Origin: a virus
IMG/VR virus record: IMGVR_UViG_3300023184_000107
Location: 1 to 64,000 of that record
Direction: 5' to 3' (one strand)
Length of the DNA: 64,000 nucleotides
Shown here: in pieces, positions 1 to 64,000 of the stretch
Position numbering within the stretch: position 1 is the first letter of the stretch
Layout of the letters: each line of letters opens with the position of its first letter
Notes under the pieces: generated by a model
Seen by the model: the letters and a program-made list of their open reading frames with translations, nothing else
What the model was told of the DNA's origin: nothing
Database searches by the model: none
Position numbers and translations under genes: made by a program

Positions 1-58
1 TATTGGCACTAGATAGGCCTGGGGCTTCAACTTTTACTTCTACATTTACTGTTGCCAT
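1..58 (-). CDS. N-terminus of a tail protein, possibly tape measure (partial)
   Basis: Leftward ORF cut by the window edge; only 19 codons are visible (starts MATVNVEVKVEAPG). A GGGAGA ribosome-binding site lies just before the ATG, and a consensus leftward promoter is at 111-139. It follows the tail assembly chaperone pair, the place normally taken by the tape measure gene in siphoviruses. Too little sequence is visible to confirm the identity; the assignment rests on gene order only. Confidence 0.5.
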   Translation of the reverse strand, partial: MATVNVEVKVEAPGLSSAN

Positions 59-110
59 ATATTCTCCCTTTAACCATATAAATTTATACATGGTATTATT
101 ACTAACCCCT

Positions 111-139
111 ATTATATCACCTATACAACTCAATGTCAA
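111..139 (-). promoter_or_regulatory. Leftward sigma70 promoter for the downstream tail gene
   Basis: On the minus strand TTGACA and TATAAT are separated by exactly 17 bp. The upstream flank (TTAGTTATTGACA) is repeated at the other leftward promoter, 9263-9291, suggesting a shared late-promoter design. Confidence 0.8.
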
Positions 140-161
140 TAACTAAATTTTTAGTACCCAC

Positions 162-197
162 AAAAATAAAGCCCCTATAACTTGCGCTATAGGGGCT
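162..197 (-). terminator. Rho-independent terminator after tail chaperone gene
   Basis: A 10-bp perfect stem (AGCCCCTATA / TATAGGGGCT) is followed on the minus strand by TTTATTTTTG. It sits directly after the stop of the chaperone gene. Confidence 0.85.
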
Positions 198-200
198 CTA

Positions 201-512
201 TTACTTACTGCTTTTAGGTTTATTATCAGCAATCATCTTTGAACGATGACGATCAATTAAACCTATTAAATCAAACATAGTTCTGTGATCTTGGACCGGT
301 ACCTGCAATATAGTAAAAATATCTAGTATTCCACTATAATTTTTACCCATATAGTTACCATTCATTGTATCCCATTCATCCCTTAGTTTATAGTAGATGT
401 TCAAGGCTTCCTGAACATCTGTTAATAGGTCTTCATACTCGACAGGTATTTCAGACTCTATGGGTTCGCTGCCTAGTGTCTCACACATTTCAAAGTATGA
501 GTCTTTGGTCAT
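201..512 (-). CDS. Tail assembly chaperone, T frame
   Basis: A 103-residue acidic ORF lying between the first chaperone ORF and the putative tape measure, the position of lambda T. The frame is open upstream of its ATG and joins the preceding gene at a slippery heptamer (578-584), so the main product is probably a roughly 262-residue frameshift fusion rather than a protein from this ATG. No enzymatic motif. The role, binding the tape measure during tail assembly, is inferred from position. Confidence 0.75.
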   Translation of the reverse strand: MTKDSYFEMCETLGSEPIESEIPVEYEDLLTDVQEALNIYYKLRDEWDTMNGNYMGKNYSGILDIFTILQVPVQDHRTMFDLIGLIDRHRSKMIADNKPKSSK

Positions 513-553
513 GCCTAACTGACTGTTTTGAAAATAGGATTCTATTTGTTGGC

Positions 554-988
554 TTACTTGGCGGTACTGGTCTTCGTGAAATTTGATAGTTCAGTTACAG
601 TCTCTGAAATAAAGGCATCAAAATTAGCACTAGATTGCATCAAGGATAGGGCGTCATCTTGGCTATAAGCAAGTTCTGCATCAGGATTTTGTCCTGTCAT
701 GTCTACTGGAGCAAGCTGTTCTAGGTAGCTGAGTTTAAGTCCGGTCCAATTTTTAATGCAGGCATTAACATACAGTTGCAGGAATAATTTGTCATCCAAC
801 TCTTCAACTGGTTGACGATTCTTGTAGCTGGTTTTGGTAGCCTTCTTGCGCATGTTCACTAGGGTTTCACGTGAAAGAAATACTACATTAATTTTAAAGC
901 TGTTTAGACCTGGATACTCTACTTCTACCGTTTTTGACGGTACTAATAGAGATTTTAAAGTAACTGCCGCGTTCATGGTTTCTGCCAT
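554..988 (-). CDS. Tail assembly chaperone, G-like
   Basis: A 144-residue protein immediately downstream of the major tail protein, the position of lambda gpG and equivalents. An A AAT TTC heptamer in the correct phase near its 3' end would shift ribosomes -1 into the open frame of the next gene. Start ATG follows AAAGGA. Sequence similarity to a named family is not recognisable by eye; assignment is by gene order plus the frameshift signal. Confidence 0.75.
   Translation of the reverse strand: MAETMNAAVTLKSLLVPSKTVEVEYPGLNSFKINVVFLSRETLVNMRKKATKTSYKNRQPVEELDDKLFLQLYVNACIKNWTGLKLSYLEQLAPVDMTGQNPDAELAYSQDDALSLMQSSANFDAFISETVTELSNFTKTSTAK
578..584 (-). promoter_or_regulatory. Programmed -1 frameshift slippery site
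   Basis: Minus-strand AAATTTC read as A AAT TTC in the frame of the upstream chaperone. The -1 frame has no stop from here through the T-frame ORF, giving a G-T fusion, as is usual for tail chaperones. Confidence 0.75.
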
Positions 989-1018
989 TTGTTGTCCTTT
1001 AATTATATTTTAAGACTG

Positions 1019-1052
1019 AGAAAAAAGAGGCACCGGTGATCAAACCGGTGCC
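1019..1052 (-). terminator. Rho-independent terminator after major tail protein
   Basis: A 9-bp stem GGCACCGGT / ACCGGTGCC followed on the minus strand by TCTTTTTT. It lies between the major tail gene and the chaperones, consistent with stepping down expression after the abundant tail protein. Confidence 0.85.
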
Positions 1053-1063
1053 AGGGGAAAAAA

Positions 1064-2521
1064 TTAAGCTGCTGAGAAGTAGCGAATCTCTATGTCATTG
1101 GTGTTTTCAATGTCATAAACATTATCGGCTTGTACACTGCTACTGCCTTGAGCTGTAAAGTTAATGGTAGTGCTCATTACTGCCTGTGCATCAATTGTAG
1201 GAATCTGAATCATAGCACCATCAATTTGTGCTTCTATACGAGTTGCAGCAGTTGCTCCACCAATTTCAACCTGCAGTTTAAATTTAGGTTCTACACCTGC
1301 TGCAGTTGGTGCAGCTGTTAACAGTGTGCTTAGTAAGCCTGCTGTATTAGTAGTACCTGTACGCAGGTAGGCAGTAATGCTGCCTGTAATTGCTCTGGTA
1401 CCTGTATAGTAACCTACTGGTACATTTACAACACCTAGATTTGCAGGCGTCACATAGGTAATGCCGTTAGCAATAGTAATTGATCCACCAGTTAGTGCTA
1501 AGGTATATGCTGTACCACTTGCTCCACCAATGTTGCTGACCAGGGTAACTGTTGACAGCTTGTTGGTAATAAAACCAGCAGTAGTATTCTTACCAGCAAT
1601 TGTACCTGTCAATCCAACTGATAGTATAGGATCCGCTGCTGCACTATAGGTTACATTAGTACTTAATTGACGTAGTGCAGTACCCTTACCAGTCCAGGCA
1701 ACCATGGCAATACCGTCTAAGCCAAAGTCTATGACAGCTTGGTCAAGTGCACAGTTATCAATGGCATAGGTAACACCATCTATGGTCATGATCATGCCAA
1801 ATGGTAACAGGGTATTTCTATTGGATAGCGCACTGGTAACTTCTGAGTAGGCAGTTATAATACCTGTTGTATCAGCAGCTATTGCAATATGTTCATTCCA
1901 TGCAGTCTTATTAAATGTTACTGCACTAGTCCAACTACCTGCTGAAATAGCTGAAGTACTTTGATTAGGAGTAACAATATAATTTGCAGTAATACTTGTA
2001 GTAGTGCTAGTTACAATTTTGATAGCAGTATTATATTGACTGGCATTTTGGCCAATTACACCTTTAACTACAACAACGTCACCGACTGTCATAGCTGTAA
2101 AGCCTGTACCTGTTAAGGTAAGTAGTGATCCTGATATAGTTGCGGCACTAATAGTTGTAACAGCAGAAGCAGGAGTAACTGGATTTAAAGCAGTATTGCT
2201 TAGTAGTGCATTCCATAAGGGAGATTCCTCACACTTAACCAGTGTGCCAGCTAAACGTGGACGCATATAGGTAGAGAAGGAGAAATCTACAGTACCCAAG
2301 CTAGTGTTAAAGCTGCGTTGACCCCTGGTAGGAGTTGCACCTGCCTCACTGATTGTAACAGTGTCTGCGTTAGTAGCCTGCGAGAATGTAAATCCGTCAA
2401 GTACCTGAAGTTCCTGTGAATTAGTTACTGAGAAACCATTAGCAGCCACAATGCCTGTGCCAGCTGCTACGTTTGTTGTGAAAAATACGCGACTATTGCG
2501 TACTAAATTAAAGGTCGCCAT
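1064..2521 (-). CDS. Major tail (tube) protein
   Basis: A 485-residue beta-rich protein, Thr/Ser/Ala/Gly-rich with few charged residues, followed by a strong terminator and the tail chaperones. The N-terminus resembles siphoviral tube proteins (short conserved start, then VSRV-type strands), and about residues 115-210 form an inserted Ig/IPT-like stretch. A second Ig-like stretch follows near 315-400. Size and Ig-like insertions resemble T5 pb6. The ATG is preceded by AAGGAT. No sheath gene is seen, supporting a non-contractile tail. Confidence 0.8.
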   Translation of the reverse strand: MATFNLVRNSRVFFTTNVAAGTGIVAANGFSVTNSQELQVLDGFTFSQATNADTVTISEAGATPTRGQRSFNTSLGTVDFSFSTYMRPRLAGTLVKCEESPLWNALLSNTALNPVTPASAVTTISAATISGSLLTLTGTGFTAMTVGDVVVVKGVIGQNASQYNTAIKIVTSTTTSITANYIVTPNQSTSAISAGSWTSAVTFNKTAWNEHIAIAADTTGIITAYSEVTSALSNRNTLLPFGMIMTIDGVTYAIDNCALDQAVIDFGLDGIAMVAWTGKGTALRQLSTNVTYSAAADPILSVGLTGTIAGKNTTAGFITNKLSTVTLVSNIGGASGTAYTLALTGGSITIANGITYVTPANLGVVNVPVGYYTGTRAITGSITAYLRTGTTNTAGLLSTLLTAAPTAAGVEPKFKLQVEIGGATAATRIEAQIDGAMIQIPTIDAQAVMSTTINFTAQGSSSVQADNVYDIENTNDIEIRYFSAA

Positions 2522-2621
2522 AATTTATCCTTATATTATGAGTATATTTAATTAAATATATTAACTAGATATTTATCTGTTCTAATAGATATTAAATATA
2601 TAATGAGCTCTTGCTCTAAAA
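2522..2621. other. AT-rich intergenic region
   Basis: About 100 bp of very AT-rich sequence with ATATTTAAT-like repeats between the major tail gene and the GIY-YIG gene. It could carry a leftward promoter for the tail protein, but no -35/-10 pair with proper spacing is clear. Confidence 0.35.
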
Positions 2622-3326
2622 TTAGGCTTGATGTAATTTCCAGCCTTTATGAGATTTTCGTAATCCTGCCTGAATTTTATTTAGATGTGAGTGATCTAAT
2701 CCGTGCATTTTTGCAAATTCTCTTGTGTTTGTCACAGTATATAACGCTAACTCTGGGGATATTAGAATATACTCTTGTAACTTTATACCTCTTTTAGTAG
2801 TTTTGCTACGTAACCCAGATAAATACTGTTTGCTTAGTTTTGAATATTCACTGTGGCACTCTACTTGCAACCATTTATGCTGTTGCAAACACGCTATACC
2901 AGCAATAACGCTTTTAGATACTTTAGTAATATTACTAATTTCTTGGAAGTTAAATTCCGGACTATTAACTAATATACGTAATACTTGATATATTTGAGAA
3001 TTAGTATACAATGAATTGTGGTGCTCTTGGCCTATTATAGAACTTTTACCGCCTGCAGATAGATTAACATTAAACCCTTTATTTACTGAATCAAATATTT
3101 CTATTGTTTCTTTTTCAAAAGTATCTAACTCACTCTGATTACATTCTGCTAATATTTCTAGTACAGGATTACCATAATCTAGGTATGCTTTATTGAGCTT
3201 AATACTGGACTCTTGTTTACGCATTAGGTTTAAATGCTGTTTAAATCTAGTCTGTATATTTAATGATTGCCCTATGTAACACATAGACGTACCGGCAAAT
3301 TCTAATTTATATATTCCAATTGTCAT
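2622..3326 (-). CDS. GIY-YIG homing endonuclease, free-standing
   Basis: 234 residues. GIY at residues 4-6 and YIG at 17-19, followed by an Arg-containing helix (QTRFKQH) and a Glu-rich segment, form the N-terminal GIY-YIG nuclease core. The C-terminus (about 190-234, TREFAKMHGLDHSHLNKI then GWK) looks like a NUMOD-type DNA-binding helix-turn-helix. It is inserted between tail terminator and major tail genes, codes on the same strand, and is more AT-rich than the genes beside it, consistent with a mobile nuclease. Confidence 0.9.
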   Translation of the reverse strand: MTIGIYKLEFAGTSMCYIGQSLNIQTRFKQHLNLMRKQESSIKLNKAYLDYGNPVLEILAECNQSELDTFEKETIEIFDSVNKGFNVNLSAGGKSSIIGQEHHNSLYTNSQIYQVLRILVNSPEFNFQEISNITKVSKSVIAGIACLQQHKWLQVECHSEYSKLSKQYLSGLRSKTTKRGIKLQEYILISPELALYTVTNTREFAKMHGLDHSHLNKIQAGLRKSHKGWKLHQA

Positions 3327-3331
3327 AGTAA

Positions 3332-3766
3332 TTACATTAACTGATATCGTACCTGTAAGTTAATTTCTCCTACTGCATACGGGGCCAATAAGCCCTCATC
3401 AGTAGTTATGGAGACAACCAATATTTCAGTTGTTTCGTAGTTGTTAACACTATCATAAACTAGCACACGATTAGCATCTATGACCGATTCAATATCCTCT
3501 AGCAGTTGCTCTAATTGGGCCTGGGCGTCTTCACCGCGACAGTATACCTTTAGGCTGATACCTAGGTGTGCCCAAGTAAATGCACCCGGCAGGTACTCTC
3601 GTTGCTCTGAACCTGGACTAGAGTAGATGGCTGGAAAGTCTCGGACCTCGTCCCAGAACTTGAGTTTGGCAAATGCATTATTGCTTATATTGCTCTTATA
3701 CTGTGAGCCATCCAGTGTTTTAAGCTTGGTTACTATTGCGTTTAAAATACTTGTTCTTTTGGTCAT
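3332..3766 (-). CDS. Tail terminator / tail completion protein
   Basis: 144 residues starting MTKRTSILNAIVTKLKTLDG, the usual opening of siphoviral tail terminator proteins (helix at the N-terminus, then strands). The start overlaps the stop of the upstream gene by 4 bp (ATGA). It lies between the connector genes and the major tail protein, the expected position. Functional assignment is by position and N-terminal pattern. Confidence 0.65.
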   Translation of the reverse strand: MTKRTSILNAIVTKLKTLDGSQYKSNISNNAFAKLKFWDEVRDFPAIYSSPGSEQREYLPGAFTWAHLGISLKVYCRGEDAQAQLEQLLEDIESVIDANRVLVYDSVNNYETTEILVVSITTDEGLLAPYAVGEINLQVRYQLM

Positions 3767-5031
3767 AGTGATACAGCTCTCAAACGATTACCTACCTTTA
3801 GTGCAGCAATTTCTCTGATTGATTTTGCAATCAACAGCTTAGGGTCTCGGGAAACAGGCTTGCCCTGAGCATAACCTGGTTCAAATGTCTGGTAGGGATT
3901 TCGCATATAGTTGTAAAAAGCTGTAATCATGCCGGCCCTACTCTCACTCATGCGTTGTACGCTGGCTGACGCCGCTAGGCGTCCGGTTTTGAGATTTAAT
4001 ATGTTCCTGCTACTACCATCACCCATGTTAGCGCTAATTACACTTTGTAAATTTTGGTTAATTAAGTTTTGTAGGCTTATTAATGAGTATGTAGGCTTAG
4101 TACTAGCCGCTTTAGATAAATTACTGACTACTTTACTAGAAGATACTTTAGGCTTACCTGTATCTAATTGTGATTTTGCACTAGGTTTTTTTACGTGTTT
4201 ACTGGTAGAGTGCTTATTAGTTAAATTAGCTATTATTCCTAGTTCAATGTCTTGCACTATGCTATTAGAACCGGGTGTTACTATTATATCATTAACAAAC
4301 TCACGAGAACTAACATACTCAGTAATTCTTTTGGAGATAAGTTTTTCGTACTTACTTATCTCATTATTTAAGGTTTGGGTTTGTAGTGTTACCACTACTA
4401 CTATACCACCCAATATTTTATTAAATTGCTTAGTATTAAAATCTGGTCTAGTAAAAGAGTACTCAGCTCCAAATTCGTGTAAACTATATAGTTCTGATAT
4501 CTGGCTGCCAATAACCTCAGCAGCTGCAGATGAAAGTGGCACGCTGTTAAATAACTTTATAAGTTTTTCTTCTAGGGGGCTTCTTGCACCACCAATATTA
4601 GTAGTTGGCATGTGTCCTATATTTGCTACAGTTTTACCGGTTTCATCTTTGCCAGTAAACTTAGACTGTATACTGTTTACATTCTTAATAATGTTACTTA
4701 TTCTTGATTGAACTGAACTATAAGAGGGTCCTAGTACGTATATACCATACTCACGATCAATTACTAAACTTACATTACCTCTAGCAGCTAATTTAATTTG
4801 TTTTATGGCCTTATCTAACTTGCTGTAAGTATTGGTACTAAAAGCTATCTGAAATTCCTGTATTAGTAAAGAATAAGTTTCCTCAGTAATATCTGGATCA
4901 GAAGACTTTAGAGCACTAAAAGATATATCTACTAAGTGAATGTTTTTATCTAGTGAATTTCTGAACCCCTCTGTAGTAGATAGTGCTATTTTTTCGCACT
5001 TATTTAATACTGCTTGTGGTATAAGTGACAT
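3763..5031 (-). CDS. Neck / head-tail structural protein
   Basis: 422 residues without a recognisable enzymatic motif. The last 90 residues (TGRLAASASVQRM onward to IAALKVGNRLRAV) resemble the basic fold of HK97 gp10-type neck proteins, so the long N-terminal part appears to be an addition. The gene overlaps both neighbours, indicating translational coupling inside the connector block. Alternative: a minor head protein specific to this phage group. Confidence 0.5.
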   Translation of the reverse strand: MSLIPQAVLNKCEKIALSTTEGFRNSLDKNIHLVDISFSALKSSDPDITEETYSLLIQEFQIAFSTNTYSKLDKAIKQIKLAARGNVSLVIDREYGIYVLGPSYSSVQSRISNIIKNVNSIQSKFTGKDETGKTVANIGHMPTTNIGGARSPLEEKLIKLFNSVPLSSAAAEVIGSQISELYSLHEFGAEYSFTRPDFNTKQFNKILGGIVVVVTLQTQTLNNEISKYEKLISKRITEYVSSREFVNDIIVTPGSNSIVQDIELGIIANLTNKHSTSKHVKKPSAKSQLDTGKPKVSSSKVVSNLSKAASTKPTYSLISLQNLINQNLQSVISANMGDGSSRNILNLKTGRLAASASVQRMSESRAGMITAFYNYMRNPYQTFEPGYAQGKPVSRDPKLLIAKSIREIAALKVGNRLRAVSL

Positions 5032-5600
5032 TAAGCATAACTCGCAGTATGTAAATCTAACACACGTTTAATATTTGCTGGCAGGTTAGTGGTAGTAATA
5101 TACTCTACCTGCATAGTATTGGGTTGGGCTGAACCAGTTGCGTGCACAGCACTGTCATTCTTTAGGTAGTAACTAGTTAGGTCTAATACAGCTAATTTAA
5201 GATCTGCAGGAATAGTTTCGTATCCAGCATTATAGGTAAGTTTGTAACCATTTATTAGTATGGGAAAATCCTTGTTAATATAGCGAATAGATCCGTTGGC
5301 CCTATTAAGTGCATAATCAGTAAATTCTATTAACTCTGTATATGTGCTTCCATAGTCTTTTGATACTTCTAGACCGTAAACTGAAATTACGGGCCACTCT
5401 TCTGGCATGTAACTAGCTGTTCCACCCTCAAAATATTCTGTTTTATACTCAGTTACATAGTCAATAAAACTACGACGACAAATGGTTTTTACTAGGTCGC
5501 TTACTTTAGGTATTAGTACGTCTAAAACTGCATCACTATTAGTACTGGAAATTCCTGCATAGGTCTTGTACTCGGTTCTTGTAATTAAGTCTAGTCCCAT
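5031..5600 (-). CDS. Head-tail connector (gp6-like adaptor)
   Basis: 189 residues; the N-terminal half follows the pattern of HK97 gp6-like adaptors (DLITRTEYKTYAGI, helix with LIPKVSDLVKTICRRSF). It is directly downstream of the capsid gene, the normal site of the adaptor that joins portal to stopper. The ATG is preceded by AAAGGAAC. Confidence 0.7.
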   Translation of the reverse strand: MGLDLITRTEYKTYAGISSTNSDAVLDVLIPKVSDLVKTICRRSFIDYVTEYKTEYFEGGTASYMPEEWPVISVYGLEVSKDYGSTYTELIEFTDYALNRANGSIRYINKDFPILINGYKLTYNAGYETIPADLKLAVLDLTSYYLKNDSAVHATGSAQPNTMQVEYITTTNLPANIKRVLDLHTASYA

Positions 5601-5642
5601 GTTTGTTCCTTTATTCTTTTATATGCCTAGTACACTAAGCAT

Positions 5643-5667
5643 ATAAAAGAAGGAAGCCGAAGCTTCC
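5643..5667 (-). terminator. Terminator after the capsid gene
   Basis: GGAAGC / GCTTCC type hairpin (5652-5667) followed on the minus strand by TTCTTTTAT, right after the capsid stop. Confidence 0.8.
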
Positions 5668-5681
5668 CTCTTTATTTTACA

Positions 5682-7028
5682 TTAAGTTATCCAACGGAAT
5701 ACTGATACGCCTTGACCAAGATTAGTTGTAACTTGCTGAAGACCAGTACGTAGGCTAGCTACTAATACACGACGCTGTGTTTCAGCCATGTCTTGTGTAT
5801 CAAAACGTAGACCACGTTGATTACCAGCAATAAAGTTGCCTGCAGCAAAAGCAATAGCACCATAATTAGTAGTAGTACTACTAGTTCCGGTAGCAGGCTT
5901 TGATGGGAACATTGAGCTTACTAACACTGGACTATTACCGATGCTGCCAACTTGACCAGTTAATAGTGTAGCTTGTACACCAACTTGATTCATGGTTTGG
6001 AAAGAGGTATCGTCTAGTAAGTCGTAATATACTTCTGTAGAAACCACATAGGTAACTTCGGCAGGATCAAGACCCCAAGCACCTAAGTCTTTACGTAGAG
6101 CGCGCATGTTAGCAATAGTAGCAACACCTGCTTGTGTAGCAGTTACTGCAGAAGTTGCGTCATATAGGGCTAGACCCTTGACTGGATCAGCACCACTGCC
6201 GGCACCAATTAGGTAAGCTTTGTCAACTGCACGAGCAACACGGCGAATCATGCCATCACGAACAATTGGAAGTATAACCATTAAGGCGTCTTCTTCTTCC
6301 TCGTAAGCCACATACTCTAGTGAGGCGACTTTAAATGCACTTAAAGTAATTTCTTTTAGTGCATGAGTCTGAGCAGCACCAGCACTAGCAGTAGTACCAA
6401 AACTGCTGTTAGCCATCCAAGTTGCATCACCAGCTTCTGGATTCACAGGAATAGTCATAACATTGGTTTTCATTGCAACGTTACGTAGTAATGGAGCAAT
6501 AACTAATCTACGACGTACCTCGGCTTCCATGTTCATGGATACTTCTAGTTCCCATGTAGCACTTGGTAGGTGAGCACCAGTTTTCTCAATTATACCTGTA
6601 CCATACTTAGTATCACCAATAGCTTTATTTTGCATCTTGGCTAACAGCACGGCTTTTTCACGTTCTGCGTAATCGCCAGTAGTTTTGTCGCTATTAAATT
6701 GCATTTTGCTATTTTGAAGAGCAGCAATTTCAGCAGCTTTCTCTTTTAGTGCGCCATGCAGGTCATCAAGCATTTTGCTGGATTTTGTGCTTTCGTCAGC
6801 AAAACGAGCTTCAATATCTTTTAGTAGCTTTTCTGCTCCGCTTTCACCAACCTTGATAGAAGCAGCAACAGCTTTTTCTACACGAGTATTAAGTTCAGCT
6901 TCAGCTTTAGCTTCTGCAGCTGCAACAGCAGCTGTAGCTGCTTGACTGTCAAGCAAAGCCTTAGTAGCTTGTTCAGCCGCAGACTTAGCAGCAGCGTCAA
7001 GCATAGTTTGTAATTCTTTTGGATCCAT
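5682..7028 (-). CDS. Nested in-frame capsid precursor (internal start)
   Basis: In-frame ATG (Met196 of the fusion, MDPKELQTMLD) is preceded by AAAGGA seven bases upstream, a good ribosome-binding site. It falls exactly at the junction between protease domain and the delta/capsid part, giving a 448-residue capsid precursor without protease. This would let the phage make far more capsid than protease from one gene, comparable in principle to lambda C/Nu3. The start is inferred, not proven. Confidence 0.55.
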   Translation of the reverse strand: MDPKELQTMLDAAAKSAAEQATKALLDSQAATAAVAAAEAKAEAELNTRVEKAVAASIKVGESGAEKLLKDIEARFADESTKSSKMLDDLHGALKEKAAEIAALQNSKMQFNSDKTTGDYAEREKAVLLAKMQNKAIGDTKYGTGIIEKTGAHLPSATWELEVSMNMEAEVRRRLVIAPLLRNVAMKTNVMTIPVNPEAGDATWMANSSFGTTASAGAAQTHALKEITLSAFKVASLEYVAYEEEEDALMVILPIVRDGMIRRVARAVDKAYLIGAGSGADPVKGLALYDATSAVTATQAGVATIANMRALRKDLGAWGLDPAEVTYVVSTEVYYDLLDDTSFQTMNQVGVQATLLTGQVGSIGNSPVLVSSMFPSKPATGTSSTTTNYGAIAFAAGNFIAGNQRGLRFDTQDMAETQRRVLVASLRTGLQQVTTNLGQGVSVFRWIT

Positions 7029-7613
7029 TTTCCATTCCTTTGTGATTGCGCTCTTTTTATCTGAGAGAGATTCTAGCCCTTTAGCTGATTCGGCTTTAGG
7101 TATAAATTGAGCTTTGAAACTATTGTATTCTTCAGCGTCTGAAAACGCCTTAGACAGGTTAAATAAAGTATTTTGGTTACAGGGTACTGAAACTACTGAA
7201 ATTTCAATTAGCTCTAGTTCTTTTACTAAAAATACTTCGGCGGCTGAGTTGTATTCTGCATCTAGGATTCTAAACCCTATTGAGAAAGCTGTAAGGACTT
7301 CGTCCTTAATTAGACTAAAAACTTCAGCAGCCGCTGAAATTCTTGCTTTTATGTAAAGTCCTTTAGCGTCTAGCTTGTGCTCAACCATGCGACCAATAGG
7401 GTCATCGTGATCATGCTGAGATAGAATGATTGGGTTCTTCAGGTAGTTTTGCATACCCTTTTCCCACACGCTTGCTGGTACTACATCGCCTTGTCTATCA
7501 ACATCTACTGTAGAGGCATAGCCTTCAATAAAAATTGAATCAATCTTGTCTGTGGCAGCCGGCAGTTCTTTAGTAAAAGCACTATTTATATATAATACTT
7601 TTGTTTTATCCAT
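5682..7613 (-). CDS. Fused prohead protease - major capsid protein
   Basis: 643 residues. Residues 1-170 match an HK97-type S78 prohead protease: FIEGYASTVDVDRQGDVV, the His segment SQHDHDDPIGR, and the serine segment LTAFSIGFR. About 200-320 is an Ala/Glu/Lys-rich coiled-coil delta (scaffold) segment. About 330-643 is an HK97-fold major capsid domain (ATWELEVSMNMEAEVRRRL, RDGMIRRVARAVDKAYLIG). Protease, scaffold and capsid are thus one reading frame. An internal start at 7028 probably gives separate capsid precursor. Ribosome-binding site AAGGAG. Confidence 0.9.
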   Translation of the reverse strand: MDKTKVLYINSAFTKELPAATDKIDSIFIEGYASTVDVDRQGDVVPASVWEKGMQNYLKNPIILSQHDHDDPIGRMVEHKLDAKGLYIKARISAAAEVFSLIKDEVLTAFSIGFRILDAEYNSAAEVFLVKELELIEISVVSVPCNQNTLFNLSKAFSDAEEYNSFKAQFIPKAESAKGLESLSDKKSAITKEWKMDPKELQTMLDAAAKSAAEQATKALLDSQAATAAVAAAEAKAEAELNTRVEKAVAASIKVGESGAEKLLKDIEARFADESTKSSKMLDDLHGALKEKAAEIAALQNSKMQFNSDKTTGDYAEREKAVLLAKMQNKAIGDTKYGTGIIEKTGAHLPSATWELEVSMNMEAEVRRRLVIAPLLRNVAMKTNVMTIPVNPEAGDATWMANSSFGTTASAGAAQTHALKEITLSAFKVASLEYVAYEEEEDALMVILPIVRDGMIRRVARAVDKAYLIGAGSGADPVKGLALYDATSAVTATQAGVATIANMRALRKDLGAWGLDPAEVTYVVSTEVYYDLLDDTSFQTMNQVGVQATLLTGQVGSIGNSPVLVSSMFPSKPATGTSSTTTNYGAIAFAAGNFIAGNQRGLRFDTQDMAETQRRVLVASLRTGLQQVTTNLGQGVSVFRWIT

Positions 7614-7621
7614 GTAACTCC

Positions 7622-8806
7622 TTATTGCGGTTCCGGTGTTTTCGGAGCTCCCCCCACACTGGGATCAACCGCTGATCCAGCAATATTAGCTGGTATTCTT
7701 ATATCATCATTTCCTGCTAGTTTATCATAGCGCAGTTCAATTCTAGCCTCGTTAGGAGTAAGAATACCTGCGTTTACTAATTTAGTATGATAATCAGCTA
7801 CATCTATTAAATCTGGTTGCAGTGCTGATACATTAGCAGTAATAGGGGCTATATCGTAACCAAAGAAACGCTCTATTGCTGCAACGTATTTGTTTACAAT
7901 AGGCATTACAGTTTCCAGGTATAGTAATCTGAGATTTGGCGAAATGTTGGCATTGTTACCACCATCCAACAGGATAGGTGGCACACCTAGTGCTTTTAGT
8001 ATTTTAATATCGTGGGTTTTAATGCTCTGATCAAAATCCATTTCTTGAAATGTTGCAGAGCTAATAGGATTAAGTTTTAACCCGCTATCAAGAATCATGG
8101 GACGTTTAGCACCGTTTTTAGGGCTGTATCTGGTAACCCATTGTGCTATTGTTTTATCTTTGGCTACCTGACTTAGTGTGTTGTCTGTAGTTAGTACCAT
8201 TCCGGCAACTGCACCATTTTCAAAGAATTGCTCCTGAAAAGTCTGCATTTTATACAGTATCTTGATATTTCTGTCAGCGCTAGCTAGTCGGCTAGTACCT
8301 CTATATACTGAAGTACTGGACAGGTCTTTAATGTGAATTATTTCTTCTGGCTTGAAATGTACAATGCTATTGTAGGTATACTCTGCTACAAATGTTTTGG
8401 GATCTGTTATGGTTTGTACACTTGCGGCAGGCAGGTGGTATAGAAACACACCATCATAGTACATGAATATATTACCCTCTAGGATAAAGTCAGTAAATAT
8501 ATTACATCTGAATTCGTTAACTGTTTGGTAGGGGTTTGGGCGATAGTTCAGTAAGTTGTATAGACTTTTCTGTCTTACACCTACTACAACTCCCTCTATT
8601 ACTTTATCTTTAATATCATAGTCTAAACTGGCGCAGGCATTAACAATTAAATTAGTACCTCTATTAACTGTCTCTAACTTAATAAATGCATCTTTGTATG
8701 TAGCAAGAGCATCAGTACTGACGTTAGTACCGCTTTGATATCTAATTGTTTCTTGTGCAGGGTTCAGCTTCTGAAAGAGCCCTGTTATTTTATTGTACCA
8801 TGCCAT
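7622..8806 (-). CDS. Portal protein
   Basis: 394 residues from the ATG at 8806, chosen because AGGAAC precedes it and the protein then starts MAWYNKITGLFQKLNP; longer in-frame starts overlap the HNH gene. HK97-type portal features: NRGTNLIVNACASLDYDI, YNLLNYRPNPYQT, FILEGNIFMYY, and QTFQEQFFENGAVAGMVL in the stem region, ending with a Pro-rich tail. It forms the dodecameric DNA channel. It lies directly upstream of the protease-capsid gene, the canonical order. Confidence 0.92.
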   Translation of the reverse strand: MAWYNKITGLFQKLNPAQETIRYQSGTNVSTDALATYKDAFIKLETVNRGTNLIVNACASLDYDIKDKVIEGVVVGVRQKSLYNLLNYRPNPYQTVNEFRCNIFTDFILEGNIFMYYDGVFLYHLPAASVQTITDPKTFVAEYTYNSIVHFKPEEIIHIKDLSSTSVYRGTSRLASADRNIKILYKMQTFQEQFFENGAVAGMVLTTDNTLSQVAKDKTIAQWVTRYSPKNGAKRPMILDSGLKLNPISSATFQEMDFDQSIKTHDIKILKALGVPPILLDGGNNANISPNLRLLYLETVMPIVNKYVAAIERFFGYDIAPITANVSALQPDLIDVADYHTKLVNAGILTPNEARIELRYDKLAGNDDIRIPANIAGSAVDPSVGGAPKTPEPQ

Positions 8807-8813
8807 AGTGTTC

Positions 8814-9233
8814 CTAGTAGAAACGCCCAAAATTACCACGCACACTGGCGGTACCAGTGTGTGTACTTTTAGACTTTTGTATCTCAATCCAGTTATTCTG
8901 CTTTACGGCGCTGGCTAAAGATGGTGCTTTACCATATATGCCATGTAGCTTTATGTGATGGCTACGACATAGTGTGTAAACATCCTTATAAATCTCTTGA
9001 TGGTAATCTGTAATAAAGTCATCTCTAACTGCGAGTATGCCTGCATCAGTGCTAATATCATAGCCCTTACGTAGTGACCAGGCATTCAGTAACAGAGTAA
9101 TAGAGTGAGTATGGTGTAGCTCCAGTTCTTGACTGGTTCCACAGATGTAGCAGCTGTCTTTTTTGTCATATGCTGCCTTGGCACGATCACGCACCCACTT
9201 TACTGGAATACGGTTGTTGGTGTTTGCTGCCAT
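8814..9233 (-). CDS. HNH endonuclease (packaging-associated)
   Basis: 139 residues with zinc-binding CYICG, the LELHHTHS segment and a distal CRSHHIKLHG, together an HNH nuclease. HNH genes next to terminase and portal are common and in HK97-like phages the HNH protein assists terminase at cos or in packaging. It is the first gene of a transcript from the promoter at 9263-9291. A homing nuclease is the alternative. Confidence 0.85.
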   Translation of the reverse strand: MAANTNNRIPVKWVRDRAKAAYDKKDSCYICGTSQELELHHTHSITLLLNAWSLRKGYDISTDAGILAVRDDFITDYHQEIYKDVYTLCRSHHIKLHGIYGKAPSLASAVKQNNWIEIQKSKSTHTGTASVRGNFGRFY

Positions 9234-9262
9234 TTTTATCCAGCTGTATTTTTTACTACTAT

Positions 9263-9291
9263 ATTATATCATGATAGCAGCATGGTGTCAA
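9263..9291 (-). promoter_or_regulatory. Leftward sigma70 promoter for the head operon
   Basis: Minus-strand TTGACA, 17-bp spacer, TATAAT. Flank TTAGTTATTGACA is identical to the promoter at 111-139. It would transcribe HNH, portal and capsid genes. Confidence 0.8.
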
Positions 9292-9325
9292 TAACTAAAT
9301 TTTTGGTGCTGGTTGTAACGCTGTT

Positions 9326-9356
9326 AGCCCACCAGCACAGACGGCGTAGGTGGGCT
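9326..9356 (-). terminator. Hairpin after terL, possible terminator
   Basis: An 8-bp stem AGCCCACC / GGTGGGCT directly after the terL stop. No T-run follows, so it may attenuate, protect the 3' end or be factor-dependent rather than be a classical terminator. Confidence 0.5.
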
Positions 9357-9363
9357 GTAAAAG

Positions 9364-10686
9364 TTATAGTGTGTAGGTGTACAGTGCGTATCTGAGTGCA
9401 TCTGCAATGTGACTGTTGCGGTCATGGTCTGGACGCTCGATGCCGCTAGCTGCATCAGTTTTCCAGCGATAGCCGTTCAGCATTTGCAGTGTATGTGTGC
9501 AGTGTGGAGCGACCCTAAGCCGGCCAGACTCTACAATGGTCTGAACATAGGCAATGCCTTCCAGCACCTGCTTTTTAGCCTTAATAGTGCTAATGTCGTA
9601 GATGTAGGCTAGGTCACTGGCAAACTGAGCAGCTGCACTATCTATAAACACAGTTTCAACTGACCAGCGACTACACAGCTGCTTGAACTGCTCAGCATGC
9701 TCAGCAGTTGTGGCCTGTGACTCCAGGTACTCGTCTACCACATGAAATTGTTGCAGACGTGGATCATAGGCTACGACTACTAGGGCTGTGGGATCTCTGT
9801 AACCTGGATCCATGCCAGCTATATACTCACAGCCGTCTGTGGCCGTAAATTCTGCTATGTAACTGTCCTGCCAGTCCACATAGATCTGACCCTCAAATGT
9901 GGTAAATGACGCCATATACTCCTGAGCGAACTCAGCCTTGCTCATTGAGCGACGAGCTTCTGCTACGTCTGACTCTGTCATTCTGGTATTCTCAGTATAG
10001 TCTGCCTGAATACTTACCCACTCAGGATATTCTGCACTAAAGCCTCTGTCAAAGAATTCTGAGAACCAGTTAGTGCGGCCGCGAGGCGTGCTAATAAATA
10101 TGGCCTTGCTGTTAGGCTTGTCTAGTGTGGGACGTAGTGCTACATTAAATGCATCCTTGCCACCACTGCTGAGTGCAGCCTCGTCAAATATAATTAAGTC
10201 ATAGCTGCGTCCAACTGAGCTGTCCACAGTTGAGATTGATCCCATTCTGATAGTGCTCCCATTAGCCAACTCTATAACCTTGTCTTTAAGATTATCCTTT
10301 TCAACCTCTAGGTCAAAGCTCTTGATCAGCTTGCGCTGTAGTTCAAAACTGATGGCACTTAGGCTGTAGTTGGGTGACATAATCAACACGTTACAGCCAG
10401 GTACTAGTACTACCAGTTGTCCTATCACATTGGCTATGTAGGTTTTGCCCAACCTGCGGCTTAGTGCTGCACATATGAAACGGTAACGGGGGCTGTTGAC
10501 AGCGTTAATCAGTGCAGTTTGGGGTCTGTTAAGCTCGTCCCAAGCAGTTGATCTGGCATAGGTAACTGCATCAACAGCAGGTAACAGCCGAAGGTAAGCT
10601 GCGACTGACAGCTTAATAAACCTAGTACTAGCTGCAAACTCTGTGATTAAGTCACCACTTACATCATCTCTGCTTATATTTAACAT
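9364..10686 (-). CDS. terL: Terminase large subunit
   Basis: 440 residues from ATG 10686. ATPase domain: Walker A-like SRRLGKTYIANVIG near residue 80, Walker B LIIFDEAAL near 165, and an ISTPRG motif near 220. C-terminal RNase H-like nuclease with acidic residues in AGMDPGYRDPTALVV, FIDSAAAQF and the terminal HDRNSHIADALRYAL. It drives DNA packaging through the portal and cuts concatemers. The start overlaps the stop of the upstream TPR/GT gene by 7 bp. Confidence 0.95.
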   Translation of the reverse strand: MLNISRDDVSGDLITEFAASTRFIKLSVAAYLRLLPAVDAVTYARSTAWDELNRPQTALINAVNSPRYRFICAALSRRLGKTYIANVIGQLVVLVPGCNVLIMSPNYSLSAISFELQRKLIKSFDLEVEKDNLKDKVIELANGSTIRMGSISTVDSSVGRSYDLIIFDEAALSSGGKDAFNVALRPTLDKPNSKAIFISTPRGRTNWFSEFFDRGFSAEYPEWVSIQADYTENTRMTESDVAEARRSMSKAEFAQEYMASFTTFEGQIYVDWQDSYIAEFTATDGCEYIAGMDPGYRDPTALVVVAYDPRLQQFHVVDEYLESQATTAEHAEQFKQLCSRWSVETVFIDSAAAQFASDLAYIYDISTIKAKKQVLEGIAYVQTIVESGRLRVAPHCTHTLQMLNGYRWKTDAASGIERPDHDRNSHIADALRYALYTYTL

Positions 10687-11816
10687 AGCGCTAGTAACCG
10701 TTCTGCATTTGCCAGTGTGGTGTCCCAGTCGTTGTAGTTGTCTACAACGTATACTGAACTGTACCAGGGGTTCTGTACGCCTGGCAGCCCCCATCTGAAG
10801 TCTGTGTCACGACTAGGCTGCATCATGATACAGGGCTTGCCTAGTGTGCCAGCTAGGTGCACAATTGAGGTGTCTACTGAGATTACAACATCTAGGCCTA
10901 ACACATAGTCGATGGTTTGCTGCCAACTGGTACTAGCCAGTGGTGTTATGGTGCTGTGTTTAGCATCTGCAGGATTTAGACCCCATAATGTTCCATAAGT
11001 AGCAAATCTAGCAAAGTTGTAGATGGCAATACTTCGGTTATAGTCGTTGGCATGGGTTGGGCTACCTGAGGCCACCACTCCAATGTGCCTGCCAGTACCA
11101 AAACGGTGTGGTGTGCCTGACAGGTAGTTAGCTACTGGTATAACTCCAAATATTCCAGGAAGACTACATAGTGGTATGCTTACAGATCCAGATACTGTTT
11201 CTGAGCAAGTATAGCCTGGAAATAAGCAGTTAAGGCTGGCATGACAATTTATGATAACGTCACTAAAATACGGCTTGAGTAATGCTAAGTATCTAGCAAA
11301 CTGTATCTTGTCGCCGATGCCCTGCTCAGTGAGTACACAAATTGAGGTACCCTTACTGACACCATCCCATCTGGGTATTGACGTGTCAATTACAACTGAG
11401 CCTGGGCCTCTATTAAATCTGTACTCATACATAGGCCAGCCTGCGACACTATTTGAGGCCTTGAGTTCACAATTGCCTAAATTCCAGATGCACTCAGTGT
11501 AAAGTGGGTCTAGGGTTAGTGCTGCACGATAAAAGCGTTCTGCGTCAGTTAAGTTATTGCGGCTGTATTCCAGTAGTCCAATGTTATTGAGTGCGCTAGG
11601 GTAACTGCCAAAACGTCCATCGCTAAACGGCGTGTTGCTGTTAGCAGCTAGTAGGTATGCGTCAAGTGCATCATCATCAAGATTCAGATACCTGTAGCAG
11701 TTGCCTAGGTTTAGGTAGCACTCCTTGAACTGGTGGGTACGTAGTTGACGACGAAAAACTGCTGCAGCCTTGGCATAACGGCCTGACTCTAATAAGCGTG
11801 TACCACGATTATACAT
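10680..11816 (-). CDS. TPR - glycosyltransferase 9-like protein
   Basis: 378 residues. The first 130 hold about three TPR-like repeats (AVFRRQLRTHQFKECYLNLG, ALNNIGLLEYSRNN, RAALTLDPLYTECIWNLGNC). The rest resembles heptosyltransferase-type GT-B proteins: TEQGIGDKIQFARYLALLKP, then GVVASGSPTHANDYNRSI and VISVDTSIVHLAGTLGKP. This TPR-GT9 architecture occurs in bacterial surface-glycan loci. Its location between terS and terL, overlapping both, is unusual. Substrate unknown; it may glycosylate virion proteins or alter host surface sugars. Confidence 0.75.
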   Translation of the reverse strand: MYNRGTRLLESGRYAKAAAVFRRQLRTHQFKECYLNLGNCYRYLNLDDDALDAYLLAANSNTPFSDGRFGSYPSALNNIGLLEYSRNNLTDAERFYRAALTLDPLYTECIWNLGNCELKASNSVAGWPMYEYRFNRGPGSVVIDTSIPRWDGVSKGTSICVLTEQGIGDKIQFARYLALLKPYFSDVIINCHASLNCLFPGYTCSETVSGSVSIPLCSLPGIFGVIPVANYLSGTPHRFGTGRHIGVVASGSPTHANDYNRSIAIYNFARFATYGTLWGLNPADAKHSTITPLASTSWQQTIDYVLGLDVVISVDTSIVHLAGTLGKPCIMMQPSRDTDFRWGLPGVQNPWYSSVYVVDNYNDWDTTLANAERLLALC

Positions 11817-12297
11817 TAATGGTGTCCTGAACGGGTGCGGTCATAAGTTTACTGATTAACTCTGAGTACTTGCTGCCACCTGACTCATTGATCTGAATAT
11901 TGGTCTGTGTTTTGATGTTGCTGGCGCGTAGGCTTTCCAGCTTGATCTCACGATCCATGTGCTCCATAAGCATACGATGCTTGAGTGCTAGTAGCTCTGT
12001 GATATCTTTATTGCTGCCAGTTTCTGCCTCATCCATGTCCTGCAATTTGCGGCGGATAATGCCGTCGAGTAAATCACCCATCCTGAAACGGTTGTTGAAT
12101 CCCAGGCTGTAGAACACCTGGTCAATGTACTGCTTGACTTCCCGGCGCGCTAGTGTGTCTGTGATGACGTGCACACTCACGTTTAGACTGTCAGCCACAG
12201 CTGCAAGGTCTGGATTTTCTAGATAGGTGTTGGCAATTAGTAAGGCTTCAGGACTTATGTTAAGTGCTTCAGCTGGGGTAACAGTGGGTAGTGACAT
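11809..12297 (-). CDS. terS: Terminase small subunit
   Basis: 162 residues from ATG 12297 (MSLPTVTPAEALNIS). The N-terminal helix-turn-helix (LENPDLAAVADSLNVSVHVITDTL) and following VKQYIDQVFY are typical of small terminases that recognise the packaging site. A long helical middle (residues 75-125) fits the oligomerisation core. It is the first gene of the packaging operon. A longer upstream start exists but would extend into the promoter region. Confidence 0.75.
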   Translation of the reverse strand: MSLPTVTPAEALNISPEALLIANTYLENPDLAAVADSLNVSVHVITDTLARREVKQYIDQVFYSLGFNNRFRMGDLLDGIIRRKLQDMDEAETGSNKDITELLALKHRMLMEHMDREIKLESLRASNIKTQTNIQINESGGSKYSELISKLMTAPVQDTINV

Positions 12298-12399
12298 AGT
12301 GGAGTGGGTAGTTTTGATAATTATAACTGGTTTAAGCAAGCATGTCAACTCCAAAATTTCGTGAGTTTGGCACCCAAAGTTTTGCAGGGGTTTTTTAAA

Positions 12400-12510
12400 T
12401 ATGGCCGTGTGGGAGGGCGGGACTGCTATCATTATAATAGCAGTCTGCGAACCGCCCTATGCTATTATAATAGTATAAACTGTATAAACTGTTTATACGG
12501 TTTATATGCA
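12400..12510. promoter_or_regulatory. Divergent regulatory region with nested palindromes
   Basis: Lies between the leftward packaging operon and the rightward small genes. It contains a nested stem (GGGCGG ... CCGCCC outside, GACTGCTAT ... ATAGCAGTC inside), TATAAT boxes on both strands (around 12439 and 12464), and a perfect 17-bp palindrome GTATAAACTGTTTATAC at 12482-12498 with an adjoining direct copy of GTATAAACT. This looks like an operator controlling divergent transcription. Confidence 0.55.
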
Positions 12511-12637
12511 CTAGCATACAAAAATCAAAAAGTCAACAAAAAAATTTAAATTTATTTTAATTTTTTTTTTGTGTTTTCTGTAAGAATGCCTTGTAAACCC
12601 CTATAATACGTTAACGCAACAAAATCGGTAACTCAAA

Positions 12638-12991
12638 ATGAAACGCACTCCCCTTGAATTGTTTTTCGCTAAGTCACTCAAAATGGCACGCTCACGCAAC
12701 AAGATGAAGGGTATGGCTAACGACGACAATGTAACTGTGGCCTATCTTGTAGGCTTGTTTCATGGGCAAAATGGGCTTTGCGTGCATACTGGTGAAACCA
12801 TGACAATTGAACGGGGTTTAATTGATGGTGCAGTTTGTCCTGACTTATGCACTATGGACAGAATCGACAATCGTATGGGATATGATGTTGGGAATATCAT
12901 GCTTTGCTGCGATGGTATCAATCGTATGCGAGGTGACTTATCCCTGAAAAAATTTCGGGCATTGTGCAAGAGAATCGGTCTTGCAGATTGA
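12638..12991 (+). CDS. HNH-like nuclease
   Basis: 117 residues. Motifs QNGLCVHTGE, TMDRIDNRMGYDVGNIMLCC and NRMRGDLSL follow the phage HNH-like pattern in which cysteines and the DRID/GN segments shape the metal-binding site. It is the first rightward gene, about 40 bp after a TATAAT at 12602. Function may be homing or packaging-related cleavage; not determined. Confidence 0.7.
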   Translation: MKRTPLELFFAKSLKMARSRNKMKGMANDDNVTVAYLVGLFHGQNGLCVHTGETMTIERGLIDGAVCPDLCTMDRIDNRMGYDVGNIMLCCDGINRMRGDLSLKKFRALCKRIGLAD

Positions 12992-13015
12992 TTATATACT
13001 ACAGAAACATATAAT

Positions 13016-13132
13016 ATGAAAACATATACTAACAAACAAATCACAGAATTTGCAAAATTCTGCACTCGGCACGATATTACTTTCAGTAATATCACAGAAT
13101 ATAATGCTGCAATAGCACAATACTATATATAA
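13016..13132 (+). CDS. 38-residue micro-protein, paralogue of the ORF at 13534
   Basis: MKTYTNKQITEFAKFCTRHD begins a basic helical peptide ending YNAAIAQYYI. It aligns along its whole length with the 41-residue product at 13534-13659 (shared pattern: F.KF...F..RH......A.EY.AAIAQY). Conservation between the two copies supports both as genes. No function recognised. It ends just before the DnaA-box array. Confidence 0.55.
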   Translation: MKTYTNKQITEFAKFCTRHDITFSNITEYNAAIAQYYI

Positions 13133-13151
13133 TTGTATACTATACATAACC

Positions 13152-13305
13152 TGTGGATAACCTGTGGATATGTATAACCTGTGAATAACCTGTGGATAAC
13201 CTGTGGATATGTATAACCTGTGGATAACCTGTGGATAACCTGTGGATAACCTGTGGATATGTATAACCTGTGGATAACCTGTGGATATGTATAACCTGTG
13301 GATAT
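13152..13305 (-). repeat. Array of 12 DnaA boxes
   Basis: Twelve 9-mers in the same orientation (minus-strand reading): six TTATCCACA, one TTATTCACA and five ATATCCACA, starting at 13152, 13163, 13180, 13191, 13202, 13219, 13230, 13241, 13252, 13269, 13280 and 13297. Spacing is either 11 or 17 bp, and each box is followed by GG. TTATCCACA is the high-affinity bacterial DnaA box. A replication origin or a DnaA-titrating site is likely. Confidence 0.85.
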
Positions 13306-13361
13306 AGTATAGTAACTAATCTAAATTTTGCGCCAGTACCGGCGCCAGTATGCCTGCTATT

Positions 13362-13396
13362 GGTCGCGTCAAGCGACCGCTATGCTAATCATAGCG
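13362..13396. repeat. REP-like double palindrome, copy 1
   Basis: GGTCGC/GCGACC palindrome followed directly by a second hairpin CGCTATG/CATAGCG. First of eight related elements between 13.36 and 18.12 kb. Confidence 0.75.
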
Positions 13397-13400
13397 GGGC

Positions 13401-13484
13401 GCGCCAAAATTATATCACACTATAGCGCACTCTGCAACAAAAATAGTTTTATTTATTTTTGAGATTTGCAACAATACCACACTT
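13401..13484 (+). repeat. 84-bp direct repeat, copy 1 (upstream regulatory module)
   Basis: Begins GCGCCAAAATTATA and ends TACCACACTT; nearly identical to 15067-15150. Each copy sits 15-20 bp before a TATAAT and the start of a small gene, so the repeat seems to be a mobile or duplicated promoter module. Confidence 0.75.
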
Positions 13485-13501
13485 CCTGGTGCAATCTGGT
13501 A

Positions 13502-13507
13502 TATAAT
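13502..13507 (+). promoter_or_regulatory. -10 element of the 13534 gene promoter
   Basis: TATAAT 26 bp before the ATG, preceded by the 84-bp repeat that ends with the conserved block TTTGCAACAATACCACACTT. The -35 is not obvious. Confidence 0.5.
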
Positions 13508-13533
13508 GGACACTTAGCAACAAGGGGCAAAAA

Positions 13534-13659
13534 ATGCGAACACAATTCACGGCCAAGGAAGTTACAAAATTTCAGAGCTTTGCAAAGCGTCATGGTATGC
13601 GCTTTGCAACAATGGCAGAATATTTAGCAGCAATTGCACAATATTTCAAAAAAACCTGA
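13534..13659 (+). CDS. 41-residue micro-protein, paralogue of 13016
   Basis: Starts MRTQFTAKEVTKFQSFAKRH and ends LAAIAQYFKKT. Basic and probably a helical pair. It has its own promoter region (84-bp repeat, TATAAT) and an AAGGGGC purine stretch before the ATG. Whole-length similarity to the micro-protein at 13016 is visible. Function unknown. Confidence 0.6.
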   Translation: MRTQFTAKEVTKFQSFAKRHGMRFATMAEYLAAIAQYFKKT

Positions 13660-13783
13660 TATAATCACTGTATAGCAACAAGGGGTTAAAAATGTTTCTC
13701 ATGCGGTACTGCTAACGCATATATTCTAGCGGCGGTAAACGGGTAACGATAAACCCATTTTTTGGTAAATTTAGGAAAAAATC

Positions 13784-14110
13784 ATGTCTGAAAAAATTGT
13801 GAATTATACGCCTGAGCAAACTCTGGCTATGGTGGCTGACTATGTGTCGGGTGTTTCGGTAGAAACCCTTGCTCAAAATCTAGGCAAGTCTGTTCGTTCT
13901 GTTGTAGCTAAACTGAGCCGTGAAAAGGTTTATGTCGCTAAGGTTTATGTGTCAAAAACTGGTGAAAAGCCTGTGCGTAAGGATGCTCATGCTGACGCTA
14001 TCGGCGCTGTGCTGAAGCTGACTGAGGCAGAAACCGAAAGCCTGACCAAAGCCAATAAAACGGCTTTAGAGAAAATTTTTACTGCACTGGCTAACAGTCG
14101 GCCTGTTTAG
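13784..14110 (+). CDS. Small DNA-binding protein of the phage D5-like HTH family
   Basis: 108 residues. Residues 8-45 form a helix-turn-helix: YTPEQTLAMVADYVSG then SVETLAQNLGKSVRSVVAKL, followed by a basic YVAKVYVSKTGEKPVRKD linker and a C-terminal helix. Almost identical to the product at 16709 and related to proteins at 18992, 40479 and 45464. Ribosome-binding site TTAGGA. Probably a DNA-binding regulator or coating protein; role inferred from the motif only. Confidence 0.75.
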   Translation: MSEKIVNYTPEQTLAMVADYVSGVSVETLAQNLGKSVRSVVAKLSREKVYVAKVYVSKTGEKPVRKDAHADAIGAVLKLTEAETESLTKANKTALEKIFTALANSRPV

Positions 14111-14136
14111 TAAGCAATAGGGGTTTACCCCTATTG

Positions 14137-14165
14137 ACAGCGGCCAGGTTTGGCCGCTGTTTTTT
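14137..14165 (+). terminator. Terminator after 13784 gene
   Basis: ACAGCGGCC / GGCCGCTGT stem followed by TTTTT. A second hairpin AATAGGGG / CCCCTATT lies just before it at 14115-14134. Confidence 0.9.
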
Positions 14166-14179
14166 GCCGACCAAAAACT

Positions 14180-14213
14180 GGTCGCTTCAAGCGACCGCTA
14201 TCTTTTCGATAGC
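14180..14213. repeat. REP-like double palindrome, copy 2
   Basis: GGTCGCTTCAAGCGACC (17-bp odd palindrome) plus GCTATC/GATAGC hairpin. Confidence 0.8.
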
Positions 14214-14301
14214 AGCACTGGCTAGCTATTATAGCACACTGTTCTGCAAACAGCAACAAAAATATTTTTTGCTGTTTGCAAAAATACCACACTTTACCCT
14301 G

Positions 14302-14307
14302 TATAAT
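14302..14307 (+). promoter_or_regulatory. -10 element; predicted leaderless start
   Basis: TATAAT only six bases before the ATG at 14314, which places the expected transcription start on or beside the A of the start codon. Upstream is the shared block TTTGCAAAAATACCACACTT. Confidence 0.6.
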
Positions 14308-14313
14308 TTACCT

Positions 14314-14664
14314 ATGGACAAAAAAGCACTTCAAAAATATGCCGAGAATTTATGGCTAGAATACTGCCTGATTTTCCCTAAACTGGTAAAATATGATTGT
14401 CCTGATATTATACTAAATAACAGATTCACCAAAACAGCAGGCTGTAGTTATCAGGAATTAAATGTGGTGCATATTGCAGCAAAATTTATGCCCAAGCATA
14501 AATCAGCTATGCTATCAGTTATATTACCGCATGAATTAGCGCATCAAATAGACTTTAATCTATATGGTGCATCCGAGAAAAAATGCGGGCATGGCAAATC
14601 ATGGTGTAAAGTTATGGTAAAAATAGGTTTACCCGCTACACGTTATCACTCATTAGAAATTTAA
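14314..14664 (+). CDS. SprT-like zinc metalloprotease
   Basis: 116 residues. The zinc motif HELAHQID near residue 70 and the following CGHGKSWCKVM match the SprT/Spartan-type fold in which a third His comes after the HExxH helix. SprT-like proteases act on DNA-bound proteins in eukaryotes; the bacterial and phage roles are not settled. Start ATG 14314 is chosen over a longer ORF because a -10 box lies just in front of it (leaderless). The next gene begins right after its stop. Confidence 0.75.
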   Translation: MDKKALQKYAENLWLEYCLIFPKLVKYDCPDIILNNRFTKTAGCSYQELNVVHIAAKFMPKHKSAMLSVILPHELAHQIDFNLYGASEKKCGHGKSWCKVMVKIGLPATRYHSLEI

Positions 14665-14886
14665 ATGATTAAATATATAGCATGGTTTGGCACTGTGGTT
14701 TCTATTATTGGTGCTTTTTGTGTGGCTTCGCAGATAATACTATCTGGCTATATACTATTCTCGCTGGGTTCAATATCCTGGCTAATTGTAGGGTTTTCAA
14801 AACGGGATAACGCTCTCTGCGTTTTGAATGGCACTTTTTTTCTTGCTAACTTACTGGGATTATATAATGCTGTTTCAACTATTTAA
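14665..14886 (+). CDS. Small membrane protein (2 TM segments)
   Basis: 73 residues with hydrophobic segments at about 3-40 (IAWFGTVVSIIGAFCVASQI, YILFSLGSISWLIVG) and 52-70 (LNGTFFLANLLGLYNAV). The short GTVVSIIGA/LNGTFFLANLLGLY pattern is reminiscent of PQ-loop or PnuC-like small transporters but is not enough to assign one. Starts directly at the stop of the SprT-like gene, so translation is coupled. Confidence 0.6.
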   Translation: MIKYIAWFGTVVSIIGAFCVASQIILSGYILFSLGSISWLIVGFSKRDNALCVLNGTFFLANLLGLYNAVSTI

Positions 14887-14989
14887 ATTTATATTCTACG
14901 TGCCACTGGTTGCAGCCGTGGCTGTATCTACCTATATATTAGAAATAATATTAAAATCCCTGATAGGCATAATTGATATATTGGAATAA
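14867..14989 (+). CDS. 40-residue membrane peptide
   Basis: MLFQLFKFIFYVPLVAAVAV opens a single transmembrane helix, followed by a short amphipathic tail. Overlaps the 3' end of the previous gene by 20 bp. Function unknown; weak evidence beyond operon position and composition. Confidence 0.4.
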   Translation: MLFQLFKFIFYVPLVAAVAVSTYILEIILKSLIGIIDILE

Positions 14990-15031
14990 GGGTTTACCCT
15001 TACTACAGCCAGGCTGTGGTAAGAAAACCAC

Positions 15032-15066
15032 GGTCGCTTGAGGCGACCGCTATCAAAAAGATAGCG
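15032..15066. repeat. REP-like double palindrome, copy 3
   Basis: GGTCGCTTGAGGCGACC followed by CGCTATC/GATAGCG. Confidence 0.8.
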
Positions 15067-15150
15067 GCGCCAAAATTATAGCACACTATAGCGCACTCTG
15101 CAACAAAAATAGTTTTATTTATTTTAGACATTTGTAAAAATACCACACTT
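15067..15150 (+). repeat. 84-bp direct repeat, copy 2
   Basis: Second copy of the module at 13401-13484, again between a REP-like element and a TATAAT (15159-15164) that precedes a gene. A shorter third copy (about 23 bp) is at 16523-16545. Confidence 0.75.
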
Positions 15151-15158
15151 GTTGGCTG

Positions 15159-15164
15159 TATAAT
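15159..15164 (+). promoter_or_regulatory. -10 element of the HAD-phosphatase gene
   Basis: TATAAT 32 bp before the ATG, preceded by TTTGTAAAAATACCACACTT as at 14275-14294. Confidence 0.55.
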
Positions 15165-15196
15165 GGGCACTTAGCAGCAATAACAGAAAGCAAAAA

Positions 15197-15658
15197 ATGC
15201 CAATTAAACGTATAGCCATATATGATATGGATGGAACAATTGTAGACTCTAGCCATAGGTATCGCACAATTGATAATAAGATTGATTTAGAATACTGGCG
15301 CAATCATCAGCATTTAGCCATGCACGATAAACTGTTGCCGTTAGCCGTTCAATATCAGTCAGATTTGCAGGATTCAACCTGCTATACCATAATTGCCACC
15401 GCTAGAGTTATGAATGAACCAGATTACTGTTTTGTTAATCAGGTACTAGGCAAACCAGATTATCTTATCTCCCGTAATCAGGGTGACGCTACATCCGGCA
15501 GCAAACTCAAAATAGCAGGTTTAGCAAAATTTTTCAATCTTAAAAATTTTCAAGGCGCAGCAGCAGTATTTTATGAGGATAATACAGCATATCTTAAAGC
15601 TGTATGCGATAGGTTTAATATCATGGGGGTTTATATTCCATCTAATCAGGGACACTAA
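15197..15658 (+). CDS. HAD-superfamily phosphatase
   Basis: 153 residues. Motif I IAIYDMDGTIVDSS at residues 6-19 holds the nucleophile and acid Asp pair; motif II is IIATAR near 75; the motif IV region is VFYEDNTAY near 128. The ATAR segment and size resemble the phosphatase half of T4 polynucleotide kinase and phage 5'-nucleotidase-like HADs. It may process 3'-phosphates or dephosphorylate nucleotides. Confidence 0.75.
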   Translation: MPIKRIAIYDMDGTIVDSSHRYRTIDNKIDLEYWRNHQHLAMHDKLLPLAVQYQSDLQDSTCYTIIATARVMNEPDYCFVNQVLGKPDYLISRNQGDATSGSKLKIAGLAKFFNLKNFQGAAAVFYEDNTAYLKAVCDRFNIMGVYIPSNQGH

Positions 15659-15701
15659 CCTAAACTGTGCTATAATCCACACTTAACTACAGAAACCCAA
15701 A

Positions 15702-16400
15702 ATGTCTAAAAAACAATACTTTGCTATCCTTGATACAGAAACCACCATGCAGAATACTATTGCAGATTTTGCAATTATTATTGTGGATAGGCAAGGCAAA
15801 ATCTATAACCAGTGCGCTGTACTGGTTGCAGACCACTATGGCAAATATGAATTATTCCATGATAAAAATGCTAATGATATATGGGGTTATGCTGGCCTAA
15901 ATAAGCGCAAAGCTAATTATGTTGCCATGCTAGATTCTGGTTCACGTATGCTGGCATCAGTTAATGCAGTTAATCGCTGGATTCAGCAAGCAATTGGCAA
16001 ATATAATCCCGTACTAACAGCATATAATATTGCATTTGACGCTGACAAATGCGAAAAAACTGCAATAGATATATCTGGCTTTTCGTCACAATTTTGTTTA
16101 TGGCAGGCAGCAGTCGGCAATATCTGCAATACTAAACAATATCGTAATTTTGTGCTGGAGAATCACAGTTTTAATAAAGTCACAGAGTATGGTAATATGA
16201 CATTTTCAACTAATGCCGAAACTGTGGCAGGGTTTATTAAGGGTGAATTTACACTAGAGCCACATACTGCACTTGAGGATGCCCGAGATTTTGAATTGCC
16301 AATACTTACAGAGGTTATTAAGAAACGCAATTGGCGCGAAAAGATAACCCCTTATAACTGGCGAGAATTTCAGGTCAAAAATCACTTTACCGCAAAATAA
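15702..16400 (+). CDS. DnaQ-like 3'-5' exonuclease (DEDDh)
   Basis: 232 residues. Exo I AILDTETTMQ at 8-17, Exo II LTAYNIAFDADKC near 108, Exo III LEPHTALEDARDFELP near 190 (His and Asp of DEDDh). The family includes polymerase proofreading subunits and RNase T. The phage polymerase has its own exonuclease domain, so this enzyme probably does nucleic-acid degradation or repair. Confidence 0.85.
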   Translation: MSKKQYFAILDTETTMQNTIADFAIIIVDRQGKIYNQCAVLVADHYGKYELFHDKNANDIWGYAGLNKRKANYVAMLDSGSRMLASVNAVNRWIQQAIGKYNPVLTAYNIAFDADKCEKTAIDISGFSSQFCLWQAAVGNICNTKQYRNFVLENHSFNKVTEYGNMTFSTNAETVAGFIKGEFTLEPHTALEDARDFELPILTEVIKKRNWREKITPYNWREFQVKNHFTAK

Positions 16401-16439
16401 TAATATAACCCCAGAGGGGGTTATAATATTATAATAGCT

Positions 16440-16521
16440 GGCCGCTATCTATTTGATAGCGGCCAGGCTGTGGTAAGAAAACCACGGTCGCTTGAGGCGA
16501 CCGCTATGCTTTTGATAGCGA
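16440..16521. repeat. REP-like palindrome cluster, copy 4
   Basis: GGCCGCTATC/GATAGCGGCC hairpin, then GTGGT...ACCAC, GGTCGCTTGAGGCGACC (16486-16502) and CGCTATG...GATAGCG. Confidence 0.75.
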
Positions 16522-16708
16522 GGCGCCAAAAATTATAGCACACTACAGCAACCTGGGTCATTGGAAAAAGCTATGGGATCAATAGCTAAATACAATCAGG
16601 TTTTTAATTTTTATCTTGAAAATCTTGCAGAACAGGTATATAATGGATACTTAGCAGGCAGTAAAGGGAAACTGTTAAAAATCCCTGATTCTCTTGAAGG
16701 AAAATGTG

Positions 16709-17020
16709 ATGACTACCAAAAATGTGAATTATACCCCAGAACAAACTCTGGCTATGGTTGCTGACTATGTGTCCGGTGTTTCTGTGGAAACCCTTGCACA
16801 AACTCTGGGCAAATCAGTACGCTCTGTGGTTGCTAAACTCAGCCGTGAAAAAGTTTATGTGGCTAAAGTGTACGTTAGCAAGACTGGCGAAAAGCCTGTT
16901 CGCAAGGATGCCCATGCGGATGCAATCGGTGCTGTGCTGAAATTGACTGAGGCAGAAACCGAAAGCCTGACCAAAGCCAATAAAACGGCTTTAGAGAAAA
17001 TTTTTGTGGCTTTAAGCTAG
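16709..17020 (+). CDS. Small DNA-binding protein, near-duplicate of 13784
   Basis: 103 residues from ATG 16709, chosen because AAGGA lies just upstream and the N-terminus (MTTKNVNYTPEQTLAM) then aligns with the paralogue at 13784. Same helix-turn-helix (SVETLAQTLGKSVRSVVAKL) and basic linker. DNA identity is also high, indicating recent duplication, with the C-terminal few residues diverged. A -10 TATAAT is at about 16640. Confidence 0.75.
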   Translation: MTTKNVNYTPEQTLAMVADYVSGVSVETLAQTLGKSVRSVVAKLSREKVYVAKVYVSKTGEKPVRKDAHADAIGAVLKLTEAETESLTKANKTALEKIFVALS

Positions 17021-17079
17021 GATAAAGGGCCTAGGCCCTTTATTGTGGTATAATCTTTTTTTAACTAAGGAAACTAAAA

Positions 17080-17382
17080 ATGACTTCTAACTCTAAACTT
17101 ACAGCCACACAAAAATTTATCTTGCGTGACTGGCTGGACATAGCTATTGAAGACAATATTCAAGTTGTGAATTTGGACAATGTTACCACAATGGCCTATC
17201 GGGATTGTGGGGATAATGTGGAATTTTCTACTGCTGTAATGTCTAGCAATGAGAAAAAATTCCGGGCTAAAGTTGGCGAATACCATGCACTAGAGCGCTT
17301 TTTTGATGGTAAGCGTGTTATAATGCGGCGCATTGATTTTGTTATCATGTGCGAAAATGTCTGGGATTTTTGGGCACTTTAA
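17080..17382 (+). CDS. Conserved hypothetical protein, related to 36927
   Basis: 100 residues. Residues 45-80 (VEFSTAVMSSNEKKFRAKVG then ALERFFDGKRV) resemble the C-terminal half of the protein at 36927 (VECAVATCSDQDIFSKKTG, ALEKFFDGNTI). The two therefore define a small phage family. No known domain. RBS AAGGAAAC. Confidence 0.6.
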   Translation: MTSNSKLTATQKFILRDWLDIAIEDNIQVVNLDNVTTMAYRDCGDNVEFSTAVMSSNEKKFRAKVGEYHALERFFDGKRVIMRRIDFVIMCENVWDFWAL

Positions 17383-17437
17383 GCAATAGGGGTTTACCCC
17401 TACAACAGCAGCCAGGCTGCTGTTGTGAAAAAACCAC

Positions 17438-17454
17438 GGTCGCTTCAAGCGACC
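17438..17454. repeat. REP-like palindrome, copy 5
   Basis: GGTCGCTTCAAGCGACC, preceded by AACAGCAGC/GCTGCTGTT hairpin after the stop of the previous gene. Confidence 0.75.
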
Positions 17455-17524
17455 GTATTTCTTTGTAGGGGTAAACACCTATGTGGTATTTTTGCCACAA
17501 GCTGGTAACTGCTGATTTTACTGA

Positions 17525-17530
17525 TATAAT
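17525..17530 (+). promoter_or_regulatory. -10 element; predicted leaderless start
   Basis: TATAAT six bases before the ATG of the SemiSWEET-like gene at 17537, so transcription is expected to start at the initiation codon. Confidence 0.5.
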
Positions 17531-17536
17531 ACACCC

Positions 17537-17803
17537 ATGATAGAAATAATCGGATGGACTGGTTCAGCACTGTTTGCTCTTTGTGGATTGCCGCAAGCAG
17601 TACAGTCCACACGTGAGGGCCATTCACATGGCCTAAGCTGGCTGTTTTTGCTAATGTGGTTTTGGGGTGAGATTTTTACACTATGCTATGTTTGGCCTAA
17701 AATGGATTATCCACTGCTTGCCAACTATTTCGTTAATCTAGTTTTTGTGGTTATAATCCTGTTCTACAAAATTTTTCCAAGAGCTAAAAATGAAGATGTT
17801 TGA
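17537..17803 (+). CDS. SemiSWEET / PQ-loop membrane protein
   Basis: 88 residues with three transmemb­rane helices. The opening IGWTGSALFALCGLPQAVQS carries the conserved PQ of the PQ-loop repeat, followed by GHSHGLSWLFLLMWFWGEI, which matches the second helix of bacterial SemiSWEET sugar transporters; one repeat of this size dimerises to form a pore. Possible roles are sugar movement or membrane alteration during infection. Predicted leaderless. Confidence 0.75.
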   Translation: MIEIIGWTGSALFALCGLPQAVQSTREGHSHGLSWLFLLMWFWGEIFTLCYVWPKMDYPLLANYFVNLVFVVIILFYKIFPRAKNEDV

Positions 17804-17918
17804 AGTTGAATTCTATGGTGCTTTTCCTGCCAGAATTGTATTTGCAGAAAATCGTCAAGCCATCTGGCGCAGATGGCCGGGCATAGTCAGGCAAATTCAC
17901 AGAATCTGTATACTATAA
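17790..17918 (+). CDS. 42-residue small protein
   Basis: Begins MKMFEVEFYGAFPARIVFAE, overlapping the stop of the SemiSWEET-like gene by 14 bp, and ends just before a hairpin/REP cluster. Basic C-terminus. Overlap and position suggest coupled translation; function unknown. Confidence 0.45.
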   Translation: MKMFEVEFYGAFPARIVFAENRQAIWRRWPGIVRQIHRICIL

Positions 17919-17954
17919 AAAAGATAGCAGCCAGACTGCTATCTTTTCGATAGC

Positions 17955-18123
17955 GGTCGCTTGAAGCGACCAGACCGTAATCTCAGTCCTTATATAGCAT
18001 AAGGACTGGGATTACGGTCTTTGTGGTAAAAAAACCACGGTCGCTTCAAGCGACCAGTAATCGGGTGTAATCGGGTGTTTTTTTGGGTTTGTGGTAAAAA
18101 AACCACGGTCGCTTGAAGCGACC
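17955..18123. repeat. REP-like copies 6-8 flanking a 21-bp hairpin
   Basis: GGTCGCTT(G/C)AAGCGACC copies lie at 17955-17971, 18039-18055 and 18107-18123. Between the first two is a stem of 21 bp with a single G-T pair (17973-17993 with 17999-18019) around a 5-base loop. Copies 7 and 8 are each preceded by GTGGTAAAAAAACCAC, and GTAATCGGGT is repeated at 18057 and 18068. Confidence 0.75.
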
Positions 18124-18151
18124 GCTACCAAAAGCATAGCGCATGCGCTAT

Positions 18152-18247
18152 GCGCCAGTGGTAGGCCTAGTGGCCGCGCCAGTGGTAGGCCTAGTGCTTG
18201 TGCCAGTGGTAGGGCTAGTGCTTGCGCCAGTGGTAGGACTAGTGGTA
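18152..18247. repeat. 24-bp tandem repeat, four copies
   Basis: Four adjacent 24-bp units (consensus GCGCCAGTGGTAGGCCTAGT plus four variable bases). No stop codons within the units on either strand, which produces long but meaningless ORFs. Followed at once by the 12-mer GACCCTAAGCTG. Confidence 0.9.
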
Positions 18248-18251
18248 GTCT

Positions 18252-18341
18252 GACCCTAAGCTGCGGCCAACTGCCTGGAGTCCAAAATTTCGCTAATTTT
18301 GAAAATTTTGTGCACACACTGGCAATCGGCAGCTTAGGGTC
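18252..18341. repeat. Inverted pair of the phage 12-mer GACCCTAAGCTG
   Basis: One copy at 18252-18263 (+) and one at 18330-18341 (-). They enclose 66 bp including an AAATTTC...GAAAATTTT segment and could form the base of a hairpin. Confidence 0.7.
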
Positions 18342-18438
18342 GGAAGCAGTTGCGTCAGCTGCGATCCCTGCTGACCACAACTGTGATAGTACTGTCGTCA
18401 AAAGCTGCAGCTATACCCATACCACAAAAATTATTTAC

Positions 18439-18467
18439 TTGTAGACTCAGGCTGATCATGCTATAAT
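18439..18467 (+). promoter_or_regulatory. Rightward promoter
   Basis: TTATTTACTTGTAG, 17-bp spacer, TATAAT; member of the rightward promoter family (ACTTG extended -35). Confidence 0.8.
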
Positions 18468-18490
18468 AGAGTTACACAAAAGGAGATATA

Positions 18491-18664
18491 ATGCGCTTAA
18501 CATTTGATGCCTGGATGCAGCAGACGGAGCAACTAGTGGTGGCACGTTGCGGCTTAGGTGTGGATGACCTACCTGACTGTGACTATAGAAGCTGTTATGA
18601 TGCAGGTATCACACCTGCTGAAATGGCTGCAGAGGCAGTTGATAATGCACGCTATGATTTCTGA
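18491..18664 (+). CDS. Small conserved phage protein (DUF5419-like)
   Basis: 57 residues: MRLTFDAWMQQTEQLVVARC, GVDDLPDCDYRSCYDAG, TPAEMAAEAVDNA. The LDDLPDxxYRxxYDxGxxPxEMAxEAL pattern is shared by many short phage proteins of unknown role. Strong AAGGAG site and its own promoter. Confidence 0.75.
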   Translation: MRLTFDAWMQQTEQLVVARCGLGVDDLPDCDYRSCYDAGITPAEMAAEAVDNARYDF

Positions 18665-18805
18665 TGGGCCTAGAGGTCTGGTGAAAGAACACCTTAAAAT
18701 ACAGCTATCATCTAATCTTAGGACCACGGCGTGTTCTACCTGAACACAAGGCCGTGAAATGCAGGTCTAGGGTGTACACATCCTTTCAAAATCCTGCTAG
18801 CGCAC
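18665..18805 (+). other. Structured 3' region, no gene
   Basis: Contains a nested hairpin (CACGGC ... GCCGTG around GTGTTC ... GAACAC, 18724-18757). No convincing ORF. Ends at a terminator, so it is the transcribed 3' tail of the 18491 gene, or a small RNA. Confidence 0.4.
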
Positions 18806-18842
18806 AAAGCCCACAGCTGTTATGGTTGTGGGCTTTGTTGTT
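18806..18842 (+). terminator. Rightward terminator
   Basis: AAAGCCCACA / TGTGGGCTTT stem followed by TGTTGTTGTT. Confidence 0.8.
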
Positions 18843-18940
18843 GTTGGTGGTGCTGCGCCAAGATTATACAGTGGCCGGCCTAACTTGTCAAGTGTCTATT
18901 TCTGACCCTAAGCTGCAGCACCTTAACCAAGTGCCAGCGC

Positions 18941-18977
18941 AAAAAAGCCCACAAACTTGTGCAGTTTGTGGGCTTTT
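18941..18977. terminator. Bidirectional terminator
   Basis: AAAAGCCCACAAACT / AGTTTGTGGGCTTTT stem with A-run before and T-run after, between converging transcription units. It is enclosed by an inverted pair of the 12-mer (18904-18915 exact; 18998-19009 with one change). Confidence 0.85.
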
Positions 18978-18991
18978 GGCATTAATGGCAC

Positions 18992-19330
18992 TTATAGCGG
19001 CTTAGGGTCAGATTGTGGGTCTAAACGGCTGCTGATTAAGACTAATACAGCTTTATTGACCTTTTCCAGACTTTCCAGAAATTCTGAGTTGGTGTCCAGC
19101 AGCACGGCGATGCGGTCTATGATGGCTGACTTCTTGACGGGTACATCCCCTCGCTTTGTAAGGTACTGTTTTTTCTGGTAGACACCCAAACTTGACAGCT
19201 TGGCAATTATGCTACGCTCGGGTACTGGCTCGTTGGCTAGCACCGTAAAGCACATAGCTATGTCTTGCACCGTAGCTCCATCTGCATACATGTCCAGTAA
19301 TTTTTGTGTTAGTGTTTGATCGTATTTCAT
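18992..19330 (-). CDS. Divergent member of the small HTH family
   Basis: 112 residues from ATG 19330 (MKYDQTLTQKLLDMYADGAT). Pattern ATVQDIAMCFT...VPERSIIAKLSSLGVYQKKQYLTKRGDVPVKK parallels the helix-turn-helix and basic linker of 13784 and 40479. C-terminal helix ends LISSRLDPQ. An exact 12-mer GACCCTAAGCTG lies 11 bp upstream of the ATG. Last gene of a leftward unit. Confidence 0.6.
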   Translation of the reverse strand: MKYDQTLTQKLLDMYADGATVQDIAMCFTVLANEPVPERSIIAKLSSLGVYQKKQYLTKRGDVPVKKSAIIDRIAVLLDTNSEFLESLEKVNKAVLVLISSRLDPQSDPKPL

Positions 19331-19376
19331 GTTAGTGTTTGACCCTAAGCTGGATCTGGTGTTGTCTGGATGGCTG

Positions 19377-20132
19377 TTACCAGGGCACATCGCTAGCTGC
19401 AGCTACAGCAACTGCCCTGGTAGTCGCAGCCAGCACGTCAGTGTCTATTAGTGGTGGTGGCATGGTGTCCCAATTATCAGGGTCTAGTACCATACTGTCT
19501 GTTCGTACGGCAGGATGTGCACACCATACTTGACTTAGCATGGTTAGTGCTAGTGCTGGTAGTGTGCCCCACTCTGTGTGCTTGAGACCTGTCAGTGTCC
19601 AAGTAGTCATAGCAGGCTTCAACTGCCCTTGCTTAGGGCCACTTTTAGTCTGCAATCCTAGAGCGCGCAATTCCAGTGTTCTGGCTGCAGTGATCGCTGG
19701 TGGTACGCACGTCATGGCTGCTAATAATGGTGCATCTACCACATACTCAAGTCCAGTACGACTCCACTCGCTGTAACTATAGCCCTGATAGCGCTTGATA
19801 CCAGCTAGTACTAGTGGAACTAAGGCACAACTATTAACACTGGTCTCAGCAGTCTGAGTTCTCACTAGGCTACTACGACGCATTTTAGTGCAGACCCTCC
19901 ATAGTCCCAGTGCCCAATCATTGTCCTTGAATTGCCTGACAAGTGCAACTGGATCTAACTGACCCTCAGCTGTACGGGTTACTGTTAGACCGCCATAGTA
20001 TGCTGCAATCTGTGGCAGCATCCAGCTGTTATGTGTGGTTAAGCCCATGGCAGTTGCCCACTCAGCCAGCTGTTCTGTGTCTAGGCCAGCACACTGTGCA
20101 AATGGCCAAGCTGCAATATCATTTTTAGTCAT
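19377..20132 (-). CDS. Uncharacterised protein
   Basis: 251 residues from ATG 20132 (MTKNDIAAWPFAQCAG). Rich in Ala, Thr, Trp and Leu; segments LPQIAAYYGGLTVTR, DNDWALGLWRVCTKMRRSSL and LDPDNWDTMPPPLID are the most distinctive. I do not recognise a family. There is no clear ribosome-binding site and a GTG start at 20270 is possible. GC content is higher than in nearby genes. Confidence 0.55.
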   Translation of the reverse strand: MTKNDIAAWPFAQCAGLDTEQLAEWATAMGLTTHNSWMLPQIAAYYGGLTVTRTAEGQLDPVALVRQFKDNDWALGLWRVCTKMRRSSLVRTQTAETSVNSCALVPLVLAGIKRYQGYSYSEWSRTGLEYVVDAPLLAAMTCVPPAITAARTLELRALGLQTKSGPKQGQLKPAMTTWTLTGLKHTEWGTLPALALTMLSQVWCAHPAVRTDSMVLDPDNWDTMPPPLIDTDVLAATTRAVAVAAASDVPW

Positions 20133-20482
20133 GTAGTGGCCAGCCCGCCTGTACAAAGTGGGACAGCCGGCTTTAGTAATTGTGTTTGATTTAGTGTCAT
20201 TTTTAAGCGTGGTTTTACAGAAAAAGTCGGAGTTAGTAGTACTTATTTTGCCCCGGGCCAGTGATCGCACACAATCTCAGAAATTGCAGCGTCTCACTAA
20301 ACCTGATGTGGCGGAGCACGATTTAGTGGACTTCCCATTTCTGGATTCTGTGAATCACTGACGGGACAAATATCCTTAACTGCTTTATATATTAAATTAT
20401 ATCACACTTGCAAAGCAAAAAACAACTGTGTTTTTTGTTAGCCGGTGTAAATTTGGCTTTTTTGCTTTAGGGTTAATGAAAT
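20133..20482. other. Non-coding region with leftward promoter
   Basis: 350 bp. Contains the leftward promoter at 20396-20425; the rest may be leader for the 19377 gene or an N-terminal extension from a GTG at 20270. TTTAGTG occurs three times. Nothing else identified. Confidence 0.4.
20396..20425 (-). promoter_or_regulatory. Leftward promoter
   Basis: Minus-strand TTGTTT, 18-bp spacer, TATAAT, directed at the 19377/18992 genes. Confidence 0.5.
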
Positions 20483-21205
20483 TTACACCTCAAATACACA
20501 CTCCCTATAGTTACAGTTGCGGTTGTAACCATAGGGATTGGCTACACAACGTGTTGTGCCTAGTGTTATGTCAGTTGTGGTATGAGTATGTCCAAACAGC
20601 CAAGTGGTGTTGTGTAGTGTGCTGATGTAACCGCCAAGGCGATTAGCAAAGTAGTTGTTGATTAGGTTGTCACCTGCATACTCTGGAGCAATGCACTCTG
20701 TAGCTGGTAAAAAGTGTGTGACAATGATGCGAGTGCCTACTGTGGCTGCATATGCCTGCTGTATGTAGTCTGCATGTGTGTCATACAGCCGGCTGCATGC
20801 AGCGGTATCGAAACCCCTAATGTGTCGGAAGTCATTGATGCCATTAGCTGCGGCATGTGCAGCAAGGGGGTTGTTAGCAAAGTTAGTCCACAGTGTAGCA
20901 CCGATAAAGGTCACTGACTGCAGCTGGACCATGCCAGGATTAAGCAGGTGAATACCAAGATCTCTGGCAACAGTGCCAATAGCACGATCAAACTCTGCAA
21001 TGCTAGTTCCGTAGTATTCGTGATTGCCTGGTAGATATACAATGTTTTTTTGTTCTGCATGGAATTTAGCTAGTGCACCGGCAGTTTTGTGGATGCCAGC
21101 ATGTACGTCGCCGGCTAACACCAACACATCTTCGCCTTGGCTTTGGTAAATGCTGGGATTATCGTAGAATTCCAGGTGTAGGTCACTGAGTAGTCGGATT
21201 TTCAT
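20483..21205 (-). CDS. Calcineurin-like metallophosphoesterase
   Basis: 240 residues with all metal motifs in order: SDLHLEFYD (7-15), LAGDVHAG (30-37), LPGNHEYYG (58-66), and the C-terminal IIVTHFLP and GHTHTTTD. Many phages carry such enzymes as phosphodiesterases or nucleotidases acting on nucleotides or RNA; the substrate cannot be read from the sequence. Distinct from the SbcD-type protein at 54026. Confidence 0.9.
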   Translation of the reverse strand: MKIRLLSDLHLEFYDNPSIYQSQGEDVLVLAGDVHAGIHKTAGALAKFHAEQKNIVYLPGNHEYYGTSIAEFDRAIGTVARDLGIHLLNPGMVQLQSVTFIGATLWTNFANNPLAAHAAANGINDFRHIRGFDTAACSRLYDTHADYIQQAYAATVGTRIIVTHFLPATECIAPEYAGDNLINNYFANRLGGYISTLHNTTWLFGHTHTTTDITLGTTRCVANPYGYNRNCNYRECVFEV

Positions 21206-21338
21206 TCACAAGCTCCAGTATTAAGGCCATTTTAGCAGCCTGTAGTTTAAGGTACATGGGGTGTTCACGGCTAAAGCTGTCCACGGCTGCAATAACAGCA
21301 CCCAGTGCCCGTAGTATATTTTGGTTTTGTTTGTTCAT
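21183..21338 (-). CDS. Hypothetical 51-residue protein
   Basis: Start ATG 21338 (MNKQNQNILRALGAVIAAVD) is preferred over a longer ORF that reads through the upstream terminator. Helical (FSREHPMYLKLQAAKMALILEL); overlaps the metallophosphoesterase start by 23 bp. Unknown function. Confidence 0.5.
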   Translation of the reverse strand: MNKQNQNILRALGAVIAAVDSFSREHPMYLKLQAAKMALILELVNENPTTQ

Positions 21339-21356
21339 AACATCAATTATAAACCT

Positions 21357-21400
21357 AAAAGGGTCGGCCCACAAGTACGTTTTTACTGTGGTGCCGACCC
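21357..21400 (-). terminator. Leftward terminator
   Basis: GGGTCGGC / GCCGACCC stem with further inner pairing (CCACA/TGTGG), followed on the minus strand by TTTTAGG. Confidence 0.7.
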
Positions 21401-21409
21401 CTAGCTGAA

Positions 21410-21568
21410 TTAAGTGCGGGTTACTGCGACACATCGAGCTTCGTGCCACTCCAGTTTCTGACTGGCACAGGCCTCTCTTTGCCCGTAATTTCTGCCAAAC
21501 TCAAAGCCTAACAGTAGGCTGAATACAGCTACAGCTAACACAGCTAATACTTGATCAGTATTGTTCAT
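21410..21568 (-). CDS. 52-residue single-pass membrane protein
   Basis: One N-terminal transmembrane helix (VLAVLAVAVFSLLLGFEF), then a short hydrophilic domain with three cysteines. The start abuts the stop of thyX. N-in membrane-anchored layout resembles small i-spanin-like or accessory lysis proteins, but nothing else supports that. Confidence 0.5.
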   Translation of the reverse strand: MNNTDQVLAVLAVAVFSLLLGFEFGRNYGQREACASQKLEWHEARCVAVTRT

Positions 21569-22567
21569 TTATAGTCCTAACAGTTTACGATTTTGAATCC
21601 AGCCACAGTAGTTAGCACTCCAGTAGTTACCACTCACATCCTGGTGTGTTACGCCAGTTGGTGGCCACTGATCAGCGGCAATGTGTGGCATGGGTGTAGC
21701 CTGATGCTCAACTGGACTGGCATGAGCAGGCTCACTAACAATCAGCCTGTCATAGATGGCGTATGCCTTTTCTAGGCTGTCATCTTGACGACGATAGCTG
21801 ACCTGAGCACAGCAACTGGCACTGACCTTTAGGGCGTCTGCTAGTGACAGCTTGGTGCCAGCAGCATCGTAAAATACCTGTTCAAACGCAAATTCACTGT
21901 ACACATATGGCAAGTGCCAGTCACCCACATCCAGCAGCTGAGGGTCACTCTGCAACTGTTGTAGGCGCATAAGATCAGCCAGCTGCTTTATCTCTGGTTG
22001 AGCATCTGCATGACACCTAAGCCAAAACCAGTTTTTATACTCAGTAGCAGTTACAATAGTTTTCATAATCTGAAAAGGTTCAGTAACTCGATTAACAATT
22101 TGTTTGTGTAAACCCTGATTGGCAAGTACACGTGCCCACTCACAAGCACTAGCACAGGCACTACGCCAGGCGTGCTGACTGAGTGCCTGTTGAGGCAAGT
22201 CAACCTCTACTGCAGCTTGCATGCCTGCCTGATTTTGACCCCAGTGAACAGGTACGGCAGGGTTTAGTTCTACCTGTTTAATCATGTTTGCAACAGGTAT
22301 TGCACGGCTGCTAGCAGCATTGCGACTAAACTGCCTGTGTGTCATTAGCTCTGCATGAATAAACCTAGGATACTCCAACTCAAAAGTTGTGATTCGGTTT
22401 TGTGCATGATTGATGCTGTCTTTAATAATTTTAGCTGATATCATGTCGTTGTTTTTCCACAGTGTAGTAGTAGTGCCATCAGGAAATGTGGTAATGGTTT
22501 TGTCATCATGTTGCGTTACGTGCAATACATCTAACCCACTTGCATCAATTGTGTGTTTAATCATCAT
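21569..22567 (-). CDS. thyX: Flavin-dependent thymidylate synthase
   Basis: 332 residues. The ThyX signature appears as THRQFSRNAASSRA (residues 71-84), the HRx7S core that binds dUMP and FAD. Later ACSSACEWARVL-like helix and CCAQVSYR (near 245) continue the fold; the C-terminal HASPVEHQATPM is also typical of phage ThyX. It makes dTMP from dUMP with methylenetetrahydrofolate and NADPH. Start overlaps the previous gene; two adjacent ATGs (22567, 22564) are possible. Longer than bacterial ThyX (about 220-250), as often in phages. Confidence 0.9.
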   Translation of the reverse strand: MMIKHTIDASGLDVLHVTQHDDKTITTFPDGTTTTLWKNNDMISAKIIKDSINHAQNRITTFELEYPRFIHAELMTHRQFSRNAASSRAIPVANMIKQVELNPAVPVHWGQNQAGMQAAVEVDLPQQALSQHAWRSACASACEWARVLANQGLHKQIVNRVTEPFQIMKTIVTATEYKNWFWLRCHADAQPEIKQLADLMRLQQLQSDPQLLDVGDWHLPYVYSEFAFEQVFYDAAGTKLSLADALKVSASCCAQVSYRRQDDSLEKAYAIYDRLIVSEPAHASPVEHQATPMPHIAADQWPPTGVTHQDVSGNYWSANYCGWIQNRKLLGL

Positions 22568-22955
22568 TGTCCGTGTGTAGACTACATCTAGTTTTAATCC
22601 AACCGTGACCACCCGTAGTGCCAGGAGCACCACACGTTTCACAGGTTACTGCACTCATGCCTTCAGCCACACGCACCATGCCATCAACAACGTCATCTCC
22701 GCCAGTGTAGTAGAACCTGAGCGTACCAAACTTCTCTTTGACCTGATCCAGTGTGACTTGTGCTACAACTTCTTCTTTTTTATTCTTCCAATCAATGTGA
22801 TGTTGGATATTGCCCATAAGCTGATCCAGGATATTGAACCAACCATCCCCACAATCAAAGCCCCAGCACATGCAGGTTTCTGTCATGGCCAGGTTTCTAT
22901 TAACCATCATTTTGGGATATCTAGTGCACAGCAGCTCGTCTAGTAGAGTTTTCAT
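22557..22955 (-). CDS. Conserved phage protein with C-terminal zinc ribbon
   Basis: 132 residues. MCWGFDCGDGWFNILDQLM, VKEKFGTLRFYYTGGDD and a terminal CETCGAPG...RCSLH metal-binding pair form a pattern repeated in many phage proteins of unknown role. It overlaps thyX and the next gene. Confidence 0.75.
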   Translation of the reverse strand: MKTLLDELLCTRYPKMMVNRNLAMTETCMCWGFDCGDGWFNILDQLMGNIQHHIDWKNKKEEVVAQVTLDQVKEKFGTLRFYYTGGDDVVDGMVRVAEGMSAVTCETCGAPGTTGGHGWIKTRCSLHTDNDD

Positions 22956-23233
22956 ATCTTAGGTGTTTTAAATATTGCTGGGTTATCTTCCGCAAATGCA
23001 ATTAGTGCATGTGTCATAAATTTAACCTGTTCTTCAGTCATTTTTAGGTTGTAGGCATCACTTAGGATATGCAACACTTCGTGCCATAGCGCAATCTTTT
23101 GAGTCTGATCAGTAAAGTGATCACCAATCCAGATCTCTTGATCATTAAATCGTGCAAGGCCAATAGTGCCCTGCATTTCTTGTGCTGTTTTATACAGCAC
23201 AGTGTATGTTAATCCACAAATTTTTAATTGCAT
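22952..23233 (-). CDS. Putative small zinc-metallopeptidase
   Basis: 93 residues with ALWHEVLHILSDAYN, an HExxH zinc motif in a helix, preceded by a beta strand (IWIGD). Length and motif recall minimal ImmA/IrrE-like or gluzincin cores. No third ligand can be fixed by eye. Activity is inferred. Confidence 0.6.
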   Translation of the reverse strand: MQLKICGLTYTVLYKTAQEMQGTIGLARFNDQEIWIGDHFTDQTQKIALWHEVLHILSDAYNLKMTEEQVKFMTHALIAFAEDNPAIFKTPKI

Positions 23234-23245
23234 AGTGTTGTCTTT

Positions 23246-24070
23246 TTAAAATCGCAGTAACTCTTCTAGTGTATAGACGTTGTTCATGTAGGGTGATATG
23301 TCATCTAATACACTTATTGCCAAGTCACCCTTTCTTCTGGGGCCATGTTTTACCTGAAATTCCACATTGTTTACCTGCTTGAATAGCTCAACAATATGTC
23401 TAACTGAACGTCCTATACCATGCCCTAAACATTCCGTTTGATTGCTGGGCTTCTCAATGGCAGTACGTAATGCACTACATATCTCATTTACATGAACATA
23501 GTCACGAAAACAGGTTCCGTCAAGGGTTTCATAGTCAGTACCAAAAACAGTAAACTCACCCGTGTGTTTTGCACGCATTAAGTTATACATCAATCCATCT
23601 GGATTGGTTGGCGCAAAACCACTACTACCAATAACATTGTAGAATCTAAACGTAGTGTAATCTTGCTGATTACGTGCAGTACAGTATTCATGCACAACAT
23701 CTTCCGCAGCACGTTTACTGATACCATAAGCGCTTTCACAATCTTGTGCTGCACCTGTGCTAGCAAAGATAAAGTTCTGGGTTTTTATACCGTTCAGAAC
23801 ATTCATTGTGCCTATTAAGTTGGTATTATAGTATAGTGAGGGATTACGCTCACTGTCACCTACATTAACTAGTGCTGCTAAGTGTATGACCGCATCAAAT
23901 TCAACATCAATGGTGAATACTCTACGAATATCAACATTATACCAGTCCCTAAGCTGATCTGTCTGTGGCACTGCAACATCTAATCCATATACATCATATG
24001 AATCCTCTAGCATTTTAGATAGGTGTGAGCCTATATATCCACTATTACCGGTAATTAGTATTTTTTTCAT
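23246..24070 (-). CDS. NAD-dependent epimerase/dehydratase (GalE-like SDR)
   Basis: 274 residues from ATG 24070. Rossmann motif LITGNSGYIGSHL at 4-16; Ser/Thr then YGISKRAAED (catalytic YxxxK) near 130-140; extended-SDR motifs AALVNVGDSERNP and FRFYNVIGSSG. Probably acts on a nucleotide sugar such as UDP-glucose. With the two glycosyltransferases (10680, 37811) it suggests sugar modification of virions, DNA or the host surface. Confidence 0.88.
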   Translation of the reverse strand: MKKILITGNSGYIGSHLSKMLEDSYDVYGLDVAVPQTDQLRDWYNVDIRRVFTIDVEFDAVIHLAALVNVGDSERNPSLYYNTNLIGTMNVLNGIKTQNFIFASTGAAQDCESAYGISKRAAEDVVHEYCTARNQQDYTTFRFYNVIGSSGFAPTNPDGLMYNLMRAKHTGEFTVFGTDYETLDGTCFRDYVHVNEICSALRTAIEKPSNQTECLGHGIGRSVRHIVELFKQVNNVEFQVKHGPRRKGDLAISVLDDISPYMNNVYTLEELLRF

Positions 24071-24294
24071 TGCGGTGAGTTTGCGTGCAATTGGTTTAGC
24101 TGTTGCACAATGTATTGAGTTGATTCTGTTACCTCCCAGGTACCATGTGGAGGGCAAAAGATAAAACTAACATCTTGCCACACACCTGGGTCTCGCTCAA
24201 TTGCAGCAGTATGTACGGTAGCAATTAGGCTTGTATTAATTGCAATTTTAGCACCTGTATGAAGTACAGAAGCATTAGTTAGTGTAATAAACAT
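24067..24294 (-). CDS. Hypothetical protein (75 aa)
   Basis: Starts MFITLTNASVLHTGAKIAIN, a pattern seen in small phage proteins with a beta-rich fold. Overlaps the epimerase start by 4 bp (ATGA). No known domain. Confidence 0.6.
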   Translation of the reverse strand: MFITLTNASVLHTGAKIAINTSLIATVHTAAIERDPGVWQDVSFIFCPPHGTWEVTESTQYIVQQLNQLHANSPQ

Positions 24295-24458
24295 TGTTGT
24301 AATCTCTCAATTTCGTTGGCAGCTTCTTCTAGGATATCTGCTATTCTGTCTGGACGGCCCTCTTGCACACTCTTACGAGTAGCAATCTGTCGGCGAATTT
24401 CTGCTCGCATACGTAATCGGTATACCAGGCTTTGTTCTGCTGTAAATGGTGTAGTCAT
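24279..24458 (-). CDS. Small helical phage protein (59 aa)
   Basis: MTTPFTAEQSLVYRLRMRAE, then IRRQI...RPDRIADILEEAANEIERLQ. Strongly charged helix, overlapping both neighbours. This type of ORF recurs in phage early regions; function unknown. Confidence 0.6.
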   Translation of the reverse strand: MTTPFTAEQSLVYRLRMRAEIRRQIATRKSVQEGRPDRIADILEEAANEIERLQQCLLH

Positions 24459-24550
24459 GGTGTTGTTGTTCTAGTATCTGTGTTACTGCGGTATGCCATG
24501 TAAAATATGCCTGTTACAAATCCCAATAACAATCCCCAAAAGAAACTCAT
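24455..24550 (-). CDS. 31-residue membrane peptide
   Basis: MSFFWGLLLGFVTGIFYMAY followed by a polar tail. Single transmembrane helix; ATGA overlaps on both sides show translational coupling. Confidence 0.45.
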   Translation of the reverse strand: MSFFWGLLLGFVTGIFYMAYRSNTDTRTTTP

Positions 24551-24774
24551 GGTTCAACTCCAAAATGTTTTCTAATCTCTAGAATAGGATGTAAGTATTC
24601 TTCGCCCGGTCTGCTCATTCTAACAGTGTAAGGAGCAATAATATCAATACATTCCTGCACAATCAACTCGGCGAACTTTTCAACACTCTCAAGTATTTTT
24701 AACCCACCACGACCGTCATCAGATCCATTCCATTGTTGAGATTCTTCCCACAGTTGTTTAGTTCGTTCGTTCAT
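24547..24774 (-). CDS. Conserved hypothetical, paralogue of 24771
   Basis: 75 residues: MNERTKQLWEESQQW, VEKFAELIVQECIDII, ILEIRKHFGVEP. The same frame (MN.R..EL.E.., FA.LIVQEC, I.EHFGVE) recurs in the adjacent gene and in many phages, often in tandem copies. Confidence 0.7.
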   Translation of the reverse strand: MNERTKQLWEESQQWNGSDDGRGGLKILESVEKFAELIVQECIDIIAPYTVRMSRPGEEYLHPILEIRKHFGVEP

Positions 24775-24989
24775 TCTTCAACTCCAAAGTGTTCTTTAAT
24801 CGCTCTGGAACAATCGTGTGTTCCTCTTGACCATTCTGAACTAATCTTATGATCTAATAGTAAATCACAATGATTGGCACATTCCTGCACAATCAACTGG
24901 GCGAACAGTTCCTTATCGAAGAACGATGAATCATTCTGTCGATCATAGATATAAGACTTCTCGACAAGTTCACGAATTCGTTTGTTCAT
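24771..24989 (-). CDS. Conserved hypothetical, paralogue of 24547
   Basis: 72 residues: MNKRIRELVEKSYIYD, ELFAQLIVQECANHCD, RAIKEHFGVEE. Tandem duplication partner of 24547; ATGA coupling. Unknown function. Confidence 0.7.
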   Translation of the reverse strand: MNKRIRELVEKSYIYDRQNDSSFFDKELFAQLIVQECANHCDLLLDHKISSEWSRGTHDCSRAIKEHFGVEE

Positions 24990-25309
24990 GCTACTATCCA
25001 GTCTATGGTTTCTCGAATTTCAACAGTTTCATAACCATCGTATTCCTGGATACGGAAATGAGTACCTGCAGGAATCCACACAACCTTTAGGTCTTCGGCA
25101 CCGCCGTAGAAGTGGTTGTTGCCATACACTGTTTCACAGTACAGCTCTATGGTTTTTGCAGAGGTATTTGACTGTACCATATCCACCACCTGTGGGTCGT
25201 ACAGCAGCTGTTCTACATAGTGCCAGGAATACCAGCCGGCCCCATGGTAAGGCGAGAACAGAACAGCTACCATTCCATCTCTAAGTTTCTTGTGCATTGC
25301 TAGCTCCAT
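24986..25309 (-). CDS. Conserved phage hypothetical protein
   Basis: 107 residues; MHKKLRDGMVAVLFSPYHGA, GWYSWH, then IELYCETVYGNNHFYGGAEDLKVVWIPAGT and RIQEYDGYE. The Y-G-A/AEDLxVxWIPxGTxFRIxEYDG pattern is common among phage proteins of unknown role. A second start at 25297 is possible. Confidence 0.65.
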   Translation of the reverse strand: MELAMHKKLRDGMVAVLFSPYHGAGWYSWHYVEQLLYDPQVVDMVQSNTSAKTIELYCETVYGNNHFYGGAEDLKVVWIPAGTHFRIQEYDGYETVEIRETIDWIVA

Positions 25310-25428
25310 ATACTAATAAAAAAGTGTGTAAATATACCATACAAGAGAAGTGGCAGTATAAGTAACCAGACTGCAGCTAGAGCCACAAAAACTGGCAGCA
25401 TTAACACAAACTTAATAAATTTAAACAT
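25300..25428 (-). CDS. 42-residue membrane protein near the endolysin
   Basis: Two hydrophobic stretches (FVLMLPVFVALAAVWLLIL and LLLYGIFTHFFISIW) with a basic N-terminus MFKFIKF. Located two genes from the endolysin, so a holin-like or accessory role is conceivable but unproven. Confidence 0.5.
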   Translation of the reverse strand: MFKFIKFVLMLPVFVALAAVWLLILPLLLYGIFTHFFISIWS

Positions 25429-25442
25429 AGCGCTATTATAAC

Positions 25443-25490
25443 AAAAAATAGGGTCAACAGCAAGATAGAATTTATCGTGCTGCTGACCCT
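25443..25490 (-). terminator. Leftward terminator after the endolysin
   Basis: AGGGTCAGCAGCA / TGCTGTTGACCCT stem followed on the minus strand by ATTTTTTG. One arm contains the variant 12-mer GACCCTAAACTG. Confidence 0.85.
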
Positions 25491-25917
25491 AAACTGCATA
25501 AAACACATGATTTTTAATAGTCATGGTCCACCTTAAATGCCATTTTGGATGTACTGATGTATTATGGTAGTGTGTGGCATCAATTCGTGGCAGGTTATAT
25601 GCCCTAACTGACGCATCTAGGCTATTTTGCCAGTCTGACCACACAATCTTAGTGTTATGTTTAGTGCTGGTCCAACTAAACTGATAGGGTTGATATACTA
25701 CCCTGCAAATAGTCTTTGGGTAGTTAGCATGATCTACACGATTAAGTACTACCTGGGCCACAGCAATCTGACCCTCTACTGGCTCACCTCGGGCCTCATA
25801 GTACGTGTTCTTGACCAGGCAGTTCAGCTGGGTCAGGCTCGGCAACAGGTATGCTGCTGGCTGCTGCACTAGGCTGGGTATCAACAGCACTGGCACTAGC
25901 AATAGTTTTAGTTGCAT
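25489..25917 (-). CDS. SleB-type cell-wall hydrolase (endolysin)
   Basis: 142 residues. Hydrophobic N-terminus (LKLLLVPVLLIPSLV) serves as signal or anchor. The catalytic domain has NTYYEARGEPVEGQIAVAQV with the presumed Glu, VLNRVDHANYPKTICRVVYQ, and QFSW. This is the SleB/Hydrolase_2 fold, a lytic transglycosylase or amidase acting on peptidoglycan. The signal suggests export by the host Sec system. Confidence 0.85.
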   Translation of the reverse strand: MQLKLLLVPVLLIPSLVQQPAAYLLPSLTQLNCLVKNTYYEARGEPVEGQIAVAQVVLNRVDHANYPKTICRVVYQPYQFSWTSTKHNTKIVWSDWQNSLDASVRAYNLPRIDATHYHNTSVHPKWHLRWTMTIKNHVFYAV

Positions 25918-26179
25918 TTTCTAGCTCCTGTTTAAGACTAGTTATACTGGACTCATAGTTAGTTTTTTCAATACATAAACGCTCTAGGTCTTCCAGCAAT
26001 TGTGTAATCTGTTGCTGCTGATTAACCATGATTTGTTGATTAGCAACATTTTGATTATTGAGTTCACTTAGAGTTTTAGCTGCTCGAATCTGCGTAGCTG
26101 TGGCTGGATGCTGAATTTGCACACCACCATCCTTAAACTCTGTCTGACCTGCCAGCAACACATTAATTAAATTTTGCAC
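25796..26179 (-). CDS. Coiled-coil hypothetical protein
   Basis: 127 residues: Gln-rich helix (NQQIMVNQQQQITQLLEDLE), coiled coil to residue 95, and an Ala/Pro/Ser-rich tail. It overlaps the endolysin by 122 bp in another frame, unusually long. First gene of the leftward operon, with a good RBS (AGGAG). May be a lysis regulator or unrelated. Confidence 0.6.
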   Translation of the reverse strand: MQNLINVLLAGQTEFKDGGVQIQHPATATQIRAAKTLSELNNQNVANQQIMVNQQQQITQLLEDLERLCIEKTNYESSITSLKQELENATKTIASASAVDTQPSAAASSIPVAEPDPAELPGQEHVL

Positions 26180-26202
26180 AGTTTCTCCTGAAATAGTTAG
26201 TT

Positions 26203-26231
26203 ATTATATCATAAACACCACTACAATACAA
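26203..26231 (-). promoter_or_regulatory. Leftward promoter for the 26179-20483 operon
   Basis: Minus-strand TTGTAT, 17-bp spacer, TATAAT; preceded by AAATTTTAGTC, the same family as the rightward promoters. Confidence 0.8.
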
Positions 26232-26277
26232 GACTAAAATTTTTAATGCCTGTGCGCCAGCAACAAAAATACTGGCA

Positions 26278-26306
26278 TTGACACAGCCTGGTCAGCATGG
26301 TATAAT
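26278..26306 (+). promoter_or_regulatory. Rightward consensus promoter
   Basis: TTGACA, 17-bp spacer, TATAAT: perfect sigma70 consensus, divergent from 26203-26231. Confidence 0.9.
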
Positions 26307-26326
26307 AGCTGTAAACGGAGGCATCT

Positions 26327-26548
26327 ATGAGTCTTTTACAGCACAGTTACGTTACAGAATTAGAGTTACTAATCTTAGATGTACTATTGCCAGTCTATGA
26401 AAAATACAATAAGTCAAAAGGCATATTAAATGGATTAAATGCTATAAATCCCAGACTACTGCGTCAGATCACCAAGACTCAAAAACTTCCAGCACTGTTA
26501 CGTGCTAAAGAAAAACAAACTTGTGCCACGGTCACAAAACTGCTATAA
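26327..26548 (+). CDS. Hypothetical protein (73 aa)
   Basis: Helical basic protein (LELLILDVLLPVYEKYNKSKG, LRQITKTQKLPALLRAKEKQ). Very good GGAGG site. First gene after the consensus promoter, so probably early; function unknown. Confidence 0.65.
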   Translation: MSLLQHSYVTELELLILDVLLPVYEKYNKSKGILNGLNAINPRLLRQITKTQKLPALLRAKEKQTCATVTKLL

Positions 26549-26574
26549 TATTTACTTAACAATGCACTATCGCC

Positions 26575-27015
26575 ATGAATACAGCAACTAACCCAGAATT
26601 TTGGCTTGGAAAAGCCTCAAGCACTATACACTGTAATAAACAATTACAGGAACTGTTTGCAGAAACTGATTCTGCCAAAGTGCCTAAGCCCAAACAAGCT
26701 GTACGATTTGACTCTGGCAAAACCAACTGGAGTTTAATGCCATTTGAGGCACTAGAAGAGATCAATCGGGTTTTAGAGTTTGGTGCCAACAAGTACGCTG
26801 CCTGGAATTTTACAGAACATGGTGGCATGAACCACTCGCGTGTTCTTAACAGCTGCGTCAGACACATTTTTAGCTATATGCGGGGTCAAGACCTGGACCC
26901 AGAATCTGGCCTTAGCCACTTGGCACACGCAGGATGTAATATCCTGTTCCTACTATACTACAAGAAATACCCCAAAGTGTTTACAAAAGATGACAGACAC
27001 GTACGCGAAACTTAA
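26575..27015 (+). CDS. DUF5664 dATP/dGTP diphosphohydrolase-like
   Basis: 146 residues. RFDSGKTNWSLMPFEALEEI at 44-63 then FGANKYAAWNF and HIFSYMRGQDLDPESGLSHL are the hallmarks of DUF5664, a MazG-like all-alpha fold. Related phage enzymes (MazZ) hydrolyse purine dNTPs to monophosphates. No PurZ or DpoZ is present here, so a role in 2-aminoadenine synthesis is not supported; nucleotide pool control is likelier. Confidence 0.75.
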   Translation: MNTATNPEFWLGKASSTIHCNKQLQELFAETDSAKVPKPKQAVRFDSGKTNWSLMPFEALEEINRVLEFGANKYAAWNFTEHGGMNHSRVLNSCVRHIFSYMRGQDLDPESGLSHLAHAGCNILFLLYYKKYPKVFTKDDRHVRET

Positions 27016-27205
27016 CCATAGTTTACATCGTACTAGAGACAGTTTAGTTGATGCCTGCTATGTATTAGGCTTAAACCCAGAATTGTTTGACCTCAGCAGC
27101 CTTAGTGTTACACAATGTGCAGACTGCAGTGTGTGGGAAACCCATAACAATATTGTTGGTGATGTATGTGTATTTTGCCACAATATGCCAGACCTAAGAT
27201 TTTAG
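26990..27205 (+). CDS. Small zinc-ribbon protein
   Basis: 71 residues from ATG 26990 (MTDTYAKLNHSLHRTRD). CADC and CVFC pairs about 23 residues apart form a probable zinc ribbon. Overlaps the previous gene by 26 bp. Unknown role. Confidence 0.6.
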   Translation: MTDTYAKLNHSLHRTRDSLVDACYVLGLNPELFDLSSLSVTQCADCSVWETHNNIVGDVCVFCHNMPDLRF

Positions 27206-27206
27206 T

Positions 27207-27398
27207 ATGACCAAGATTACTGATCAAAACAATGTGTTGTACCGGCAAATGCTGGTCAACAACCTAGACCGCAGACATGACGCACTTAGACTAGAAGAAA
27301 TACAGATTCGTGAATCACTTAAACGCAATGAAGTTGCCAGGCTAGAACTAAATCGTTACATGAATCGCGCAGGACAACAACTAGATAAATTAGCATGA
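27207..27398 (+). CDS. Coiled-coil hypothetical protein (63 aa)
   Basis: Almost wholly a charged helix (DALRLEEIQIRESLKRNEVA, RLELNRYM). ATGA overlap with the next gene. Unknown function. Confidence 0.6.
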   Translation: MTKITDQNNVLYRQMLVNNLDRRHDALRLEEIQIRESLKRNEVARLELNRYMNRAGQQLDKLA

Positions 27399-27835
27399 AT
27401 AACTCAACTTTTCAAACAGGAACAAAAAATGACGCAATCTTTAGTGCAAATGCTCCCTATAGTAATCCCTACCAGGGTACTAATAGTCGTTGGTTGTTTG
27501 TGTGTAGTGCTGGCCTCCTGCGCAGCCCAACCGGTGCCAGTTTAGCTGCTCAATACAAAATTAATGCCCGTAGTTGTGGCAGCAATTTTGACTATGCACT
27601 AATTCCTTGCAGTGCTAACCTAATTAATTGGGCTGACAAAATAATATTTGTTAACGCACAAAACTTGTGGCAGCTACAAGATAACTTTGTGGGGCACTCG
27701 GACTTGCTAACTCAAATCACAGAAAAGCAAATAGTCATGAACATTCCAGACAATTTTGACTATATGGATGGTCAGTTAGTAAGATATTTTAAAACTCATT
27801 TGTTTGAACCCTACGGCCCTGTTACCACAAACTAG
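27395..27835 (+). CDS. Low-molecular-weight tyrosine-phosphatase-like protein
   Basis: 146 residues. WLFVCSAGLLRSPTGASLA at about 33-51 is the CX5R(S) phosphate loop; ADKIIFVNAQN near 80 corresponds to the next strand. A C-terminal DPY-type aspartate is not clear (MNIPDNFDYMD may supply it). Such proteins act on phosphotyrosine or arsenate; the phage substrate is unknown. Confidence 0.7.
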   Translation: MNNSTFQTGTKNDAIFSANAPYSNPYQGTNSRWLFVCSAGLLRSPTGASLAAQYKINARSCGSNFDYALIPCSANLINWADKIIFVNAQNLWQLQDNFVGHSDLLTQITEKQIVMNIPDNFDYMDGQLVRYFKTHLFEPYGPVTTN

Positions 27836-27843
27836 AACACCGT

Positions 27844-27918
27844 CGGCGATTAGTACAATGGACAGTGCAAGGGTCTTCTAAGCCCTTAATGCTGGTTCGA
27901 TTCCAGCATCGCCGACCA
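27844..27918 (+). tRNA. tRNA-Arg(TCT)
   Basis: Acceptor CGGCGAT/ATCGCCG, anticodon loop CTTCTAA in an AGGGT/GCCCT stem, T-arm GCTGG-TTCGATT-CCAGC, encoded CCA. Reads AGA. Confidence 0.95.
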
Positions 27919-27928
27919 AAATATTGAC

Positions 27929-27957
27929 TTGATTGTGTGTGTCAAACGAGTTATAAT
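27929..27957 (+). promoter_or_regulatory. Rightward promoter
   Basis: ACTTGATT, 17-bp spacer, TATAAT. Confidence 0.8.
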
Positions 27958-27976
27958 TATCTTTTAAAGGAAGAAT

Positions 27977-28174
27977 ATGGCTGGATATACCAAGGAATTC
28001 TTAGTTGATGCCTATGTTAGCAGATACGAAAATGTAACAGTCAATGTGTCACAACTGCGTGAGCAGGCTGTCAAGCACTATGACTTAGTAGGTCGTGATC
28101 AGTTTCGTGTAAGTGCATCACTAGATGCTGCAGAGATCAAGAAATTTAAACTTGCTACTGGACGTAAATCGTAG
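27977..28174 (+). CDS. Hypothetical protein (65 aa)
   Basis: Starts MAGYTKEFLVDAYVSRYENV after AAAGGAAG; basic and helical. Its own promoter precedes it and a second promoter for a small RNA is embedded in its 3' end (28152-28180). Unknown function. Confidence 0.65.
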   Translation: MAGYTKEFLVDAYVSRYENVTVNVSQLREQAVKHYDLVGRDQFRVSASLDAAEIKKFKLATGRKS

Positions 28175-28180
28175 TATAAT
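28152..28180 (+). promoter_or_regulatory. Promoter of structured RNA 1
   Basis: AAATTTAAACTTGCTA, 17-bp spacer, TATAAT; matches the phage consensus and points into the non-coding stretch that follows. Confidence 0.75.
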
Positions 28181-28186
28181 TAGTGT

Positions 28187-28386
28187 TGTTTAGCAGTAGA
28201 CAACATTTTAAAAAGTTGCCAAGGCCATTTGCCGTGGCTAGAATTGTAAATAGGTCAGCAAAGACCACCTGGTCACGTGGTAATTCAGAATAGGTAAAGC
28301 GGCAGACTTTACAGAAATGCCCAACCCATTAATTCCAGGGGTAACTAGTTGACTTAGGTATAGTTCGTTTGACAACTTTTTAAAAT
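28187..28386 (+). ncRNA. Structured RNA 1 (about 200 nt), unknown
   Basis: No ORF. A short hairpin GTTGT/ACAAC near the expected start is followed by a domain closed by a perfect 14-bp stem (ATTTTAAAAAGTTG 28205-28218 with 28373-28386). Inside are GGTC/GACC, ACCAC/GTGGT and GTAAAG/CTTTAC hairpins. A dedicated promoter precedes it. No known RNA family recognised. Confidence 0.6.
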
Positions 28387-28392
28387 ATTGAC

Positions 28393-28421
28393 TTGAATTG
28401 TGTACTAAAACAATTTATAAT
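28393..28421 (+). promoter_or_regulatory. Promoter of structured RNA 2
   Basis: ACTTGAAT, 17-bp spacer, TATAAT; the expected transcription start (about 28428) falls on the first bases of the stem that closes RNA 2. Confidence 0.8.
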
Positions 28422-28425
28422 AATT

Positions 28426-28585
28426 ACTTAGACAGACAGAATAAGACACACCGGCTCTGACCGCAAATATAAAGCTAATACAGAAGCATCAGGTTCGTGT
28501 AAGATTCTCGCAGTGCGTTGTTAGTGTAAAACGAGAGGACTAACATAAAATGAGGATTGCGACCCTCATTACGCTCAGTCTAAGT
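28426..28585 (+). ncRNA. Structured RNA 2 (about 160 nt), unknown
   Basis: Closed by ACTTAGACAGA / TCAGTCTAAGT (10 of 11 paired). Contains ATGAGG/CCTCAT and TTAGT/ACTAA hairpins. No ORF. The following 120 nt (28586-28704) hold further hairpins (TGTTAC/GTAACA) up to tRNA-Glu, so transcript may continue into the tRNA. Confidence 0.6.
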
Positions 28586-28704
28586 ATATTCGGGTGGAAA
28601 GTGGTTTGGCTGCACAAATACTTCCTTAATTGTTACAAACGAAATCGCCTAGTAACAGCCCCGAGCAGGACTACAGGTCAAGAAAATTTAAGTAAAAGTA
28701 ATAA

Positions 28705-28780
28705 GGATCTATCGTCTAACGGTTAGGACGGCACTCTTTCACAGTGCAAACGAGGGGTTCGATTCCCCCTAGATCTACCA
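28705..28780 (+). tRNA. tRNA-Glu(TTC)
   Basis: Acceptor GGATCTA/TAGATCT, loop CTTTCAC in GCACT/AGTGC, T-loop TTCGATT, encoded CCA. Confidence 0.95.
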
Positions 28781-28785
28781 ACAAA

Positions 28786-28797
28786 GACCCTAAGCTG
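28786..28797 (+). repeat. 12-mer GACCCTAAGCTG after tRNA-Glu
   Basis: Exact copy of the phage-wide 12-mer, 5 bp after the tRNA. The following 120 bp to tRNA-Tyr have hairpins (GTGGC/GCCAC) and no gene. Confidence 0.8.
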
Positions 28798-28921
28798 TAG
28801 TGGCTGTTACAGGCCACAGTAAATGCAGGTTACCTGCTGCGGCAGCTTTAAACCATTCTGATGATGGCTCTGGTCAAGCCGAAACCCCAACTAATGCGTT
28901 TACGCTAAGTTGCGGGTAAAT

Positions 28922-29007
28922 GGATGTATATACCGTTAAGGAGGCGGTTCCGGCTGTAACCCGGACGTGGCGACACTCTGTTGGATCGTTCCCAACTGCA
29001 TCCACCA
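28922..29007 (+). tRNA. tRNA-Tyr(GTA)
   Basis: Acceptor GGATGTA/TGCATCC, anticodon loop CTGTAAC in TCCGG/CCGGA, long variable arm as expected for Tyr, encoded CCA. The T-loop is ATCGTTC rather than TTCRANY, an oddity. Confidence 0.85.
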
Positions 29008-29153
29008 TTAATTAAGTATCATCAAGGTAACGTGCTAAGACGTTAGCACTATACGGGTCAAAGCTGCCGGCGACTGATCCTGACATAACTGCATCGGCAT
29101 TGAGCCAGTTTAGCGACTATCTCAGAATTTGCACGATGATACTTAATTAATGG
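29005..29153 (+). ncRNA. CCA-sequestering stem-loop after tRNA-Tyr
   Basis: A 19-bp perfect inverted repeat: CCATTAATTAAGTATCATC (29005-29023) with 29135-29153. The left arm begins with the encoded CCA of tRNA-Tyr. The 111-nt interior has GTGCTAA/TTAGCAC and GCCG/CGGC hairpins. It precedes uvsE. Member of the family at 32103, 33477 and 40323. Confidence 0.65.
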
Positions 29154-29174
29154 TTACAATAAATACCCTACTAT

Positions 29175-30179
29175 ATGCACAGTTTTAACTCAAACATACA
29201 TCGTGCAGGTTTTGCCTGTAAAATTCAAGAATCACACGATGTGGCTATTGCTAAATTTGCAGTTAAAACCACAACCATTACCTGGCTTAATGCCCAAACA
29301 CCAGATCGTGTAGTTGCACGACTGTGGGAACTAATGACCAACAATGTTCAGGCACTGCGTGCTCAGATTGAGTATGTGGGCAGCCTGCCAGTCAATCAAC
29401 GTATGTTTAGACTGAGTGGTGACCTATTGCCAGCTTACAGTCATGACCGCTATATGTGGTTTTACTTTGAGCCAGATGTATTACGCTATCTAGAAAGCAA
29501 CCTATCTGAGATTGGAAACCTAGCCCGCAGTCTTGACGTGCGGCTTAGCTTTCATCCAGGTCAGTTTTGCGTAATGGCATCAGATAGTGCTGAAGTAGTA
29601 GAGCGCTCAATCACGGAATTTGAGTATCACTGTGACATTATTCGCTATATGGGATATGGTCGCAGCTTTCAAGACTTTAAATGCAATGTGCATATTGGTG
29701 GCAAGGCTGGGCCTGATGGTATTCGCCGCGCACTTAAACGACTTAGTCGTGAAGCACACAATTGTTTAACCATTGAAAATGCAGAATACAGTTGGGGTAT
29801 AGAGCACAGTATTGAACTCATGTTTGACTGTGCCCTAGTACTAGACATACATCATCACTGGATTGCCAGTGGCGAGTATATCTGTGCCACAGACGATCGT
29901 GTGCGTGCTGTAACTGAAAGCTGGCGAGGTGTGCGTCCTGTTATACACTACAGTGTTAGCAGAGAAAATGTGTTAGTAGACCATGATGCAGATACACTGC
30001 CTGATCTAGCTGCACTTAAAAGTGCTGGATTTACCAGCACTAAACTTCGTGCACACAGCGACTATTACTGGAACTCAGCAGTTAACGAGTGGGCGGCCAG
30101 CTTTAGTGCTGATGCCGACATAATGTGCGAAGCCAAACAAAAAAATCTTGCTGTACAGCAATTTATTAAATTTATCTAA
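29175..30179 (+). CDS. uvsE: UV damage endonuclease
   Basis: 334 residues; TIM-barrel UvdE family. RLSFHPGQFCVMAS near 125-138, NVHIGGKAG near 167, LTIENAEYSWG near 190 and VLDIHHHWIASGE near 218 supply metal ligands of the fold. It nicks DNA 5' of UV photoproducts and other lesions. Follows the trailing stem-loop of tRNA-Tyr; no strong RBS, and a weak -10 (TACAAT) is at 29155. Confidence 0.92.
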   Translation: MHSFNSNIHRAGFACKIQESHDVAIAKFAVKTTTITWLNAQTPDRVVARLWELMTNNVQALRAQIEYVGSLPVNQRMFRLSGDLLPAYSHDRYMWFYFEPDVLRYLESNLSEIGNLARSLDVRLSFHPGQFCVMASDSAEVVERSITEFEYHCDIIRYMGYGRSFQDFKCNVHIGGKAGPDGIRRALKRLSREAHNCLTIENAEYSWGIEHSIELMFDCALVLDIHHHWIASGEYICATDDRVRAVTESWRGVRPVIHYSVSRENVLVDHDADTLPDLAALKSAGFTSTKLRAHSDYYWNSAVNEWAASFSADADIMCEAKQKNLAVQQFIKFI

Positions 30180-30185
30180 CATAAT

Positions 30186-30262
30186 GCCCTGGTGACGGAA
30201 TAGGTATACGTACTGGTCTTAGAAACCAGGTTCTGGGAGTTCAAGTCTCCCCTAGGGCACCA
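30186..30262 (+). tRNA. tRNA-Leu(TAG) with short variable arm
   Basis: Acceptor GCCCTGG/CTAGGGC, loop CTTAGAA in CTGGT/ACCAG, T-arm GGGAG-TTCAAGT-CTCCC, encoded CCA. The D-arm is Leu-like (GACGGAATAGGTATACG). The variable loop is only GTTCT, whereas bacterial Leu tRNAs carry a long arm. Confidence 0.85.
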
Positions 30263-30276
30263 ACCTCTAAAACAAC

Positions 30277-30501
30277 ATGCAATACAGAAACATAATTACC
30301 CAGATTACTGTAGCAGATACTAACACTAATCCGCTGTACGGGGATTGCGTACGAGTCAGTCTACAAGATGACGGAGATGGGCCATTTGTGGTACTTAAAC
30401 AAAGTGGCCTAGATCACGAACATGAAGTTCGCATCATGTTTGATGAATGGCCTAATATCTGTAAGGCTATCTGTGTACTAAAACATCAACAACTAGGTTA
30501 A
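30277..30501 (+). CDS. Hypothetical protein (74 aa)
   Basis: MQYRNIITQITVADTNTNPL, VSLQDDGDGPFVVLKQSG, then MFDEWPNICKAICVLKHQ. Beta then helix layout. No family recognised. Lies 14 bp after tRNA-Leu without a clear promoter, so probably co-transcribed. Confidence 0.55.
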   Translation: MQYRNIITQITVADTNTNPLYGDCVRVSLQDDGDGPFVVLKQSGLDHEHEVRIMFDEWPNICKAICVLKHQQLG

Positions 30502-30558
30502 ACGACCCGGCTATAACTAGGAGACACTATGCGATTGTAATACTACAAGGAGCATAAA

Positions 30559-30867
30559 GTGAGTAGAACACTTAAAGATCGCCCAAGTCATATTAAACAT
30601 GAGGCTTGGGACAAAGACAGAATTCAGGTTGAGGGTTGGTTTAGATATATAAATCTACCAACAACCAGAACTAAAAAGCGCAGAAAAATAGATACTGAGG
30701 AGCACTGGATGAATACGCCCAGCTGGTGGACCAGAATCATGATGAATAAACCTCAAAGACGTAGCGGATCAATTTGGGAACGTAAAGCAGTTAGAACAGA
30801 TATTTTATATCTATTTGACTTAGATACACCCAGTGTAGGCCGTAAACCCCACCAGTACTACTGGTAA
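30559..30867 (+). CDS. Basic conserved phage protein (102 aa)
   Basis: GTG start after AAGGAG. MSRTLKDRPSHIKHEAWDKD, PTTRTKKRRKIDTEEHWMNT and PSWWTRIMMNKPQRRSG, ending RKPHQYYW. The TKKRK..TExHWM.TPS.WTR.MMN.PQRR pattern occurs in small basic proteins of many phages; role unknown. Confidence 0.7.
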   Translation: MSRTLKDRPSHIKHEAWDKDRIQVEGWFRYINLPTTRTKKRRKIDTEEHWMNTPSWWTRIMMNKPQRRSGSIWERKAVRTDILYLFDLDTPSVGRKPHQYYW

Positions 30868-30884
30868 GTTGCATAAATTTACAC

Positions 30885-30913
30885 TTGTGTTTAGTGCCCT
30901 AAAATGTTATAAT
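30885..30913 (+). promoter_or_regulatory. Rightward promoter before tRNA-Pro
   Basis: AAATTTACACTTGTGT, 17-bp spacer, TATAAT; a type example of the phage consensus. Confidence 0.85.
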
Positions 30914-30943
30914 TTATACTTAGCAGCAACAATTGCTGTTAAT

Positions 30944-31019
30944 CTCTGATTCGGTTAGTGGCTATACCACTTCCTTTGGGAGGAAGATTTCGTGTGTTCG
31001 AGTCACACATCAGAGACCA
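30944..31019 (+). tRNA. tRNA-Pro(TGG)
   Basis: Acceptor CTCTGAT/ATCAGAG, loop TTTGGGA in CTTCC/GGAAG, T-arm GTGTG-TTCGAGT-CACAC, encoded CCA. Confidence 0.95.
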
Positions 31020-31037
31020 CTTCAGAAAGGCTAATCT

Positions 31038-31466
31038 ATGTTAGCAGATAATTTAAAAGTGCTGTTAGCATCAAGTCACAGCCTGTACCTAAAAGCCGCA
31101 AATTTTCACTGGAATGTTGAGGGAGCCTATTTTCCACAGTATCATGAATTCTTTGGCAAGTTTTATGCAGATATTTATGCAACTCAAGACCCTATTGCCG
31201 AATATATCCGTGCACTAGATGTTTATGCACCTGGCAGTCTCTCAAGTTTTAGTGAGCTTACCATTATAGAATGTGTTGTGGGTCAGATGCCTGCCCAGGA
31301 ACAATTTGCGCTGCTATTAGCCGACAGTACAAAGTTGCTAGAGTATCTTAATGCTACATTTACTGTAGCTGTTGCTGAAAATCAGCAAGGTATTGCTAAT
31401 TTTATTGCTGAGCGCATTGATGCAATGCAGAAACATAATTGGATGATTCGCAGTATTTTAAAATGA
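31038..31466 (+). CDS. dps: Dps-like ferritin-family protein
   Basis: 142 residues, four-helix bundle. Ferroxidase motif NFHWNVEGAYFPQYHEFFGK with later DPIAEYIRALDVYAPGSL matches Dps. Dps proteins bind iron and DNA and protect against oxidative damage. Placed between tRNA-Pro and tRNA-Ala, on the same transcript as tRNA-Pro. Confidence 0.85.
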   Translation: MLADNLKVLLASSHSLYLKAANFHWNVEGAYFPQYHEFFGKFYADIYATQDPIAEYIRALDVYAPGSLSSFSELTIIECVVGQMPAQEQFALLLADSTKLLEYLNATFTVAVAENQQGIANFIAERIDAMQKHNWMIRSILK

Positions 31467-31471
31467 TATTT

Positions 31472-31547
31472 GGGGGATTGGTATACTTGGCTAACACATC
31501 TGCTTTGCAAGCAGAAGCAAACGGTTCGAATCCGTTATTCTCCACCA
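31472..31547 (+). tRNA. tRNA-Ala(TGC)
   Basis: Acceptor GGGGGAT/ATTCTCC with the G3-U70 pair required for alanine, loop TTTGCAA in TCTGC/GCAGA, encoded CCA. Confidence 0.95.
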
Positions 31548-31625
31548 AATAATAAGGGTTCTTATGATGCATAAATTTAATTTGACTATTCTACAAACAT
31601 AAGATACCCTTATTCCCTAACACAC

Positions 31626-31649
31626 TAGGGCTTCGGCCCTATTTTTTTT
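31626..31649 (+). terminator. Strong terminator
   Basis: TAGGGC-TTCG-GCCCTA stem with tetraloop, followed by eight T. Confidence 0.95.
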
Positions 31650-31772
31650 ATGATAGAATTTACACCAATTGGTGGTATTCCAGTTGATGGAGTACCAGTA
31701 GTAATCCCTTTTAGCAACTGGCTTGAAGCCGCTAATTGGCCACAGTACACAGATCAGCCGCGAAAAATATAA
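31650..31772 (+). CDS. Possible 40-residue ORF
   Basis: Starts MIEFTPIGGIPVDGVPVVIP at the end of the terminator T-run; no RBS. Composition is protein-like, but expression is doubtful. Confidence 0.3.
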   Translation: MIEFTPIGGIPVDGVPVVIPFSNWLEAANWPQYTDQPRKI

Positions 31773-31773
31773 C

Positions 31774-31802
31774 TTGAAGTTATTGTTTAAACCAGTTATA
31801 AT
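31774..31802 (+). promoter_or_regulatory. Rightward promoter
   Basis: ACTTGAAG, 17-bp spacer, TATAAT. Confidence 0.8.
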
Positions 31803-31823
31803 TATTTTTTAAAGACACAAATC

Positions 31824-32006
31824 ATGAAAATTTGGGAAGCAATTCAGATGCTAGAGCAAATGGATCAAACTAAGGAATGTACTGTAACATTTGGTGCAGA
31901 CAAAATAGCAAAAGTACCACACGTACCACATCGTGAGTGGGTTATCAATCGCGCTGATTGGCTTAATCGTACTCATGGTATGGAAGAAGGACAACAGGTT
32001 CACTAA
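31824..32006 (+). CDS. Hypothetical protein (60 aa)
   Basis: MKIWEAIQMLEQMDQTKECT, then HREWVINRADWLNRTHGMEE. Helix at the N-terminus, strand, helix. Small proteins of this pattern are frequent in phages; unknown role. First gene of a transcript leading into tRNA-Lys. Confidence 0.6.
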   Translation: MKIWEAIQMLEQMDQTKECTVTFGADKIAKVPHVPHREWVINRADWLNRTHGMEEGQQVH

Positions 32007-32028
32007 TGAAAACACGAAAACCTAACAT

Positions 32029-32105
32029 GGATGTATAGCTCAGCGGCTAGCAGCAACCGGCTTTTAACCGGTAGGTCCTGGGTTCAAATCCCAGTGCATC
32101 CACCA
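32029..32105 (+). tRNA. tRNA-Lys(TTT)
   Basis: Acceptor GGATGTA/TGCATCC, loop CTTTTAA in ACCGG/CCGGT, T-arm CTGGG-TTCAAAT-CCCAG, encoded CCA that is also the first triplet of the next stem. Confidence 0.95.
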
Positions 32106-32220
32106 TAGATAAACACATTTAACGGTAAAACAGGATACCTAGCAACTGCATGCAGGGGCTATCCCAAAGAAGTAGGTTACTACCACCGTAAAGCTAGGAA
32201 AATAGTGTGTTTTTCTATGG
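32103..32220 (+). ncRNA. CCA-sequestering stem-loop after tRNA-Lys
   Basis: CCATAGATAAACACA (32103-32117) pairs with TGTGTTTTTCTATGG (32206-32220), 14 of 15 with a T-T mismatch at position 8. Inside, ACGGT/ACCGT and CCTAGC/GCTAGG can pair in an interleaved (pseudoknot) order. Ends 6 bp before tRNA-Gln. Shares closing-stem design with 33477-33557. Confidence 0.7.
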
Positions 32221-32226
32221 TTATAC

Positions 32227-32302
32227 TGCCGAGTCGTCAAGCGGTTAAGACCCTGGATTTTGATTCCAGTATGCGTAGGTTCGAATCCTACTTCGGCTGC
32301 CA
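32227..32302 (+). tRNA. tRNA-Gln(TTG)
   Basis: Stem TGCCGAG/TTCGGCT with an unpaired 1-72, loop TTTTGAT in CTGGA/TCCAG, discriminator G, encoded CCA. Confidence 0.93.
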
Positions 32303-32310
32303 GGATATAT

Positions 32311-32386
32311 TCCTCAGTAGCACAGCGGTAGTTGCACTTGACTGTTAATCAAGTTGTCCGTGGTTCGATCCCACGCTGAGGAGCCA
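32311..32386 (+). tRNA. tRNA-Asn(GTT)
   Basis: Acceptor TCCTCAG/CTGAGGA, loop CTGTTAA in CTTGA/TCAAG, discriminator G, encoded CCA. Confidence 0.95.
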
Positions 32387-32706
32387 GATCTAGTAATTTT
32401 AGACACGATCGTACCATTGTTCGAATCAATGGCAGTTATACGATCACACAGGTAAGCTAGCCTGCATAAACAACCCCATCGTTAATGAGTGGTTTATGAA
32501 ATTAGTATAGATAGCTTCTAGTGCACTAGACGCAATCTATCACAGTTATGAACATTAACTACATTTGTAACTGTGAAAAATAGTAGGTAAATAGGTGGCT
32601 GCTTAGTGGCCGTGATTCCTGAAGGCGTTAACAGCGCTACTACTAAAATGCCTACCAATATTAGTCGGATAGCCAGTTCCGAAAGCAAGGCAGCTTTAAA
32701 CCCTAG
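32387..32706 (+). ncRNA. Non-coding structured spacer
   Basis: 320 bp without a credible ORF. It holds a T-arm-like hairpin (CCATTG-TTCGAAT-CAATGG) nested in GATCGTA/TACGATC, hairpins CAGG/CCTG, CACAGTTA/TAACTGTG and TAGTAG/CTACTA, and palindromes CTAGTGCACTAG and AAACCCTAGGGTTT. Possibly transcribed RNA of unknown role and remnants of tRNA genes. Confidence 0.5.
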
Positions 32707-32757
32707 GGTTTAGATAAACATATAGTAACAGTATGCTTATCTAAACCTTTTATTTTT
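32707..32757 (+). terminator. Terminator-like hairpin before tRNA-Ser(GCT)
   Basis: GGTTTAGATAAACATA pairs with TATGCTTATCTAAACC, then TTTTATTTTTT. It ends one base before the tRNA gene, so it could terminate or act as a processing signal. Confidence 0.7.
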
Positions 32758-32758
32758 T

Positions 32759-32845
32759 GGAAGATGTGCCGCAAGGTGCGGCAAGGGCTTGCTAAGCCCT
32801 CGTTTAGAAATAGGCTGATTGGTTCGATTCCAATATCTTCCGCCA
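32759..32845 (+). tRNA. tRNA-Ser(GCT)
   Basis: Acceptor GGAAGAT/ATCTTCC, loop TTGCTAA in AGGGC/GCCCT, long variable arm, discriminator G, encoded CCA. Confidence 0.95.
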
Positions 32846-32850
32846 GTTAT

Positions 32851-32925
32851 TGCCTTGTAGCTCAGAGGAAGAGCAATCGCTTGATAAGCGATAGGCCGAC
32901 ATTTCAAAATTGTCCGAGGCAACCA
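32851..32925 (+). tRNA. tRNA-Ile(GAT)
   Basis: Acceptor TGCCTTG/CGAGGCA, loop TTGATAA in ATCGC/GCGAT, T-loop TTCAAAA, encoded CCA. Confidence 0.93.
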
Positions 32926-32931
32926 GTTAGC

Positions 32932-33007
32932 GTATCCTTAGCTCAATTGGCAGAGCGCTGGTCTCCAAAACCAGAGGTTCGCGGTTCGAGTCCGTGAGGG
33001 TATGCCA
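32932..33007 (+). tRNA. tRNA-Trp(CCA)
   Basis: Acceptor GTATCCT/AGGGTAT, loop CTCCAAA in CTGGT/ACCAG, T-loop TTCGAGT, discriminator G, encoded CCA. Confidence 0.94.
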
Positions 33008-33029
33008 GAATTCTTTACCAAGGAAAAAA

Positions 33030-33254
33030 ATGAATAGATACGTAGTAGCATACAGCTATCCTAATGATAGTGAAATCTTTCAACAAGAGATACACTCAAC
33101 ATCTAAGAGAGACGCAGCCTTAAAGTATCTTAGCGAATTTCAAGATATAGTTTTTGAGGAAAACCAACTATTAGACATGGAAGATTTTGATCTGTTAGCT
33201 GAACATTGCTGGGATTACTTAGAGGTCAGTATTTCAGTTTTACAGATAGATTAA
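33030..33254 (+). CDS. Hypothetical protein (74 aa)
   Basis: ATG 33030 after AAGGA (MNRYVVAYSYPNDSEIFQQE). Acidic C-terminal half. Stop is immediately followed by the initiator-like tRNA. The fold looks like a beta hairpin followed by helix, as in several phage host-takeover proteins; unknown. Confidence 0.6.
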   Translation: MNRYVVAYSYPNDSEIFQQEIHSTSKRDAALKYLSEFQDIVFEENQLLDMEDFDLLAEHCWDYLEVSISVLQID

Positions 33255-33328
33255 CGCGGGTAGGGAGCTCACCACACCGGTCTCATAAGCCAGGTGCATC
33301 GGCAGTTCGAATCTGTCACCCGCAACCA
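33255..33328 (+). tRNA. tRNA-Met(CAT), initiator-like
   Basis: Acceptor CGCGGGT/ACCCGCA leaves C1 opposite A72, the hallmark of bacterial initiator tRNA, and the ends match E. coli tRNA-fMet (CGCGGG ... CCCGCAACCA). Loop CTCATAA. The anticodon stem (CCGGT/GCCAG) has two of the three G-C pairs typical of initiators. Confidence 0.88.
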
Positions 33329-33387
33329 CTAATCGGTATGGGCCCTAACAGGCATCAACACATACTCCGCATAATCGTAAGCGGTTT

Positions 33388-33479
33388 GGAAAGTAATGCA
33401 GCGGGGTTGGTCCTGCGACTGGCCTTGAAAACCAGGTTCTCTTAACCGGGATGGGGTTCGACTCCTCTGCTTTCCGCCA
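33388..33479 (+). tRNA. tRNA-Ser(TGA)
   Basis: Acceptor GGAAAGT/GCTTTCC, loop CTTGAAA in CTGGC/ACCAG, long variable arm, discriminator G, encoded CCA. Confidence 0.93.
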
Positions 33480-33557
33480 TAGGTAAACATATTGTCTACT
33501 GGTAAATGAGATAATAATGCTCATAATAAAAGTTCCAAACAGTATGTTTTCTTATGG
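33477..33557 (+). ncRNA. CCA-sequestering stem-loop after tRNA-Ser(TGA)
   Basis: CCATAGGTAAACATA (33477-33491) pairs with TATGTTTTCTTATGG (33543-33557): 13 Watson-Crick pairs, one G-T and the same T-T mismatch at position 8 as the element at 32103. Base changes at positions 7 and 14 are compensated between the two. ATGAG/CTCAT hairpin inside. Directly precedes the tmRNA acceptor piece. Confidence 0.7.
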
Positions 33558-33908
33558 TTGTATGAAATAAACAGAAAAGTGTCTTGGACGGGGGTGCGAA
33601 TCCCCCCAGGTCCACCATAAGCATATTAGATACATCGGTGTTATTTAACGGCATCGGTCACTGAGAACTAGTATGTTTCTGATGGGCCTGCATAGTTTCG
33701 ACAGGGCAACAAGTAAACAAGTGGACAGCCCGGCAAAGTAGAAGCCGTTAGGATTAGGGTGACTTTAGTCGCTATACCCATAGTATAGAAAGACGCAGCC
33801 TAGTTGTAGACACAAAAAAAGTAAACGCAAACGACACACAGTTCGCATTAGCTGCCTAAACTCAGCTTAGGGTTTGCCAGGTTCCTCGTAACAGAATACC
33901 TGGCCCGA
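33558..33908 (+). ncRNA. ssrA: Circularly permuted two-piece tmRNA
   Basis: The 3' (acceptor) piece comes first: TTGGAC, T-arm GGGGG-TGCGAAT-CCCCC (33590-33606), CAGGTCC (33607-33613), A, CCA (33615-33617). A 66-nt intervening segment follows, then the 5' (coding) piece from 33684: GGGCCTG, D-loop-like TTTCGACAGGG, a pseudoknot-like region, an A-run, and the tag frame. GGGCCTG pairs fully with CAGGTCC and gives the G3-U70 alanine identity pair. Tag codons 33827-33859 read ANDTQFALAA then TAA, the stop lying in the loop of AGCTG/CAGCT as in E. coli. Piece ends at 33558 and 33908 are estimates. Confidence 0.88.
33618..33683 (+). other. Intervening segment of the permuted tmRNA
   Basis: Segment between mature 3' CCA and mature 5' end, expected to be removed during processing. 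Its flanks pair (CCATAAG ... CTGATGG, with CATA/TATG further in), bringing the two cleavage sites together. Contains the repeated CATCGGT. Confidence 0.75.
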
Positions 33909-33914
33909 TTTTAT

Positions 33915-33988
33915 CTGGGATTGTCAGAGTGTCTATGTAGTAGGCTGCAACCCTTCTTAGGTTGGTTAAAATCCAACATCCCAGTCCA
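33915..33988 (+). tRNA. tRNA-Cys(GCA)
   Basis: Acceptor CTGGGAT/ATCCCAG, loop CTGCAAC, T-arm GTTGG-TTAAAAT-CCAAC, discriminator U73 (cysteine identity) and encoded CCA. The weak D-arm with TATGTAG matches E. coli tRNA-Cys. Confidence 0.88.
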
Positions 33989-34007
33989 TACTTTACAGGA
34001 GATTTCT

Positions 34008-34169
34008 ATGTTTACACCAAAACCACAACCACTGCCAGCTACCGCGCCAAACCCGGATACAGAAACACCTACTGGAAGACAGCTAGATAACAGCCCTATT
34101 CCAGGTATTCCCGCCGCTTACGATAACATTAATCTAAACAATGGTGCAGGCAATCCCAATCATGGTTAA
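34008..34169 (+). CDS. Pro-rich hypothetical protein (53 aa)
   Basis: ATG 34008 after CAGGAGA (MFTPKPQPLPATAPNPDTET). Low complexity, Pro/Asn/Thr-rich, probably disordered. Overlaps the next small ORF. Confidence 0.5.
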   Translation: MFTPKPQPLPATAPNPDTETPTGRQLDNSPIPGIPAAYDNINLNNGAGNPNHG

Positions 34170-34290
34170 GCCAGTAGTGGCTCCAGTATACGTAGGTAAA
34201 CCTACTCCACTTGTACCACCGCCAATTCCTGACACCTCTAGGTATCCTCCAAAAACACCGGTAGTGGTTGACACTACCAGTAACGTATAA
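34162..34290 (+). CDS. Pro/Val-rich small protein (42 aa)
   Basis: MVKPVVAPVYVGKPTPLVPP; overlaps the previous ORF by 8 bp and ends 3 bp before the ClpP-like gene, consistent with an operon. Unknown function. Confidence 0.4.
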   Translation: MVKPVVAPVYVGKPTPLVPPPIPDTSRYPPKTPVVVDTTSNV

Positions 34291-34293
34291 AAT

Positions 34294-34866
34294 ATGGAAA
34301 AAGAAGATATTGAGTTTACAAGTACTAATGGCAGGGTTACTCCTAAAATTACTGCCAGATCTTTTGAATTCTATATCTCTGGATATATCAAGAGTCCTGA
34401 AGAATATACTGATTGGTTTGACACAATCCGTCACTGCACAGAAGATGACACAGTTAAAATCTATATCAATAGTTTTGGTGGGGATATGTTTACTGGTATT
34501 CAGTTTATGCGTGTCTTGGCAGAAACTAAGGCATTAGTAATATGTTCGGTAGAAGGCGCTTGTATGAGTGCTGCTACCATGATCTTTCTGTGTGCAGATC
34601 GCTTTGAGGTAACACCACATAGTATGTTTATGTTCCACAACTATAGTGGCGGAACATATGGCAAAGGTGGAGAAATGTTTGGACAAATTCAGCATGAGCG
34701 AAAGTGGTCTGAACAGCTACTAAATGAAATTTACGAAGACTTTTTAACTAAATCAGAGATTAAGAGTCTGCTAGACAACAAAGATATGTGGATGGATGTT
34801 GATGAAGTTATCCTAAGAATGGAAGAACGCGACAAACTATCTAAAGAAAAACAACCAGTAGAGTAG
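34294..34866 (+). CDS. clpP: ClpP-like serine protease
   Basis: 190 residues, ClpP/crotonase fold. FYISGYIKSPEEYTDWFDTI, INSFGGDMFTGIQFMRV (oxyanion-type GG), GACMSAATMIFLCADRF with the nucleophile Ser, and MFMFHNYSGG with the His. The Asp of the triad is less certain (DKDMWMDVDE region). ClpP degrades tmRNA-tagged proteins in bacteria, so its position next to a tmRNA is suggestive. Its last codons overlap tRNA-Met at 34857. Confidence 0.85.
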   Translation: MEKEDIEFTSTNGRVTPKITARSFEFYISGYIKSPEEYTDWFDTIRHCTEDDTVKIYINSFGGDMFTGIQFMRVLAETKALVICSVEGACMSAATMIFLCADRFEVTPHSMFMFHNYSGGTYGKGGEMFGQIQHERKWSEQLLNEIYEDFLTKSEIKSLLDNKDMWMDVDEVILRMEERDKLSKEKQPVE

Positions 34867-34928
34867 CCTAACGGTCAGGCAGCAGCTTCATACGCTGTTA
34901 TAAGTGTGTTCGACTCACACCTTTACTA
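34857..34928 (+). tRNA. tRNA-Met or Ile2 (CAT)
   Basis: Acceptor AGTAGAG/CTTTACT, loop TTCATAC in GCAGC/GCTGT, T-arm GTGTG-TTCGACT-CACAC. CCA not encoded (CCC follows). The 5' end overlaps the last 10 bp of the ClpP-like gene. Elongator Met or lysidine-modified Ile cannot be decided. Confidence 0.85.
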
Positions 34929-34932
34929 CCCT

Positions 34933-35007
34933 CTCTCCTTAGTACAATGGATAGTACACGTGGCTACGAACCACGAAATGTGTGTTCGATTCATGCAGGA
35001 GAGGCCA
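34933..35007 (+). tRNA. tRNA-Arg(ACG)
   Basis: Acceptor CTCTCCT/AGGAGAG, loop CTACGAA in CGTGG/CCACG, discriminator G, encoded CCA. A34 would be read as inosine by the host deaminase. Confidence 0.93.
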
Positions 35008-35030
35008 TATATAAGTAGTAGTATTTATAT

Positions 35031-35327
35031 ATGGCTAAATCATTTTTAAAACTAAAAGACCCTAAGCTGGGCATGCTTGATAAGATCACATTTGGTAAAC
35101 TGCAGGATTGCAGAGTATGTGATGTTATTGAAGATCACTACAATTATCTTATCTGGGCAGAGCAGCAGGGATATGTAAAGTTTCAGCAGACGGTAATTGA
35201 CGCAATTCAGGAGCATGCCGGATTTGAACACAGTCAGCCAGCGCTAGAGATAGACGAAGTTGACGTACACCTGAAAAAACAAATTTTTGGCAGCTATGTG
35301 TTACATGAAGATGACGTTCCTTTTTAA
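35031..35327 (+). CDS. Hypothetical protein, ExoX-C/DUF3820-like
   Basis: 98 residues. KLGMLDKITFGKLQDCRVCD then YNYLIWAEQQG follows the mxFGKYKGkxxxDVxxxxPxYLxWxxxxG pattern of the small domain found C-terminal in ExoX-like exonucleases. An exact GACCCTAAGCTG (35058) encodes part of DPKLG. Function unknown. Confidence 0.6.
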   Translation: MAKSFLKLKDPKLGMLDKITFGKLQDCRVCDVIEDHYNYLIWAEQQGYVKFQQTVIDAIQEHAGFEHSQPALEIDEVDVHLKKQIFGSYVLHEDDVPF

Positions 35328-35341
35328 CTAAACCTAGCTAC

Positions 35342-35947
35342 ATGACTATCTCAGACGCACAAGCAGTAGAAATGTATCCACAAGATGCACGCTGGTACAA
35401 TAAGCTATACCTGTCTTGCTTGCTTGGCTATAGGTGTGGCATATCTATGATACCAGAGACTGGTAGCTGGATAGTGCGTCCCATCATTAACCTAGACGGC
35501 ATGGGCCGAAACGCTGTAATAAAACATTTTGATGAGGGCACAGTTATTGAGCCGGACTTATTCTACTGTGAGGTATTTACTGGCAGGCACATCACCATGG
35601 ACTTTGTCAGAGTGGACGGCTGCTGGACACAACAGCATGTATTTGAGGGATTTAATACTGCTAGTAACCTAGTACAGTTTACTAAGTGGGTACAGGTTGA
35701 CTATGCGTACGCAATCCCAGATTTTTTACAAACAGTAACATCCAACCACATCAATATTGAAATTAAGGGTGATTGCATAATAGAGGTACACCTAAGACCT
35801 AACTCGGATCCTATCATGTACACTAACTTCTGGCCAGTCTGGTCTGAGACTCAGCAGCCACCAATGCCTAACTATAAAATGGTTGCTGACAGGGATAATC
35901 ACAACAACATGGGTAGACTGGGATTCTTTGTGCCAGATAACGAGTGA
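35342..35947 (+). CDS. Uncharacterised protein (201 aa)
   Basis: MTISDAQAVEMYPQDARWYN at the N-terminus; segments RCGISMIPETGSWIVRPIIN, YCEVFTGRHITMDFVRV and VHLRPNSDPI. The layout (clamped beta strands with ITMDF and WIVRPI) resembles an ATP-grasp-like or glycan-acting protein seen in other phages, but no catalytic motif is sure. Stop codon lies within tRNA-His. Confidence 0.6.
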   Translation: MTISDAQAVEMYPQDARWYNKLYLSCLLGYRCGISMIPETGSWIVRPIINLDGMGRNAVIKHFDEGTVIEPDLFYCEVFTGRHITMDFVRVDGCWTQQHVFEGFNTASNLVQFTKWVQVDYAYAIPDFLQTVTSNHINIEIKGDCIIEVHLRPNSDPIMYTNFWPVWSETQQPPMPNYKMVADRDNHNNMGRLGFFVPDNE

Positions 35948-36017
35948 GCGTAGCTTAATGGTAGAGCCGTGGGTTGTGATCCCGCTGACCTTGGTTCGAT
36001 TCCAAGCGTGCACCCCA
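35944..36017 (+). tRNA. tRNA-His(GTG)
   Basis: Acceptor GTGAGCG/CGTGCAC (one mismatch), loop TTGTGAT in GTGGG/CCCGC, C73 and encoded CCA. Base -1 is A, not the usual G. Overlaps the stop of the preceding gene. Confidence 0.9.
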
Positions 36018-36021
36018 ATTT

Positions 36022-36092
36022 GCGTGTGTAGTTCAATGGTAGAATTGGACGTTGCCAACGTCCTGACCCGAGTTCGATCCTCGGCACCCGCA
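36022..36092 (+). tRNA. tRNA-Gly(GCC)
   Basis: Acceptor GCGTGTG/CACCCGC, loop TTGCCAA in GGACG/CGTCC, T-arm CCGAG-TTCGATC-CTCGG. CCA not encoded. Confidence 0.93.
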
Positions 36093-36112
36093 CAATATCA
36101 ATAAATATCTAC

Positions 36113-36141
36113 TTGAAACAGCTGTTTAAAATTGTTATAAT
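36113..36141 (+). promoter_or_regulatory. Rightward promoter, leaderless gene
   Basis: ACTTGAAA, 17-bp spacer, TATAAT; ATG 36148 is six bases after the -10. Confidence 0.8.
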
Positions 36142-36147
36142 TACAGC

Positions 36148-36372
36148 ATGAAACACAAATTCAACGTCAAACCACTTAGTCCAGAAATGGGCACTCCACG
36201 ACCGACTACCCGACCACCAAGTCTGGTAACCGCTGGTGGCAGTACTGCCTTAAAATCCATTCCTAAATATACTGGTACTGAAATGATTGGTATCTCAATT
36301 ATTCACAAAAGCTGTTTACAGCCAATTTTTAGCAAACAAGCAGCCACAGATGCTGCTAATATGCGTCGTTAA
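36148..36372 (+). CDS. Hypothetical protein (74 aa), leaderless
   Basis: MKHKFNVKPLSPEMGTPRPT, disordered Pro-rich start, then STALKSIPKYTGTEMIGISI and IHKSCLQPIFSKQAA. The TEMIGIAxMHKSxxxPVF pattern is widespread in short phage proteins of unknown function. Confidence 0.65.
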   Translation: MKHKFNVKPLSPEMGTPRPTTRPPSLVTAGGSTALKSIPKYTGTEMIGISIIHKSCLQPIFSKQAATDAANMRR

Positions 36373-36375
36373 TTT

Positions 36376-36449
36376 GCAGGATTGGTATAGGGGATGTGCC
36401 CTAGTTTTCCAAACTATAGAGAAGGGTTCGATTCCCTTATCCTGCTCCA
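36376..36449 (+). tRNA. tRNA-Gly(TCC)
   Basis: Acceptor GCAGGAT/ATCCTGC, loop TTTCCAA in CTAGT/ACTAT, discriminator T, encoded CCA. Confidence 0.92.
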
Positions 36450-36456
36450 GTAAAAT

Positions 36457-36531
36457 GCATCCTTAGCTCAGTGGTAGAGCGGCTCCTTTACACGGAGCGG
36501 GTCGGCAGTTCAAGTCTGTCAGGATGTACCA
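36457..36531 (+). tRNA. tRNA-Val(TAC)
   Basis: Acceptor GCATCCT/AGGATGT, loop TTTACAC in GCTCC/GGAGC, discriminator A, encoded CCA. Confidence 0.95.
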
Positions 36532-36536
36532 AATAC

Positions 36537-36612
36537 ACACCTTTAGCTGATGTGGTCATAGCGGCGGTTTGAAGAACCGTTGAAGTTGGTTCGATTCCAA
36601 CAGGGTGTACCA
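36537..36612 (+). tRNA. tRNA-Phe(GAA)
   Basis: Acceptor ACACCTT/AGGGTGT, loop TTGAAGA in GCGGT/ACCGT, discriminator A, encoded CCA. Confidence 0.93.
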
Positions 36613-36616
36613 ATTT

Positions 36617-36720
36617 GCGGCACGAAGTGAGAGGGGCGAAGGTAGTCCTAAACCGTTTAGAGTGAAGGCGTCCACTTTGCGGTATCTTTGTCTTGGTTCG
36701 ACTCCAAGGTGCTCGCTCCA
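36617..36720 (+). tRNA. tRNA-like element of 104 nt, anticodon undetermined
   Basis: Ends fit a tRNA: GCGGCAC pairs with GTGC(T)CGC with a bulged T, T-arm CTTGG-TTCGACT-CCAAG, then TCCA. The D-region (GAGAGGGGCGAAGG) is Ser-like. No proper anticodon arm with U33 can be drawn; the middle holds CTAAA/TTTAG and AGAGTG/CACTTT hairpins. It may be a decayed or unusual class II tRNA, or a tRNA mimic. Confidence 0.5.
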
Positions 36721-36726
36721 AATTTA

Positions 36727-36804
36727 GGAATATTAGCTTAGCCGGCCTAAAGCGCTACCCTGTCACGGTAGAGATCAGGGGTTCAAATCTCCTATATTCC
36801 GCCA
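36727..36804 (+). tRNA. tRNA-Asp(GTC)
   Basis: Acceptor GGAATAT/ATATTCC, loop CTGTCAC in CTACC/GGTAG, discriminator G, encoded CCA. Confidence 0.95.
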
Positions 36805-36812
36805 AACATTAC

Positions 36813-36837
36813 AGCCGCCTTGAGCGGCTATTTTTAT
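36813..36837 (+). terminator. Terminator after tRNA-Asp
   Basis: AGCCGC-CTTGA-GCGGCT stem followed by ATTTTTATT. Confidence 0.9.
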
Positions 36838-36872
36838 TACAGTGTACTTTCTGCACTAAAACAAATTTACAC

Positions 36873-36901
36873 TTGAATCTTGTACTAAATCTTGGTATAA
36901 T
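36873..36901 (+). promoter_or_regulatory. Rightward promoter
   Basis: AAATTTACACTTGAAT, 17-bp spacer, TATAAT. Confidence 0.85.
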
Positions 36902-36926
36902 TATATCTCACAAACAAACTATTATT

Positions 36927-37313
36927 ATGGAACAATACGCCTTTCCTTTTCCCACATCAATGCCTGGCGCTAAAAATACTGGCATTATTCAAACATATCG
37001 CGGTCAACTGCTGGATAAAGCAAAGCTGTTGAACGTACATACTGTCCACATTTTTAATAAACTGTATCCAAAAGGAGGACTTACTGTAGCTTTCCGTAAA
37101 GTTAGTGAGTATAAATCAGGTAAAATGGTTGAGTGTGCCGTAGCCACTTGCTCTGATCAGGATATATTTAGTAAGAAAACTGGCACTACTATTGCTCTTG
37201 AGAAGTTTTTTGATGGGAATACTATTGAATTACCTCTACTTGCCTATTATGATTTGTGTGATATGAATCATGTTGTTAAACGTGCATTTACTGCACTCTA
37301 TAAGTCACATTAA
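36927..37313 (+). CDS. Conserved hypothetical, related to 17080
   Basis: 128 residues from ATG 36927 (MEQYAFPFPTSMPGAKNTGI), chosen because the promoter lies just before it; the longer ORF crosses tRNA-Asp. The C-terminal half (VECAVATCSDQDIFSKKTGT, ALEKFFDGNTIELPL) matches the 17080 protein. Function unknown. Confidence 0.65.
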   Translation: MEQYAFPFPTSMPGAKNTGIIQTYRGQLLDKAKLLNVHTVHIFNKLYPKGGLTVAFRKVSEYKSGKMVECAVATCSDQDIFSKKTGTTIALEKFFDGNTIELPLLAYYDLCDMNHVVKRAFTALYKSH

Positions 37314-37318
37314 TATAC

Positions 37319-37401
37319 GCGGGCATGGTGGAACGGTAGACACAGGAGACTTAAAATCTCCCGCCTTGCGCGTCCCGGTTCGAATCCGGGTGCCCGTACC
37401 A
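37319..37401 (+). tRNA. tRNA-Leu(TAA)
   Basis: Acceptor GCGGGCA/TGCCCGT, loop CTTAAAA in GGAGA/TCTCC, long variable arm, discriminator A, encoded CCA. Confidence 0.95.
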
Positions 37402-37408
37402 TAAACTA

Positions 37409-37484
37409 GCGAGTCTAGCATAACGGTTAATGCCGCAAACTCATAATTTGTAAAATAGGGGTTCGATTCCCTTGGCTCGCACCA
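37409..37484 (+). tRNA. tRNA-Met or Ile2 (CAT), third CAT tRNA
   Basis: Acceptor GCGAGTC/GGCTCGC, loop CTCATAA in GCAAA/TTTGT, encoded CCA. Together with 33255 and 34857 this makes three CAT tRNAs, probably initiator, elongator Met and lysidine Ile. Confidence 0.9.
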
Positions 37485-37503
37485 CATTTTAAAAAAGGAA
37501 AAC

Positions 37504-37794
37504 ATGAAAATTACATTTGGCAAAGTTCCACAGGAACAACAAAATCAAGACGAATCTTTTGTAGCAGAAAACCGCACTGGCAATACAGCTGAGTACTACT
37601 ATGTGCTGGATGTTAATCAAGAAAAAGACGGTAGTGGTACGTTTACAATTAGGGATACCTGCAACAGGTATATGCCTTTTGACTTTGAACAGCTGGATGA
37701 ATTGTATGAGGTTATTGATACCCTAAAAACTTTCAGAGATGACACCCTGAAATTTGAAAACCACTGGAAAACAGTTTGGGGCTTTAGCCACTAA
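37504..37794 (+). CDS. Hypothetical protein (96 aa)
   Basis: MKITFGKVPQEQQNQDESFV, then YYYVLDVNQEKDGSGTFTIR and PFDFEQLDELYEVIDTLKTF. Beta strands then helix. RBS AAAGGAAA. The ending FDFEQLDELxxVI recalls DNA-binding-like phage proteins, but no family is sure. Confidence 0.6.
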   Translation: MKITFGKVPQEQQNQDESFVAENRTGNTAEYYYVLDVNQEKDGSGTFTIRDTCNRYMPFDFEQLDELYEVIDTLKTFRDDTLKFENHWKTVWGFSH

Positions 37795-37810
37795 TCCACC
37801 TGTCAATAAA

Positions 37811-38977
37811 ATGAGATTTCATATACTAGGCATACCCCATACAATATCAAACAAAGATTATGTGGCCTGTGCATTTACACAAAAAGTAGTTAAATTTTGT
37901 GCTATGATGCAGGGTCGAGGGCACACTCTTATACACTACGGCCATGATCGTAGTGATGTTTACTGTGATGAAAATGTTGCAGTAACTAGCGATTTAACAC
38001 TTAATGCAGCTTATGGAGATCATGACTGGCATGCTAATGCATTTAAGTATGATCTAAACGATATTGCATATAAAACTTTCTACGAAAATGCTATACGTGA
38101 AATAAGATTACGTAAACGTGCCAATGACTTCTTACTGTGTTTTTGGGGTTGGGGACATAAAGCCATTGCTGATGCACATCCAGATATGATAATTGTAGAA
38201 CCAGGTATTGGTTATGCAAGTGAAATATTTGCTACTTACAGGGTATTTGAAAGTCAAAGTATAATGGCTGCACATTTTGGCTTACCAGCAGTACAAACTC
38301 CAGGTAAGTTTAGTTGGTATGATGCAGTAATTCCCAATTACTTTGATGTTAATGACTTTGATTACAATGAACAAAAAGATGACTACTTTTTATACCTAGG
38401 CAGAATTGGTGGGCATAAAGGTACAGATATTGCTATACAAGCTACAGCAGCTATTGGTGCTAAATTAAAAATAGCTGGTCAAGGTAATATATTAAATATG
38501 GGATATAGTACTATACCTGACCACGTAGAAGTAATTGGATATGCTGATCTTGAAACAAGACGACAGCTAATGAGTCGAGCACGTGGTCAGTTTGTGTTAA
38601 CTCAGTATGGAGAACCATTTGGTGGTGTTCAAATTGAGAGTATGCTAAGTGGTACTCCAGTTATTAGTAGTGATTGGGCCTGTTTTGGTGAATTAAATTT
38701 ACATAACATAACTGGTTACCGTTGCAGAACATTTGAGCACATTACTTGGGCAGCCAATAATATTAATCGTATTAATCCTAAAAATTGCAGGGATTGGGGT
38801 GCTAATTTTCTATTTGATAAAGTAGCACCCATGTACGAAGAATATTTTTATAGTATACTAAACATTTATGGTAAAAAAGGTTGGTATGAAATTAATCCAT
38901 CTCGTACTGAACTTGATTGGTTAACTCGCAAATATCCAGCACACCCTAACAAAAATGACGAAACTAAAGCTGCTTGA
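37811..38977 (+). CDS. Glycosyltransferase, GT-B (GT4-like)
   Basis: 388 residues from ATG 37811. C-terminal half carries the nucleotide-sugar binding features of GT4: FLYLGRIGGHKGTDIAIQA, KLKIAGQG, then TQYGEPFGGVQIESMLSGTP with the E(x7)E motif (EPFGGVQIE) and VISSDWACFGE. The N-terminal half has LCFWGWGHKAIADAHPDM. May decorate DNA, virion proteins or host glycans. Works perhaps with the epimerase at 23246. Confidence 0.9.
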   Translation: MRFHILGIPHTISNKDYVACAFTQKVVKFCAMMQGRGHTLIHYGHDRSDVYCDENVAVTSDLTLNAAYGDHDWHANAFKYDLNDIAYKTFYENAIREIRLRKRANDFLLCFWGWGHKAIADAHPDMIIVEPGIGYASEIFATYRVFESQSIMAAHFGLPAVQTPGKFSWYDAVIPNYFDVNDFDYNEQKDDYFLYLGRIGGHKGTDIAIQATAAIGAKLKIAGQGNILNMGYSTIPDHVEVIGYADLETRRQLMSRARGQFVLTQYGEPFGGVQIESMLSGTPVISSDWACFGELNLHNITGYRCRTFEHITWAANNINRINPKNCRDWGANFLFDKVAPMYEEYFYSILNIYGKKGWYEINPSRTELDWLTRKYPAHPNKNDETKAA

Positions 38978-39224
38978 GGCATCACCACATAATCCCTTTA
39001 GCAAAATTATTAATCTAATACCTTGGACCTCAACTGTAGTGACCACAGAGTTATTAGATAGTATTGCACTTGTGCTAACAACAGCACAGCCAAAACCAAC
39101 TCAAAATATTAATCACTATATTTTGAAATCTCTATATTACCTACATGAACTAGGTTATGTAGAAATTAGTGCCCTAAAAATGGACACTGCTGAGGGTAAA
39201 TTTTACATAATAAAAAGGATTTAA
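38955..39224 (+). CDS. Hypothetical protein (89 aa)
   Basis: MTKLKLLEASPHNPFSKIIN; winged-helix-like C-terminus (ILKSLYYLHELGYVEISALK then GKFYIIKR). Overlaps the glycosyltransferase end by 23 bp. Possibly a small DNA-binding regulator. Confidence 0.55.
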   Translation: MTKLKLLEASPHNPFSKIINLIPWTSTVVTTELLDSIALVLTTAQPKPTQNINHYILKSLYYLHELGYVEISALKMDTAEGKFYIIKRI

Positions 39225-39620
39225 ATGGCACAGAATAAAACCAGTAAAGGCCAAGAGGGCTATTATAGTCGCTATAAGGCTAACAAGACTTGGGAAGTCA
39301 ACCGTAAACGTAAACTTGAGCGCACGCTAAAAGCTCAACCAGATAACCTACAGGTAAAAACAGCCTTAAAATCTATTGTTTATAGACGTAGAATTCCTGG
39401 TACACGTCCTTGGAGTGCAAGCTGGATTCGCTTAGCAAAGCTGTTTAAACTATTTACAGGTCGTTTTGATCCTGCAATTATGTCTGCTAATGCCGACATA
39501 TCTAGGGCTGCCATGCAGAAACCTGGGCCTAAAACATTGCAAAAGTTAAACAATCCAGTAATGGCTGACAAGAACTTCTTTACTCTGTCTAGCAGGATCT
39601 ACAAAGGTCCAAGTAAATGA
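39225..39620 (+). CDS. Basic hypothetical protein (131 aa)
   Basis: Strongly basic (KTWEVNRKRKLERTLKAQPD, RRRIPGTRPWSASWIRL); no known domain. Starts directly after the previous stop. Could bind nucleic acid. Confidence 0.6.
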   Translation: MAQNKTSKGQEGYYSRYKANKTWEVNRKRKLERTLKAQPDNLQVKTALKSIVYRRRIPGTRPWSASWIRLAKLFKLFTGRFDPAIMSANADISRAAMQKPGPKTLQKLNNPVMADKNFFTLSSRIYKGPSK

Positions 39621-39859
39621 CGCTATTAACACTGTATTGTATATTTGCACTTACTACAGCTATAGTGTCTATTTACGAATTACTGATACCAGTAATGAAG
39701 GCTCAGCAAAAACCCATTGATAATAAGATCTTGTTAATCACAACATTTTTTGTTATCAATGTTATAATCGCCCCACTAGTATTCTTAAGTTGCATCGTGC
39801 CAGCTATGGCAGAGAGATTTAGAGAAGCACTTGATGTGGGACTGTTTCCAAAGGCATAA
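39617..39859 (+). CDS. Two-TM membrane protein (80 aa)
   Basis: TM helices at about 2-24 (LLTLYCIFALTTAIVSIYEL) and 38-63 (KILLITTFFVINVIIAPLVF). ATGA overlap with the gene before. Unknown; a holin-like role is possible but it lies far from the endolysin. Confidence 0.6.
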   Translation: MTLLTLYCIFALTTAIVSIYELLIPVMKAQQKPIDNKILLITTFFVINVIIAPLVFLSCIVPAMAERFREALDVGLFPKA

Positions 39860-39869
39860 AAATTTACAC

Positions 39870-39898
39870 TTGTTATTAGAACTAAATCGCTGTATAAT
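39870..39898 (+). promoter_or_regulatory. Rightward promoter
   Basis: AAATTTACACTTGTTA, 17-bp spacer, TATAAT. Confidence 0.85.
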
Positions 39899-39930
39899 AT
39901 ATACTTAAACACACTAAACAACACAATACT

Positions 39931-40203
39931 ATGAACATCCTAACTTTCAATTACACAAAAGATAATGGCAAACAATCTGACAGAGTTCTGGCAGTGTTGG
40001 TTAAGCCTAATACCATGTTTGAAGGCATTGATATCAGTGAGCTAGATATGCACACACAGGGTGAGTTTGCTGAACAAATGAATCGTGTTCAAGAAGTTTA
40101 TGTTGCAGCTATTGAAGCTGTTAAATCTAGCTTTGATGTTTGCAATAACTATCGTCGTTTCGACCCTAAGAAAATGCAGGCAGTAGTTGCTGAAGTAATC
40201 TAG
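39931..40203 (+). CDS. Hypothetical protein (90 aa)
   Basis: MNILTFNYTKDNGKQSDRVL, then KPNTMFEGIDISELDMHTQG and helical C-terminus with NNYRRFDPKKMQAVV. The MFEGIDLSELD.EEQ segment resembles a family of WYL-like or host-shutoff phage proteins but cannot be assigned. Confidence 0.6.
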   Translation: MNILTFNYTKDNGKQSDRVLAVLVKPNTMFEGIDISELDMHTQGEFAEQMNRVQEVYVAAIEAVKSSFDVCNNYRRFDPKKMQAVVAEVI

Positions 40204-40250
40204 ACTAGTAATCACAGTTTTTGGCAGGGTTCTGTAAAAACCTTGTCATA

Positions 40251-40325
40251 GCCGGATTAGCACAGTGGTAGTGCACCCGCCTTGTAAGCGGGTGGTCGAG
40301 GGTTCGAATCCTTCATCCGGCACCA
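40251..40325 (+). tRNA. tRNA-Thr(TGT)
   Basis: Acceptor GCCGGAT/ATCCGGC, loop CTTGTAA in CCCGC/GCGGG, discriminator A, encoded CCA. Confidence 0.95.
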
Positions 40326-40403
40326 TATTTTAGCACATTTGGGTTAAAACCCCACCCTGCATAACAGCCGGGGCTCCCTGGCCAGCTAGTGTGCTAAAAT
40401 ATG
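40323..40403 (+). ncRNA. CCA-sequestering stem-loop after tRNA-Thr
   Basis: A 14-bp perfect stem CATATTTTAGCACA (40324-40337) with TGTGCTAAAATATG (40390-40403), beginning inside the CCA of tRNA-Thr. The 52-nt interior contains GGGTT/AACCC and CCCC/GGGG pairing options. Confidence 0.65.
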
Positions 40404-40418
40404 ATAATAATTATTTAC

Positions 40419-40447
40419 TTGAAAAACTTGTTATCATACTGTATAAT
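40419..40447 (+). promoter_or_regulatory. Rightward promoter
   Basis: ATTTACTTGAAA, 17-bp spacer, TATAAT. Confidence 0.85.
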
Positions 40448-40478
40448 TAATCCTTAAACACAACCAGGAAACTAAAAA

Positions 40479-40844
40479 ATGGCATGGACTGACGAGCAAA
40501 AGCAACAAGCAATCGACACCTACACAGCTGGAGATCCTACTCCAGAAAACTCAACTGAGCTAATCAAAGAAATTGCTGATGACATGGAACAGTCGGCTAA
40601 CGGCGTTCGCATGATCTTAGTACAAGCAGGCGTATATGTTAAGAAAGACACAACCGCAAGTGGCACTAGCAAAACCAAAACCTCTACCACAACTGGCGAC
40701 AAAGCTCCTCGTGTATCCAAGGAGTCGCAGATTGCTGAGCTTAAAGCAGCGATTCAGGCTCGGGGTGCAGAAGCTGATGACGAGATTCTTAATAAGCTGA
40801 CTGGCAAAGCCGCAGCTTACTTTGCCAAAGTATTGGCAAGTTAA
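40479..40844 (+). CDS. Small DNA-binding protein (D5-like HTH family)
   Basis: 121 residues. WTDEQKQQAIDTYTAG, STELIKEIADDMEQSANGVR and MILVQAGVYVKKD match the helix-turn-helix plus GVYVKK boundary of 13784, then a Thr/Lys/Ser linker and a C-terminal helix (QIAELKAAIQARGAEADDEI). Own promoter and terminator, so a monocistronic gene. Probably a DNA-binding or regulatory protein. Confidence 0.7.
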   Translation: MAWTDEQKQQAIDTYTAGDPTPENSTELIKEIADDMEQSANGVRMILVQAGVYVKKDTTASGTSKTKTSTTTGDKAPRVSKESQIAELKAAIQARGAEADDEILNKLTGKAAAYFAKVLAS

Positions 40845-40848
40845 AGAA

Positions 40849-40871
40849 AGGCAGCCTAGGCTGCCTTTTTT
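40849..40871 (+). terminator. Terminator
   Basis: AGGCAGCCTAGGCTGCCT palindrome followed by TTTTT. Confidence 0.92.
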
Positions 40872-40886
40872 ATTTATAGTGTACAA

Positions 40887-41099
40887 ATGAACTCAAAAAT
40901 AAAATTTAGAATGTTTGGTAAGGTGCCTGACGGTACATATGATCATAGTGGTCACCTTGTTAGATATGCTGTAGTAGAGGGTAATCCTGTAATTACCCTA
41001 AGTAAAATGTGGATAGATCAGGGTGGACCAGAAGACCTAGATCAATACTATAGTCAACCTTGGGGCACATTTCCAGAAATACCTGCTAAACCTATATGA
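40887..41099 (+). CDS. Hypothetical protein (70 aa)
   Basis: MNSKIKFRMFGKVPDGTYDH, then ITLSKMWIDQGGPEDLDQYY. Beta-rich start. No clear RBS. Overlaps the methyltransferase start by 4 bp. Confidence 0.5.
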   Translation: MNSKIKFRMFGKVPDGTYDHSGHLVRYAVVEGNPVITLSKMWIDQGGPEDLDQYYSQPWGTFPEIPAKPI

Positions 41100-41671
41100 C
41101 CTATAAATTAATAACAAGTGTTGCTGAACCACACTTAGGTGGCAACTTACTGGACGGGGACGCTTGGACACACTGTCCAGGTGTATGGAATTATGTGATC
41201 GATCGGTTTGCTATTAAAAGCGTGTTAGACCTAGGATGTGGTTTAGGGTATTCAAGCCAATATTTTAATCGTAAAGGGCTGGACGTACTAGCGGTAGATG
41301 GTATGATTGAGAATGTAAACAACTCTATCTACCCATCTTTACTATGTGATCTTACAAAAGATCGTGTAACTACTAGAGTAGATCTAGTTCACTGCCAGGA
41401 AGTTGTTGAACATATTGAGGAAAAATACTTAGATAATATTCTTAGTTCCTTGACATGTGGTAAATTTATCTTAATGACCAATGCCTTGCCAGGACAGGGA
41501 GGGTATCATCACGTAAATGAAAAACCCACTGAATACTGGTTAGAACACCTAAAACGCTATAATTGTGAGTTGTTGACCGAAGATACTACACGTATTAGAC
41601 GTATAGCAGAACAAGAGGGAGCAGTTTGGATGGCCTACACAGGAACACTTTACTCTAACAGAAACTACTAA
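41096..41671 (+). CDS. Class I SAM-dependent methyltransferase
   Basis: 191 residues. Motif I VLDLGCGLGYSSQYF near 42-56, acidic motif II LAVDGM, and motif IV-like LVHCQEVVEHIEEKYL. Similar to Methyltransf_11/23. The substrate (sugar, nucleotide, protein or DNA) is not clear; no NPPY/DPPY DNA-methylase motif. Confidence 0.85.
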   Translation: MTYKLITSVAEPHLGGNLLDGDAWTHCPGVWNYVIDRFAIKSVLDLGCGLGYSSQYFNRKGLDVLAVDGMIENVNNSIYPSLLCDLTKDRVTTRVDLVHCQEVVEHIEEKYLDNILSSLTCGKFILMTNALPGQGGYHHVNEKPTEYWLEHLKRYNCELLTEDTTRIRRIAEQEGAVWMAYTGTLYSNRNY

Positions 41672-41707
41672 GTAGCAAACTCATTTTGTAATCTAAAAAA
41701 TCTTGAC

Positions 41708-41736
41708 TTGACCCTAAGCTGCAAAAGTGTTATAAT
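41708..41736 (+). promoter_or_regulatory. Rightward promoter containing the 12-mer
   Basis: TTGACC, 17-bp spacer, TATAAT. The 12-mer GACCCTAAGCTG (41710-41721) overlaps the -35 and spacer, so a protein bound to it would control this promoter. Confidence 0.85.
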
Positions 41737-41757
41737 TAGGGCTTAACGGGAGAAAAC

Positions 41758-42366
41758 ATGGCAACACGCATAGCTAAAGAAAATGACTTGCTTACAGACG
41801 CTAACATTGAGCGAGTAATTGCAGGACTAGCCGCGACTCCACGCATGACTAAAAAGGATGCTTGTGCAGTAATTGGCATTGCCTATAACACTACCAGACT
41901 TGACAGTTTAATTGAAAAGTACCTAGACAAGAAGGCTCGCGATACATCTAGACGGGCTGCCCTACGTGGCAAACCTGCCACTAATGATGAAATTGTGTAC
42001 GTTATTCAAGAGTACCTGGAAGGTGCTACCATTGACTCCATCTCTAAGGCAACCTATCGTGGCCCTAGCTTTGTTAAAGCAATCCTAGAAAGGTACAGTG
42101 TGCCCGTCCGTAATACTAGCACTGACTATTTTAAGCCTGGACTTATTCCAGATGCTGCAGTACGTGAACGCTATGCTATTGGAGAAGTTGTGTACAGTGC
42201 CAGGTATGATTCTTGTGCACGCATAGACACAGAGCAACATGATCCACGATACGGATGGATCTATCGAGTTTGGCTTCTGGCAGATAAGTGGAAACAGTCA
42301 GCGTATCAAGAGGCTTGTGAGTTAGCCAGTTTAGAACACCTTCGTAAATTAGGAGTACGAGTATGA
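41758..42366 (+). CDS. HTH-containing protein
   Basis: 202 residues with two helix-turn-helix-like segments (NIERVIAGLAATPRMTKKDACAVIGIAYNTTRL region, and TNDEIVYVIQEYLEGATIDS with ISKATYRGPSFVKAIL). The C-terminal part is a different domain (YAIGEVVYSARYDSCARI, YGWIYRVWLL). Likely DNA-binding regulator. Confidence 0.65.
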   Translation: MATRIAKENDLLTDANIERVIAGLAATPRMTKKDACAVIGIAYNTTRLDSLIEKYLDKKARDTSRRAALRGKPATNDEIVYVIQEYLEGATIDSISKATYRGPSFVKAILERYSVPVRNTSTDYFKPGLIPDAAVRERYAIGEVVYSARYDSCARIDTEQHDPRYGWIYRVWLLADKWKQSAYQEACELASLEHLRKLGVRV

Positions 42367-42713
42367 GCAAATATACACCAGATCGTTGGGTAATGGTTAA
42401 GACCAATTTCAATGGTGCACAGTACTATAAAATCTTGGCCAGTTGGTATGGTGGATATATGGGTAGTGATAGCTGGAAACTTAGTTCTGGAACCCTTTGC
42501 ACACAGTTTGATAAAAAAACCAACCAATACCACTTTCCTCAAGTCAGTAAGAGTGAGTATGTGTGCTATAAAAATACCTATGGCACAAGCGGTTATACTC
42601 AAGGTGTGTTTGTAAACTGGGTAAAATGTCTAGAAGAGCGAGGTTATAGTGGTTGTCTAATTATACTGCCGGAAGACACAGACTTCTTAACACTGGATTA
42701 TATAAATGACTGA
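42363..42713 (+). CDS. Hypothetical protein (116 aa)
   Basis: Follows the HTH gene with an ATGA overlap. Segments DRWVMVKTNFNGAQYYKILA, WYGGYMGSDSWKLSSG and EYVCYKNTYGTSGYTQGVF; beta-rich. A common phage hypothetical pattern (WKLNSGI.....Y.F.G.SGSVY), no known function. Confidence 0.6.
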   Translation: MSKYTPDRWVMVKTNFNGAQYYKILASWYGGYMGSDSWKLSSGTLCTQFDKKTNQYHFPQVSKSEYVCYKNTYGTSGYTQGVFVNWVKCLEERGYSGCLIILPEDTDFLTLDYIND

Positions 42714-42990
42714 AGAATCTAATGTGCTATATGAAAAGCTGATCTATGACAATCAGGATAAATTTTATCAGCTGCGTTTAGTGGCTAATGAATTTAAGGG
42801 TCGTCAGTACATACATATTCGCAAATACTTTCAAACCTACGAAGGTGATTATCAAGCCAGTCTTGAGGGGGTTTCTATGGAAGCCAGTATCAGCAATATC
42901 TTAAGTTTGCTAGAGGGACTGATTGAGTTAGTATCTAAAGAAGAAGCCATAGGCATAATTAACAAATACTTTAACGAGAGATTAAAATGA
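42706..42990 (+). CDS. Hypothetical protein (94 aa)
   Basis: MTEESNVLYEKLIYDNQDKF then RQYIHIRKYFQTYEGDYQAS; C-terminal helices. The YIHIRKYF..YEG.....KEGVS pattern recalls transcriptional coactivator p15/PC4-like small ssDNA-binding proteins, tentative. Overlaps neighbours. Confidence 0.55.
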   Translation: MTEESNVLYEKLIYDNQDKFYQLRLVANEFKGRQYIHIRKYFQTYEGDYQASLEGVSMEASISNILSLLEGLIELVSKEEAIGIINKYFNERLK

Positions 42991-43625
42991 AACCTACAAT
43001 TGCAATTTTTATACATGATCCACAATGTGAGACTGATTGTGCCTTAGGCATGATTCAGGGTTTAGTATCAGACTTTAATGTGCGTACATTTGGCTTACAT
43101 GAACTATCACTAGATTTTTTACAGGGGTATGATCTAGTGGCTTTTCCAGGTGGTATGGGCGATAGCAATGATTTTTATGGGATATTTGGTGAAGATCATA
43201 TTACTGCAGTCCAAACCTATGTAGCAGAAGGTGGTAAGTATTTTGGTATATGCATGGGTGCTTACTGGGCAGGTCCACTATACTTTGACTTAGTAACTGA
43301 GCTAACTGTTGAAAGATACATTGATCAACCTAATACAACTATTTTTCATGATGGCCCCACTATGGCCAGAGTCATGTTTAATAGTTATGAAGAACAGTTC
43401 ATGTACTTCTATGATGGATGTGCAATAGTGGGTGAAGACATGCAGGTAGTAGCCACTTACGATAATGGTAGTGCTATGGCAGCTATTCAAGATAATGTGG
43501 GTATGTTTGGTTGTCACCCAGAAGCACTAGGTTGGTGGTATGAAGAAGGCAATATGGCTGTTAGCTTGTTTGACCATGCCCACGCAGAACTAATGTGCGA
43601 CTTTGTATACACACTACTAGATTAA
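42987..43625 (+). CDS. Class I glutamine amidotransferase-like protein
   Basis: 212 residues. VAFPGGMGDSN (oxyanion strand) near 50-60, YFGICMGAYWAG near 88-99 with the nucleophile Cys, and MFGCHPEALGW near 173 with His-Glu. This is a GATase1 or biotin-ligase-N-like fold. It may act in modified nucleotide synthesis or as a peptidase-like enzyme; substrate unknown. Confidence 0.75.
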   Translation: MKPTIAIFIHDPQCETDCALGMIQGLVSDFNVRTFGLHELSLDFLQGYDLVAFPGGMGDSNDFYGIFGEDHITAVQTYVAEGGKYFGICMGAYWAGPLYFDLVTELTVERYIDQPNTTIFHDGPTMARVMFNSYEEQFMYFYDGCAIVGEDMQVVATYDNGSAMAAIQDNVGMFGCHPEALGWWYEEGNMAVSLFDHAHAELMCDFVYTLLD

Positions 43626-43636
43626 TAAATTTAGTC

Positions 43637-43665
43637 TTGTAAAGTGTTGCTTAATACGGTATAAT
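43637..43665 (+). promoter_or_regulatory. Rightward promoter, leaderless ligase gene
   Basis: AAATTTAGTCTTGTAA, 17-bp spacer, TATAAT; ATG 43673 lies seven bases after the -10. Confidence 0.85.
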
Positions 43666-43672
43666 ATAGTCT

Positions 43673-44626
43673 ATGAACAAAATTAAACAATATCTAGATA
43701 TTGCATCAGCTAACTACTATGCAGGTAATCCCAGCATGACTGATGATGCATTTGATCGTTTAGCTGAAAGCATTGGCTATAACAAAGTAGGTGCTAAGCA
43801 ACACGAAAATATTAAACAGCACTTCTATCAGATGTACAGCTTGCAAAAGTATTACGAAGATGAGGGCGTCAAGCCATTAGCCGATATTAAAGATATTACC
43901 ACAACTCCTAAACTAGATGGCGCTGCTATCTCTGTGTTGTATATTGATGGTAATCTAGTAATGGCTCTTACTCGTGGCGACGGTACTGAGGGTACTGATA
44001 TCACTGATAAGATTGTTGCGCGCAAAGACCTAGTGCCATTAACAGTTACCAGAACAGATACGTTTCAAGTTACTGGTGAGATTGTTTCTCCTAAAAATAT
44101 TGCTAATGCACGCAACTATGCAGCAGGTGCACTAAGTCTTAAAGACCTAGAGGAATTTCGGACACGGGCTATTAGTTTCTATGCTTATGGTGTGTATCCG
44201 TCTAGATGCAAGAGTTTTAGAGCAGACATGGAAAATCTTTATGCTCTAGGATTTGAAACCATCTACGCTAATGATCTATATAATATATATCCCTGTGATG
44301 GTATAGTATTCAGAGTTAATAGTAATGATGTATTTGCTGAAATGGGATATACTGCTAAGCATCCTCGTGGCGCTTATGCCAGGAAGGAACGAGCAGAAGC
44401 TGTAGAAACTGAAATTGTATCAGTTGAATGGAGTGTAGGTAAGTCCGGTAAGGTTACTCCAGTAGCTATTCTTAGGCCAATCATGATTGGCGATAAATTA
44501 GTATCTAGAGCTACGTTGAACAATCCCGGATTTATTGAAATGTTAGGGCTATGTATTGGTGATACTGTAGGAGTAATTCTTGGGGGAGAAATCATACCCT
44601 GTATTACTCATAAGGTTGAAGCCTAA
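43673..44626 (+). CDS. NAD+-dependent DNA ligase, N-terminal subunit
   Basis: 317 residues. Contains the Ia-like start, the adenylation motif TTPKLDGAAISVLY near 82 with the AMP-accepting Lys, LTRGDGTEGTDIT, GEIVSP, and an OB-fold (VETEIVSVEWSVGKSGKVTP, ATLNNPG). It ends before zinc finger, HhH and BRCT domains, which are in the next gene. Such a split ligase is known from T5-like phages. Predicted leaderless. Confidence 0.92.
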   Translation: MNKIKQYLDIASANYYAGNPSMTDDAFDRLAESIGYNKVGAKQHENIKQHFYQMYSLQKYYEDEGVKPLADIKDITTTPKLDGAAISVLYIDGNLVMALTRGDGTEGTDITDKIVARKDLVPLTVTRTDTFQVTGEIVSPKNIANARNYAAGALSLKDLEEFRTRAISFYAYGVYPSRCKSFRADMENLYALGFETIYANDLYNIYPCDGIVFRVNSNDVFAEMGYTAKHPRGAYARKERAEAVETEIVSVEWSVGKSGKVTPVAILRPIMIGDKLVSRATLNNPGFIEMLGLCIGDTVGVILGGEIIPCITHKVEA

Positions 44627-44658
44627 TTTTTCTGAACCTAAGCTAAATAAATTTACAC

Positions 44659-44687
44659 TTGCCACAGCTTGCTTATTACGGTATAAT
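44659..44687 (+). promoter_or_regulatory. Rightward promoter for the second ligase gene
   Basis: AAATTTACACTTGCCA, 17-bp spacer, TATAAT. A variant 12-mer (GAACCTAAGCTA, 44634) lies just upstream. Confidence 0.85.
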
Positions 44688-44709
44688 AGACACACTAAAA
44701 GATAATACT

Positions 44710-45471
44710 ATGCAAAAGATAGAAATTCCTACAACCTGTCCTTGTTGCAATTATGCGTTAATTTTTGTGAACGATCAGTTGTTCTGCCGAAATACAGCGT
44801 GTTCAGCACAGCTAAATAAAAAGTTAGAGAACTTCTGCAAGGTCTTGAGTATTAAAGGCTTTGGCCCTAAAACAATTGAGAAACTTAACCTAGGTGATAT
44901 CACAGAACTGTTTTACCTTGACCAGCAAATGGTCACTATTGCTCTAGGTGAAAAAACTGCGGTTAAGTTACTTGATGAAATTGAGAGAGCAAAAGCAGCT
45001 GATCTAGCCACCGTATTAGCTGCTTTCTCTATTCCACTTGTAGGCGGTACAGCCTCAAAGAAAATTACAACAGTAGTATCACATATCAGTGAGATTACAC
45101 AAGAAACCTGCAAACAAGCAGGTCTAGGGGCCAAGGTAACAGAGAATCTACTAAACTGGATTGCTACAGATTACCAAGAGATGAAAGAATTCCTGCCGTT
45201 TACTTTTACTAGCGGCAAGCAGAATACAGTTAATACAAACTCTAAAAAGGTGTGCATTACTGGTAAGTTAAAGTCCTTTAAGAAGAAAGCCGACGCTGAG
45301 TCATCTCTAACAGCCGCAGGTTTCACTCTAGTAGATTCCGTAACTAAAACTACAGACTATCTAGTAGACGAAGAAGGCAAAATGTCGTCAAAAAGAGAAA
45401 AAGCCGTTCAATACGGAATTATAATTATAACGGACATAAACGTCCTATTGAAAGAAAAAATAAATGAGTGA
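44710..45471 (+). CDS. NAD+-dependent DNA ligase, C-terminal subunit
   Basis: 253 residues from ATG 44710. Zinc finger TCPCCNYALI...LFCRNTACSAQL, helix-hairpin-helix (VLSIKGFGPKTIEKLNLGDI) and a BRCT domain (KVCITGKLKSFKKKADAESS). Together with 43673 it reconstitutes a full LigA. Overlaps the next gene by 8 bp. Confidence 0.9.
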   Translation: MQKIEIPTTCPCCNYALIFVNDQLFCRNTACSAQLNKKLENFCKVLSIKGFGPKTIEKLNLGDITELFYLDQQMVTIALGEKTAVKLLDEIERAKAADLATVLAAFSIPLVGGTASKKITTVVSHISEITQETCKQAGLGAKVTENLLNWIATDYQEMKEFLPFTFTSGKQNTVNTNSKKVCITGKLKSFKKKADAESSLTAAGFTLVDSVTKTTDYLVDEEGKMSSKREKAVQYGIIIITDINVLLKEKINE

Positions 45472-46210
45472 ATCTAAAGCAAAAAAATGGTCTGATGAAA
45501 CAGTTGCTGAACTAATGAAAATCGTTGGAAATCAGTCACCTGTTAGCGTTGCGCGGGTTGAGCAAGCAGCTTCTGCCCTGGATGTTTCAGTACGTTCAGT
45601 AGCATCTAAACTGCGTCAACTAGACCTTGAAGTAGCTTCTATGGCTAAGGAACGGGTTTCTGCCTTTACTCCTGAGCAAACTGAAAGTTTGAGCAATTTT
45701 GTAGCTGATAACGCAGGCATGTTAACCTATAAGGATATTGCCGAGCAGTTTGATGGTGGTGATTTTACTGCCAAACAAATTCAGGGTAAATTACTTGCAC
45801 TTGAATTAACTGGTTCAGTTAAAGCTGCTGATAAGGTTGAAGTTGCACGTACTTACAGCGATAGTGAAGAAGCCGTCTTCATTAAAATGGCTAATGCAGG
45901 TAAGTACATTGAAGAAATTGCAACTGTACTTGGCAAGACTATTCCTAGCGTTCGTGGCAAGGCTCTCAGTCTTACACGTAAGGGTCAGATCGACAAGATC
46001 CCGGCTCAAAAAACCAGCCACGCTAAGAACGTTGTTGATGCAGTAGGCGCACTTGGTGCTGCAATTGCAACAATGACTGTTGCTGAAATCGCTAAAGCTG
46101 TTGATAAAACAGACCGCGGTATCAAGACCTTGCTAACACGTCGTGGTGTTACAGTGGCTGACTACGATGGCGCAGCTAAAAAAGCTAAGGCAGAAGCCAA
46201 AGCCGCTTGA
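45464..46210 (+). CDS. Multi-HTH DNA-binding protein, T5 D5-like
   Basis: 248 residues with several helix-turn-helix units: VARVEQAASALDVSVRSVAS (1), TYKDIAEQFDGGDFTAKQIQ (2), KYIEEIATVLGKTIPSVRGK (3), and VAEIAKAVDKTDRGIKTLLT (4). Ends in an Ala/Lys tail. Size, position after the ligase and before the helicase, and HTH content match phage T5 D5, an abundant dsDNA-binding regulator. It seems to be the parent of the small paralogues at 13784, 16709, 18992 and 40479. Confidence 0.75.
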   Translation: MSESKAKKWSDETVAELMKIVGNQSPVSVARVEQAASALDVSVRSVASKLRQLDLEVASMAKERVSAFTPEQTESLSNFVADNAGMLTYKDIAEQFDGGDFTAKQIQGKLLALELTGSVKAADKVEVARTYSDSEEAVFIKMANAGKYIEEIATVLGKTIPSVRGKALSLTRKGQIDKIPAQKTSHAKNVVDAVGALGAAIATMTVAEIAKAVDKTDRGIKTLLTRRGVTVADYDGAAKKAKAEAKAA

Positions 46211-46240
46211 TCACATCTAACTCAATGAGTTAGTTGGCTG

Positions 46241-46273
46241 GGCTGGGAGTTAGAGATAACTCCTGGCCTTTTT
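46241..46273 (+). terminator. Terminator after D5-like gene
   Basis: GGCTGGGAGTT / AACTCCTGGCC stem followed by TTTTT. Confidence 0.85.
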
Positions 46274-46283
46274 AGTTTATACT

Positions 46284-46583
46284 ATGAAAATTACACTTAA
46301 ATATTTTGACGAAGAGTCCTTTACGGCAGAAGAAGTAATTAAACAAGCCGTCCATAATTATGGCAAAGCTGTAGATGTGCATATTATGCCAGATTCTACA
46401 AAACCACATGATTTAATATATTTTGCTATTCAGCAAATTATCACACATCAACAGCTGAGTATGCTGTATGATGATAAACTAGGCTACCAGTCTAGTATAC
46501 AGAACCTACGTAATGAAACTCTCTATAAAATAACTGAGATCATAGACCAGGTTATTATTGACAACGAATCCAAGGTAACATAA
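46284..46583 (+). CDS. Hypothetical protein (99 aa)
   Basis: MKITLKYFDEESFTAEEVIK, then IYFAIQQIITHQQLSMLYDD. Alpha/beta, acidic; directly upstream of the replicative helicase and touching its start, so it may be a replication accessory protein such as a helicase loader. That role is inference. Confidence 0.55.
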   Translation: MKITLKYFDEESFTAEEVIKQAVHNYGKAVDVHIMPDSTKPHDLIYFAIQQIITHQQLSMLYDDKLGYQSSIQNLRNETLYKITEIIDQVIIDNESKVT

Positions 46584-47971
46584 TGGATATTAGTGCAGTT
46601 GTTCTTAACAAGTTACTAACGGAGAAAAATCTAGACGTTTGGTCAAAATTAAAGTTAGCCTTCATAGATCCTGCATATTCTACAGTTTATAGTTCCATTA
46701 ATAGGTACTATGACAAGTATAGCACTATACCATCATTTGATGATTTAGATATTAATGCACGAGAGGGGTTAGCACAAAAAACGCTTGCTACCCTACGTCT
46801 GATTGATGATACAGACGTTTCGGCAGAAGTAGCGCTAGATGCTTTAATTGACCAGTACACTCAGAATCAGTGTATTATACTATTAGATAAGTTTATTGAT
46901 AAACTTCCTATCTATGATAGTTTAGAAATTAAGGAAAATTTAGCTGGTATAGTACTAAGCTTAGATGAAAAAACCCTTAAAACAGAAGGGGTGTATGCCA
47001 TGAATGATATCATGGTTTTTGTGCGCCCTGACGAGCTAGCAAAGAATCGAGTGCACTTAGGCCTTAATAACACCTTTGATAGTGTGTTAGGCGGAGTAGC
47101 CCGACAAGAATTAATATTGATTGGCGGTAAACGCGGTGCAGGTAAGTCTATTACCTGTAGTAATCTTATGATTAATCAATATGAAGCAGGTAATACCAGT
47201 GCCTACTTTACAATTGAGATGATTGCACACGAAACACTTCAACGTAATATTAGTATCTTAGCTAATGTAAATCATCAGAATATTAAGAATGGTAAACTAA
47301 CAGACCAAGAGATGCTGTCTGTTATTAAAGCCCGAGCAGGCATGTTTGAGGATAGCAATTACTTAGTACAAGAATTCGTAAAAGACAGAGACCCCTATAA
47401 ATTTGAAGAAGCAGTAGTACGAGATTGTGTGCTTAAATCTGATAATCAAATGATTATCATTGATGATAGAGGTCTTACCCTTACATCTCTTGATTTACAT
47501 CTAGGTAAAATCAAATCTAAGTTTGGTAGTAAGTTTACAGTAGCAGTAGTAGACTATCTAAATCAAATTGTAGTGGAAGGAGCCAGTCAGTTTGATTGGC
47601 AACCACAGATTGTTATAAGTAAAAAGCTAAAAGAGCTTGCCAGAAAATATGATATTGTTATGGTTAGTCCGTATCAGATTGATGCCAGCGGAGAGACCAG
47701 ATTTGCTAAAGGTATCTTAGATGCTGCTGATATTGCACTATTAATGGAAGCACATGCTAAAGAGGCTAATGCAATAAGCTTTGAGACTACTAAAATTCGT
47801 GGTGCTAAAGAGATGAAATTTACCAGTGTAATGGACTGGGATACACTACGGATTAGTCCTCAATCTATAGAGGCCCCTGCACAGGAGCAGAGTAAGAAGA
47901 GAGATAAGATACCTAGAGCAAATAGAGATAAAGTAGAGGAACCTGCCAGTGACCTACCTTGGGACGCATAA
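46583..47971 (+). CDS. DnaB-like replicative helicase
   Basis: 462 residues. Walker A LILIGGKRGAGKSITCSNLM near 172-191, NTSAYFTIEM (motif 1a), Walker B region FTVAVVDYLNQIV, and VMVSPYQIDASGETRFAKG. N-terminal 150 residues form the primase-interacting part. RecA-type hexameric helicase unwinding at the fork, equivalent by position to T5 D6. Confidence 0.9.
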   Translation: MDISAVVLNKLLTEKNLDVWSKLKLAFIDPAYSTVYSSINRYYDKYSTIPSFDDLDINAREGLAQKTLATLRLIDDTDVSAEVALDALIDQYTQNQCIILLDKFIDKLPIYDSLEIKENLAGIVLSLDEKTLKTEGVYAMNDIMVFVRPDELAKNRVHLGLNNTFDSVLGGVARQELILIGGKRGAGKSITCSNLMINQYEAGNTSAYFTIEMIAHETLQRNISILANVNHQNIKNGKLTDQEMLSVIKARAGMFEDSNYLVQEFVKDRDPYKFEEAVVRDCVLKSDNQMIIIDDRGLTLTSLDLHLGKIKSKFGSKFTVAVVDYLNQIVVEGASQFDWQPQIVISKKLKELARKYDIVMVSPYQIDASGETRFAKGILDAADIALLMEAHAKEANAISFETTKIRGAKEMKFTSVMDWDTLRISPQSIEAPAQEQSKKRDKIPRANRDKVEEPASDLPWDA

Positions 47972-48823
47972 ATGAACGATCCAGTACTAGATCTTCTTAA
48001 ACAAAAAGCTGTATATTTCTCAATATCTGGAAAGGACTATGTTACTAAGTGTTTTAACCCAGAGCATGCAGACAGTAACCCTAGTTTTCGTATTGATAGA
48101 GTATCAGGTATAGCACACTGTTTTAGTTGCGGGTTTAAAACCAATATCTTTAAATTTTACGGATTACTAACAAATAACACCTCTATTAGAGTAGCTAAAC
48201 TAAAAGATAAACTAAAAGCGCTACAAGTTAGCACAGAGGGTCTGGAGCCATTAGATGGTGCAAGACCCGTTAATTCTGTATTTAGAGGTATTAGTACACA
48301 AACTTTAAAATATTTTGGAGCTTTTGAAACTGATCGAGTAGATAAGATGGAAGACAGGATTATATTTCCAGTCAAAGACATACGCAATAAAACAGTTTGC
48401 TATGTTGGTAGGCACAGCTTATCTAATGGTAATCCACGCTATGTAAATTATCCTAGTGGCGTAACTATTCCACTATTCCCTACACGATTTAGTGAAAAAC
48501 ATAAGACTATTGTTTTAGTAGAAGGCATATTTGATATGCTAAACTGCTATGACAAGGGATTACATAACGTTGTATGTACTTTTGGTACTACTAAATTACT
48601 CACTGATGTACCGGAAAAGCTGCTTAGTTTTAAGGTCATGGGTATACAAAAAGTTTTTATTCTCTATGACGGAGATACTGCAGGTAGAGAAGCAGCCAGA
48701 AAGATTAAACCACTGATTGAAGAATCTGGTTTTATGTGTGAGATTATTGACTTGCCAGAAGGAGATGATCCTGGTATAATATCACAAGATTACGTTGATT
48801 CAATTAAGGAATACACTAAGTGA
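47972..48823 (+). CDS. DNA primase (DnaG-like)
   Basis: 283 residues, short. N-terminal zinc finger (TKCFNPEHADSNPSFRIDR then AHCFSCGFKTNIF), catalytic core, and Toprim motifs TIVLVEGIFDMLNCY and VFILYDGDTAGREAARKI. Synthesises RNA primers with the adjacent helicase. Equivalent by position to T5 D7. Confidence 0.92.
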   Translation: MNDPVLDLLKQKAVYFSISGKDYVTKCFNPEHADSNPSFRIDRVSGIAHCFSCGFKTNIFKFYGLLTNNTSIRVAKLKDKLKALQVSTEGLEPLDGARPVNSVFRGISTQTLKYFGAFETDRVDKMEDRIIFPVKDIRNKTVCYVGRHSLSNGNPRYVNYPSGVTIPLFPTRFSEKHKTIVLVEGIFDMLNCYDKGLHNVVCTFGTTKLLTDVPEKLLSFKVMGIQKVFILYDGDTAGREAARKIKPLIEESGFMCEIIDLPEGDDPGIISQDYVDSIKEYTK

Positions 48824-51105
48824 AAATTGCAATTATAGATAAAGCACCGTCAAGAAATAAATACTCTGAATATTTTGACTTTGAGTTTGACTTATTTCAT
48901 ATGAGTCAGGTAGCCCTACCAAAGCTGTTAAAGAAAGATGTAACACTACAAGTTGATCTTGAGCCCTATACTTATGTTGTGCTTGTAGGCAGTGAAGCTG
49001 CAAAAGAGTACGCTAAAATTAGTAGTGTTACTAACTATGCTGGCCAGCTAATGCATGATAAGTTTATCTGTATTAGTAACCCTGCTATCCTACACTTTAA
49101 GCCAGAAGGTAAAGAGGCGTTTAAGCGTGCAGCAGATCGTATTAACAAGTACGTGTCTGGTGAAATCACTAATGCTAAAACCACTGGTACATATTTAGGT
49201 ATTACAGACCCTAAGCTGGCACAAGCTTTCTTAACCGAAGTTTATAATAATGCTGAGGGGTATGTTAGCTGGGACACAGAGACAACTTGCCTGTATCCTC
49301 GTGATGGATATGTGCTGGGTCTGTCTATCAGTTATAAAACTAAACAGGGTGCCTACATTGCTACAGATTGCTTAGATGAGCAGTGTATGCAACTGTTAAC
49401 TGATATCATTGCCAAATACTCAGCAGTATTTCATAACATGAAGTTTGACATCAAGATGATTGAGTATCACCTGGGATTACGGTTTGATCGTAGTCGAGTA
49501 CACGACACCATGGTCATGCACTATTGCCTAGATGAAAACGAGGGTCACGGGCTCAAAGCACTAGCATTAAAGTACACAGACTATGGTGACTATGACTCAG
49601 AACTAGACGAATTTAAGCGAGTATACTGTGCTCGTACAGGTGTATCTACTGATGATTTTACCTATGATCTAATACCATTTGATGTTATCTCTAAATACGC
49701 AGCCATTGACACAGCAGTTACCTTTGACCTGTTTCACAAGTTTTGGCCTGTAATCCAAAAGAATCAGAAACTACTAAACCTGTATCAAACTATTATGATT
49801 CCGGGTACCCTATTTCTTATGGATATGGAAGAAGTAGGAATTCCTATCAATAAAGCCAGAATGACTGCTGCTGAAGGTTACTTAGACAAGTGGATTAATG
49901 AGGCTAAACAAGAAATCTATACTTTTCAGGCAGTCAAAGACTTTGAAAGTGACGCTGGAATTATATTTAACCCTAACAGTGTACAGCAACTGCGTAAGGT
50001 ATTGTTTGACTACCTAAAACTTAACCCTGTACAGGGCAAACTTACTGCAACTGGGGCTATCAGTACGGATGCAGAAGTATTAGAAGAGTTATCTGAAGAG
50101 CATCCACTACCTGCTGCGATCCTTAAGGTTCGTCAGTTGGGTAAAATGAAAAATACCTATATCAGCAAGATTTTACCGGAACTAGATAAAGATGAGCGAA
50201 TTAGAACAAATTTTAATCTTATTTTTACCACATCTGGGAGGCTATCTAGTTCAGGTAAATTTAATGCACAACAGATACCTAGAGATGATCCAATCATTAA
50301 AGGTTGCATACACGCTCCAGTTGGATATAAGATAATAAGCCAAGACTTAGCAACTGCTGAAATGTACTATGGAGCTGTGCTATCAGGCGATAAAAATCTA
50401 CAGCAAGTATTTGTTAGTGGCGGCGACTTTCACAGTACTATTGCTAAAATGGTATTTGATTTAACTTGTAAGGCAGAAGATGTTAAAAAACTTTATGGAG
50501 GCATGCGGCAAAGTGCTAAAGCAATTTCATTTGGAATCTTATACGGGTCAGGGCCGCAAAAGGTTTCCGATACAGTAAGTAAGTCAACAGGGGAATATTA
50601 TGGTATCGATCGAGCAAAGGATGATATTAAATCCTACTTTGATAAGTTTAGCAAACTTAAAGGCTGGCTTAAGTCGCGTAAAGAATTTATTGAAGCTAAT
50701 GGGTATACTTACAGTTTCTTTGGTCGTAAGCGTAGGCTTATCAATGTGTTTAGCACAGATAGAGGAATTGCAGCTCATGAAGTACGAAGTGGAATCAACT
50801 CTGAAATTCAGTCAATTGCTAGTGATGTAAATTTGCTGGCAGCTATTGAAACTGCTAATGAGATTGTTGCCAAAGGGTTAGATGCCAAGATCTTTATGCT
50901 AGTGCACGACTCAATTGTGGCTGTGGTTAAGGACGAACATGTACAGGAATATTGCAAAATTCTTCGGGCTAACACACAGAAAGATCGTGGTTGCAGTATA
51001 CCAGGTACACCTATTGGAGTAGATCAAGATATAGGACAGGATTACAGTTTTGGAAACTTTGACGAACGCTACCAGCTTAGCGGAGATTGCTTATCCCGTA
51101 TTTAA
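48820..51105 (+). CDS. Family A DNA polymerase with 3'-5' exonuclease
   Basis: 761 residues; GTG start overlapping the primase stop. Exonuclease domain VSWDTETTCLYP near 150, FHNMKFDIKM, and YAAIDTAVTFDLFH. Polymerase motif A SQDLATAEMYYGAVL near 510, motif B RQSAKAISFGILYGSG near 565, motif C MLVHDSIVAV near 698. No 5'-3' nuclease domain; that activity is at 57276. Position equals T5 D9. A GACCCTAAGCTG copy encodes DPKLA at residue 130. Confidence 0.95.
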   Translation: MKIAIIDKAPSRNKYSEYFDFEFDLFHMSQVALPKLLKKDVTLQVDLEPYTYVVLVGSEAAKEYAKISSVTNYAGQLMHDKFICISNPAILHFKPEGKEAFKRAADRINKYVSGEITNAKTTGTYLGITDPKLAQAFLTEVYNNAEGYVSWDTETTCLYPRDGYVLGLSISYKTKQGAYIATDCLDEQCMQLLTDIIAKYSAVFHNMKFDIKMIEYHLGLRFDRSRVHDTMVMHYCLDENEGHGLKALALKYTDYGDYDSELDEFKRVYCARTGVSTDDFTYDLIPFDVISKYAAIDTAVTFDLFHKFWPVIQKNQKLLNLYQTIMIPGTLFLMDMEEVGIPINKARMTAAEGYLDKWINEAKQEIYTFQAVKDFESDAGIIFNPNSVQQLRKVLFDYLKLNPVQGKLTATGAISTDAEVLEELSEEHPLPAAILKVRQLGKMKNTYISKILPELDKDERIRTNFNLIFTTSGRLSSSGKFNAQQIPRDDPIIKGCIHAPVGYKIISQDLATAEMYYGAVLSGDKNLQQVFVSGGDFHSTIAKMVFDLTCKAEDVKKLYGGMRQSAKAISFGILYGSGPQKVSDTVSKSTGEYYGIDRAKDDIKSYFDKFSKLKGWLKSRKEFIEANGYTYSFFGRKRRLINVFSTDRGIAAHEVRSGINSEIQSIASDVNLLAAIETANEIVAKGLDAKIFMLVHDSIVAVVKDEHVQEYCKILRANTQKDRGCSIPGTPIGVDQDIGQDYSFGNFDERYQLSGDCLSRI

Positions 51106-51613
51106 ATTAGGCATAGACAAGCCCCTTATAAGTAATGGACTTGTGTACTATTACTACGAAAATATTGAGGAAGATCAAGACGGTGAATTAATAGAGCAAA
51201 CACAATATAGGCTGGTAGATGATAAAAATTTACCCTTTAGTTCACTAGCTATGCGTAGACTGGCCGCCAAACAAAATAATGCTAAACTGTTTAAAATTAA
51301 GATTGCCATATTCTTCCTAGGTGATCTAGTAAAGATTGCTAAACCCAATATGTGGTTTATAGACAGTAATGGTAAGTTATTTAAATATCAAAAGACTACC
51401 AGAGCACTACTAAAATTTTATAGAATCAACCTAAGTATACCTATCAGTACTGGAGGCTCTATAATTGGTGTTGAGGGTACTGCAACTAGATTTAAGACAT
51501 TATTCAGTCCTGATCGTGATAAAAAATATGCCGGCATACTACATGTTGGCAAATCCCTAATACTTTACGGCATTTACAATGAAAAATACACAGATACATG
51601 GAGAAAGGTATAG
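51050..51613 (+). CDS. Hypothetical protein (about 187 aa)
   Basis: No ATG start near the N-terminus; TTG at 51050 or 51059 after AGGA is likely (protein then begins TNATSLAEIAYPVFKLGIDK). Segments LVYYYYENIEEDQDG and MRRLAAKQNNAKLFKIKIAI. Overlaps the polymerase end by about 55 bp. Unknown; lies in the replication block before the SF2 helicase. Confidence 0.6.
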   Translation: METLTNATSLAEIAYPVFKLGIDKPLISNGLVYYYYENIEEDQDGELIEQTQYRLVDDKNLPFSSLAMRRLAAKQNNAKLFKIKIAIFFLGDLVKIAKPNMWFIDSNGKLFKYQKTTRALLKFYRINLSIPISTGGSIIGVEGTATRFKTLFSPDRDKKYAGILHVGKSLILYGIYNEKYTDTWRKV

Positions 51614-52909
51614 ATGCCTAAAGCCATAATCTCCAACAGAATATACCTAGACACTACACCTGAAATTGCACAAACCTTAGCTAAAACACTGACCTATAAG
51701 ATCAAAAAACCACCCAGGCCGGGACTAACACACTTTACTCAGTTTGATATCATCAAGAACTATAAAATGCTGCCTAAGGGCGTCATGAGTATTCCTGGTG
51801 GTCGCATAGACCTAATTCCTGAAAACTATGAGGTCATAGACAAGCGTGTATTTCATGAACTGCCTTTTCCAGACCCTAAGCTGGCTCTTAGACCCAGCCA
51901 ACTACTGGTTTATAATTCAGCAGATGACATGTGCTTTATTAACGCAATGGTTGGTTGGGGCAAAACATTTTGTGCATTACATATTGCCAGAAAACTAGGT
52001 CAAAAAACACTGATAGTATGCCACAATACCATGTTGCGCGATCAGTGGATTACAGAAGTTCAAAAACTATACGCAATGCCTGTAGGCGTTATTGGCAGTG
52101 GTGAGTTTGATATTGACCATTCAATTGTAGTTGGTAACATTCAGACCCTTACCAAGATTGTTCCACAAATTTCCAAGGAGTTTGGCACAGTTATAGTAGA
52201 TGAGTGTCATCACGTTACTGCTACAACCTTTACAGCCTTCCTAGATGGCATGTATGCCAGATACAAGATTGGTCTTAGTGGTACTATGAAACGTAAGGAT
52301 GGTAGGCATGTGCTATTCAAGGACTTCTTTGGCCCTAAGCTGTTTCAACCACCAGAAGAAAACACTCTTACACCTACAGTTAAAGTAGTTAAAACTGGAG
52401 TAGCCTTAGCAGCAGGGGAACCTTGGGTCAAAAAGATTAACCTATTGTTGTACGATCCTGATTATCAAAACTTTATTGCAGCAATTGCCAAGATAGAAAT
52501 GGATCGGGGACATAAAGTTCTTGTTATTGCAGACCGAGTTGAGTTTTTACAAAAAGTAGGAGAACAAATTGGTGAAACGTGTGTGTGCATTACTGGTGGT
52601 ACAACCTTTGAGGAACGTACCGAACTTATCCAACAAGTTGAAAGTGGTAAGAAAAGCTGCATTGCTGGCAGCCGACAAATATTCTCAGAGGGTATCTCCG
52701 TAAATATACTAAGTTGCGTAATTTTAGCTGCGCCAATTGCTAACGACAGTTTACTAGAACAAATTGTTGGCAGAATACAGCGTAAACATGACAACAAGCT
52801 AAACCCCTTAGTAATAGACATGCACTTTAGTGGCCACAGTGACCGTAAACAAAATAATGATCGCCTAGCGTTTTATCAACGCAAAGGCTGGGAAGTAGTG
52901 GGGGTATAA
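51614..52909 (+). CDS. SF2 DNA helicase (UvsW / T5 D10-like)
   Basis: 431 residues. Q-motif-like LALRPSQLLVY, Walker A INAMVGWGKTFCALHIA near 113, Walker B VIVDECHHVTATTF (DECH), motif III LSGTMKRKDG, motif V SRQIFSEGISV and motif VI QIVGRIQRK. Branch-migration and recombination-dependent replication helicase. Position equals T5 D10. Confidence 0.92.
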   Translation: MPKAIISNRIYLDTTPEIAQTLAKTLTYKIKKPPRPGLTHFTQFDIIKNYKMLPKGVMSIPGGRIDLIPENYEVIDKRVFHELPFPDPKLALRPSQLLVYNSADDMCFINAMVGWGKTFCALHIARKLGQKTLIVCHNTMLRDQWITEVQKLYAMPVGVIGSGEFDIDHSIVVGNIQTLTKIVPQISKEFGTVIVDECHHVTATTFTAFLDGMYARYKIGLSGTMKRKDGRHVLFKDFFGPKLFQPPEENTLTPTVKVVKTGVALAAGEPWVKKINLLLYDPDYQNFIAAIAKIEMDRGHKVLVIADRVEFLQKVGEQIGETCVCITGGTTFEERTELIQQVESGKKSCIAGSRQIFSEGISVNILSCVILAAPIANDSLLEQIVGRIQRKHDNKLNPLVIDMHFSGHSDRKQNNDRLAFYQRKGWEVVGV

Positions 52910-52919
52910 AAATTTCTAC

Positions 52920-52948
52920 TTGTACAATTATCTAAACTTTGATATAAT
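52920..52948 (+). promoter_or_regulatory. Rightward promoter
   Basis: AAATTTCTACTTGTAC, 17-bp spacer, TATAAT. Confidence 0.8.
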
Positions 52949-52967
52949 ATATGTTCTGGGATAGTTT

Positions 52968-53345
52968 ATGGCTTTATTTTATAACTTAGAAATTCTGGAA
53001 GATCAATCAGGTAATGATGCCGTAAAGTTTTTATCAATGCTATGGTATCATTACTCAAAGCGACTACCCGGTAAATATAGTAAATTAAAACCCAGCAAGG
53101 TATCCCTAACAGGTAATAGCTTTCTGTTATTCCCTGAGCCGTTATTTATTGATAATACTGACATTTTATACAAAGTACAATACATTAAATTAGCGGCACT
53201 TAGAGACTGGAACTTGTATAAACAGTATAAGTATAAATCTCTACAAACATCGTTTTTTCCTGATCTCAATTACGATGCAATACGATCAAATCCGTTACTT
53301 AAAATAACACCCACTGAAATTACGTTTAAATACGAAGAAAGTTAG
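52968..53345 (+). CDS. Hypothetical protein (125 aa)
   Basis: MALFYNLEILEDQSGNDAVK, RLPGKYSKLKPSKVSLTGNS, then a basic/aromatic C-terminus with YKSLQTSFFPDLNYDAI. Immediately upstream of the ssDNA-binding-like gene. No family recognised. Confidence 0.55.
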   Translation: MALFYNLEILEDQSGNDAVKFLSMLWYHYSKRLPGKYSKLKPSKVSLTGNSFLLFPEPLFIDNTDILYKVQYIKLAALRDWNLYKQYKYKSLQTSFFPDLNYDAIRSNPLLKITPTEITFKYEES

Positions 53346-53347
53346 AA

Positions 53348-53983
53348 ATGGCATTAGCATTTGGCAAAACCGCAGGTAAAGCAGTCAAGAATTCACATGA
53401 ATCTTACACATATAAAGACGGAGAAAACGTTGTTCGCTTAGTTGGAGGAATTCTTCCTCGTTACGTATACTGGTTAAAGGGCACAAACAACAAAGATATT
53501 CCGGTTGAGTGCTTAGCATTTGATCGTGAACTAGAGAAGTTTAACAACAAGGAAGTTGACCACGTTCCAGCATACTTTCCAGACAAGAAGTGTTCTTGGA
53601 GTTATTCAGTAAATTGCTTACACGATGGTAAAGTAGTTGTACTAAATCTTAAAAAGAAACTGTTTGAGCAGATTATTTCTGCAGCCGGTGATCTAGGTCT
53701 TGACCCTACCAGTGAAGATGCCGGATTTGACATTGTATTTAAACGTGCTAAGACAGGGCCTTTACCCTTCAACGTTGAGTACACACTGAGTCAGCTGAAA
53801 TTGAAAAAGCGTGCTCTTACCAGTGATGAAAAAGCCGCAGTAGCTGAGTCGCTACCGATTGACGAAAAGTTTATTCGACAAACACCCGATGAAGTTAAAG
53901 CTACATTAGAGCGATTAATTAAAGGTTTTGAGGAAGAAGCTACCCCAGATACTGATACTGAAGCCGTTAACGAATTAGGATAA
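53348..53983 (+). CDS. Probable single-stranded DNA-binding protein
   Basis: 211 residues. OB-like core (NVVRLVGGILPRYVYWLKGT, KKCSWSYSVNCLHDGKVVVL), later VFKRAKTGPLPFNVEYTLSQ and an acidic C-terminus (EEEATPDTDTEAVNELG) as in T4 gp32/T7 gp2.5-like and bacterial SSBs. Placed between SF2 helicase and SbcD. Assignment rests on fold pattern, acid tail and context. Confidence 0.65.
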   Translation: MALAFGKTAGKAVKNSHESYTYKDGENVVRLVGGILPRYVYWLKGTNNKDIPVECLAFDRELEKFNNKEVDHVPAYFPDKKCSWSYSVNCLHDGKVVVLNLKKKLFEQIISAAGDLGLDPTSEDAGFDIVFKRAKTGPLPFNVEYTLSQLKLKKRALTSDEKAAVAESLPIDEKFIRQTPDEVKATLERLIKGFEEEATPDTDTEAVNELG

Positions 53984-53987
53984 AAAA

Positions 53988-54020
53988 TAGCCGCTTGAGG
54001 TTTACTTCAGGCGGCTTTTT
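53988..54020 (+). terminator. Terminator
   Basis: AGCCGC...GCGGCT with inner TGA/TCA pairing, followed by TTTTT. Confidence 0.88.
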
Positions 54021-54025
54021 GCAAT

Positions 54026-55003
54026 ATGAAAATACTTTTTACAGCAGACATTCACATTAAACTGGGACAAAAGAATGTTCCAGTAGATTGGTCTAAAAAT
54101 CGATACAAGTTGTTTATTGAGCAACTAATGCAACACTCAGTACAAGCAGATATGCTTGTAGTTGGTGGAGATGTATTTGATAAACTTCCTAATATGGAAG
54201 AATTAGACATATATTATGACTTAGTAAGTAGTTGTTCGCTACCCACATTAATATATCCTGGCAATCATGAGTCTGTAAAGAAGGATACAACTTTCTTTAC
54301 ACACTTAAAAAAAGTTACCAATAGATTGAATCCACTAGTGTTAATAATTGATGATTATTATACTCACTATGAGGATGCAGCAATCTTTGACGTTATTCCC
54401 TACAATAAATTAAAGGAATATGAAAAAAGTACCGCGTACTTTTTACGTCCCGTACCAGCCCCTATCCTATTTACTCACGTTCGCGGAGAAATTACTCCAC
54501 ACGTTAAACCAGAAGTTGACCTAACTATCTTTGATCGTTGGCAAATAGTAATAGCAGGAGACTTACATAGTCATGAGAATTCGCAGCGTAATATTGTTTA
54601 TCCTGGAAGCCCTGTTACTACCAGCTTTCATCGTAATAGTGTTGATACAGGCGTTATACTTTTGGATACCCAAACTTTGGGGTATACGTGGCTCAAGTTA
54701 AATTTACCACAATTAATTCGTAAAACTATTCAGGCTGGCCAACCCATGTTAGCTACTGAGTATGACCACACAATCTATGAGGTTGAAGGTGATATGTCGG
54801 AATTAGCTAAAATGGAGGACAGCGAATTAATTGACAAGAAAGTATCAAAACGTGAAACGGATACAGCGCTCATACTAGACCCTACTATGACCATGCAACA
54901 GGAACTAGAAGAATACTTACTGTATATTCTACAATTAAGCCAAGATACTGTAGACCAAGTGCTGCAAGTATATAACGACAATCAGGACAAATTACATGAT
55001 TAA
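54026..55003 (+). CDS. sbcD: SbcD/Mre11-like nuclease
   Basis: 325 residues. Phosphoesterase motifs TADIHIKLGQ (5-14), VVGGDVFDK (47-55), YPGNHES, FTHVRGE and AGDLHSHEN. The catalytic subunit of an SbcCD/gp47 complex acting on DNA ends and hairpins in recombination and repair. It overlaps sbcC by 8 bp. T5 D12 equivalent by position. Confidence 0.92.
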   Translation: MKILFTADIHIKLGQKNVPVDWSKNRYKLFIEQLMQHSVQADMLVVGGDVFDKLPNMEELDIYYDLVSSCSLPTLIYPGNHESVKKDTTFFTHLKKVTNRLNPLVLIIDDYYTHYEDAAIFDVIPYNKLKEYEKSTAYFLRPVPAPILFTHVRGEITPHVKPEVDLTIFDRWQIVIAGDLHSHENSQRNIVYPGSPVTTSFHRNSVDTGVILLDTQTLGYTWLKLNLPQLIRKTIQAGQPMLATEYDHTIYEVEGDMSELAKMEDSELIDKKVSKRETDTALILDPTMTMQQELEEYLLYILQLSQDTVDQVLQVYNDNQDKLHD

Positions 55004-56798
55004 GTTTACAGAATTACGATGGAGTAATGTATTTAGTTATGGTAAAGATAACTGTCTAAAATTAGATAGTGCTCCACTAACGCAACTAATAGGTAAGAAT
55101 GGTAATGGAAAAAGTTCCGTAGCACTAGTAATAGAGGAAATACTATTCAACCAAAACTCTAAAAAGATCAAAAAAGCAGATATACTTAATAGGTATACTA
55201 AAGATAAACACTACACTATAGAATTGGATTTTGATAAAGATGGTACTCAATATACTGTTAATACTACTAGAACTGGTAATTCTGGTAGTGTCACTCTTAC
55301 TAGAGATGGTAAGGATATTAGTAGTCATACCAGTACTGGGACTTATAAAACTATTGAGCATATTCTGGGTTTTGATCACAAAACGTTTTCGCAAATAGTT
55401 TATCAAAGCAGTGTTAGTAGTTTAGAGTTTCTTACAGCTACAGATACTGCTAGAAAGAAATTTCTTATTGAACTACTAAATCTTACTAAGTATACGGAGG
55501 CTTCTGAGGTATTTAAGGAACTTGCTGTAGGTATGTCTAAACAGGTAGATACAGTACAAGCTAAGATGCAGACTGTATCAGTATGGCTTAATAAATATAG
55601 GACTCAATCTTTAGTAGAAAAACCATTACAAGATGAGTTAGATTATCCTAATTCAATTATTGAACGTGTTACCTTATTAAGTAACGAGTTAACTAATATA
55701 GAGGCTACTAATAAAAAGATTAGTCAAAATAATGCATATAAGCAGATATTTAATAATATTGTAATAGAACTTGGCTACCCTCATCCAGATACTTCTCAAT
55801 TAATGCCAATGAAGCTACAGGTAGCTCAGGCACAAAAAGAGCTAAAAGATGGGGCTAGTTTAAGTAGTAAACATAAGGGCCCTGTAATTAAGTGTGTTAC
55901 GTGTTCACAAGACATAGATAATACTACTATGTTTAATATGGTACTAGACTTTGACACAAAACGTCAAAGTTTAGAGGACTTAGTATCTAATCTAACTATA
56001 AAAATTAAAGTGTTAGAGAGTGCAATAGCTAAATATAGTGTGCATGAGAAAAATACTCAGGAATGGGAAAAATATCATGCCTTAATTGATAAAAATCTAT
56101 CTGGTGATTTATTGGATAGAAATCAACTAACTAATGATATTAAGTGTTTACAGGCATCTGCAGATGCTATTATAACTGCTATAACACAAACTAAACATGC
56201 TAATAAACTGGCCTATGAGCATAACTCTAAAGTTAAAGTAATCCTGGAACAGCTTACCTCTATGGAAGCAGAGTTTAAAGAGTTATCGGAGGAATTAGCC
56301 GTCAGAATATCTGAGTTATCAAACCTACAGATTTTAGTTAAAAGTTTTAGTACTACAGGTTTAGTAGCTTATAAAATTGAGTGCCTAGTAAAAGACCTAG
56401 AAGAGATTACTAATGAATACTTAACTACTCTGTCCTCTGGTAGATTTCAGTTGGGTTTTAAAATTACTAGTTCTGATAAACTAAATGTAATAATTACTGA
56501 TAATGGCAAAGACATTGATATTGTTGCTCTTAGTACGGGTGAGCGAGCAAGAGTTAATGTGGCCACTCTTTTAGCTATCAGAAAATTAATGCAGAGCTTG
56601 TCTAATAGCAGAACAAATTTGCTTATTCTTGATGAAACAGTGGAAAATCTTGATGCAGAAGGTAAGGAAAAATTAATTGAAGTCCTATTGGAAGAACAAA
56701 ATTTAAATACCTTTCTTATTTCGCATGGTTTCTCTCACCCATTACTAGAAAAAATCAGTATAGTAAAGCACAATAATATATCGAGAATTGAATGGTAG
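54996..56798 (+). CDS. sbcC: SbcC/Rad50-like ATPase
   Basis: 600 residues. Walker A LIGKNGNGKSSVALVIEE near 32-49, coiled-coil arms with a CVTC zinc hook near 302, signature LSTGERARVNVATLLAIR near 510, and Walker B NLLILDETVENLD near 540. Partner of SbcD; equivalent to T4 gp46 and T5 D13. Confidence 0.92.
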   Translation: MIKFTELRWSNVFSYGKDNCLKLDSAPLTQLIGKNGNGKSSVALVIEEILFNQNSKKIKKADILNRYTKDKHYTIELDFDKDGTQYTVNTTRTGNSGSVTLTRDGKDISSHTSTGTYKTIEHILGFDHKTFSQIVYQSSVSSLEFLTATDTARKKFLIELLNLTKYTEASEVFKELAVGMSKQVDTVQAKMQTVSVWLNKYRTQSLVEKPLQDELDYPNSIIERVTLLSNELTNIEATNKKISQNNAYKQIFNNIVIELGYPHPDTSQLMPMKLQVAQAQKELKDGASLSSKHKGPVIKCVTCSQDIDNTTMFNMVLDFDTKRQSLEDLVSNLTIKIKVLESAIAKYSVHEKNTQEWEKYHALIDKNLSGDLLDRNQLTNDIKCLQASADAIITAITQTKHANKLAYEHNSKVKVILEQLTSMEAEFKELSEELAVRISELSNLQILVKSFSTTGLVAYKIECLVKDLEEITNEYLTTLSSGRFQLGFKITSSDKLNVIITDNGKDIDIVALSTGERARVNVATLLAIRKLMQSLSNSRTNLLILDETVENLDAEGKEKLIEVLLEEQNLNTFLISHGFSHPLLEKISIVKHNNISRIEW

Positions 56799-57244
56799 AT
56801 TCTAGAGCTAAAGGGGCTAGAGCAGAAACTCAGGTTAGAGATAAACTGCGAGAACTCACAAAACTTAATTGGGAGAGGGTGCCTAGTTCTGGTTCTCTAG
56901 ACCCTAAGCATGGGCTAAAAGGCGACTTGTACGTACCTAATGAAAAGAACTTGTATTGTGTGGAAGTCAAACACTATGCTGACGACCACATAACAAGTTC
57001 TATCTTAACAGCGCAAGAACCTCAATTAGTAACCTGGTGGGAACAAACACTCAGACAAGGTAAACAGGTCAATAAAATTCCACTATTAATATTCAAGCAT
57101 GACAGATCCAGAATGTTCTGTGCTTTTAGTGATTTACCTACAGAGTTTCACCGATTTATATCCGTCTGTGCCAATAACAATTATTTTAATGTTGCCATAC
57201 TTGATGACTTTGTACGTCATGAACAGCCAAAATTTATAACTTGA
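56792..57244 (+). CDS. PDDEXK nuclease, Holliday-junction-resolvase-like
   Basis: 150 residues. SRAKGARAETQVRDKLREL (catalytic Glu helix), ERVPSSGS, then GLKGDLYVPNEKNLYCVEVK giving D and ExK of the PD-(D/E)XK site. Resembles Hjc-type resolvases. Overlaps sbcC. Same position as T5 D14. A variant 12-mer at 56900 encodes LDPKHG. Confidence 0.85.
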   Translation: MVDSRAKGARAETQVRDKLRELTKLNWERVPSSGSLDPKHGLKGDLYVPNEKNLYCVEVKHYADDHITSSILTAQEPQLVTWWEQTLRQGKQVNKIPLLIFKHDRSRMFCAFSDLPTEFHRFISVCANNNYFNVAILDDFVRHEQPKFIT

Positions 57245-57269
57245 CTTTGCTGTTAATTATTGTTATAAT
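57241..57269 (+). promoter_or_regulatory. Rightward promoter, leaderless flap nuclease gene
   Basis: TTGACT, 17-bp spacer, TATAAT; ATG 57276 is six bases after the -10. Confidence 0.85.
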
Positions 57270-57275
57270 AACACT

Positions 57276-58127
57276 ATGACCAAAACTTTTAAACAAATGA
57301 ACCAAGCCGAGCCTAGCAGTCTTATGATTGTTGACTCACTTAACCTAGCCTTTAGATATAAACACTCTAAGGCTGTGGACTTCTGTGATGACTATATGCG
57401 TACAGTAGACTCATTACGGCGTAGTTATAAGTGTGATAAACTAATAATTGCTGGTGATATGGGTTCTAGCTCATATCGTAAAGCCCTATATCCTGAATAC
57501 AAGCAAAATCGTAAAGACAAGTATGAAAATCAAACAGAGAGCGAAAAGGCGGAGTTCGAGGCATTTTTCGCAGAAGTTCAGCACATTCTCGAGTTATATG
57601 CAACTAATGCATCTTATCCAGTTATTCGATTTCCAGGAGTCGAAGCAGATGATATTGCAGCGTACATCGTGTCTAAGCGAAAATACCACGAACTTACCCA
57701 AATCTGGCTAATGAGTTCTGACCGGGACTGGAATCTGCTGATTGATGATGGTGTATCGCAGTTTAGTTATGTTACCAGAAAAGAGTTTACTGTAGATAAC
57801 TGGAGTGAACACTATGAATTTAGTCGTGATAGCTATATCAGTATTAAGTGTCTTATGGGTGACAGTGGCGATAATGTACCTGGTGTCCCGGGAATAGGGC
57901 CAAAGAAAGCTGCATCACTAGTTGCTGAATACGGCTCAGCCTATGATATAATTGCCAGCCTACCAATTACTAGTAAATATAAGCACATTGCTAATCTAAA
58001 TGCTTTTGGCCCAGAAAAGTTAATGCTAAACTATCAGCTAATGGATTTAGTTACATTTTGTGATAGTGCAGTAGGATCAGAAAACTGCAAACAGATTGAT
58101 AGTATTTTACAGGATTATTTAAATTGA
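57276..58127 (+). CDS. 5'-3' exonuclease / flap endonuclease
   Basis: 283 residues. IVDSLNLAFR near 17, GDMGSSSYRKALYPEYKQNR, FPGVEADDIAAYIV, SSDRDWNLLI and SGDNVPGVPGIGPKKAASLV (helix-3-turn-helix). All metal-binding acidic residues of the FEN family are in place. Removes RNA primers for the polymerase that lacks this domain. Equivalent to T5 D15. Predicted leaderless. Confidence 0.95.
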   Translation: MTKTFKQMNQAEPSSLMIVDSLNLAFRYKHSKAVDFCDDYMRTVDSLRRSYKCDKLIIAGDMGSSSYRKALYPEYKQNRKDKYENQTESEKAEFEAFFAEVQHILELYATNASYPVIRFPGVEADDIAAYIVSKRKYHELTQIWLMSSDRDWNLLIDDGVSQFSYVTRKEFTVDNWSEHYEFSRDSYISIKCLMGDSGDNVPGVPGIGPKKAASLVAEYGSAYDIIASLPITSKYKHIANLNAFGPEKLMLNYQLMDLVTFCDSAVGSENCKQIDSILQDYLN

Positions 58128-58582
58128 CAAAACTTTATCCATATATGACACCCACAGTAGCAGTAAAATTAGATGATGCTAGAGCTATGCCACTTCGGGC
58201 ACATGCTACAGATGCGGGAGCAGATCTATTTAGTAGCAGTAACATTGATATCTACCCTAAAGACATGAAATTGGTAGATACTGGAGTAAGCGTTAAAATT
58301 CCAGTAAATCATGTAGGTTTAGTGTACAATCGCAGTAGTCAAGGCAAAATTCAGGTGTCTATTCCTCATGCAGTTGGCGTAATTGACAGTGACTACCGTG
58401 GTAATATCAAGGTGCTGCTAAAAAATAATGGTGAAGACCCCTACTTTATTAAGCAGTACAGTACTCGTATTGCTCAATTAGTTATTGTACCAGTTATACT
58501 AGCAAAGTTTGAGGTCGACACTACTGAACCCTGGCATGACACTGATCGAGATACAGGCGGATTTGGGAGCACTAACCTATGA
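58124..58582 (+). CDS. dut: dUTPase
   Basis: 152 residues; all five motifs of trimeric dUTPase: DAGADLFSSS, YNRSSQGKI, GVIDSDYRGNIKV, RIAQLVI and C-terminal DTGGFGSTN. Converts dUTP to dUMP, the ThyX substrate, and limits uracil incorporation. Start TTG or ATG (MTKLYPYM) overlaps the flap nuclease. Confidence 0.97.
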   Translation: MTKLYPYMTPTVAVKLDDARAMPLRAHATDAGADLFSSSNIDIYPKDMKLVDTGVSVKIPVNHVGLVYNRSSQGKIQVSIPHAVGVIDSDYRGNIKVLLKNNGEDPYFIKQYSTRIAQLVIVPVILAKFEVDTTEPWHDTDRDTGGFGSTNL

Positions 58583-58767
58583 TGACTGAAGTTGAAGAGA
58601 AAGTATTTGCTGCAATAGCTGAAATTAAGCGTTTGCTACCCACTATGGTTGATAACGTAATAGATAATGATATTGTTCGTTATTCAACAGAAAATTTAAG
58701 CAACCAACTACTAAAAATAGTTGGAGCTCGTATTATAAAGGAACATAAACGTAATGGACATAAGTAA
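58579..58767 (+). CDS. Small helical protein (62 aa)
   Basis: MMTEVEEKVFAAIAEIKRLL and ENLSNQLLKIVGARIIKEHK; all-helical. ATGA overlap after dut and 14-bp overlap with nrdJ. Unknown role. Confidence 0.55.
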   Translation: MMTEVEEKVFAAIAEIKRLLPTMVDNVIDNDIVRYSTENLSNQLLKIVGARIIKEHKRNGHK

Positions 58768-60730
58768 TCAGCCATCAACACGAGCGCAAGTAATCACTAG
58801 ACGTACGTATAACCGGCCTACCGACGATACAGGTAAAAACTTTGAAACTTGGGAAGAAACAGTAGTACGAGTCATTGACCATCAGCAGTGGTTGTGGGAA
58901 CGTGCAGTAGGGCGTGACTTATTGGACACTGAGTACGCAGAACTCTATGATCTTGAACAGCTAATGTTTGATCGTAAAGTATCCATGAGTGGTCGCTCAC
59001 TATGGTTGGGTGGTACAACCGTGGCACAAAAACGCGAGGCGTCACAATTTAACTGTAGCTTTACACAAGTTGAAACAATTTATGATTGTGTAGATGTATT
59101 GTGGTTGTTGCTACAGGGTTGTGGAGTAGGATTTAAACCCATTGTAGGTACTCTTAATGGATTTAGTAAGCCCATTAAGAACATTGAGGTTATTAGAAGT
59201 ACTCGTACAGCCAAGGGTGGCAATGAGGATAATGTAGAGACTTGGAATCCAGAAACTAAAACTTGGACTATTAAGGTTGGAGATAGTGCAGAAGCATGGG
59301 CTAAGTCAATTGGTAAATTACTTGCTGGTAAATATCCTGCTAAAGAATTAATATTAGACTTTAGCGAGTTACGTCCAGCTGGAGAAAGGTTAAAAGGATA
59401 TGGTTGGATTAGTTCGGGCGATAGCGCAATTAGCACTGCTTATGTTGCTATTGCCAATATACTTAACGGTAGGGCTGATAGTTTGCTCACTCGTATGGAT
59501 ATTCTTGATATTGTTAATCATCTTGGTACCATTCTTTCTAGTAGGCGCAGTGCTGAAATTGCTCTATTCGAATACGGTCAACCGGAGTGGGAAGAATTTG
59601 CAGTAGCTAAAAAAGACTGGTGGTTGCATAATAATAGTCAGCGCCAACAGTCAAATAATAGCCTAGTTTTTAAAGAGAAACCCATATATGCAGACCTCCG
59701 TAGAATTTTTGATCTCATGGCAGACGCAGGAGGAAGTGAACCAGGTTTTATTAATGCGGTCGAAGCTACAAGACGTGCTCCTTGGTTCTCAGGGTGCAAT
59801 CCATGTGTCGAAATATTGTTGGGAAACAAGTCCTTCTGTAACCTTACTGAAACTGACATTGGAAAGTTCAAAGGCAACACGGCAGGACTTCACGAAGCTA
59901 TTAGACTTGCTGCTAGAGCCAACTACCGTCAAACCTGTGTAAATTTAAAAGATGGTATACTTCAGGAATCCTGGCATCTTAACAACTATTTCTTACGTCT
60001 TTGCGGTGTTGGCCTTACTGGTATTGCTAAGCGTCCTGATATGGGCGGTTACGACTATGAGTACCTTAAGCGTACTGCTACTGGTGCTGCTATTGGTATG
60101 GCTGACGAGCTTGGGCTTCCTCGCCCTAAGAACGTTACTTGCGTCAAGCCGTCAGGTACTCTTTCCAAGATCATGGACACTACAGAGGGGATTCACAAAC
60201 CACTAGGCAAGTACATTTTTAACAATGTACAGTTCAGCAAGTATGATCCTGTGGTAGACAAGCTGCGTGCAGCTAACTATACAGTTATCAATCACCCAAC
60301 AGACGATAGTGGCGTGCTGGTAACCTTTCCTGTAAAATGGGATGATGTACCGTTTGCCAAAGTTAAGGGTAAAGAGGTTAACATTGATAGTGCAATAGAG
60401 CAACTTGAAAAATATAAACTTATTCAGACAAGTTGGACACAACAAAATACTTCAGTAACTATTAGTTATGACTTAACAGAAGTAGAAAGTATTATTCACT
60501 GGTTATTGAATAACTGGGATGTATATGTAGGTGTAAGCTTTTTATATCGCACAGACCCTAGTATGACAGCTAAAGATCTAGGATATTTATATTTACCCCA
60601 AGAAGTAGTAGATGAAACTAGTTATAATAACTATGTTCAGATGCTGTTACCCGTAGATTTAGATGGTACCAATAGTTTTGATGAAATTGTTGGAGATGAT
60701 TGTACAACGGGCGCTTGCCCAATTAAATAA
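58754..60730 (+). CDS. nrdJ: B12-dependent ribonucleotide reductase (class II)
   Basis: 658 residues, monomeric NrdJ type. MSGRSLWLGGTTVAQKREAS, NCSFTQVETIYDCVDVLWLL, QGCGVGFKPIVGTL, active-site GCNPCVEILLGNKSFCNLTE (NxCxE thiyl Cys), and VKPSGTLSKIMDTTEG. C-terminal CTTGAC holds the redox cysteine pair. Reduces ribonucleoside triphosphates aerobically or anaerobically, depending on host cobalamin. Confidence 0.95.
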   Translation: MDISNQPSTRAQVITRRTYNRPTDDTGKNFETWEETVVRVIDHQQWLWERAVGRDLLDTEYAELYDLEQLMFDRKVSMSGRSLWLGGTTVAQKREASQFNCSFTQVETIYDCVDVLWLLLQGCGVGFKPIVGTLNGFSKPIKNIEVIRSTRTAKGGNEDNVETWNPETKTWTIKVGDSAEAWAKSIGKLLAGKYPAKELILDFSELRPAGERLKGYGWISSGDSAISTAYVAIANILNGRADSLLTRMDILDIVNHLGTILSSRRSAEIALFEYGQPEWEEFAVAKKDWWLHNNSQRQQSNNSLVFKEKPIYADLRRIFDLMADAGGSEPGFINAVEATRRAPWFSGCNPCVEILLGNKSFCNLTETDIGKFKGNTAGLHEAIRLAARANYRQTCVNLKDGILQESWHLNNYFLRLCGVGLTGIAKRPDMGGYDYEYLKRTATGAAIGMADELGLPRPKNVTCVKPSGTLSKIMDTTEGIHKPLGKYIFNNVQFSKYDPVVDKLRAANYTVINHPTDDSGVLVTFPVKWDDVPFAKVKGKEVNIDSAIEQLEKYKLIQTSWTQQNTSVTISYDLTEVESIIHWLLNNWDVYVGVSFLYRTDPSMTAKDLGYLYLPQEVVDETSYNNYVQMLLPVDLDGTNSFDEIVGDDCTTGACPIK

Positions 60731-60731
60731 T

Positions 60732-60899
60732 ATGAACGAAAACCCCGCACTTACCCTAGAACTAACACTAAGTGAAGTTAATACTATTATCGCTGGATTA
60801 CAGGAATTACCAGCAAAAATATGTAACCCACTAACTGCTAAAATTACAGAGCAAGCACACGCACAACTGACAGTTGCACCTTTAAGCACCGCTGAGTAA
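60732..60899 (+). CDS. Small protein (55 aa)
   Basis: MNENPALTLELTLSEVNTII, then QELPAKICNPLTAKITEQAH. The LTLELTLxEVNxIL..L..LP...V..LI..I pattern is common in phages next to replication or structural genes; unknown function. Confidence 0.65.
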   Translation: MNENPALTLELTLSEVNTIIAGLQELPAKICNPLTAKITEQAHAQLTVAPLSTAE

Positions 60900-60904
60900 T
60901 AAAT

Positions 60905-60942
60905 AAAAAACCCCACTTACATTGCTGTAAGTGGGGTTTTTT
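60905..60942 (+). terminator. Terminator at the end of the replication block
   Basis: AAAAACCCCACTTACA / TGTAAGTGGGGTTTTTT stem with TTGC loop. Confidence 0.95.
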
Positions 60943-61014
60943 GTTGCCTAAATATAACTACCTATTTATGATGGAGCCATTTGTAATCTTATTTTTATTG
61001 CAAAAACTTTTATA

Positions 61015-61043
61015 TTGACATTTACCCTCTATAGGGGTATAAT
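61015..61043 (+). promoter_or_regulatory. Consensus promoter with dyad in spacer
   Basis: TTGACA, 17-bp spacer, TATAAT. The spacer and -10 contain TACCC-TCTATA-GGGGTA, a possible operator. Leader of about 85 nt with a tiny ORF (61073-61111). Confidence 0.88.
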
Positions 61044-61128
61044 ATACCCTATGAACACAGAATAATAAATTTATGTGCTCAATAGCCCTAGCATTAAATG
61101 CTAGTTATTAACTCTAGAAAGGCAATTA

Positions 61129-62154
61129 ATGTGGTCAATACAAACGCCTTCTAGCGGTCTTACTAATAAATATACAATTCCAGTCGATGGGGTTGTAAGT
61201 ATAGTAAAGCCAAAAGGAGTATGGGTTGAAGCTTATGTCAATGACGTAAAAGCTCAAGATTTTCAAATACCTGTAAAGGTAGGAGATGAAGTTTATTTTG
61301 ACGTAAAAAATAAACTAGGCATGCCAGTTACTGTGGCATTAGAATATGCAGGCAACACAAATTTAATCGAAGTTGCTTCAACAGACGCTATGTATAGCGA
61401 TATAAAGGAAGATGATATGACACCAAATGACGCAATTAATTTATTTGCTAACCCTAATCAGGGTGGTAATATGGGTGGAACACTTGGAGGTGGTTTAGGA
61501 GCAGGTTTAGTGGGTGGACTGTTAGGAACAGCACTATTCGGACGTAATGGTCTAAATGGTGGACTAGGTAACGATGGTGGTGGTGTTACAGCTACAGGCT
61601 TAGCTGACATGAGTTTAATGCAAGCTATTGGAGCAGTAGATAAATCAGTAGCAGTAAATGCTGCCGCTTTTGAAGCATCACAAGCTACACAAAGCTTAGG
61701 CTTAACAACTCAATTTAACAATCAAACTGCAGCTTTGTCTAACCAGTTAATGAATCTTAATACTGTTGTAATGCAAGGTAATGCAGCGCTTAACCAAAGC
61801 ATCTTGGAAAATCGTTATGAACTATCTAGAGATGTTTCTAATGATGGTGACAAGACTCGTGCTCTAATCACACAACAGTACGAAATTAACCTACAACGTC
61901 AATTGGCTGATGCAAATGCAGCAATCATTGAACTACGTGGTAATAATGGTTTACAAAGTGCTGCTGCTGGCATTACTCTTACTAATACCAATAACATCAA
62001 TCAGATGCAACAACAATCTCAGCAACAAGCTCAGTATGCGCAATTGGCTAATATGATCTATGGTTTAGGTCAAAACATTACAAATGGTGCAATCAATGTT
62101 GGTAGTGGAACACAAACAGCTAATCCAACAAATACGAACACTAGTATTCGTTAA
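61129..62154 (+). CDS. Virion structural protein
   Basis: 341 residues. N-terminal beta domain (SSGLTNKYTIPVDGVVSIVK, DFQIPVKVGDEVYFDVKNKL), Gly-rich hydrophobic stretch (GGGLGAGLVGGLLGTALFG) near 120-145, and a long Gln/Asn-rich helical C-terminus. Starts the structural block driven by a consensus promoter. Similar Gly-rich proteins are virion components; exact role unknown. Confidence 0.65.
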   Translation: MWSIQTPSSGLTNKYTIPVDGVVSIVKPKGVWVEAYVNDVKAQDFQIPVKVGDEVYFDVKNKLGMPVTVALEYAGNTNLIEVASTDAMYSDIKEDDMTPNDAINLFANPNQGGNMGGTLGGGLGAGLVGGLLGTALFGRNGLNGGLGNDGGGVTATGLADMSLMQAIGAVDKSVAVNAAAFEASQATQSLGLTTQFNNQTAALSNQLMNLNTVVMQGNAALNQSILENRYELSRDVSNDGDKTRALITQQYEINLQRQLADANAAIIELRGNNGLQSAAAGITLTNTNNINQMQQQSQQQAQYAQLANMIYGLGQNITNGAINVGSGTQTANPTNTNTSIR

Positions 62155-62162
62155 TTATTAAG

Positions 62163-62195
62163 CCCCTTGTAGTCATAAGCCACAAGGGGTTTTTA
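62163..62195 (+). terminator. Terminator
   Basis: CCCCTTGT / ACAAGGGG stem followed by TTTTT. Confidence 0.88.
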
Positions 62196-62207
62196 TAAGG
62201 AGTATTT

Positions 62208-62711
62208 ATGTTACAAATGCAGAGTATAGGTCCGCCTTTTGGATTACTTCAAAATCAATATCTACCTTTTGTACCCCCATATATTGACGATAGAGATCTA
62301 ATTATTGACTACCGCTCTTCAGGGAGTGTTGGACCTGTTGGGCCAACAGGTCCAACAGGTCCAACAGGTCCAACAGGTCCAACAGGTCCAACAGGTCCAA
62401 CAGGCCCAACAGGCCCAGCTGGTACAGTAGCTAATGTGCCTGTTTCGCTAATTGATGCAGCCACTTATACACCTGCCGCTGATGAGTATTTTTTAGGGGT
62501 TATCTATAATGGGGCCGTTACAGTCACGTTACCGGCTAGTATTACTGGCAAGGTTTATGTTATCAAAGATAGTGTCGGCGATAGTAACGCGAATCCTATT
62601 ACGATTTTAGCTGTTGGTTCTACTATTGACGATTTGACGTCCTATAGTCTTAATATAGATTGGTCTAGTGTAACGCTTGTTTATAACGGTATAGAGTGGA
62701 ATGTTATATGA
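62208..62711 (+). CDS. Collagen-like virion / fibre protein
   Basis: 167 residues. A run of GPT triplets (residues about 45-75, ten or so repeats) forms a collagen-like trimerising stalk; the DNA is an ACAGGTCC-type 9-bp tandem repeat prone to length change. The C-terminal 85 residues ([29 protein letters not shown]) resemble modules in the next three genes. RBS AAGGAG. Confidence 0.8.
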
Positions 62712-63259
62712 GTTATTCAGCACCCTTAACTTCAATAACAGACTTTGGTGTAATGAAAACTGGTACTGGATTAACTAGCACTAATGGGGTAGTTTCAGCT
62801 ACTCTAGGTTTATTAAACTACGGATTTTTTACTAATGGTACACAAACTAATCCAGTAGCAAACACTGCTAATATAGTTACTCTTGGTAACACAGGCCCTA
62901 TCAACGGTATAAGTGTAGTAGGCGGTACCGATATTACTGTAGTTAATACCGGTACGTATACTGTAATGTATACTGTATTAGTGGGTAAAACCTCTGGCGG
63001 TACAGATACTATAAGTTTTTGGTTACGCTATAATGGCACAGATATAGCCTTATCTAGTCAAGACTTGCAACTTACTAATACTTTAGCACAAGTTTTTACT
63101 TCAGGTAACTTTACCTTAGATATGGCAGCAGGTAGCAATCTTCAACTATGTTGGTCGAGTGCAGATACAACTTCAGCTCTTACAGCTTTACCAGCAAGAA
63201 TTACTCCAGTAAGGCCTACTGGTGCTAGTGCTAAAATAACATTAACAAGGATTTCATAA
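62708..63259 (+). CDS. Virion protein with TNF/C1q-like jelly roll
   Basis: 183 residues from ATG 62708 overlapping the previous stop (ATGA). [20 protein letters not shown], then a beta-sandwich ([46 protein letters not shown]) like the C1q/TNF-type head domains of receptor-binding or decoration proteins. Confidence 0.65.
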
Positions 63260-63561
63260 TGGCCCTTAGTTTAGACACAGTAATAGTAACCACATCTCCG
63301 TATACTATGGATAAGGATAAAGACCTATTTCTAGTAAATCGTACTGGCCCTTCTTCACTTATATTACCTGTTTTGAATAACAGTGATAAAGGCAAAAGTT
63401 TTTATATTAAAGACGCTTCAGGTACCTCAACAACTAACCCTATTACTATCACCGCACCAAGTAATAAAACAATTAATGGGGTCTCTTTCGCTATGCTAAA
63501 TGGAGCCTATAGTCACATACAAGTGGCTTATGATGGCACTAACTGGCTAATTATAGCATAA
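63259..63561 (+). CDS. Small virion protein with repeated module
   Basis: 100 residues; FLVNRTGPSSLILPVLNNSD, KGKSFYIKDASGTSTTNPIT, then VAYDGTNWLIIA. The 'xYxIKDxxG...NPITI...YdGxxW' module is shared with the C-terminus of 62208 and with 63578. Confidence 0.65.
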   Translation: MALSLDTVIVTTSPYTMDKDKDLFLVNRTGPSSLILPVLNNSDKGKSFYIKDASGTSTTNPITITAPSNKTINGVSFAMLNGAYSHIQVAYDGTNWLIIA

Positions 63562-63577
63562 CTTTAGGAAAAAATAA

Positions 63578-64000
63578 ATGGCATATAATACACCACTAGC
63601 CTCAACAACGCAATTTGGCGTTGTAGAAGTAGGCACAAATATAGACGTAGTAGCAGGGGTAATTGATTTACCCCAAAGTGTAGCGACTACAGCAAATCCG
63701 ACGTTTGCAACGTTAACTAGTACTGGAGCAGTAACTGACACAGGCAATCGTGTGATCACTACTCTAACAGCTGGTACAAATATAACGATTACAGGCACCG
63801 CACCCTCTCTAACCATTAATGCTACTACAGCACCTAATGTACCAACTAGACTAGTTGCGGCCACAGGCCCTATTTTAACTACGGACTACTACGTAGGGGT
63901 AATTGCTGTAGCACCCATCACGCTAACCTTACCAGCTGGTGTGGCGGGGGATGAGTATGTGATTAAGTCTGAATTTGGAAATCTAGGCAATGTAACAATT
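63578..64000 (+). CDS. Virion protein (partial at window end)
   Basis: Open to the window edge, 141 codons seen. MAYNTPLASTTQFGVVEVGT at the start matches 62708 ([12 protein letters not shown]); later VVAATGP-type and TLPAGVAGDEYVIKSEFGNL repeats the module of 62208/63259. RBS TAGGAA. Confidence 0.65.
   Translation, partial: MAYNTPLASTTQFGVVEVGTNIDVVAGVIDLPQSVATTANPTFATLTSTGAVTDTGNRVITTLTAGTNITITGTAPSLTINATTAPNVPTRLVAATGPILTTDYYVGVIAVAPITLTLPAGVAGDEYVIKSEFGNLGNVTI

Follow-up and report, generated by a model that had tools for sequence, protein, structure and literature searches.

Two-piece tmRNAs derive from one precursor, which tRNA-processing enzymes cut. The RNA is then aminoacylated with alanine, and SmpB delivers it to stalled ribosomes; this pathway is established (PMC9004378; PMC11915505). 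The methylophage Melnitz carries a two-piece ssrA gene, and 53 unique two-piece tmRNAs, nearly all aquatic, were reported among 18,146 phage genomes (PMC9004378, 2022). A later study lists 79 phage tmRNA sequences and is the source of the RF04321 model (PMC11915505, 2025), and huge phages with tmRNA and SmpB have been described (PMC7162821). The record of the Stenotrophomonas phage Marzo already annotates a tmRNA feature. A preliminary description of the DNA analyzed here held that no well-described permuted tmRNA was available from a phage; the studies of 2022 and 2025 and the annotated Stenotrophomonas phage records show that this was wrong. A claim to the first permuted tmRNA in a phage is ruled out by this literature together with the Marzo record. 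The phage two-piece tmRNA is thus already known, and the new parts are the relatives and the neighbours of a gene in a T5-like phage. The two-piece tmRNA is thereby extended to T5-like phages, with the gene under selection there.

The permuted tmRNA gene and its tRNA array

The window is the whole analyzed stretch of 64,000 nucleotides. It belongs to a 67,650-base (67.65-kb) record that is a fragment of a T5-like phage. Membership among the T5-like phages (relatives of Demerecviridae) is indicated by the T5-type polymerase and head genes; the T5-type PHROG matches comprise a protease/major head fusion, a terminase, a DnaB-like helicase, a polymerase and an SbcC-like subunit. The polymerase is 48% identical to those of T5-group phages over 98–99% of its length. 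The source phage shares its head protein (55%) and polymerase (79%) with a relative of 124 kb (G004).

Rfam covariance models and ARAGORN identify positions 33556–33914 (+ strand) of the window as a circularly permuted, two-piece tmRNA gene. RF04321 (permuted tmRNA) matches 33556–33859 over its full length (1–213) with 110.5 bits (E=1.1e-20; Rfam gathering score 47 bits), and RF01850 (beta_tmRNA) matches 33486–33926 with 93.7 bits (E=4.5e-27), above its gathering cut-off of 84 bits. ARAGORN independently calls a permuted tmRNA (tmRNA*) at the same locus. A phage-encoded permuted tmRNA had been proposed in the preliminary description, together with a covariance-model search as a check; the proposal is borne out by the three calls, and both models align in the permuted order. 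Re-reading of the bases upheld the details given there, namely an acceptor half (T-arm, CAGGTCC, A and CCA, 33590–33617) upstream of the half with the 5' end and the tag (from 33684), a 7-bp acceptor with G3-U70, the D-loop TTTCGACAGGG, and the tag ANDTQFALAA with its stop codon in a hairpin loop. Chance similarity and a pseudogene are ruled out by the covariance-model scores and the compensatory changes described below. The features of the locus are as follows.

27844–40325, + strand: tRNA array with 24 tRNAs called by ARAGORN and 2 more, covering all 20 amino acids (ARAGORN, Rfam, by eye)
~33255–33328, + strand: tRNA with a CAT anticodon, missed by ARAGORN (seen by Rfam or by eye)
33388–33475, + strand: Ser-type tRNA (TGA anticodon), missed by ARAGORN (seen by Rfam or by eye)
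33556–33617, + strand: acceptor piece, with an inter-piece helix strand (GGTTGT..., AGTGTCTT), T-arm, CAGGTCC, A73 and encoded CCA (RF04321 alignment; two-piece fold)
33590–33606, + strand: T-arm GGGGG-TGCGAAT-CCCCC, with G at loop position 55 where the Rfam consensus has U (sequence reading and RF04321 alignment)
33607–33613, + strand: 3' acceptor strand CAGGTCC (sequence reading)
33614, + strand: A73 (sequence reading)
33615–33617, + strand: encoded CCA, the end of the acceptor piece (sequence reading)
33618–33683, + strand: spacer of 66 nt, predicted to be excised as in known two-piece tmRNAs
33684–33914, + strand: coding (mRNA-like) piece (Rfam, ARAGORN, fold), its 3' end putatively set at the 5' end of tRNA-Cys
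33684–33690, + strand: 5' acceptor strand GGGCCTG (sequence reading)
33827–33859, + strand: tag ANDTQFALAA (33827–33856) and stop TAA, read as GCA AAC GAC ACA CAG TTC GCA TTA GCT GCC TAA
33850–33867, + strand: stop hairpin AGCTG-CCTAAACT-CAGCT, with the stop codon in the loop (fold)
33915–33988, + strand: tRNA-Cys(GCA), its 5' end abutting the tmRNA 3' end (ARAGORN)

The array also contains genes for a UvdE-type UV endonuclease (29175–30179), a ferritin-like protein (31038–31466) and a glycosyltransferase (37754–38977).

The gene runs from ~33556 to ~33914. Its acceptor stem is fully paired (7/7), includes G3-U70 and is followed by A73 and CCA. When the two pieces are folded together, the acceptor stem, the T-stem and two inter-piece helices are recovered at -39.8 kcal/mol. 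Downstream of GGGCCTG, the coding piece contains the D-loop, the tag frame, the stop hairpin and a pseudoknot-like 3' stem (GCCAGG...CCTGGC). The intervening spacer is able to form an 11-bp hairpin. The 3' terminal hairpin of the RF01850 type aligns weakly here, and because tRNA-Cys lies directly behind the tmRNA, tRNA processing probably makes the 3' end. ARAGORN places the tag start (VDTKKVN...) too far upstream; in relatives the tag opens with A-N-D..., at the GCA equivalent to that at 33827.

The T-loop, UGCGAAU, departs from the consensus UUCGANU, which is a consensus feature and not a defining one. The G at position 55 counts against a working tmRNA, but the same G is common to many viral permuted tmRNAs. 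By T-arm pattern matches, TGCGAAT or TGCGATT occurs in about half of 169 of them.

Conservation and distribution

A polymerase search returned 68 viral loci, of which the 44 larger records were examined for tmRNA. A permuted tmRNA is present in 19 of these 44 T5-like records (18 with RF04321 over the cut-off, and G062 when the locus was scanned alone); many of the remaining ones are fragments and may stop short of the tmRNA locus. The gene is kept in relatives at ~72–84% DNA polymerase identity, including records of 124 kb and 128 kb.

Ten distinct tRNA-like core sequences were compared, comprising the polymerase-selected relatives that could be parsed by script, plus L320 and L321, which were reached via the neighbouring ClpP-like gene. 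Their acceptor and T stems show 100% pairing, a value that is partly set by construction, as stem extraction demanded at least 6/7 acceptor pairs; the Rfam alignments of L393, L394, L396 and L400 place the same stems independently of that demand. Compensatory changes occur at 6 of the 12 acceptor and T-stem pairs in these 10 sequences, against a shuffle mean of 2.0 (0/500 shuffles), and G3-U70 is invariant in all of them. The tags of the relatives keep the A-N-D start and mostly the -LAA end; ANDTQFALAA itself is found in L236, and other relatives have AND...-type tags. On these comparative sequence grounds, the tmRNA gene of T5-like phages is real, kept by evolution and under selection.

In one relative, L407 (reverse complement 973–1556; G062:C1 near 25665–26445), the spacer between the pieces measures 577 nt and is filled by the gene of a 183-aa HNH endonuclease. 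The overlap of its stop codon with the coding piece takes in the first 7 nt of the latter. Even so, the acceptor retains 7/7 pairs (CTACTCC/GGGGTAG), and the tag reads ANDSEYRLAA. Because the spacer would be cut out anyway, a mobile gene lodged in it may do no harm. As far as we checked, an HNH endonuclease gene within a tmRNA spacer is new.

Among viruses in general, permuted tmRNA genes occur on many more than 100 contigs. In IMG/VR, a scan with a T-arm pattern gave at least 120 stretches, most of which are permuted tmRNAs by ARAGORN, and the combination of the shared T-arm frame and the acceptor CAGGTCC is present in at least 120 viral stretches. A scan for the CAGGTCC acceptor in 84,980 species genomes of bacteria and archaea, confined to one strict pattern with a frame that agrees with the Rfam consensus for bacteria, gave 26 matches, which are 25 one-piece tmRNAs and one tRNA-Ala, and no permuted tmRNA. 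Within what we checked, the occurrence of CAGGTCC in viral permuted tmRNAs and in none of the scanned cellular ones is new, and this distribution hints at a possible viral tmRNA lineage.

The same data bear on whether the phage gene could be an unused host ssrA captured by recombination; ssrA frequently serves as an integration site. Imprecise excision from ssrA is a known event in prophages, taken up in PMC9004378, and speaks for such a capture. The gene is nevertheless complete and lies inside a tRNA array, its stems show compensatory changes, it is retained across diverged phages, and its acceptor recurs in no permuted tmRNA of the scanned species genomes. An unused passenger is therefore extremely unlikely.

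Several viral permuted tmRNAs encode long tags of 27–31 aa (e.g. ANADTFDFSAMSFTGNTVRGAANESRFALAA), compared with the usual ~10 aa (L063, L067, L087, L149, L151, L153, L169, L174, L177, L178, L183, L190, L198, L204, L231, L232 and L234). Since 48% of the codon differences in the long tags are synonymous, against 21% expected, the long tag is conserved as protein. Further long-tag groups are L018/L170/L225, L038/L104/L209 and L085/L161/L185/L218. Permuted tmRNAs are also present in Stenotrophomonas and Xanthomonas phages (L408, 1474–1848; L409, 1473–1923), and the record of Xanthomonas phage X1 leaves its tmRNA unannotated. Stenotrophomonas and Xanthomonas are gammaproteobacteria with a one-piece tmRNA, so the phage and host forms would differ.

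A ClpP-like gene next to the tmRNA

A protein-coding gene follows downstream of the tmRNA.

34294–34866, + strand: ClpP-like serine protease of 190 aa (PF00574, 47.7 bits against a cut-off of 20.2 bits; phrog_1827, E=1.5e-60)

The Ser, His and Asp of its catalytic triad align with those of solved ClpP chains. The protein is assigned to the ClpP-like family (PF00574) only, as TIGR00493 scores 22.4 bits against an NCBIfam equivalog cut-off of 308.6. In 10 of the 11 ClpP-bearing T5-like records, the gene shares the strand of the tmRNA and lies 239–515 bp downstream of it, as measured between matched stretches. As far as could be checked, this linkage in T5-like relatives is new.

The arrangement raises the possibility that tmRNA and protease act as a pair, in which the protease subunits would use the host ClpX or ClpA to destroy and recycle tagged unfinished proteins. 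Besides the close spacing, two observations point this way: in three ~170-kb phages in which no T5-type polymerase was detected, ClpP lies 2.1–2.4 kb downstream of a permuted tmRNA; and in BF23 (T5 genus), whose scanned 30-kb region holds tRNAs and no tmRNA, the Clp gene sits by the lysis genes. Against the pairing, the T5-like cases share one ancestor, the tmRNA occurs without a ClpP-like gene in G003, G004 and G053 (records of up to 128 kb), and the nearest ClpP is at least 13 kb from the tmRNA in 12 other records. Furthermore, the score of the protein is far under the NCBIfam cut-offs that define true ClpP, related proteins of the ClpP-like kind are proteases of head maturation, and a search of 11 records for a ClpX/ClpA-type ATPase (PF07724) gave none. 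We therefore regard a tag-and-degrade pair as possible but rather doubtful. If the link were functional, the tag and a portion of the protease recognizing it would both be phage-encoded, and the two genes would offer a direct way to ask whether ribosome rescue serves the phage itself while it takes over the host. In a broader and, in our view, unlikely scenario, phages would keep their own permuted-tmRNA lineage (GGGCCTG/CAGGTCC, often with the T-loop UGCGAAU), separate from all host copies; in T5-like phages, this tmRNA and the ClpP-like protease would be coupled into a unit for rescue and degradation under viral control.

Proposed function and comparison with known systems

The locus is very probably a working ssrA (tmRNA) gene, permuted and of the betaproteobacterial type, in the tRNA array of a T5-like phage; from the tmRNA type and the tag, the host may be guessed to be a betaproteobacterium. 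Because all determinants are present, we infer that processing, charging and SmpB delivery would proceed as in known two-piece tmRNAs. Host tRNA-processing enzymes would cut the array transcript to release the acceptor piece, with its terminal CCA at 33615–33617, and the coding piece, whose first base would be 33684; the 7-bp acceptor stem and P2-like helices would hold the two together. The host alanyl-tRNA synthetase would then charge the tmRNA through G3-U70. No SmpB was found in the 67.65-kb record, which counts against this account, though the record is a fragment; for this reason it is the host SmpB that would carry the phage tmRNA to stalled ribosomes. The two ends, the use of the CCA and the charging are predictions from the sequence, a further point against the account. 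Ribosomes would be freed during infection, and the added ANDTQFALAA would mark the partial protein for ClpXP-type proteolysis. The preliminary description suggested that the phage tmRNA could take the place of the host's or alter the tags that ClpXP sees; as the tag ends in an ordinary -ALAA, there is no sign that it steers away from the host ClpXP.

A tmRNA in a phage might instead act as a decoy, titrating host SmpB or alanyl-tRNA synthetase and so blocking host trans-translation. This has been proposed for the tag-less tmRNA of phage DS6A, and such a molecule inhibits the endogenous tmRNA (PMC4131195; PMC11915505). The DS6A molecule, however, consists of the tRNA-like part only, whereas the tag frame, the stop hairpin and the 3' structure are all kept here, and A-N-D...LAA tags, which a decoy does not need, are kept across the relatives. 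Because the tag is kept, a decoy role is very unlikely. For the preferred reading of a working tmRNA, the gain to the phage would be a steady supply of ribosome rescue at a time when mRNA is being cleaved and the host no longer transcribes its ssrA. Rescue during host transcription shutdown is the likely benefit; a coupled protease is possible and less supported.

The tmRNAs of the Bxz1-group mycobacteriophages, Wildcat and Bacillus phage G are one-piece, unpermuted and linear. They resemble the present gene in being phage ssrA genes (PMC4131195). The tmRNAs of the Menderavirus members Marzo and IME-SM1 (Stenotrophomonas phages) and of Xanthomonas phage X1 are permuted, and that of Marzo lies between tRNA genes. 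These phages are unrelated to the source phage and have gammaproteobacterial hosts, identity is only ~76% over ~80 nt, and the Marzo tag ends in -RIAA. The genes of Melnitz and the pelagimyophages (PMC9004378) are likewise phage-encoded permuted ssrA genes with a tag, found by ARAGORN in aquatic phages. Melnitz, however, is a myophage of the T4-like kind, and its gene is of alphaproteobacterial type and under a glutamine riboswitch, whereas the present gene is of betaproteobacterial type and lies within the tRNA array of a T5-like phage. With the betaproteobacterial permuted tmRNA (RF01850; merged model RF04321, PMC11915505) the present gene shares the gene order, G3-U70, the AND...ALAA type of tag, the stop codon in a hairpin loop and the 3' stem. 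It differs from the betaproteobacterial consensus in its acceptor (GGGCCTG/CAGGTCC in place of GGGGGTG/CACCTCC), in its T-loop (TGCGAAT in place of TTCGATT), and in a 3' terminal hairpin that aligns weakly, with tRNA-Cys following directly behind the gene.
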